From a virus, in the IMG/VR virus record IMGVR_UViG_3300042898_003056, positions 1-20,316 of that record: a stretch of 20,316 nucleotides of DNA; one strand, written 5' to 3'. The position numbers and the translations under genes are program-made. How positions within the stretch are numbered: position 1 is the first letter of the stretch; every line of letters begins with the position of its first letter. The notes beneath the pieces were generated by a model. It was not told where the DNA came from, did not search any database, and saw nothing but the letters and a program-made list of their open reading frames with translations. Below, in pieces: positions 1-20,316 of this stretch.

Positions 1-1012
1 TATCCAGTCGCCCAGACTCTTCCAGCAAGTACTTGAGTTCACTTTGATAGTCCTTGTATTCCACATGATCAATCAACTGTACAATGTTCACATGACAGTT
101 GGCCAACACACCTTGTTGTTGCAGTTCACTGGCACTAAGTTTACCAATCACAGGACCTAGGCTCACTAGCAGTGCTTGACTCTCAAACTTTTCTTTGGGC
201 ACAGTTCCAGTCAATCCCCAACGAATTGGCACTCTAGCCATCACACCTGTTAACAAGGTTTTGAGTGCATCTGCCTTGGCCATGTGTACTTCGTCCACAA
301 TCACACACACAACATCTTCAAGGAACTCACCAATGGTGCAGTCGCCTACTCCTGCTTTGGTGTTCTTTAGCAGGTTGTTGAGGCTTTGCCATGTGCATAT
401 GGTGTGTTGACGTCCGTATTCTTTTCTGTCACCAAAATACACACCAACATCTTGTTGCATGTTGATATAGTCTGCTTCGGTCTGTGTCACAAGACTCTTG
501 TTGGGCACAATAACGATTGAGCGTCCATAAGGTGCAACAGCATTGCTCAGGGCCGCTGTCATTATGGTCTTGCCTGCGCCTGTGGCCACTTCCTGTATGC
601 ACTGTGGGTTGGCCAAGAAGTTGTTGATGATTTCCACTTGGTAGTCACGCAACATGATGGGTTCACCTGCGGCAGGATGTGTCCGAGGCCATGACACATG
701 CTCAAAACTTGTTTCAGTTACTGATTCAAAGTTGAATGTGTTTGAATAGTCACGTTGATCATCCAGTTCAATGTCGTAATTGAGTCGTTCCAATATGGGC
801 ACAATCTCCGGCAACAAGTTTACATAGGTGCTGCCACCCAGTTGAAAGTATGCCACCTTGCCATCCCAGCGTCCCAGTCGCACGGCTGGCAAATAACGTG
901 CGGCAGGGTTTTCATATTTGAATGCCGTGACCAGAGCTTTGCGGGCATCCAAGTCTAGGCCTTCAATTTTGATGTTTACTTCATCACGTATCTGTATGGT
1001 GCATTGTTTCAT
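1..1012 (-). CDS. uvsW: UvsW-like superfamily 2 helicase, C-terminus cut by window edge
   Basis: ATP-dependent SF2 helicase of the T4 UvsW type, which in T4 unwinds R-loops and branched recombination intermediates. 337 codons are visible. The gene starts at the ATG at 1012 and runs off the left edge, so the C-terminal helicase lobe is missing. Seen in the translation: a small N-terminal domain (about residues 1-110), then the Q-motif-like LRDYQ (121-125), Walker A with ATGAGKT (about 143-149), a DEVH box at 240-243 and motif III LTGT at 268-271. The start overlaps the stop of the upstream gene as ATGA (1009-1012), so translation is probably coupled. T4 UvsW is about 500 residues, which suggests about two thirds of the gene is present. 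The family call rests on motif order and on neighbouring uvsX, uvsY and gp32. Other SF2 helicases are possible but less likely. Confidence 0.9.
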   Translation of the reverse strand, partial: MKQCTIQIRDEVNIKIEGLDLDARKALVTAFKYENPAARYLPAVRLGRWDGKVAYFQLGGSTYVNLLPEIVPILERLNYDIELDDQRDYSNTFNFESVTETSFEHVSWPRTHPAAGEPIMLRDYQVEIINNFLANPQCIQEVATGAGKTIMTAALSNAVAPYGRSIVIVPNKSLVTQTEADYINMQQDVGVYFGDRKEYGRQHTICTWQSLNNLLKNTKAGVGDCTIGEFLEDVVCVIVDEVHMAKADALKTLLTGVMARVPIRWGLTGTVPKEKFESQALLVSLGPVIGKLSASELQQQGVLANCHVNIVQLIDHVEYKDYQSELKYLLEESGRLD

Positions 1013-1866
1013 GTTATAGTTACTTCACGCACAAGTTGTCGTGACCTTATTTGAGAGATTAATTCTTGTTGTGTGCCAGTGTATTCTAAATCTGCCACAG
1101 GAAATCGCAACGGTTGTGCTTGTACATTATACACAGTTTCAATACCATGCGCAAGAAAAAACTCTTGATGTTGCTCAATGTACTGTTGCATGCTGGCAAA
1201 TTTTTCATTCAAGTCTTGATTATAGAATGCAACATTGAAGTCTGCGCTGTAATAACCAAACGGTCGAAATGCATCATCACCTATGTATATATCATTGTCG
1301 TGTGAGAGATCTTCCACAGTTTTTCCAATTTCGCAATAGTTGAGATACACTGTACCAAATTTGACTTGTAATTCACCATGTGTTTGTATTGTCTCAACGT
1401 CTAACTGTTTGACTTTGGGCATACCAAACCAAGTGCAAACAAATCTTGGGCAAGGTGCGGCTATGGCAGTTTCGCATCTGTGTACCGCTAAGTTTAAATT
1501 GGCCAAAGCCTGTCGAACAGTATCAGGTGCCGAGTGCCAGTATTCGGATGTTTGTTGATCCAGCAAACCATGATAGCGTTCAAATATGCTGTGTAAATAG
1601 TTGAGACAATCTTGTGTGTATTCAAACTCACCAACAATGATGTGTTGATAACTGTTGATTGTAGCTATGCATTGTTGTATCATGTTGACTGCACGATCTT
1701 GCTCCTGTTGCACAGTGCCAAATCCGTAAAATCTATCTGGATTGTCCATGGGCCATGCATGTCGATTGTGCATGCGTTCTAACCACAGTTCGGCCAATGG
1801 TGTGCGTCTTACTTTAAAACGCAATTCAAAGTTGTTGTCTAATGTAATTACAAGACGCTGAAACAT
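1009..1866 (-). CDS. Conserved-looking phage protein of unknown function
   Basis: About 285 residues from the ATG at 1866. I do not recognise a family. The protein is soluble-looking with no signal peptide or membrane segment. It is rich in His, Tyr and Gln, and the middle (about residues 60-150) looks helical. No metal-binding or nucleotide-binding motif stands out. The frame stays open a further nine codons upstream of 1866. I prefer the ATG at 1866 because its N-terminus (MFQRLVITLDNN) reads as a beta strand and because a promoter -10 ends just five bases before it, which makes an upstream start impossible from that promoter. No good Shine-Dalgarno sequence precedes 1866. The gene is coupled to uvsW by an ATGA overlap, which suggests a role in the same recombination or replication step, but this is only context. 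Confidence 0.75.
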   Translation of the reverse strand: MFQRLVITLDNNFELRFKVRRTPLAELWLERMHNRHAWPMDNPDRFYGFGTVQQEQDRAVNMIQQCIATINSYQHIIVGEFEYTQDCLNYLHSIFERYHGLLDQQTSEYWHSAPDTVRQALANLNLAVHRCETAIAAPCPRFVCTWFGMPKVKQLDVETIQTHGELQVKFGTVYLNYCEIGKTVEDLSHDNDIYIGDDAFRPFGYYSADFNVAFYNQDLNEKFASMQQYIEQHQEFFLAHGIETVYNVQAQPLRFPVADLEYTGTQQELISQIRSRQLVREVTIT

Positions 1867-1871
1867 ACCAC

Positions 1872-1900
1872 AGTATATACTCTTGCAAAACAAAAGTCAA
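1872..1900 (-). promoter_or_regulatory. Sigma70-type promoter for the unknown gene and uvsW
   Basis: On the minus strand, TTGACT (1900-1895) and TATACT (1877-1872) are separated by exactly 17 bases. Both hexamers differ from consensus at one position. The promoter sits immediately downstream of a strong terminator, and its -35 box overlaps the terminator T-tract. The -10 ends five bases before the ATG at 1866, so the transcript would have essentially no leader. Confidence 0.7.
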
Positions 1901-1925
1901 AAAAACAGGCTCCGAAGAGCCTGTT
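1899..1925 (-). terminator. Rho-independent terminator with UUCG loop
   Basis: A perfect 9-bp stem (1904-1912 paired with 1917-1925) encloses the four bases 1913-1916, which read TTCG on the minus strand. In that direction seven T residues (1905-1899) follow, overlapping the stem foot. This is a textbook strong terminator for the ATPase and micro-protein transcript arriving from the right. Confidence 0.92.
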
Positions 1926-1927
1926 GT

Positions 1928-1960
1928 AAAAACCCGGGGCGGAGCCAACCAATCCCCGGG
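1928..1960 (-). terminator. First terminator of a tandem pair
   Basis: A perfect 7-bp all-GC stem (1933-1939 with 1954-1960) has a 14-base loop and is followed on the minus strand by five T residues (1932-1928). It lies directly before the UUCG-loop terminator, so the two act in series. The GC run is conspicuous against the AT-rich surroundings. Confidence 0.75.
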
Positions 1961-1967
1961 GTAAAAC

Positions 1968-2057
1968 TCAATCAAGTAACAAAATAAGACATGCCAACAA
2001 GAATGCAAAGCCAATGTGCCCTAAAAATATTAACAGTAGCACAAGAAGCCAAGCCAT
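1968..2057 (-). CDS. 29-residue membrane micro-protein
   Basis: A 30-codon open frame starts at the ATG at 2057, one base after the ATPase stop (2059-2061), and ends with TGA at 1970-1968, just before the tandem terminators. The product starts MAWLLVLLLIFLG and ends ACLILLLD. It is almost entirely hydrophobic: one transmembrane helix with a Gly-His near the centre and an acidic last residue. No strong Shine-Dalgarno is visible, so expression would depend on coupling to the ATPase. The length, uninterrupted hydrophobicity, position between a stop and a terminator, and near-zero spacing argue for a real gene. Chance cannot be excluded at this length. A function is not deducible; single-span peptides of this kind are known in phages as membrane modulators. 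Confidence 0.5.
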   Translation of the reverse strand: MAWLLVLLLIFLGHIGFAFLLACLILLLD

Positions 2058-2058
2058 G

Positions 2059-3087
2059 TCAGGCACTCTTCATGCAAGTTGTCTCTGCAAGACGCTTCCA
2101 ATTGCCTGCAAAGCTCTTGCGTAAGTCTGCAATCTTCAGGGCCATACGCAAGCTCATCTCACGCAAACGATTTTGATTTGCTTCCATGAACTCGATGATC
2201 TCGTCCTGCGCACAGGGTTCAAAATCATAGTCTGCAAACAACACACCGTCCTTGGCAATTTGTTTGATACGCAACACTTTGTCACGCATGGTGTCCAAGG
2301 TCAAGTCCAGGTAGTGACAGCGTGATTGCAGTGCATCCAAGTGATCACGCAACTTTTGGCTTTTCATCTGATCAAACTTCAAGTTGGTAATAAAGATCAC
2401 ACTACCTTTGAACTCGAAACGATCAGGGATGCCTTCGCGGCGCAAGGTGCTGGACTCACTCAACCATGAAATGGTACGCTTCTTGCCGGAGTCTAATGCA
2501 CCCTTCAACAAGTTCAATGCCACATCGTCAAGCAGGATGCTGTCGCAGTCATCAAACACCAACACACAGTTGTCATCTGAGTATTTGTACAGTGCTTGAT
2601 ACAAGCCGATAGGGGTCGCTGAACCTTTGACAACTTCAGCACGGAGGCGCTTGCCTGCCAATTTGTCAAACAGTGTGGCCTTTTCGATCTCTTGCTCAAC
2701 ACCAAACGATTTGCCAACGCCTGGAGGACCTGACACAATCATGGCACGGATATCACCGTTGACACAGGCCTTTGTCATCTCATGCAAGATGTCAAACCGC
2801 TCACGAATACGTGTCATAATCTCGTCTTCTGTTTCTGCCTCTACTGGGGGCTTGGCAAACGCCACTGTATTTTCTTTGCTCACTGCATCTCCATTGACAT
2901 ACTCGATGTCGCTAATGTTGTTGACTTTGATACGGATGGTGTCGGGGCAATTGGGAAAAGCACCGTTGTTTTCTACTGTCACGAAATTACCTTTGGCACC
3001 AGATTGAAAGCCTGACACAAGATTGAAAGCGATATTGCGAACGGGTTTGTTGCGATACACACCTTTGATAACTCGAATTGCACTCAT
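2059..3087 (-). CDS. AAA+ family ATPase
   Basis: 342 residues. The N-terminal part (about 1-85) is beta-rich and unrecognised. It is followed by a linker and an AAA+ core: Walker A GPPGVGKS (120-127), Walker B VLVFDDCD (175-182), a sensor-1 strand IFITN ending in Asn 235, and an Arg-rich pair STLRREG around 214-220. In the Walker B motif the usual Asp-Glu is Asp-Asp, a feature to check for ATPase activity. It is not the clamp loader gp44, the helicase gp41 or the terminase by motif context. ATPases of this general form occur in aquatic T4-like phages, but their role is not settled to my knowledge. The start at 3087 is fixed by AAAGGAG a few bases upstream. The gene has its own sigma70 promoter, which implies early expression, and is followed by a membrane micro-protein gene and two terminators. 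Confidence 0.85.
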   Translation of the reverse strand: MSAIRVIKGVYRNKPVRNIAFNLVSGFQSGAKGNFVTVENNGAFPNCPDTIRIKVNNISDIEYVNGDAVSKENTVAFAKPPVEAETEDEIMTRIRERFDILHEMTKACVNGDIRAMIVSGPPGVGKSFGVEQEIEKATLFDKLAGKRLRAEVVKGSATPIGLYQALYKYSDDNCVLVFDDCDSILLDDVALNLLKGALDSGKKRTISWLSESSTLRREGIPDRFEFKGSVIFITNLKFDQMKSQKLRDHLDALQSRCHYLDLTLDTMRDKVLRIKQIAKDGVLFADYDFEPCAQDEIIEFMEANQNRLREMSLRMALKIADLRKSFAGNWKRLAETTCMKSA

Positions 3088-3132
3088 TGTTGGCTCCTTT
3101 GAAATGCGTTGTTGTTTACTGTTTATGTCTCT

Positions 3133-3161
3133 ATTATAGCAAATAATGAATTAATGGTCAA
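3133..3161 (-). promoter_or_regulatory. Early sigma70 promoter for the AAA+ ATPase gene
   Basis: Minus-strand TTGACC (3161-3156), a 17-base spacer, and a perfect TATAAT (3138-3133). The -35 box lies inside the last codons of the upstream 60-residue gene. An AGGAGCC ribosome site (3098-3092) follows just before the ATG. The 5' leader is about 40 bases. Confidence 0.9.
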
Positions 3162-3333
3162 CCGGTGCAAACATCTCTTGGCCCAGTTGCATAAAAACAA
3201 CAAACGCCTTCATTGTGTTTTCGCCGTACAACATGCGACCATGTTTTTGGATGTCTTGCAGTGTTTCCAACAGGCCCATGCCTTGGAAATCTGCTTCATT
3301 TTGTATTTGTTTAATTGCTGTTTCGATCTTCAT
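3151..3333 (-). CDS. Small early protein of unknown function, 60 residues
   Basis: 60 residues beginning MKIETAIKQIQNEADFQG, predicted mostly helical, with no recognised motif and no membrane segment. The start is secured by AGGAGCC six bases before the ATG and by its own sigma70 promoter. Its last three codons are shared with the -35 box of the next gene's promoter, so coding and regulatory sequence overlap. It is one of three short genes in separate promoter cassettes. Such early T4-like small genes often encode host take-over factors, but nothing in the sequence shows the target here. Confidence 0.8.
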   Translation of the reverse strand: MKIETAIKQIQNEADFQGMGLLETLQDIQKHGRMLYGENTMKAFVVFMQLGQEMFAPVDH

Positions 3334-3337
3334 TGCT

Positions 3338-3392
3338 GGCTCCTTTTTGCTTTGTATGCCATTATTATAGCATTTTGGGAATTATTGGTCAA
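3338..3392 (-). repeat. 55-base direct repeat, copy 1 (promoter plus ribosome site)
   Basis: Positions 3338-3392 and 3587-3641 are identical by eye over 55 bases. Each copy covers the -35 box, spacer, -10 box, leader and Shine-Dalgarno sequence. The repeat stops just short of the start codon, so it is a regulatory cassette and not a gene duplication. Confidence 0.9.
3364..3392 (-). promoter_or_regulatory. Early sigma70 promoter, copy in 55-base repeat
   Basis: TTGACC (3392-3387), a 17-base spacer, TATAAT (3369-3364), then an AGGAGCC site before the ATG at 3333. It lies inside a 55-base block that recurs perfectly at 3587-3641. Confidence 0.92.
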
Positions 3393-3403
3393 CCAAAATA
3401 AAT

Positions 3404-3421
3404 GTAATACTCAAGTATTAC
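3404..3421 (-). terminator. Hairpin at a gene end, weak terminator candidate
   Basis: A perfect 7-bp stem GTAATAC (3404-3410) pairs with GTATTAC (3415-3421) around a 4-base loop. It contains the stop codon of the 54-residue gene and is followed on the minus strand by an AT-rich but broken T-tract. It lies just upstream of the next promoter. The stem is AT-rich, so termination would be partial. Confidence 0.45.
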
Positions 3422-3582
3422 AAAACCAAGTCAAGCAGTTGTTGTCTTGCCTGTTTAAGCTCTACCAGCAGGTCTGCATAGTAACCCACATTGTCCTCGC
3501 CACCGTTCACGTATACTTCAGCGTCTGCAATCTGTTCATATACCATGTTTAGTAAAAAATTTGCTGTGTCTTTAGTAATCAT
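3418..3582 (-). CDS. Small early protein of unknown function, 54 residues
   Basis: A 54-residue frame starts at the ATG at 3582 and ends with TAA at 3420-3418. It begins MITKDTANFLLNMVYEQI and ends LKQARQQLLDLVL, a likely helical hairpin: two amphipathic helices around a Gly-Gly-Glu-Asp turn near residues 27-30. There is no known motif. The AGGAG ribosome site, the perfect TATAAT promoter and the same spacing as its neighbours make it a secure gene despite its size. Confidence 0.8.
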   Translation of the reverse strand: MITKDTANFLLNMVYEQIADAEVYVNGGEDNVGYYADLLVELKQARQQLLDLVL

Positions 3583-3586
3583 TCCA

Positions 3587-3641
3587 GGCTCCTTTTTGCT
3601 TTGTATGCCATTATTATAGCATTTTGGGAATTATTGGTCAA
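3587..3641 (-). repeat. 55-base direct repeat, copy 2 (promoter plus ribosome site)
   Basis: Second copy of the block at 3338-3392. Recombination between the copies would delete exactly one small gene, or duplicate it, which makes this a plausible cassette-exchange site. Confidence 0.9.
3613..3641 (-). promoter_or_regulatory. Early sigma70 promoter of the 54-residue gene
   Basis: TTGACC (3641-3636), 17 bases, TATAAT (3618-3613), followed by AGGAGCC and the ATG at 3582. The -35 box begins three bases past the foot of a terminator-like hairpin. Confidence 0.92.
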
Positions 3642-3643
3642 TC

Positions 3644-3674
3644 AAAAAGTAGTACTGCCAAAGTGTTACTTTTT
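3644..3674 (-). terminator. Hairpin terminator of the 69-residue gene
   Basis: A 13-bp stem (3644-3656 with 3662-3674, two G-T pairs) has a 5-base loop. On the minus strand its descending arm ends in five T residues. It includes the stop codon of the upstream gene. It is therefore a terminator overlapping a stop codon, immediately followed by the next promoter. Confidence 0.65.
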
Positions 3675-3875
3675 GAACTGTTCGAAGAAGCGGGTGTTGA
3701 TTTCGTCCATTTCCGCCTGCTCTACATAGAAGTCGGTAGTAGGGTCGTAGTACTGACCTGCCTTGTTGTCATAATACAACACACGACCACTGAAGTTGAA
3801 CGGGCCTTCCAGGCCTTTGCGTGGCCCATACTTGTCACGCATGATGTCCAGGGTGTCAACTACACGATATCCCAT
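3666..3875 (-). CDS. Small early protein of unknown function, 69 residues
   Basis: 69 residues beginning MGYRVVDTLDIMRDKYGP. A compact, Tyr-rich beta-type centre (VLYYDNKAGQYYDP, about residues 32-45) is followed by a C-terminal acidic helix and a Lys-Lys end. The start is fixed by GGGAGCC upstream and a TTGACC/TATACT promoter. It reads like a small conserved phage protein, but I cannot assign a family. It is the first member of the small-gene cassettes after the glycosyltransferase gene. Confidence 0.8.
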   Translation of the reverse strand: MGYRVVDTLDIMRDKYGPRKGLEGPFNFSGRVLYYDNKAGQYYDPTTDFYVEQAEMDEINTRFFEQFKK

Positions 3876-3904
3876 TGCTGGCTCCCGTTTGTTTGTATGC
3901 CACT

Positions 3905-3933
3905 AGTATAGCATTTTGGGAATTTCCGGTCAA
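3905..3933 (-). promoter_or_regulatory. Early sigma70 promoter, diverged copy
   Basis: TTGACC (3933-3928), a 17-base spacer, TATACT (3910-3905), then GGGAGCC before the ATG at 3875. It shares most of the 55-base repeat sequence but has substitutions in the spacer and leader. An imperfect hairpin (3934-3951, 7-bp arms with one mismatch) directly precedes it at the end of the glycosyltransferase gene. Confidence 0.85.
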
Positions 3934-3952
3934 GTACTACTCTAGTATTACA

Positions 3953-4696
3953 TCATTGCCAGTGCATTGCTACCACAGGATCCGTGATACATTCATGCGG
4001 TTTGGGTTTTCCGTGAAATACTAAAATGCTGGTCTCGTCCCCTACTATGGTTGGTGTTCCAGGTTTTCGGGGTCGTCGGCGGGAAAAGTCATAACCACCT
4101 TCGCTGATTTGCCAACGCCAGCTTTGCAGTTGACTTTGTTCAAAGTTTCTGCGTTGATTGTGATCAATCACTGCACCGATGTAGTCTTGATCACCTTGAT
4201 ATCGCCGTACAGTTTGCTGGATGTCTAATTTCACAAAGTCCGCCCAGACATCAGCAAACTTGGTGACATTCCACCACATCACACTGCTGTTGATTCCTGA
4301 GTGAGTGGTTTTTTGTAGATATCTAAAATCTCGTATGGACCAAAAGTAATCAGTGCTGAGTTCGGGTATCCAACTAATGCCATTGATGATCACACAATCA
4401 AGATCAAAGTACAACAAATTGCCTGCATGATGTTCAGGATTGAACAACTGCATTTTGTACCACCACGACCGTTTGGGACCTGATATACCGGGCCATTCAC
4501 TCAAACAGTGTTTGATCATGTGTGACGGTACTGATCTGTGTTCTTCAGTATACACATGAAAACGTATGCCTTGGGGCATGTGTCGTGTCAACATGTTGTA
4601 CAGTTTGTCCACGTACTGCCAATCATATCCAGTGCCGTGGATTACACAAGCACAATCAATTATGCCGTCAATGCGGGCTCGATTCTTTTTAGCCAT
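3953..4696 (-). CDS. GT-A fold glycosyltransferase
   Basis: 247 residues. A putative metal-dependent sugar transferase: the strand YFDLDCVI carries the DxD motif at 98-100, which in GT-A enzymes binds the metal and nucleotide-sugar phosphates. A C-terminal VFHGKPKPHE segment (about 229-238) provides the His of the usual C-terminal metal or phosphate contact. WWYKMQLF (78-85) before the DxD is typical of phage and bacterial members of this type. The donor sugar and acceptor are not deducible. The start at 4696 is supported by GAAGGA seven bases upstream; the gene overlaps the end of the upstream GT-B-like gene by 37 bases. It is the last gene of the minus-strand sugar block before the small-gene cassettes. 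Confidence 0.85.
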   Translation of the reverse strand: MAKKNRARIDGIIDCACVIHGTGYDWQYVDKLYNMLTRHMPQGIRFHVYTEEHRSVPSHMIKHCLSEWPGISGPKRSWWYKMQLFNPEHHAGNLLYFDLDCVIINGISWIPELSTDYFWSIRDFRYLQKTTHSGINSSVMWWNVTKFADVWADFVKLDIQQTVRRYQGDQDYIGAVIDHNQRRNFEQSQLQSWRWQISEGGYDFSRRRPRKPGTPTIVGDETSILVFHGKPKPHECITDPVVAMHWQ

Positions 4697-5511
4697 AGTC
4701 CTTCTCGTAGTTCTTCAACAGTGTATTCAGTATGGCATATCTGCGCCAACCACAGTTCTCTATCCACTTCATAGGGTTGTTCAATGTCAGCATAGCCCAC
4801 AGCAACAGGATATGCCAGGCTGCTGTGTGATACAATGGGTCTGCAGCCTGCAATGCCTGCTTGGATGCCCGGTCCTGAATTGTGGTTAACCACAGCATGG
4901 CAATTGAAGTGCATGTCAAAACTGTCGTAGGTGTGTGCCACGGGTCTAGCCACTTCCATTGTGGTATTAGCAGGCATGTATGGCATGCGCAGTGGGCTTC
5001 GCGGATGTGATCGTATGCGTATGGGACGATCAGTTGAGTTGCGTAGTTGTTGAACTTGCATCAACACCCACAATTCCATGCTGTCTATGCCGGCAACTTG
5101 CAAACTGTTCCGGTGCTGTGCGGCAATGATGATTTCTGGTCGTGGATTGACTTGTGTGGCCAGGCTTATTTGCAATTGCCTGGGACGATCCCAGTTCAAA
5201 TCATGCTCATGTCCGTAATAGCCATCCCTGGTTATATGATTCACTGCCAGTTTCCAAGTGTGTCCACGATACAACGCACCAATATCTATCACAATAACTG
5301 GCCGGTTTTGACTTCGGTAATGCTCGTACACCGCTTGATTGGCTTGCATTCTACCATGCCACAGCACTGACCAAATCACTGCCGCATCAGCAGTCATTGA
5401 GTTCTCTTGTGTGATTATACCTGCGGCTTGGCAGCAGTCCAAGAATGCACTCATCACTGGTTTGCTGTTTAATGCACACTGAGCAGGAAAATAGGCTATG
5501 GTTTTGATCAC
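4660..5511 (-). CDS. GT-B/capsule-synthesis-like protein, paralogue A
   Basis: About 284 residues from a GTG start at 5511. Two-lobed architecture shared with three other genes in this window: an N-terminal lobe, a central RPIRIRSHPRSPL strand-loop, and a C-terminal lobe with NHNSGPGIQAGIAGCRPIV, followed by a Trp-Leu...Glu-Leu-Arg-x-Gly...Arg-Ile tail. This is the layout of capsule polysaccharide transfer proteins (KpsC/KpsS, CDP-glycerol transferase-like GT-B folds), where the Ser-Gly...Glu-Ala/Gly region binds the nucleotide of the donor. The frame is open further upstream but would overlap the divergent plus-strand gene. The conserved-looking KTIAYFPAQCALNSKPV N-terminus points to the GTG, with a later ATG at 5451 as an alternative. 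No clear ribosome site is visible. The start is uncertain. Confidence 0.75.
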   Translation of the reverse strand: MIKTIAYFPAQCALNSKPVMSAFLDCCQAAGIITQENSMTADAAVIWSVLWHGRMQANQAVYEHYRSQNRPVIVIDIGALYRGHTWKLAVNHITRDGYYGHEHDLNWDRPRQLQISLATQVNPRPEIIIAAQHRNSLQVAGIDSMELWVLMQVQQLRNSTDRPIRIRSHPRSPLRMPYMPANTTMEVARPVAHTYDSFDMHFNCHAVVNHNSGPGIQAGIAGCRPIVSHSSLAYPVAVGYADIEQPYEVDRELWLAQICHTEYTVEELREGLWLKRIEPALTA

Positions 5512-5524
5512 TGTAAATACGTCT

Positions 5525-6328
5525 ATGAAATACACTGTAGTTACCACGTTCAACGCCGACGGATACAATACATACGGTCGTCGCATGATTGATACCTTTT
5601 TGCAGACTTGGCCACAGCAGGTTGACTTAGTGGTGTACGCCGAAAATTGCACAGTGGATCAGTCTGCGACCAATTTGCAGATTCGTGACTTGGAACAGAG
5701 CAGCAGTGAATTGCAAGCATTCAAACAACAGTGGCGCGGTGTGCCCCGGGCCAATGGCGACATATCTGCTGACCCTGTGCGAAGCCGTAGAAGAGATGCT
5801 GCCAAACCATTCAAATGGGATGCGGTGCGTTTTGCTCACAAAGTGTACAGTATATTTCACTGTGCAAAGAATACCACAGCAGATGTGCTGATTTGGATGG
5901 ACGCAGACACCATTTGTCACAGTTCAATTACCATGCAAGACATACAACAGTTGATTCCCGCTGACAAAGACCTGTGCTTCCTTGGAAGAAAAGGAAAATT
6001 CAGCGAGTGCGGATTGTATGCAATGAATTTGCGTTCAGTGACTGTGCAGGATTTTCTAAAAAGATTTCAATGGATGTATGATGACGCAGAAAATGGAATT
6101 TTCCAACAGGATGAATGGCATGACAGTTTTATTTTTGATGTTGTTCGTCGACACGTTGTGTTGAAAGAACTTGACTGGAGCAGTCATTTGATCACAGGCG
6201 AAGGGCATCCATTGATTAATTCTGCATGGGGTGCATATTTGGACCATCTCAAAGGTTCACGTAAAAAAACTGGACGCAGTCCAACCACTGACTTGAAAGT
6301 CAAAAGAACCGAAGCATACTGGCAATGA
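5525..6328 (+). CDS. GT-A fold glycosyltransferase, first gene of the plus-strand block
   Basis: 267 residues from the ATG at 5525. The N-terminus MKYTVVTTFNADGY is the first GT-A strand, and VLIWMDADT carries the DxD motif at 126-128. A long basic segment (about 75-100) precedes it, as if binding an anionic acceptor. The C-terminal segment with GHPLINSAWGAYLDH and Lys/Arg clusters is probably acceptor-binding. An in-frame ATG at 5498 exists, but it would overlap the divergent gene and adds no conserved sequence. Only 13 bases separate this start from the divergent GTG at 5511, so the promoter must lie inside the neighbour. A TGTAAATA box five bases before the ATG resembles the T4 late element. 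The stop overlaps the next ATG as ATGA. Confidence 0.85.
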   Translation: MKYTVVTTFNADGYNTYGRRMIDTFLQTWPQQVDLVVYAENCTVDQSATNLQIRDLEQSSSELQAFKQQWRGVPRANGDISADPVRSRRRDAAKPFKWDAVRFAHKVYSIFHCAKNTTADVLIWMDADTICHSSITMQDIQQLIPADKDLCFLGRKGKFSECGLYAMNLRSVTVQDFLKRFQWMYDDAENGIFQQDEWHDSFIFDVVRRHVVLKELDWSSHLITGEGHPLINSAWGAYLDHLKGSRKKTGRSPTTDLKVKRTEAYWQ

Positions 6329-7134
6329 ACTGGATCTATCTCAGCAAAAATGGTGACGACGAGTACATTGATATGTACGCACAAGGTCTAGGTCAAGTCA
6401 GCACACCCTTGGAGTCTTGGCGCTATGAAGACAGTGCTGATCCCATCATGCTACGTGGCATAATGAAACACAAGATTATCAAACAGTGCTGGGCAGACAA
6501 CAGGCCATTTAGATACATGGACTCAGGATACTTGGGCAATCGCCCTGGTTATAAGAATCCTCATGGTTGGAAGGTATGGCATAGAATTGTGCCCAACAAC
6601 TTACAACATGATCAGGTGATTGCACGACCTAGTGACAGGTGGAATGGCCTGGGTCTTGAAATTTCACGCCGGCGACCAGGTAGTTCAATATTGATTGTTG
6701 CACCTGATGAAAAGCCTTGCAAGTTTTATGACATAGACTTAGACACATGGTTGGCAGAGACTGTGGCCAAGATCAAGCAATACACTGATCGCCCCATCAT
6801 CGTACGTGAACGTAATCGGAGCCGCACTGATAGAAAAAACAATCGTGTGGAACATGCCCTAACTCATGTACATGCCATGGTCACATTTAACTCAATTGCA
6901 GCCACAGAATCGGTGTTGGCCGGGGTGCCGGTGTTTGTGATGGCCCCATGCAATGCTGCACGACCCGTGGCCAATTTGGATCTGGCTGGTATAGACAATC
7001 CTTGGTGGCCGGAACAGGATCAAATACAAGCCTGGGCCAATCACTTGGCTTATGGACAATTTCACATTGACGAATTCCGAAACGGCACAGCCGAACGTAT
7101 AATTAAACAAACTGAGGAGATATTAAATGATTGA
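6325..7134 (+). CDS. GT-B/capsule-synthesis-like protein, paralogue B
   Basis: 269 residues, clearly homologous to the protein at 11156-12154. Shared landmarks are MLRGIMKHK near residue 43, a (Y/F)xYxDxGYxGN strand around 63-71, the HRIVPNN and RPSDRW segments, FYDIDLDTWL, TDRPIIVRERNRSR, TFNSIAATESVLAGVP and a closing WANHLAYGQF...FRNGTAERI. The pattern fits a GT-B or KpsC-like capsule transferase fold, with the Ser-Ile-Ala...Glu motif in the donor site. The substrate is unknown. It is coupled to the preceding glycosyltransferase by ATGA (6325-6328) and overlaps the FkbM gene by eight bases, so the three are co-translated. Confidence 0.78.
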   Translation: MNWIYLSKNGDDEYIDMYAQGLGQVSTPLESWRYEDSADPIMLRGIMKHKIIKQCWADNRPFRYMDSGYLGNRPGYKNPHGWKVWHRIVPNNLQHDQVIARPSDRWNGLGLEISRRRPGSSILIVAPDEKPCKFYDIDLDTWLAETVAKIKQYTDRPIIVRERNRSRTDRKNNRVEHALTHVHAMVTFNSIAATESVLAGVPVFVMAPCNAARPVANLDLAGIDNPWWPEQDQIQAWANHLAYGQFHIDEFRNGTAERIIKQTEEILND

Positions 7135-7777
7135 GCATTATGGATGGAAATTCCCGGACTTTGAAACACACCTTCCGCGAATGTTGAAGAAAAGTGTGGA
7201 CAAAGGTCTTCCGGCCGAATATCAAGTTGCTGTGCGTCGCCGAAGTATTGAACTGTGTAAAAATCGAGACCTAGCCCTGGACATTGGTGCCAATGTGGGC
7301 TTGTGGAGTCGTGACTTTGTTGGCAGTTTTTCTCGTGTGATAGCATTTGAACCAGTGGCCTTGTTTAGAGAATGCTTGGAACACAATGTGCAAGGCAAGA
7401 ACTTTGAAGTTCAACCAATTGCCCTTGGTGATCAAGACACACAAGGCACCATGATCATCACTGAGGACAATTCTGGTCACAGCCACCTAGATCCTGCCAC
7501 CATGGGCACAGGCAATGTACAAGTTGTTCGGTTGGATACACTGAATTTCGATGATGTCAGTTATATAAAAATTGATTGCGAAGGCTACGAGTATCGCATC
7601 TTGCAAGGCGCTGAACAAACTATTCGTCGTTGTAGACCAGTGGTGGTAATAGAACAAAAACCACATGATGCGTACAGCAAGCAATACGGACAGTTTGCGG
7701 CAGTGGCGCTGTTGCAAGAATGGGGCATGATCAAACTAGATCAAGTACGTGACGACTGGATCATGGGATGGCAATGA
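7127..7777 (+). CDS. FkbM family SAM-dependent methyltransferase
   Basis: 216 residues. A class I methyltransferase of the FkbM type, which commonly O-methylates sugars or polyketides. Motif I is LDIGANVGLWS (51-61), followed by an acidic post-strand II loop AFEPVA (73-78) and the FkbM-typical IKIDCEGYE around 147-155. The length is normal for the family. It overlaps the previous gene by eight bases and the following 17-codon micro-ORF by ATGA, so it is in the middle of a tightly coupled sugar operon. The methyl acceptor is probably a sugar hydroxyl made by the neighbouring transferases (inference). Confidence 0.9.
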   Translation: MIEHYGWKFPDFETHLPRMLKKSVDKGLPAEYQVAVRRRSIELCKNRDLALDIGANVGLWSRDFVGSFSRVIAFEPVALFRECLEHNVQGKNFEVQPIALGDQDTQGTMIITEDNSGHSHLDPATMGTGNVQVVRLDTLNFDDVSYIKIDCEGYEYRILQGAEQTIRRCRPVVVIEQKPHDAYSKQYGQFAAVALLQEWGMIKLDQVRDDWIMGWQ

Positions 7778-7827
7778 GCACTCACCAGTCCGATAAGTAT
7801 GAATTTGTAGAAGCGATTTACCGATGA
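7774..7827 (+). CDS. 17-residue coupled micro-ORF or gene remnant
   Basis: An 18-codon frame (ATG at 7774, TGA at 7825-7827) encodes MSTHQSDKYEFVEAIYR. It overlaps the FkbM stop by ATGA on one side and the GT25 ATG by ATGA on the other, so it spans the entire space between the two genes. It could be a translational relay that keeps ribosomes moving, the N-terminal stub of a deleted gene, or a chance frame. The exact overlap at both ends makes pure chance less likely, but no expression evidence exists. Confidence 0.4.
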   Translation: MSTHQSDKYEFVEAIYR

Positions 7828-8576
7828 AGTCATATATCATTACCATGCTGGGGCATGAATTGTCAGAACAGCTATCAGCTGAGTGCAGAGAACAAGCAGC
7901 CCGAGTTGGAGTCAACGTAGAAATATTTCAAGCCATATGGGGTCGAGACTATGAACAACACTTGAAAAAACTCAACATCAGACTGGGCAAACAAAAACTC
8001 AGCAAAATGACCTTGGGGCATTATGGTAATTTTTTAAGCCATTTTTATCTATGGATGCAGTGTGTGCGAGATCAAGTGCCGTATCTTGTGCTTGAACATG
8101 ATGGTTGGCTCATGCGAGAAATTCCTAGCAACATCATGAGTCAATTTGATGACATTTGTAAATTAGATTGTTTTAGCCCTTGGATGAAACAAGATGGCGG
8201 ATATGATGTTGTGGTAGATAAGGATCAGACATCACCTGTATCAGTCTATTCAATTCTTGACATTCCAGCAGTGACTGGATACCCTGATCCACTGCGATTT
8301 AAAAAACAAGCTGGATGCTACAGTTCAGGTGTGTATGCTTACATCATCAAACCACGAGGGGCAAAAAAGTTAATTGATTATATTAGAGAAAACGGATTCT
8401 TGGCCACAGACAATCAAGTCAACACCAATGTTATGGATGTAAAGGTGTGTATACCATCAGTGGCCAGGTTACATCCAGTAATGAAAAGTCGTGAGATTAT
8501 TGGGCAGATGTCAACTTCAAGACAGAGCCCAAATCCACACACAGGAAAAGGTATGGAAAATGCAGAACAAAAATAA
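7824..8576 (+). CDS. GT25 family glycosyltransferase
   Basis: 250 residues. It starts with a strand MKSYIITMLGHELS and has LGHYGNFLSHFYLW (64-77), then YLVLEHDGWL with the Glu-x-Asp metal motif at 91-93. These are the signatures of the family-25 transferases that add galactose or related sugars to lipopolysaccharide. The second half carries GCYSSGVYAYIIKPRGAKKLI, also characteristic, and ends in a short polar Ser/Pro/His tail. In bacteria the enzyme works at the inner face of the cytoplasmic membrane on lipid-linked core oligosaccharide. Here it is preceded by the coupled micro-ORF and overlaps the start of the radical SAM gene by 17 bases. The family is confident; the sugar and acceptor are not known. 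Confidence 0.88.
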   Translation: MKSYIITMLGHELSEQLSAECREQAARVGVNVEIFQAIWGRDYEQHLKKLNIRLGKQKLSKMTLGHYGNFLSHFYLWMQCVRDQVPYLVLEHDGWLMREIPSNIMSQFDDICKLDCFSPWMKQDGGYDVVVDKDQTSPVSVYSILDIPAVTGYPDPLRFKKQAGCYSSGVYAYIIKPRGAKKLIDYIRENGFLATDNQVNTNVMDVKVCIPSVARLHPVMKSREIIGQMSTSRQSPNPHTGKGMENAEQK

Positions 8577-9663
8577 ACACATCGCACTGACACAAAAATT
8601 CAGCACCTGGGGTGACAAATTGTTGCAACACACTGATGTATTGTACAGTATTCAACATGACAAAAAGTTCCGACCCATCACAATACAACTGTCACCGTGC
8701 GAAGTTTGCAGCAGTGGTTGCCCATTTTGTAGTGTGGCTGAACGACCACTGAAATCATACTTGCCATTTGAAAAAATCAAACAGGTTTTGCGTGACTTTC
8801 GAACACTGGGTGCAAAGAGTGTGGAGATCACCGGTGGTGGCGAACCCTTGATCTATCGTGACAAGGACACCCGGGACGACATCAACAGCATAGTCGAGTA
8901 TGCACATGAACTGGGCTACGACATTGGCATCATCACCAACACATTAAAACTGTCAAAACTAAAACCAGAGAACTATCACAAGATCAATTGGATCAGAGTT
9001 AGTTTGATCAAACTAGATGAAGGTTATGAACCAGAGGATTTTGATTTCTGTGGGTTTCCTCCTGAGAAAATGGGCTTGTCATACATCATATATGAAGGCG
9101 ATACAGGTACAGGCAACAGATTAGGCAAACCCTATCGGCCCACAGATGTTGAAACAATCCGACGAATTGCACGAGTGTTGGAACTGCACCCTGAGCTGAA
9201 ATTTGTCAGAATAGCAGGCAACTGCTTGATCAAAGGCAACAACGCACAAATCAGAACACAATTCAAACAAGTGATTGATGAGATCGACACCATGAACAAA
9301 ATTTTTATCAAGGACATTGGCGAAGACGATTCACCATTTGAGGATGGATGCTATGTGGGCATGATCCGCCCATACGTGGCACCGGATCCACATGGCACTG
9401 GAAAATATCAAGTGTACATTTGTACCAGTCATGTGTTGAACAAGCAAAACTACGACTTGGATTATTCATTGTGTGATGTGGACAACATCATTCCCACATG
9501 GCAACAACTCAGTGACAACTATGCTGCCAAAGGATATCCATACGAAGTAAAAAACAACTGTGGACAAGACTGGACTGCAAGTTGCAAGTACTGCTACTAT
9601 AAATTCAACAACAAAATTTTACACACTGTGGCACAACAAATGCCAGATCGGAACTTTCCATGA
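8560..9663 (+). CDS. Radical SAM enzyme 3, with C-terminal cysteine cluster
   Basis: 367 residues from the ATG at 8560. The frame is open upstream to 8491, but that would overlap the GT25 gene deeply, and AAAAGG lies just before 8560. The iron-sulfur motif is Cys-x3-Cys-x2-Cys at 50-54-57, with an extra Cys 47 in front, followed by the SAM-binding ITGGGEPL (about 90-97). The C-terminus has Cys 334, Cys 342 and Cys 345, followed by a Tyr-Tyr pair, suggesting an auxiliary cluster as in SPASM/twitch-type enzymes. Substrate class is unknown; in the setting of sugar transferases and methyltransferases, sugar dehydration, epimerisation or peptide modification are all possible. The stop overlaps the downstream methyltransferase ATG as ATGA. 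Confidence 0.88.
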   Translation: MQNKNKHIALTQKFSTWGDKLLQHTDVLYSIQHDKKFRPITIQLSPCEVCSSGCPFCSVAERPLKSYLPFEKIKQVLRDFRTLGAKSVEITGGGEPLIYRDKDTRDDINSIVEYAHELGYDIGIITNTLKLSKLKPENYHKINWIRVSLIKLDEGYEPEDFDFCGFPPEKMGLSYIIYEGDTGTGNRLGKPYRPTDVETIRRIARVLELHPELKFVRIAGNCLIKGNNAQIRTQFKQVIDEIDTMNKIFIKDIGEDDSPFEDGCYVGMIRPYVAPDPHGTGKYQVYICTSHVLNKQNYDLDYSLCDVDNIIPTWQQLSDNYAAKGYPYEVKNNCGQDWTASCKYCYYKFNNKILHTVAQQMPDRNFP

Positions 9664-10244
9664 CCCAGGTGTTTGATGAACAGTACTATCGTTCCAACAA
9701 CTATGTGGACTATCTCTCCAAACGCGAACGGTATGTAAAAACAGCTGAAGAAATACAACAAGTGTTTCATAAGTTCAGTGTGATCGATCAGGATTCAACC
9801 ATCTTGGATTATGGATGTAGTCTGGGCTTCTTGATCAAAGGATTTGAAAAAGCTGGATTCAAAAATGTATTTGGTTATGACGTATCAGACTGGGCTGTGG
9901 AGCAGGCAAGAAACAATGGATGCCGCATACTGGCACATGCTCAAGGCACATTTGATTTGGGCATATTTTTAGATGTGCTTGAGCACATGTCTGATCAACA
10001 AATTGCTGAATTATTTTCTGGACTCAAACTTGATAAAGTTTTGGTTAGAATACCATGTGCTGTTGCTGAACAACCTGATCGATTTCATCTAGAAGTATCA
10101 CGTCGTGACGTCACACATATCAATTGCAAAACAGATCAAGACTGGATAGAAGTGTTCAAGAGCCTGGGGTACCGCAACTGTTTTCGTCTCAACATGTCTA
10201 CCATATACGATTCGCCAGGATGCTTTTGTTGCTTGTTTATTTGA
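9660..10244 (+). CDS. Class I SAM-dependent methyltransferase (type 11-like)
   Basis: 194 residues. The N-terminal YYRSNNYVDYLSKRERYV is typical of sugar and cell-surface-associated methyltransferases. Motif I is ILDYGCSLGFLIKGF (48-62), the adenosine-binding acidic strand is GYDVSD (72-77), and IFLDVLEHM (102-110) is the motif IV/V-like strand with the usual Leu-Glu-His. The C-terminal third is shorter than the family average, with a Cys-rich end (CFCCLFI). It is the last gene of the plus-strand block. Its stop lies inside the convergent minus-strand gene's end (eight-base overlap), and no terminator is visible between them. Confidence 0.85.
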   Translation: MTQVFDEQYYRSNNYVDYLSKRERYVKTAEEIQQVFHKFSVIDQDSTILDYGCSLGFLIKGFEKAGFKNVFGYDVSDWAVEQARNNGCRILAHAQGTFDLGIFLDVLEHMSDQQIAELFSGLKLDKVLVRIPCAVAEQPDRFHLEVSRRDVTHINCKTDQDWIEVFKSLGYRNCFRLNMSTIYDSPGCFCCLFI

Positions 10245-11163
10245 GATAAGGCAAGAATTTTTGATAGATACGACCTGCCTGTGCATCTGCATCGCTCCAG
10301 TGTGCTGATGCTAAATCATATATCCATTGTTCTCTAGAAAATGTTTCTGGTGACTCAATTTTAGAAATATCTTTGTTGGCCACTGCCCAGGCCACACAAC
10401 TCGAATCATCTGCGAATATTGGTATACCTTCACACACTGCTGCCACGCTGGCACTGCTGTTGAAAAATACTGCTGCATGAGCACCTTGCAAATTGTCTAT
10501 TAATTGACTGTGCGTGGGCTCAAGTATGGTAACATGGTGTTTGATTTGTTTTTTGTCAGTCCAGTGTTGGAAATCTTTCATGTCGTACTGCCCTGGGTGC
10601 GGTCTAACCCAGATAGGACGGGCAGTAATTGATCTTATCTGTTGTATTTTTTCATTCAACCAAGTCATGGGATCCAGAGTTTTCATGGCAAACCCACCGT
10701 CACGTTGCATACAAATTAAAATGTGTCCTTCAGTATTACCTTGGGCTGGTTTCAACTGTACCCCTAGTGTGCGACTGATTTCTGACCATTTTGAGACATC
10801 ACTGTTGTGGTTGGCATATTCAGCATGATCATAAAATGGTCCATTGAGACTGTAACGCAAATAACTGCCGTGATTGTCAAGATACTTCCAACATGACGCA
10901 TCTATGCACATGGTCTGAAATCCCAATCTACGTTGTTCGGCAATGACTTGTTTGCGCAGTGTAATGTTGCGACCACCTGTGTTTGTGGTGGCCCAGCCTA
11001 GTATCACAGCCAAGCGGCTGGGAATGTATCGGTGTTCCCATTCTGTAACAACAGAGTGTCCTACTGCACGTACACCTTGGGCAAAACTTTCTAAACACTC
11101 AATTTTTCTTGTGTGTTTGCGAGTGTTGGCCACACTGCTGACATAAACTACTACATCAACCAC
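10237..11163 (-). CDS. GT-B/capsule-synthesis-like protein, paralogue C
   Basis: About 308 residues from a GTG at 11163. Same architecture as the paralogues at 4660, 6325 and 11156: an N-terminal lobe with Arg/Lys-rich helices, a central ARPIWVRPHPGQYDMKDF strand and loop with the His-Pro pair typical of capsule and polysialic-type transferases, then FFNSSASVAAVCEGIPIF as the donor-site loop, and a Trp-Ile-Tyr...Ile tail. It is the most diverged of the four at the C-terminus. The open frame extends to 11256, but a GGAG 11 bases before the GTG and the strand-like VVDVVVYVSSV favour this start; an ATG at 11190 is the alternative. It overlaps the upstream paralogue by eight bases. The substrate is unknown. 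Confidence 0.72.
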   Translation of the reverse strand: MVDVVVYVSSVANTRKHTRKIECLESFAQGVRAVGHSVVTEWEHRYIPSRLAVILGWATTNTGGRNITLRKQVIAEQRRLGFQTMCIDASCWKYLDNHGSYLRYSLNGPFYDHAEYANHNSDVSKWSEISRTLGVQLKPAQGNTEGHILICMQRDGGFAMKTLDPMTWLNEKIQQIRSITARPIWVRPHPGQYDMKDFQHWTDKKQIKHHVTILEPTHSQLIDNLQGAHAAVFFNSSASVAAVCEGIPIFADDSSCVAWAVANKDISKIESPETFSREQWIYDLASAHWSDADAQAGRIYQKFLPYLK

Positions 11164-12154
11164 CTTGCAATATTCTCCATGCTGTGCCATCACGCAGTTC
11201 TGTTTCAGTGAATTGACAATAAGCCATGTGGTTTGCCCAGACTCTAATTTCGTCAAGACTGGGTATTTTGAGTTTTTCTATTTCTGGAATGATAGTACTG
11301 CACAGCGAGGCAGCAGCGTTGGGACCAAGTGTGATGGCAGGTTTACCATGCAATATGGCCTCACCGGCTGCAATGCTGGAATAAGTTATCAAGCAATATA
11401 TGTCTTGGTCCAAGGCCATTTCTATAGTATCTGTGTTGACTCTGGCACTGCGCCCTTGTTTGCGGCGTATCACTACTTCACGGTCAGTATGGGCATGAAT
11501 ATCGGCTAAAGTTTGATCCAACCAAGTTTCAAGATTGATGTCATACAAATTCAGCAATTTCTGACTGGGTGGCGCCAACAAAATTTTACTACCTGTTGCA
11601 CGGACTTTGCTGAGTTGAATTCCTGTGCGTTCAAATCTATCTCCAGGACGTTCAATCACTGGTCCAAAATTTTGTACATCATTTTTTGTAATTCTGTGAT
11701 AGAGTTTTTTCTTACCGTTGCCAAAGTATCCTGTGTCAATATAATAAAAGTCTTTGCCTCGAGCACGACAAGCATTCATTTCTTTGCGTTTGGTAATTCC
11801 TCGCAACACTATTGGGGTAGGTGTTGTTTCTGTTTTGTTCCAGGTGGTTATCTGTCCACCACATCCACGCACAAAACTTTCTAGTATAGGATCGTACATA
11901 TAACCTTTTCTTTCGTATCTGTATTCGCTGTCAATGGCGTGAACAGCTGATGTGTCTAATGCGCGAATCTTTTCAGTCAACGCAGCCAAACTCATGCCAT
12001 AATAGTCACCTGCTGGGTCCACTCGATATTTTACAATGTCATAAACTATATTTTGAATTTCCGGCAATAGCAAATCAAATTCATGTGGTGGGGGTGGTGC
12101 TGGTGGTGCTGGTGGTGCTGGTGGTGTTCTGTCCTCTTGTTCCCATTCATTCAT
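11156..12154 (-). CDS. GT-B/capsule-synthesis-like protein, paralogue D, with Pro-Ala linker
   Basis: 332 residues, the longest member of the four-gene family. An N-terminal acidic stretch, then a PPAPPAPPAPPPPH linker (about 11-24), then an extra helical domain to about residue 110 that paralogue B lacks. From VLRGITKRKE onward it aligns by eye with paralogue B: FYYIDTGYFGN, YHRITKND, ERPGDRF, LYDINLETWLD, TDREVVIRRKQGRSAR, ITYSSIAAGEAILHGKP, and WANHMAYCQFTETELRDGTAWRI. It is probably a sugar or sugar-phosphate transferase. It sits one base after the GT8 stop and overlaps paralogue C by eight bases. The linker is coded by a tandem DNA repeat and could vary in length. Confidence 0.8.
   Translation of the reverse strand: MNEWEQEDRTPPAPPAPPAPPPPHEFDLLLPEIQNIVYDIVKYRVDPAGDYYGMSLAALTEKIRALDTSAVHAIDSEYRYERKGYMYDPILESFVRGCGGQITTWNKTETTPTPIVLRGITKRKEMNACRARGKDFYYIDTGYFGNGKKKLYHRITKNDVQNFGPVIERPGDRFERTGIQLSKVRATGSKILLAPPSQKLLNLYDINLETWLDQTLADIHAHTDREVVIRRKQGRSARVNTDTIEMALDQDIYCLITYSSIAAGEAILHGKPAITLGPNAAASLCSTIIPEIEKLKIPSLDEIRVWANHMAYCQFTETELRDGTAWRILQGG
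12093..12128. repeat. Nine-base tandem repeat coding a Pro-Pro-Ala linker
   Basis: Plus-strand GGTGGTGCT occurs three times perfectly (12093-12119), followed by a one-mismatch copy (12120-12128). Because the unit is nine bases, gain or loss of units keeps the frame of the minus-strand gene. Confidence 0.9.
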
Positions 12155-12155
12155 G

Positions 12156-12839
12156 TTATATTCTTTGCTGACAATAGTCGGTTAATAATCTTTCTTTGTG
12201 CCACTCTTCTGCAAAGTCTCCAGCATCAGCAAACTCATGAAAGCAAGGAGTACCTAGTGTGTAATGCACCAGTTTTGCCTCAGGATTAGCATCATATTCA
12301 ACGTCCAGCCAGTTCCACTCTGGGGGCAGTTCACCAATTCTAGCATCTTCTATCCAAGAGAATCTATGCAGTTCAGCGCCGGTTGATTTTTGCACAAACT
12401 CGGGTGTTAGTTTGCGATTGGGAAAACTGTTGCAGTTCCACAGTATCACACTTGACCAGTTCTTTCTTGGATAGTCTTCGTTCTTGCTGCCAAGATACTT
12501 TTCAGCCATGCGTGTTCGATAGTCATGTTTGACAACCATAATGTCTTTGGTAAGGTCTTGCAGGTCCCACAGTTCTACAATGTCACCACGCAGGATCATG
12601 TCGCCGTCAATGAATATAGCCCAGCCCCGGTAGTCCATCAAGTGTGGCACAAGGAAACGACTGTAGATAAATTGATTGCTACCGTCGGTATGTGTTTCAT
12701 CGTAGTCTTTGAATAGATTCAATGCCACAGGAATGATAGCCACTGGCTGACTGGCATGCCTGATGATTGAGTTCACACACACATGATATGCAATGGCTTC
12801 TCTGGGGTCGTAGCCCACAAACACAGGAATTGGTTTCAT
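12156..12839 (-). CDS. GT8-type glycosyltransferase
   Basis: 227 residues beginning MKPIPVFVGYDPREAIAYHV, a pattern of family-8-like enzymes that read as the first nucleotide-sugar strand followed by a helix. AIFIDGDMIL places the DxD motif at 78-80. SVILWNC and an NWLD strand follow, and LVHYTLGTPCFHEF near the C-terminus carries the His-x-x-Leu-Gly-Thr-Pro substrate and metal loop. It is shorter than bacterial LgtC-type members and close to the small phage type. It overlaps the upstream fusion gene by ATGA and ends one base before the next start. The donor is likely a UDP- or GDP-sugar (family knowledge). Confidence 0.87.
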   Translation of the reverse strand: MKPIPVFVGYDPREAIAYHVCVNSIIRHASQPVAIIPVALNLFKDYDETHTDGSNQFIYSRFLVPHLMDYRGWAIFIDGDMILRGDIVELWDLQDLTKDIMVVKHDYRTRMAEKYLGSKNEDYPRKNWSSVILWNCNSFPNRKLTPEFVQKSTGAELHRFSWIEDARIGELPPEWNWLDVEYDANPEAKLVHYTLGTPCFHEFADAGDFAEEWHKERLLTDYCQQRI

Positions 12840-13603
12840 TTTTTACGTTCTATGTCTTCTTCAACACAGCGATCGCCATATTGTATCTCAATCAACTTCA
12901 AGGGTTGATCGGTTTCATTACACAGCTGATGCCATTCATTCACACGGATAAATGTATGTTCGTGCATGACAAGACTGCACTTGACTTCTTGATCTGTTGA
13001 TGCCTCATCCAGGGTATACACTGTGGCTTCGCCCTCGGCCACAAACCAAAACTCAGCACGACTGTCATGACGTTGCATGCTCAAACATGTTTTGGGCATT
13101 ACAGTGAGTTCTTTGAGCTTGGTATTGGCACCTACTTCGTGCAACACACGATAGTACCCCCAGGCACGATCAGTCTTGGGGGTTTTCCATTCTGTTAGTA
13201 TCCACGAACTTGAGTTCATTTTGTGCTCGCCGCCCACACCAAAGCGGAAGTCCACATCATCAAAAACCATTTCTGGAATGTTGTCGGCTGTGCGATCACC
13301 ACCATTGGCAAAGATAAACCGTGCTCTGGGCATGGTATAGTATGTACGGGCAACACGTATGGCTTCTATGGCAGTGTCATCATCATCATTGAATTCGATC
13401 ACACGGTCTACCATGCGTAAGTTTTCAATGATGGCTCGTCGTTCTGCTGCAGGCATAAATGGTCTACCTTTTTTGCGGGTGAGCCACTCATCACTGTTGA
13501 TGCCAACCACAAGCCTATCGCCTAGTGCGCGGGCTGCCTCAAAGTAGGCAATGTGCCCAGAATGTAGCGGGTCAAACCCGCCTGTGACAATTACGATTTT
13601 CAT
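12836..13603 (-). CDS. Fusion: cytidylyltransferase-like domain plus mannose-phosphate-isomerase-type cupin
   Basis: 255 residues with two domains. Residues 1 to about 140 form a nucleotidyltransferase of the RfaE/HldE C-domain or glycerol-phosphate cytidylyltransferase type: TGGFDPLHSGHI (HxGH at 14-17), GRPFMPAAERRAIIENLRMVDRVIEF (47-71 region) and ANGGDRTADNIPE (99-111). Residues 160 to about 252 read as a cupin like the C-terminal domain of type II mannose-6-phosphate isomerase/ManC: LSMQRHDSRAEFWFVAEGEATV (174-195 region, metal-type His and Glu) and FIRVNEWHQLCNE with LIEIQYG. Predicted role: activation of a sugar phosphate as NDP-sugar, with the cupin possibly isomerising or binding it. 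The HldE-like half suggests heptose chemistry, but this is inference. A TATAAATA box is six bases before the start. Confidence 0.85.
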   Translation of the reverse strand: MKIVIVTGGFDPLHSGHIAYFEAARALGDRLVVGINSDEWLTRKKGRPFMPAAERRAIIENLRMVDRVIEFNDDDDTAIEAIRVARTYYTMPRARFIFANGGDRTADNIPEMVFDDVDFRFGVGGEHKMNSSSWILTEWKTPKTDRAWGYYRVLHEVGANTKLKELTVMPKTCLSMQRHDSRAEFWFVAEGEATVYTLDEASTDQEVKCSLVMHEHTFIRVNEWHQLCNETDQPLKLIEIQYGDRCVEEDIERKK

Positions 13604-13609
13604 GCGGGT

Positions 13610-13617
13610 ATTTATAG
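13610..13617 (-). promoter_or_regulatory. T4 late-promoter-like TATAAATA box
   Basis: A perfect TATAAATA on the minus strand (13617-13610) ends six bases before the ATG of the nucleotidyltransferase-cupin gene. It lies in the 25-base gap between that gene and the upstream methyltransferase. This is the T4 late consensus, but the spacing would give an almost leaderless mRNA. Chance cannot be excluded. Confidence 0.45.
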
Positions 13618-13628
13618 ACGCAGATAAC

Positions 13629-14258
13629 TCAGACCAGCTTTATTTCAACTGTGCTGCGTTTTTTACTATAAGCTGATACCACATCTACTATTTCAAATCC
13701 GTCTACACCCACATAATTGCCCACTGTACCTTTGGTGCGTACATCCAATATAATACGTGTATTTTCGTGCAAATGTCGACGCATGAGATCTATATAAGTT
13801 TTTACAGGGTAGTGATGTCCACAACTGAGCCATGATGTTATCACGTCAAATTTCACATGTTCGGGTATGTTGATGTTGTTGGCATTGATCAAATGATAAT
13901 TTTTTGTGCCAAGTTCTTGAAGTTTTGCATCCAAAAAATCAAAACTGTGATAAAAGTACAAAGCATCAGCAGTTGTGTTCCAATTACCATAAGACGCTGA
14001 TTCTGGCTTGCTGTCATTTTGTTGTTGGTCACCATCCAGCAACCATAACTCTGTGCCGTACTTTTCCGCAAACCAACGAGATTCCCAGGCAAAACCACAT
14101 CCTATGTCCAACAATTTGCCAATGGGTTGAGACAAGTATGCATCAACTGTTTCAAAGTTTTCTCGTCGCTTGGCAATGTATTCTGGTTTTGTCCATTTTA
14201 CTGCCCAGGCGGCAGAATCATCATCACCTTTTTTTGGATTGTCTATGTATGAGTTCAT
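13629..14258 (-). CDS. Class I SAM-dependent methyltransferase
   Basis: 209 residues from the ATG at 14258. KLLDIGCGFAWESRWFAEKYG (48-68 region) is motif I, LWLLDGD (71-77) is the acidic strand II, and ITSWLSCGHHYPV is the post-IV loop; the last strands are short. The frame is open for fifteen further codons to a TTG. The ATG is preferred because it overlaps the stop of the upstream 40-residue gene as ATGA. The extra N-terminus PKKGDDDSAAWAVKWTKPEY suggests a specific partner or acceptor. Acceptor is unknown; a sugar or lipid-linked glycan is likely from context (inference). Confidence 0.82.
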   Translation of the reverse strand: MNSYIDNPKKGDDDSAAWAVKWTKPEYIAKRRENFETVDAYLSQPIGKLLDIGCGFAWESRWFAEKYGTELWLLDGDQQQNDSKPESASYGNWNTTADALYFYHSFDFLDAKLQELGTKNYHLINANNINIPEHVKFDVITSWLSCGHHYPVKTYIDLMRRHLHENTRIILDVRTKGTVGNYVGVDGFEIVDVVSAYSKKRSTVEIKLV

Positions 14259-14377
14259 AATGTTATATATGTATGATGGACCATCCACCAAAAAGCTATC
14301 CAAGCTTCAGCAAAGAACAACACAAAGAAGATTTCCATTTCTTCCAGATCCCGGTACCAGCGTTCTCGATCAGTCAT
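14255..14377 (-). CDS. 40-residue single-span membrane protein
   Basis: A 41-codon frame from the ATG at 14377, two bases after the uvsY stop codon, to a TGA that overlaps the methyltransferase ATG (ATGA, 14258-14255). The product begins MTDRERWYRDLEEMEIFF (charged, then hydrophobic) and has a Trp- and Phe-rich span (about residues 16-33) ending in MVHHTYITL. It looks like an inner-membrane micro-protein with the charged N-terminus in the cytoplasm and Trp residues at the interface. The snug coupling on both sides makes it likely to be translated. Function is unknown; an anchor for the neighbouring methyltransferase or an envelope effector are possibilities (inference). Confidence 0.65.
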   Translation of the reverse strand: MTDRERWYRDLEEMEIFFVLFFAEAWIAFWWMVHHTYITL

Positions 14378-14378
14378 G

Positions 14379-14831
14379 TTAAACTGTGATATCTTCCATG
14401 CCTGCTGTGCGCAAGCGAACCACGTGACCCATTTGCCATTGTTTGGTGTCCAAGCCCTTCATGATGCCCAACCAACGGTTGCGTAGCAGTGCCACTTCAT
14501 TAATAATGGTTTCAAAGTCCACGACTTCTTCTTCACCATCCACATACTTTTCAGCATCACGTGCTGTCAAGGCACGGGCATAGCCTTCAAGATACTTCTT
14601 GAAATGTCGAGTACGAATTTTGCGCAGTTGAATGTTGAGAAAATTCAGCACAGCTTCAATCTCTTGTAGCTGGTTGAATCTATGTTCGGTGATACCTGGC
14701 AGGGCAGTGATGTTCTTTTCTACCAGGCCACCAATTTTGCAGTCCCGCTTGGCTTCAAGTAACTCTGATTCAAAGTGTGCAATAAAATCAGGTATGTTAC
14801 CAAGATCGGCAACTACTCGACTATACCACAT
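14379..14831 (-). CDS. uvsY: UvsY recombination mediator
   Basis: 150 residues. UvsY loads UvsX on gp32-coated single-stranded DNA in T4-type recombination. The signature is in the C-terminal half: HFKKYLEGYARALTARDAEK (about 77-96), then KYVDGEEEVVDF, NEVALLRNRWLGIMKGLD and QWQMGHVVRLRTAGMED. The acidic EEE with following hydrophobics and the Leu-Leu-Arg-Asn-Arg segment fit the UvsY hexamer helix. Length is close to T4 UvsY (137). It starts on the last base of the upstream stop (TGATG). Its position next to uvsX and the acidic gene is a T4-like recombination operon. Confidence 0.9.
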   Translation of the reverse strand: MWYSRVVADLGNIPDFIAHFESELLEAKRDCKIGGLVEKNITALPGITEHRFNQLQEIEAVLNFLNIQLRKIRTRHFKKYLEGYARALTARDAEKYVDGEEEVVDFETIINEVALLRNRWLGIMKGLDTKQWQMGHVVRLRTAGMEDITV

Positions 14832-15094
14832 CAGTAGTCATCTTCTTTGTTGTAGTTGTCCTCGTCATCAAACTCTTCTTCTTCTTCTTCTACATAGTCC
14901 TTGTCGTTGTCAAGGTATGCAGTCAATGCTTTTTTGATGTCTGAATCACCTTTGAAGGCTTCTCGAATTTCGTCTACATCTTGATCATGATCGATCAAGA
15001 TGGCCACAATGCTTTCGGCAGCATCCATACGATCTACCACGTTGACATATCGTTTTAACTCGCCCCAAATTTCGCTTGCTACTTCTGCTGACAT
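14831..15094 (-). CDS. Small acidic protein between uvsX and uvsY
   Basis: 87 residues from the ATG at 15094. The frame runs further upstream, but GGAGGA (15106-15101) stands seven bases before this ATG and fixes it. The N-terminal two thirds are helical (SEIWGELKRYVNVVDRMDAA), and about residues 66-87 are extremely acidic with a run of six Glu then Asp-Asp-Glu-Asp. Such tails resemble the acidic C-terminal tail of gp32 and other single-stranded DNA mimics. The gene is three bases after uvsX and touches uvsY. It is presumably a conserved companion of the recombination genes; the function is not known to me. DNA mimicry or UvsX/UvsY binding is an inference. Confidence 0.82.
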   Translation of the reverse strand: MSAEVASEIWGELKRYVNVVDRMDAAESIVAILIDHDQDVDEIREAFKGDSDIKKALTAYLDNDKDYVEEEEEEFDDEDNYNKEDDY

Positions 15095-15096
15095 TT

Positions 15097-16152
15097 TTAT
15101 TCCTCCGTTGCGTCGGCTGTACTTACCTCTGTCTTGATGTTCTTGAAGTCTGTCATGACTTTGTCCAGGCACCCATCTTCGTTTGCTTCCCAGGCCTTGC
15201 GGAATTGTTTAATTATTTCGCCTTCACTAGTGACAAATACTAGACGATTGCCTTCTTTCTTGAGCATGCCCTTTTTCTCTGCAAGATCAGTCAATCCACT
15301 GTAGGGATTCATACCTGTTTCGTAGGGAATTTTAACCTGCATGCCTTCAAATGGTTTGGCATAACGAGTTTTCATCACTTTACAACCAGCACGTATGCCC
15401 ATGACTTCGGAGATCTTGTTGCCATCCTCGTCCTCTTTCAGCTTCATTTTCTTCATGGCCACAACAATACTTGACGCATAGATAAAGCCTTGGCCACCTG
15501 AGATCTTGTCATCTGGATCAAACATGTCTTGACTTGCGTATGTATGATTGGTACAAACCATTCCCACATTAAAACCACCAAACATGTTGACTGAATTACG
15601 AACCAATGATGTAAGTGCCTTGGGCTTGCGACCCATGTCACCTTTCATGTCTCCTGCTTCAAATTGATTCACATCAGTTGGTGTCAACAACATACCCAAT
15701 GAGTCAATAACCCATAACACCTTCATACGTTCACCGTCTGGCAACGCTTTGTAGTCAATCATGAATGTTGAAATGGCCTTGGCCACATCATCAATCATGC
15801 TCATGTTCAGTTTGAGCAACTTATCTGCGCCTGTGTCCACACCCAATGCATGCAGCCATGTCTCATCCAGTGCGTTTTCTGTATCAACCAAGATAACAAA
15901 AATACCTTGCTCTTGTGCGTTCTTCACAATGTTGCCACTACAGATATAACTCTTGCCTGCACCCGATTCGCCGGCAAACACTGTGATCTTGCCCAATGGA
16001 ATGCCTCGATTGAAATCCCCGCTGATGAGATAGTTCAAGGCAAAGTTGCCTGTTGAAATCCAATCTGTTGGATCATTGAATCCAATGCTCAGACCTTCGA
16101 TACTTTTGGTAATATCCTTGCGGAACTTGCTTACGTCAAATGGTTTTCCCAT
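15097..16152 (-). CDS. uvsX: UvsX RecA-like recombinase
   Basis: 351 residues. ATP-dependent strand-exchange recombinase that forms filaments on single-stranded DNA. Walker A GESGAGKS at 61-68, the following VILVDTENALDE, Walker B VLWVIDSLGMLL (about 144-155), the L1-like QFEAGDMKGDMGRKPKAL segment, TNHTYASQDMFDPDDKISGGQG (L2 region, about 201-222) and the conserved VMKTRYAKPFEG. A flexible acidic C-terminus closes the protein. Ribosome site AAGGAAG lies shortly before the ATG. It overlaps the upstream radical SAM gene by 17 bases, so an accessory gene is translationally joined to an essential recombination gene. Assignment is firm. Confidence 0.95.
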   Translation of the reverse strand: MGKPFDVSKFRKDITKSIEGLSIGFNDPTDWISTGNFALNYLISGDFNRGIPLGKITVFAGESGAGKSYICSGNIVKNAQEQGIFVILVDTENALDETWLHALGVDTGADKLLKLNMSMIDDVAKAISTFMIDYKALPDGERMKVLWVIDSLGMLLTPTDVNQFEAGDMKGDMGRKPKALTSLVRNSVNMFGGFNVGMVCTNHTYASQDMFDPDDKISGGQGFIYASSIVVAMKKMKLKEDEDGNKISEVMGIRAGCKVMKTRYAKPFEGMQVKIPYETGMNPYSGLTDLAEKKGMLKKEGNRLVFVTSEGEIIKQFRKAWEANEDGCLDKVMTDFKNIKTEVSTADATEE

Positions 16153-17293
16153 GTTTTTCTTCCTTGTATAAATCTTTAAAAATTACTCTGCTGTCTAATT
16201 TACGCCGCTGATCCATGTCTGCTATTTTTTCAAAAGACCCTGCTAGATCTTTGTCAAACGGTTGATCCAAATGACTCAACATGTTCTGATAACCGTTTTC
16301 TAACAAATACCCTGGCTGGTCAGCAATACGGTCAGACAAAATCTTCTTCACTGAGTTTAACACATCTTTAGACAAGTGTCTAATGTTTAGGTACGATGGT
16401 CCCAATAATGCACCGATTACAAAACTGTTGTTGTGAAATCCTTGATTGGACAAATAATCCACACAGTCAAAAATACTTTTATAATTCAATAAAAAATGCA
16501 ACATGTTGAATGATATCTTGTGGTTCAATTTTTTGATAATCTGTAAATTATCCACAAAGTCTTTCCAAACTCCACCATGTCGTATGTATTCAAATTCTTG
16601 TTCCATGCTCTCTACACTCACCGTCCAGTGGACATTTTTGAATTCGCAAACCAAATCAAACATGCGAGTATCCACACGACTTAAATTTGTGTTTATTCGC
16701 AAGTTGACGTTGGGGTTGATCTGTTTTAGTATTTCTAAAAATTCCAAGTTTTCCTTCATCAACAGCGGCTCACCGCCTGCTAGATACACATGTTTGAGTT
16801 GTGCCGCACGTTCAAAAATATATTGTTTGAATTCTTCACGTTTTTGATCTGACGGTGTGTGTATGGTCAAGTTGCGTTCACTGGCCCACTTACTGCTAAA
16901 TTCTGGTGAGCAATACACGCAGGCAAAATTACAGAGATTACTCCAACGTATGTCCACAGTGTGCAATGCAAAGTTGGAGGTATCATACAATGTATTGTCT
17001 ACATTGCGCAGTTCTTTGAGATAGAACACACGATCACTGATTATATCAAACTTGTTTTTTTCTTGTTCTAAATCATAACAAGGATTGCATCTAGCAAACT
17101 TTTGTCCTGCTCTCATGTCTGCTTTGATCATGAGATCATTGCTGAGTATTTCTTCAATGGGGTTGTTGTTGATATTGCCAATGGGCTCGGCACTGCGTAT
17201 GCAATTTTTTACTGAGCCATCAAAGTTGTACATGATACTGGTCCACGGCACAGGACAAAATGCACGATTGGTCAAATATTCTTTACTGTCCAT
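16136..17293 (-). CDS. Radical SAM enzyme 2, with N-terminal twitch/SPASM-like cysteines
   Basis: 385 residues. An N-terminal cysteine domain comes first: Cys 13 in FCPVPWTSI, Cys 31 after NFDGSVKN, and Cys 69 and Cys 72 in ARCNPCYDLE. This arrangement is that of SPASM/twitch auxiliary iron-sulfur domains. The radical SAM core follows: DIRWSNLCNFACVYCSPEF with Cys-x3-Cys-x2-Cys at 121-125-128, VYLAGGEPLLM, then LRINTNLSR and VHWTVSVES (core beta strands). Such twitch-domain radical SAM genes have been seen in aquatic T4-like phages; a substrate is not known to me. It overlaps the SDR stop by 11 bases and uvsX by 17 bases, and is co-oriented with both. Confidence 0.88.
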   Translation of the reverse strand: MDSKEYLTNRAFCPVPWTSIMYNFDGSVKNCIRSAEPIGNINNNPIEEILSNDLMIKADMRAGQKFARCNPCYDLEQEKNKFDIISDRVFYLKELRNVDNTLYDTSNFALHTVDIRWSNLCNFACVYCSPEFSSKWASERNLTIHTPSDQKREEFKQYIFERAAQLKHVYLAGGEPLLMKENLEFLEILKQINPNVNLRINTNLSRVDTRMFDLVCEFKNVHWTVSVESMEQEFEYIRHGGVWKDFVDNLQIIKKLNHKISFNMLHFLLNYKSIFDCVDYLSNQGFHNNSFVIGALLGPSYLNIRHLSKDVLNSVKKILSDRIADQPGYLLENGYQNMLSHLDQPFDKDLAGSFEKIADMDQRRKLDSRVIFKDLYKEEKHGKTI

Positions 17294-17834
17294 AGTTCAC
17301 GCCCAACGACAATTCAGTCACATCCAATTCTGGTCTGGCTGCATCTAAAATACGTACAACGGTTTGAGCCCAATTGTCAACGTTGGCATATGGCATGGGA
17401 CTGAGTTGTCCTAGCTGTGTGGCCACAGCTCCTGGTCTTATCAATACCAGTTTTGGCCAATCTTGTAAATGCTGTAATTGACGATGTGCTTCTTCTAGGG
17501 CAATTTTTTGATTTCTATATGCAATCATATCTATGCCTGGCAATGAACTAACTGGGTTGGTTGCCATCATGGTACTGATGTTTATGATACATTTGCCCTG
17601 TTGTGACTTCCACAGACGATACATTTCAAACAACAACTCAGTCTGTGCAAAGCCAGCTTGTGCGTTGTTGACAAACATGTCGCAAGGCTCAATGTGTGTT
17701 GTTATTTTGGGAATATTTCGAATGTTGTACCCATTGCGTCTGCTAAGACCAACAATTTCATGCCCTTGTGATTGATATACTCGAGACAATGCTTGTCCAA
17801 TGCCTGCTGTGTGTCCAGTTATGGCTATTTTCAT
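17283..17834 (-). CDS. Short-chain dehydrogenase/reductase (SDR)
   Basis: 183 residues from the ATG at 17834. A Rossmann NAD(P)-binding enzyme: TGHTAGIG (6-13, the TGxxxGIG cofactor motif), FVNNAQAG (NNA at 56-58), Ser 87 in NISTMM, and the Tyr-x3-Lys pair YRNQK (106-110). IRPGAVATQL after it is the usual C-terminal cofactor strand. It is short but all catalytic elements are present, so it is likely active, reducing or oxidising a hydroxyl or keto group. The open frame extends upstream, but ATGA overlap with the preceding gene (17831-17834) fixes this start. Sitting between two radical SAM genes, it may act on the same compound: radical SAM chemistry creates a keto group that SDR reduces, or the reverse (inference). 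Confidence 0.87.
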   Translation of the reverse strand: MKIAITGHTAGIGQALSRVYQSQGHEIVGLSRRNGYNIRNIPKITTHIEPCDMFVNNAQAGFAQTELLFEMYRLWKSQQGKCIINISTMMATNPVSSLPGIDMIAYRNQKIALEEAHRQLQHLQDWPKLVLIRPGAVATQLGQLSPMPYANVDNWAQTVVRILDAARPELDVTELSLGVNYGQ

Positions 17835-18808
17835 CGATAGTAGTCCCAACGAACAATGCCACGCAGTTGGTCTTGTGCTGCGGTCCATAACTGTAATTCC
17901 ACAGTGTTGTCTTCACCTGATGCCACTGTGGATTTTAATTCATCAGGAACATCAGCTGTTCTTGTTAGGTGGTTGCTGTGCTTTACACTCAACACCGAAG
18001 GAGTTTCTAACAATGCCCAGGAATTTTTTAAATTGTGCTGTTGCACATAAGAAAAAATATTTTTCAAATCGCTGATGTTCAATGCACTCACTGTGGTCCA
18101 AGTATTCAATTCATGCAAGCCCATGGCCTGATATGCTTGAATATTTTGTTCAACATCTTGCCATTTGATGGGCCAGCGCACATAATCATAACCGCGGCTG
18201 ATGCCATCCAGGCTCACAGTGACGGTGACTTTGACACCACGGCTGACCAGGTCGGGCAATACTGTGATCAATTTACTGCCATTGGTATTGACCCGCAAGT
18301 ATTTTACGTTGGGCGGCAAATTTTGCAACAACTTTAGGTAGTTGGGACTGGCACTGGGCTCACCACCATTTATGTCCATTTGCACAATTCGTTCCACTGG
18401 CAATGTATCAATCAACTCACTGTTGTTGATTTTGGTATATTCTTTTGAACGCAGACTGCCTATTTTGGTGCTTAGTTTTTCATTGCATGTTTGACATGCG
18501 CTGTTGCACACATTATCCAACACGCCACCCAACACAAGATAATCAGATCTTGCATCCAACAATTGAGCATGAGTGTTCAACGAGTGTTGTCTGATGCTTT
18601 TGTTTCCAACATTTTCTGATTCTTTGCAACGAATACATTCACTGGGCCAGGAGTCTTGTGCCATTGATGCACGAGTATTTGTAAGCCATTCACTGGAATC
18701 CATTTGCTGTAGTGTTTCAAACTGCGGTGCTTCAATCATGTGGCCACATCGGCTCACTGTACCATTGGTATTGAATCTCACAAAATGATCAAGTCTGGGG
18801 CAATACAT
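17831..18808 (-). CDS. Radical SAM enzyme 1, with N-terminal twitch/SPASM-like cysteines
   Basis: 325 residues. The same arrangement as the enzyme two genes downstream: N-terminal Cys 3 in YCPRLDHFV, Cys 21 after NTNGTVSR, Cys 58 and Cys 61 in ECIRCKESE, then a radical SAM core with VCNSACQTC (Cys-x3-Cys-x2-Cys at 101-105-108), DINGGEPSASP, LRVNTNG and VTVSLDGISRGYDYVRWP. The shared order points to an ancient duplication with the enzyme at 16136-17293. It overlaps the sulfotransferase-like gene by 20 bases and the SDR by four. Substrate is unknown: a sugar, nucleotide or peptide is possible. Confidence 0.87.
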   Translation of the reverse strand: MYCPRLDHFVRFNTNGTVSRCGHMIEAPQFETLQQMDSSEWLTNTRASMAQDSWPSECIRCKESENVGNKSIRQHSLNTHAQLLDARSDYLVLGGVLDNVCNSACQTCNEKLSTKIGSLRSKEYTKINNSELIDTLPVERIVQMDINGGEPSASPNYLKLLQNLPPNVKYLRVNTNGSKLITVLPDLVSRGVKVTVTVSLDGISRGYDYVRWPIKWQDVEQNIQAYQAMGLHELNTWTTVSALNISDLKNIFSYVQQHNLKNSWALLETPSVLSVKHSNHLTRTADVPDELKSTVASGEDNTVELQLWTAAQDQLRGIVRWDYYR

Positions 18809-19415
18809 GTTTTATAATATCTGGATGGTTGAGATGATAATAGGTTCTTAATTGTTTCCAGGTCATTTCCTGACCTGCCAGATCCAATAAAATTTGATCT
18901 AAGTACAACCAAAGCTCAATTGATTTATCATCTTGAAACAATTGCTTGATAAATTCTTGTGTGGGTTTGTTTACTTTTGCATCATCATTGATGTCTGCGA
19001 TATTGCCAAAAGTTTGAAAATTTCTAAATCTTATCAAAGTATCATCACGCAAGTATTTGCTGAGATTTGCCACCCAATGAAATTGTGGCAAGTAATGTGT
19101 GTTTAAAAATTTATAACGTCGAGCAAACCAAAATGCAGTTAAATAATCTAATTCAGGGTGGTCGCGTTGAAGATGTTGCAAGTAAGTGTTGATGCCACTG
19201 ACATACCTGGCTCGTGGATTACGGATATACACATCTACATAGTCAAGAGCACTTATTTCGTCATTGGTGAACACAGCAAGATTGTCTCTTGACTGCTGAA
19301 TCCGCAAACTGCTGCTTCCGTTTTTCTGAATTAGATAAACCCATTGATTGTGAAGTGGCATTTCTACCACTTCACACTTTGTTGGAAACAGCTCTGTGTC
19401 CAGAGCTGTTTTCAT
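18789..19415 (-). CDS. Sulfotransferase-like protein
   Basis: 208 residues. The N-terminal IQKNGSSSLR (29-38) resembles the PAPS-binding loop (PKxGSTSL) of the Sulfotransfer_2 type, and DVYIRNPRARYVSGINTYL (61-79 region) resembles the 3'-phosphate-binding RxP...Ser motif that follows in these enzymes. WLYLDQILLDL and TWKQLRTYYHLNHPD are the C-terminal helices. PAPS-dependent sulfation of a carbohydrate or Tyr is the family role; in this setting a glycan sulfate is the best guess (inference). Key residues of both motifs are present, so activity is plausible. The start shares one base with the gp32 stop (TAATG, 19417-19413), so translation is coupled to gp32. Confidence 0.75.
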   Translation of the reverse strand: MKTALDTELFPTKCEVVEMPLHNQWVYLIQKNGSSSLRIQQSRDNLAVFTNDEISALDYVDVYIRNPRARYVSGINTYLQHLQRDHPELDYLTAFWFARRYKFLNTHYLPQFHWVANLSKYLRDDTLIRFRNFQTFGNIADINDDAKVNKPTQEFIKQLFQDDKSIELWLYLDQILLDLAGQEMTWKQLRTYYHLNHPDIIKHVLPQT

Positions 19416-20316
19416 TACTTGGCTTGACGGCTACGGATCATGGCCAGGATATCCTGGGCATTTTGTCCTGAGGCTGCAGGCTTGGCCACTGGTGCGGCTG
19501 CTGTAGGAGTGTCGTCTTCGTCAAAGTCACTTGCTGGTGCAGGTGCAGCCACTTTGAGTGCAGGCTTGGCTGCTGGTACGTCTTCGTCAACATGGCTGGC
19601 GCCTGAACCGCCAGGTGCTTGTACACCAGCAGGACGGAAGTACTGACCCCAACGTTCTGTGTCGTATGGTTGTCCATCTACACTGGCCTCAAACATCTCT
19701 TTGATGACCCGGAGTTCAACATCGCCAGGCTTCTTGGGCAAGAATGTGCTCAAGTCAAACAGGCCATGTGTGGCAATTGCAGCCTGTTCTGCTTCTGTGA
19801 GTGCAGATTCTTTACGTGCCCACTTTGATGTTGAGTAGTCAGCAAAACCACCTTTGGCAGTCTTTGACACACGGAAGTCCAAGCCACGCAGGGTGTCTGT
19901 GGGCATTTCTTCCAGTTCAGGATCCATCAGCGCACCTTTGATAGTGGCAAAGATTTGTGGCCCAATGATGAAACGTCGAATGGGATTTTCTGGAGTCTTG
20001 TCTTCGCTCAGTGGATTTTCACGTACAAAGCCTTGAAAGATGTAACTGCGTTTCTTCCAGTACTTGCGACCCATTTCTTCAAGGCTCTTGTCCTTGAACC
20101 AGGTGCGTACTTCTGCCAAGATAGGACAGGCTTCGCCCCACATCTCCACACAAGGTACTTGCACGTACACTTGTTTGGAATCCATTTCGCCTTTGATGCC
20201 AGCAAAAGGCAAACGAATCATTGCTCGTTCTTGCCAGAAAAATGTGTTTTTTGTATTTGCATCAGGAAGGAATCGCAGTGTGGTACTTTGACCTTCTTCC
20301 ATGTTCCAATGTGGAT
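19415..20316 (-). CDS. 32: gp32-type single-stranded DNA-binding protein, N-terminus outside window
   Basis: The frame is open to the right edge, so the true start lies beyond 20316. About 300 codons are visible, beginning HWNMEEGQSTTLRFLPD. Seen: the OB-fold core, MPTDTLRGLDFRVSKTA and GGFADYSTSKW, the GDVELRVIKEMFE segment, then a Gly/Ala/Pro-rich linker and an acidic C-terminal region (VDEDVPAA, SDFDEDDTP) ending in the basic helix AQDILAMIRSRQAK. Acidic C-terminal tails of gp32 bind partner proteins. The cysteine region has CVEMWGEACPIL, with only two Cys and no CPxC, so the zinc site of T4 gp32 appears altered. gp32 coats single-stranded DNA in replication, recombination and repair. The family call is firm from the RFLPD motif and context. 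Confidence 0.88.
   Translation of the reverse strand, partial: PHWNMEEGQSTTLRFLPDANTKNTFFWQERAMIRLPFAGIKGEMDSKQVYVQVPCVEMWGEACPILAEVRTWFKDKSLEEMGRKYWKKRSYIFQGFVRENPLSEDKTPENPIRRFIIGPQIFATIKGALMDPELEEMPTDTLRGLDFRVSKTAKGGFADYSTSKWARKESALTEAEQAAIATHGLFDLSTFLPKKPGDVELRVIKEMFEASVDGQPYDTERWGQYFRPAGVQAPGGSGASHVDEDVPAAKPALKVAAPAPASDFDEDDTPTAAAPVAKPAASGQNAQDILAMIRSRQAK

Follow-up and report, generated by a model that had tools for sequence, protein, structure and literature searches.

A recurrent glycan-building gene island between uvsY and uvsW of a probable jumbo phage, with late-promoter-like motifs at its operon heads

Large phages have long been noted to carry clusters of sugar genes; whether these serve a function or are filler was, according to a 2010 genome paper, not known (PMC3037559). 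The LPS/capsular clusters of the T4-like cyanophages P-SSM2 and S-SSM7 combine several glycosyltransferases (GTs), nucleotidyltransferases, cupins and methyltransferases in variable content, as does the island described here, and they sit near hli03/phoH (PMC3037559), whereas our island lies between uvsY and uvsW. The Kyanoviridae phage Mosig EXVC030M of Pelagibacter carries in one run two FkbM-like genes, genes resembling g07, g15 (47%), g08, g14 and g05 of the island, and an annotated sulfotransferase gene, but unlike the island this cassette is near ribonucleotide reductase genes; the text of PMC8163748, which we took to be the Mosig isolation paper, contains neither "Mosig" nor "glycosyl". 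In the Caulobacter jumbo phage CcrColossus, g14- and g15-like genes are adjacent (gp128 and gp129) within a GT run (gp126-gp131; 24-31% identity to island proteins, with a g14-like fold) that adjoins tail genes close behind the tail-protein gene gp125. Virus-borne GTs acting on virion protein are familiar from chloroviruses, which glycosylate their own capsid, and from mycobacteriophages, whose virions are glycosylated; for the island, action on a virion protein is a proposal. For the Xanthomonas jumbo phage XacN1, only two GTs are reported, and proteomics revealed two or more glycoproteins (PMC5852040); moraphages, with predicted hosts mostly among Bacteroidota, have four core GTs, in an account that does not contain the word "UvsX" (PMC12619734). 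No published account of a uvsY-uvsW island was found in the open-access literature searched.

The window, i.e. the whole stretch of 20,316 nucleotides analysed, comes from a probable jumbo bacterial virus and contains, among replication genes, an island of 13 genes for sugar building and methylation flanked by uvsY and uvsW (Table 1). A preliminary description had outlined about 10 kb with four GT-A-like and four GT-B-like proteins, a nucleotidyltransferase-cupin, a radical SAM enzyme and three methyltransferases, one of them FkbM, and this inventory was confirmed by family searches, paralogy and a structural model of g14. The island edges are exact: position 3953 is the end of g05, and 14258 is the best start for g17. 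The genes include the operons g07-g12 (plus strand) and g16-g13 (minus strand). The helicase at the uvsW boundary has a 51% match to an annotated "DNA helicase" of phage Phosso, and its uvsW name is taken from the preliminary description.

Table 1. Island genes, boundary markers and late-promoter-like motifs in the window. Cut-offs are the curated ones of the respective family.
Feature	Position	Strand	Assignment	Evidence
uvsW-like helicase	2..1012	-	Boundary marker	Open ORF, clipped by contig end
g05	3953..4696	-	GT-A-like GT	phrog_1962 (PHROG) E 1e-21; DLD motif; orthologues in relatives
g06	4660..5511	-	GT-B/KpsC-like GT	Paralogue of g13, g08, g14; HP motif retained
TAAATAC	5514..5520	+	Late-promoter-like motif	11 nt upstream of g07 ATG, head of operon g07-g12
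g07	5525..6328	+	GT2-like GT	DAD motif; Pfam Glycos_transf_2 E 5e-4, under cut-off
g08	6325..7134	+	GT-B/KpsC-like	HP motif substituted
g09	7127..7777	+	FkbM-family methyltransferase	PF05050 E 1e-19; TIGR01444 E 4e-27, over cut-off
g10	7824..8576	+	GT25-type GT	Glyco_transf_25 PF01755 E 1.4e-13, over cut-off
g11	8560..9663	+	Radical SAM enzyme	PF04055 E 1.4e-9; CX3CX2C present; PDB MoaA E 7e-5
g12	9660..10244	+	SAM-dependent methyltransferase	PF13489 E 1e-9
g13	10237..11190	-	GT-B/KpsC-like	HP motif retained
g14	11156..12154	-	GT-B/KpsC-like	HP motif substituted; AlphaFold2 model
g15	12156..12839	-	GT8-type GT	Glyco_transf_8 PF01501 E 3e-6, over cut-off
g16	12836..13603	-	Nucleotidyltransferase (RfaE2/TagD-like) + PMI-type cupin fusion	PF01467 E 1e-15; PF01050 E 2e-20
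TAAATAC	13608..13614	-	Late-promoter-like motif	11 nt upstream of g16 ATG, head of operon g16-g13
g17	13629..14258	-	SAM-dependent methyltransferase	PF13489 E 2e-6, over cut-off
uvsY	14379..14831	-	Boundary marker	phrog_231 UvsY-like E 9e-13

Among the GT-A-like proteins, g05 matched no GT in Pfam, NCBIfam or PDB, and g07 had no match in NCBIfam or PDB; both aspartates of the g07 DAD motif are invariant in an alignment of 13 sequences. The four GT-B-like proteins form a paralogous quartet in which five of the six pairs match by BLASTP (g08/g14 at 39%, E 3e-53; the other four at E 1e-3 to 3e-10) and g13 has no direct match to g14. None of them exceeded the cut-off of any Pfam family, the match of g08 to DUF6716, a putative glycosyltransferase, being at E 0.0025. 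From comparison with relatives, g06 probably starts at GTG 5511 (283 aa) rather than at ATG 5586. The AlphaFold2 model of g14 (pLDDT 89.6) resembles the Kdo-transferase-like GT-B fold of KpsC and WbbB, which we take to be families GT107 and GT99: the Z-score to KpsC was 12.3 over 229 residues (rmsd 4.7), and the 12 best rows were all KpsC or WbbB (Z 10.4-12.3, then 9.2 in the row after), at 12-14% identity. The family profile of g14 also matches WbbB (E 0.0025). In the VIA-align list for g14, Kdo transferases rank first and other GT-B families are also possible, and a Foldseek comparison, proposed earlier for every protein and made for g14, again matched KpsC, at a TM-score of only about 0.4-0.5. 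Kdo transferases have a catalytic aspartate nucleophile (D160 in KpsC, D232 in WbbB). With KpsC, WbbB and KrkA, g06 and g13 share the HP motif, which is also present in their listed relatives, and the NS/SS motifs; unlike in KpsC and WbbB, the HP motif is substituted in g08 and g14, and the activity of the island proteins is predicted.

The sole sugar-activating enzyme in the window's island is g16 (also TIGR02199, E 1e-21, under cut-off), whose N-terminal half shares 52% identity with a protein of S-SSM7. A HIGH-superfamily nucleotidyltransferase and a sugar cupin, here fused in g16, are, like the often paralogous GTs, traits of P-SSM2-type clusters, whereas the NAD-dependent epimerase/dehydratase of such clusters is unmatched in the window's island and present in the islands of some relatives. 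Family searches of the island genes matched no sugar-nucleotide dehydratase, epimerase or kinase, so the gene content does not demonstrate the full pathway proposed earlier. Islands of some relatives encode GDP-mannose 4,6-dehydratase, Polysacc_synt_2 and RmlD-type genes that are missing here, and this phage therefore probably takes donors from its host. Compared with the cyanophage clusters, the island alone has the KpsC-like quartet, a late-type motif at two operon heads and a fixed site in many relatives.

At least two island families occur in 31 of the 40 uvsX-seeded loci that reach 2.5 kb beyond uvsY, and all 23 GT8-seeded loci spanning the uvsY-uvsW site have an island there; the synteny search suggested in the preliminary description thus finds the gene set recurring at one site in relatives. 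Island modules, including sugar-nucleotide modules, are swapped between relatives, some of which lack the island. The genes are found together across many contigs and are under purifying selection, with median omega between 0.024 (g11) and 0.107 over all 13 island genes, and as they recur together at such low values their association goes beyond chance. With the Kdo-transferase-like fold, these observations give good support to the part of the earlier interpretation that saw a unit for building and methylating a glycan. Non-functional filler for headful packaging, an option raised for cyanophage LPS clusters in PMC3037559, was put aside on median omega and, with the motif position also conserved, is extremely improbable.

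What is new is the placement of a late-promoter-like motif: in the window, TAAATA[CT] occurs just twice, each time at the head of an island operon. Shuffled sequences had more such sites (mean 4.57), so that position and not number is unusual. Among distinct upstream sequences of the window and its relatives, the motif stands at 10-12 nt in 28 of 37 for g16 and in 7 of 19 for g07 (35/56 in total; 9 and 12, respectively, are without it at that spacing), counting matches that begin within the first 15 residues at 38% identity or more, with upstreams deduplicated at 85%. Within 40 nt of gp32, uvsX, g19, uvsY, AAA and uvsW it was found in none of 276 distinct upstreams; the Fisher p of 5e-33 for this contrast counts related sequences as independent, and the contrast is thus usable for direction only. 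Being downstream genes, uvsX, g19 and uvsY are weak controls, and gp32, the head of the recombination genes, has the motif 43-140 nt upstream of its corrected start in 21 of 45 distinct sequences; a promoter of this type may thus serve replication genes as well. Of 27 sequences upstream of g06, 6 have the motif within 40 nt, several of the sites being palindromic, and none has it at 10-12 nt.

In a 340-kb relative (G016), TAAATA[CT] precedes ATGs at 10-12 nt in 14 cases and at 25-32 nt in 15, where about 0.3 and 1.0 are expected per permuted 7-mer, which makes about 0.6 and 2 because the motif comprises two 7-mers. Ten genes, a biased choice, were hand-picked by eye as long or structural-looking from 26 TAAATAC sites near starts. 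Among these ten are a gp55-type late sigma factor (phrog_12791, E 3e-73), the portal, endolysin and head decoration genes, two matches to virion-structural proteins and a weak match to a tail fibre. The motif is also ahead of non-virion ORFs, one of them a radical SAM gene, and one scanned gene is DNA methyltransferase-like. Of the T4-type late-promoter traits, the motif close upstream is present in the window and relatives and the sigma factor in G016; the window, itself a fragment, showed no sigma gene. Since the same motif heads the island operons and precedes the portal, endolysin and late-sigma genes of G016, the island is probably transcribed late, with earlier promoters also possible. 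A single ATAAATA occurs in the sugar cluster of S-SSM7; the Mosig cassette lacks TAAATA[CT] at the island spacing, although a TAAATAG stands 16 nt ahead of its sulfotransferase gene, and in the CcrColossus stretch TAAATA is absent from the strand of the GT genes. Selection and motif position argue that the cluster is used, probably late, which places the particle among the likely acceptors, although late timing by itself does not name the acceptor.

We tentatively favour, at somewhat less than even confidence, a modular, probably late-expressed assembly line of soluble enzymes that would glycosylate virion proteins in a jumbo-phage clade. The eight GTs would use nucleotide sugars, some of them activated by g16 and others drawn from the host; the four Kdo-transferase-like GTs may use CMP-activated acidic sugars. 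The FkbM-type and the two other methyltransferases would then methylate the oligosaccharide, which the radical SAM enzyme would alter as well. Most likely the acceptor would be at least one virion protein made concurrently (fibre, capsid decoration or tail), and its glycosylation would take place in the cytoplasm ahead of assembly. Module swapping could give each phage a strain-specific glycan, much like an O-antigen serotype, and the benefit may lie in escape from binding proteins or neutralisation, in particle stability or in altered adsorption. The position of the g14- and g15-like genes of CcrColossus near gp125 speaks for virion glycosylation; the modest Foldseek TM-score, motifs outside virion genes and the location among replication genes count against it. 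If virion glycosylation is true, phage particles would bear variable sugar coats affecting adsorption, neutralisation and ecology. The more specific proposal that a jumbo-phage clade uses an O-antigen-like, swappable late locus to make a strain-specific, methylated, Kdo-like virion coat, and hence self-encoded, chlorovirus-like phage "serotypes", is in our view possible but less likely than not.

A close rival is modification of the host envelope (LPS/LOS core or capsule) at infection, which would exclude rival phages or stop progeny from sticking to debris, and we consider it possible while falling well short of probable. Remodelling of the envelope is the view of cyanophage sugar clusters given in two publications (PMC7824862 section 3.4.10; PMC2984593), and LPS and capsule synthesis typically involves proteins such as KpsC/WbbB-like transferases, GT25, GT8 and RfaE2-like domains. 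Furthermore, full-length g16 relatives are chromosomal genes in SAR86 and SAR11, and at some SAR86 loci nearby genes resemble, by eye, UDP-sugar enzymes. In the 80 bacterial g16 loci retained from 517, other island genes were nearby only in one phage-like locus, with a weak g12 match in a second, and neighbours judged by eye were polA-like and MFS-like in 23 loci. The late-type motif, however, suits particle assembly more than early exclusion, late receptor masking being possible, and large membrane proteins were not seen among 346 ORFs of the uvsY-uvsW stretch (the first 80 uvsX-seeded loci, including those without an island, and the window's own copy with four ORFs outside the island). A hydropathy cut-off was passed by five of these ORFs, two being 73-74-aa proteins with probable membrane helices from different loci, while the other three resemble soluble enzymes or, in one case, a spurious ORF. 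The Wzx/Wzy and lipid-carrier machinery (flippase, polymerase, lipid-carrier transferase) is thus absent from these ORFs, and de novo synthesis of a capsule or O-antigen polymer was put aside; LPS-core transferases are likewise soluble, so this absence rules out polymer export only. Between host envelope and the phage's own fibres, a choice left open in the preliminary description, the late-type motif and the absence of large membrane proteins lean towards the particle without deciding for it.

The location among uvsX, uvsY and uvsW would also suit GTs that modify phage DNA bases, as do hypermodifying viral GTs and the alpha/beta-glucosyltransferases of T4. Viruses are reported to have GTs that modify DNA with diverse glycans (Pyle 2024, as cited in PMC12619734), and the moraphage account lists DNA glucosylation first among possible GT roles (PMC12619734). 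Yet PF00303 (thymidylate synthase/dCMP hydroxymethylase) was found in none of the 27 records searched, a set with many fragments that included one record of 340 kb and one of 212 kb, while 9 of 14 control genomes were positive, and DNA glucosylation was put aside on this result. We also know of no DNA GT with a GT8, GT25 or KpsC-like fold, and consider base modification improbable. A Tet/JBP search of 24 records gave no match and carries no weight, its controls being equally silent. Hardly any likelier, and if anything slightly less so, is a secreted or intracellular small molecule such as a glycosylated metabolite in place of a glycoconjugate: the radical SAM enzyme and methyltransferases would fit, and a metabolite role is proposed for a second cyanophage cluster in PMC7824862 (section 3.4.10), but the island's family matches, mostly GTs, include no PKS/NRPS or exporter.

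Outside the island, a second gene set (16136-19415) encodes two twitch-type radical SAM proteins, the short-chain dehydrogenase g22 and a sulfotransferase-like protein (g24). The latter had no Pfam or NCBIfam match; its first 27 structure rows were sulfotransferase-family chains, presumably including retinol dehydratase, at Z only up to 5.5, and it contains KNGSSSL and RNPRxRYVSG, which we take to be PAPS-binding sulfotransferase motifs.

The window spans the full IMG/VR virus record of 20,316 bases, in which uvsY and uvsW flank an island of 13 sugar-building and methylating genes (g05 to g17), together with g01, a gene for an AAA ATPase and two small genes. The preliminary description had listed the island as four GT-A-like glycosyltransferases (GTs; g05, g07, g10 and the GT8-type g15), four GT-B-like proteins (g06, g08, g13, g14), a nucleotidyltransferase-cupin (g16), three methyltransferases (g09, an FkbM; g12; g17) and a radical SAM enzyme (g11), and the analysis bore this list out for every gene. 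Judged by gene spacing, most of the island falls into two putative operons, with g17 placed ahead of the first. The gene g01, which adjoins uvsW here and in several relatives, gave no match in the family searches.

Features of the island stretch and of the second gene set in the window
Feature	Coordinates	Strand	Remarks
uvsW end	2-1012		boundary of island stretch
g01	1009-1866		
g06-g05	5511 to 3953	minus	divergent from operon B
Late-type motif through to the start of g07	5514-5525		
Operon B: g07-g08-g09-g10-g11-g12	5525 to 10244	plus	putative, from gene spacing
Operon A: g16-g15-g14-g13	13603 to 10237	minus	putative, from gene spacing
g14	11156-12154		
Late-type motif through to the start of g16	13603-13614		
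uvsY	14379-14831		boundary of island stretch
Second gene set	16136-19415		between gp32 and uvsX; g24 sulfotransferase-like, g23 and g21 twitch radical SAM, g22 short-chain dehydrogenase

A synteny search, one of the checks proposed for this gene set, found it to recur between uvsY and uvsW. All 23 GT8-seeded loci that span the site have an island there, 8.7-12.4 kb in length; these loci contain an island gene by selection, unlike those seeded with UvsX, a query that returned at least 80 loci. Among the UvsX matches listed, 40 loci extend 2.5 kb or more beyond uvsY, of which 31 carry two or more island families, five carry one and four none; ten listed loci span uvsY to AAA/uvsW, four with at least three island families there and six without, g16 standing alone in one of the six. 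A diverged copy occupies the same place in L189, a contig assigned by binning to Neomarinimicrobiota that also has gp32, uvsX, uvsY and uvsW. At 65-66% UvsX identity, Vibrio phage 2.275.O and Sinorhizobium phage Phosso have the site without an island. Since the best UvsX matches, including these two, are jumbo phages and related records reach 340 kb, the window phage would probably belong to a jumbo-phage clade. Past uvsY in L033 and L034, other genes, by eye a ParB-like one of 331 aa and an HNH-like one, stand where other islands begin. Homologous cassettes also occur in two cultured phages, Pelagibacter phage Mosig and Caulobacter phage CcrColossus.

Island orientation and middle genes differ between relatives, with GDP-mannose 4,6-dehydratase, Polysacc_synt_2, RmlD-type, SAM synthetase, cupin and further methyltransferase genes swapped in, as well as a pyruvyltransferase-like gene (match below cut-off). 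Median protein identity is low for g06 (42%), g08 (40%) and g10 (41%), paralogues being partly included, and high for g15 (87%) and g11 (96%), compared with 86% for uvsX and 85% for uvsY. Median omega, our measure of selection, was 0.024-0.107 across the 13 island genes (2 to 69 comparisons per gene, some with dS near saturation). An S-adenosylmethionine synthetase gene adjoins uvsY beside methyltransferase-rich islands in L044, L045 and L061 (a cluster of three; Pfam on the L061 copy). Many genomes of SAR86 and Pelagibacteraceae also carry full-length g16-like fusions, for the most part 44-52% identical (L183-L262, matches listed).

The four GT-B-like proteins are paralogues, five of their six pairs matching each other directly. 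A confident model of g14 (pLDDT 89.6, pTM 0.78, from a 51-sequence alignment) retrieved KpsC as the top Foldseek hit (E 1e-5), with KpsC, WbbB and KrkA filling the top 12 at TM-scores of about 0.3-0.5; in VIA-align, 12 KpsC/WbbB rows have Z 10.4-12.3 and the row after them 9.2. At the sequence level, the family profile matched WbbB (E 0.0025) across the HP and NS/SS motifs. Among viral models, the best named relatives were phage proteins, including CcrColossus K4JVV7, and capsule-type proteins of Tetraselmis virus 1. The HP motif is present in g06, g13 and their listed relatives and is replaced in the window's g08 and g14; a CMP-sugar donor is therefore a guess. Ahead of its GT domain, g14 has a proline/alanine-rich start, PPAPPAPPAPPPP.

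The RfaE2-like g16 and the likeness of these GTs to Kdo transferases hint at LPS-core-like sugars (heptose, Kdo-like) as the island product. Their acceptor could be the core of the host envelope, which the island would then alter, a possible reading. Glucosylation of DNA by the island GTs is disfavoured, a PF00303 match being found in none of the 27 records searched. Soluble island enzymes, if produced late, would meet freshly made virion proteins as nearby acceptors; by a crude hydropathy cut-off, the 346 ORFs taken from this stretch of the UvsX-seeded loci listed include no more than two with probable membrane helices, both small proteins (73-74 aa).

Late production is considered from TAAATA[CT], a T4-type late-promoter-like motif. 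The window has two copies when both strands are counted, whereas its shuffles average 4.57; both copies lie 11 nt ahead of an ATG, those of g07 and g16. Across the window and 160 relatives (161 sequences in all, with upstreams counted as distinct at <85% identity), 28 of 37 g16 upstreams and 7 of 19 g07 upstreams have the motif at 10-12 nt. Six replication genes, with 276 upstreams, and the second gene set, with 67, have none within 40 nt, and the second set none within 150 nt either. The 150-nt search found it before uvsX in 1/92, uvsY in 1/85, AAA in 1/21, g19 in 0/60 and uvsW in 0/14, whereas 21 of the 45 distinct gp32 upstreams contain it, at distances of 43-140 nt (for example at 243795 in G016, a related 340-kb phage record). 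With the motif 10-12 nt before g16 and g07 but 43-140 nt before gp32, the close-set copy marks the island heads, and the recombination genes may carry a more distant copy before gp32, which perhaps has a late promoter as well. From these patterns the island looks to be expressed late, and the same may hold for the replication genes. As the 11-nt spacing would leave hardly any leader, late island messages may be leaderless or nearly so.

In G016, the octamer TAAATACA is 10.6-fold over-represented 5' of ORFs (15 vs 1.4), the 49 TAAATAC sites include 26 close to a start, as against 8.3% of random places, and TAAATA[CT] peaks 10-12 nt (14 cases) and 25-32 nt (15 cases) ahead of ATG. Ten hand-picked genes with the motif upstream are those for portal (E 3e-109), a late sigma factor (E 3e-73), an endolysin and head decoration, two with virion-structural matches, one that weakly matches a tail fibre, one that resembles DNA methyltransferases and two without function. 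The motif also precedes g16-like, g15-like and one g05-like gene of the G016 island, and likewise some non-virion genes.

Phage sugar clusters of this general kind are already known: section 3.4.10 of PMC7824862 describes them in cyanophages, notes smaller ones in other jumbo phages, and interprets them as modifying the host surface; according to PMC3037559 and PMC2984593, P-SSM2 and S-SSM7 have LPS clusters, their use not known there; and XacN1 is described with two GTs along with at least two glycoproteins (PMC5852040), and moraphages with four core GTs (PMC12619734). In the open-access literature searched, we found no account of an island at a fixed site, of a Kdo-transferase-like quartet, of modules swapped at one locus or of late-type wiring.

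At least three of the four genes of the second set occur in 19 of the 103 loci having gp32 and uvsX, and NF033640 matched g21 above and g23 below cut-off. G016 (L166-L182) has 12 places related to the g21/g23 radical SAM proteins, five of them consecutive at 139.5-146.4 kb, and one such gene has the late-type motif 10 nt ahead of its ATG. A further radical SAM gene, about 22-28% identical to g21/g23, often lies between g19 and uvsY (L007, L010, L013, L020, L041 and others).
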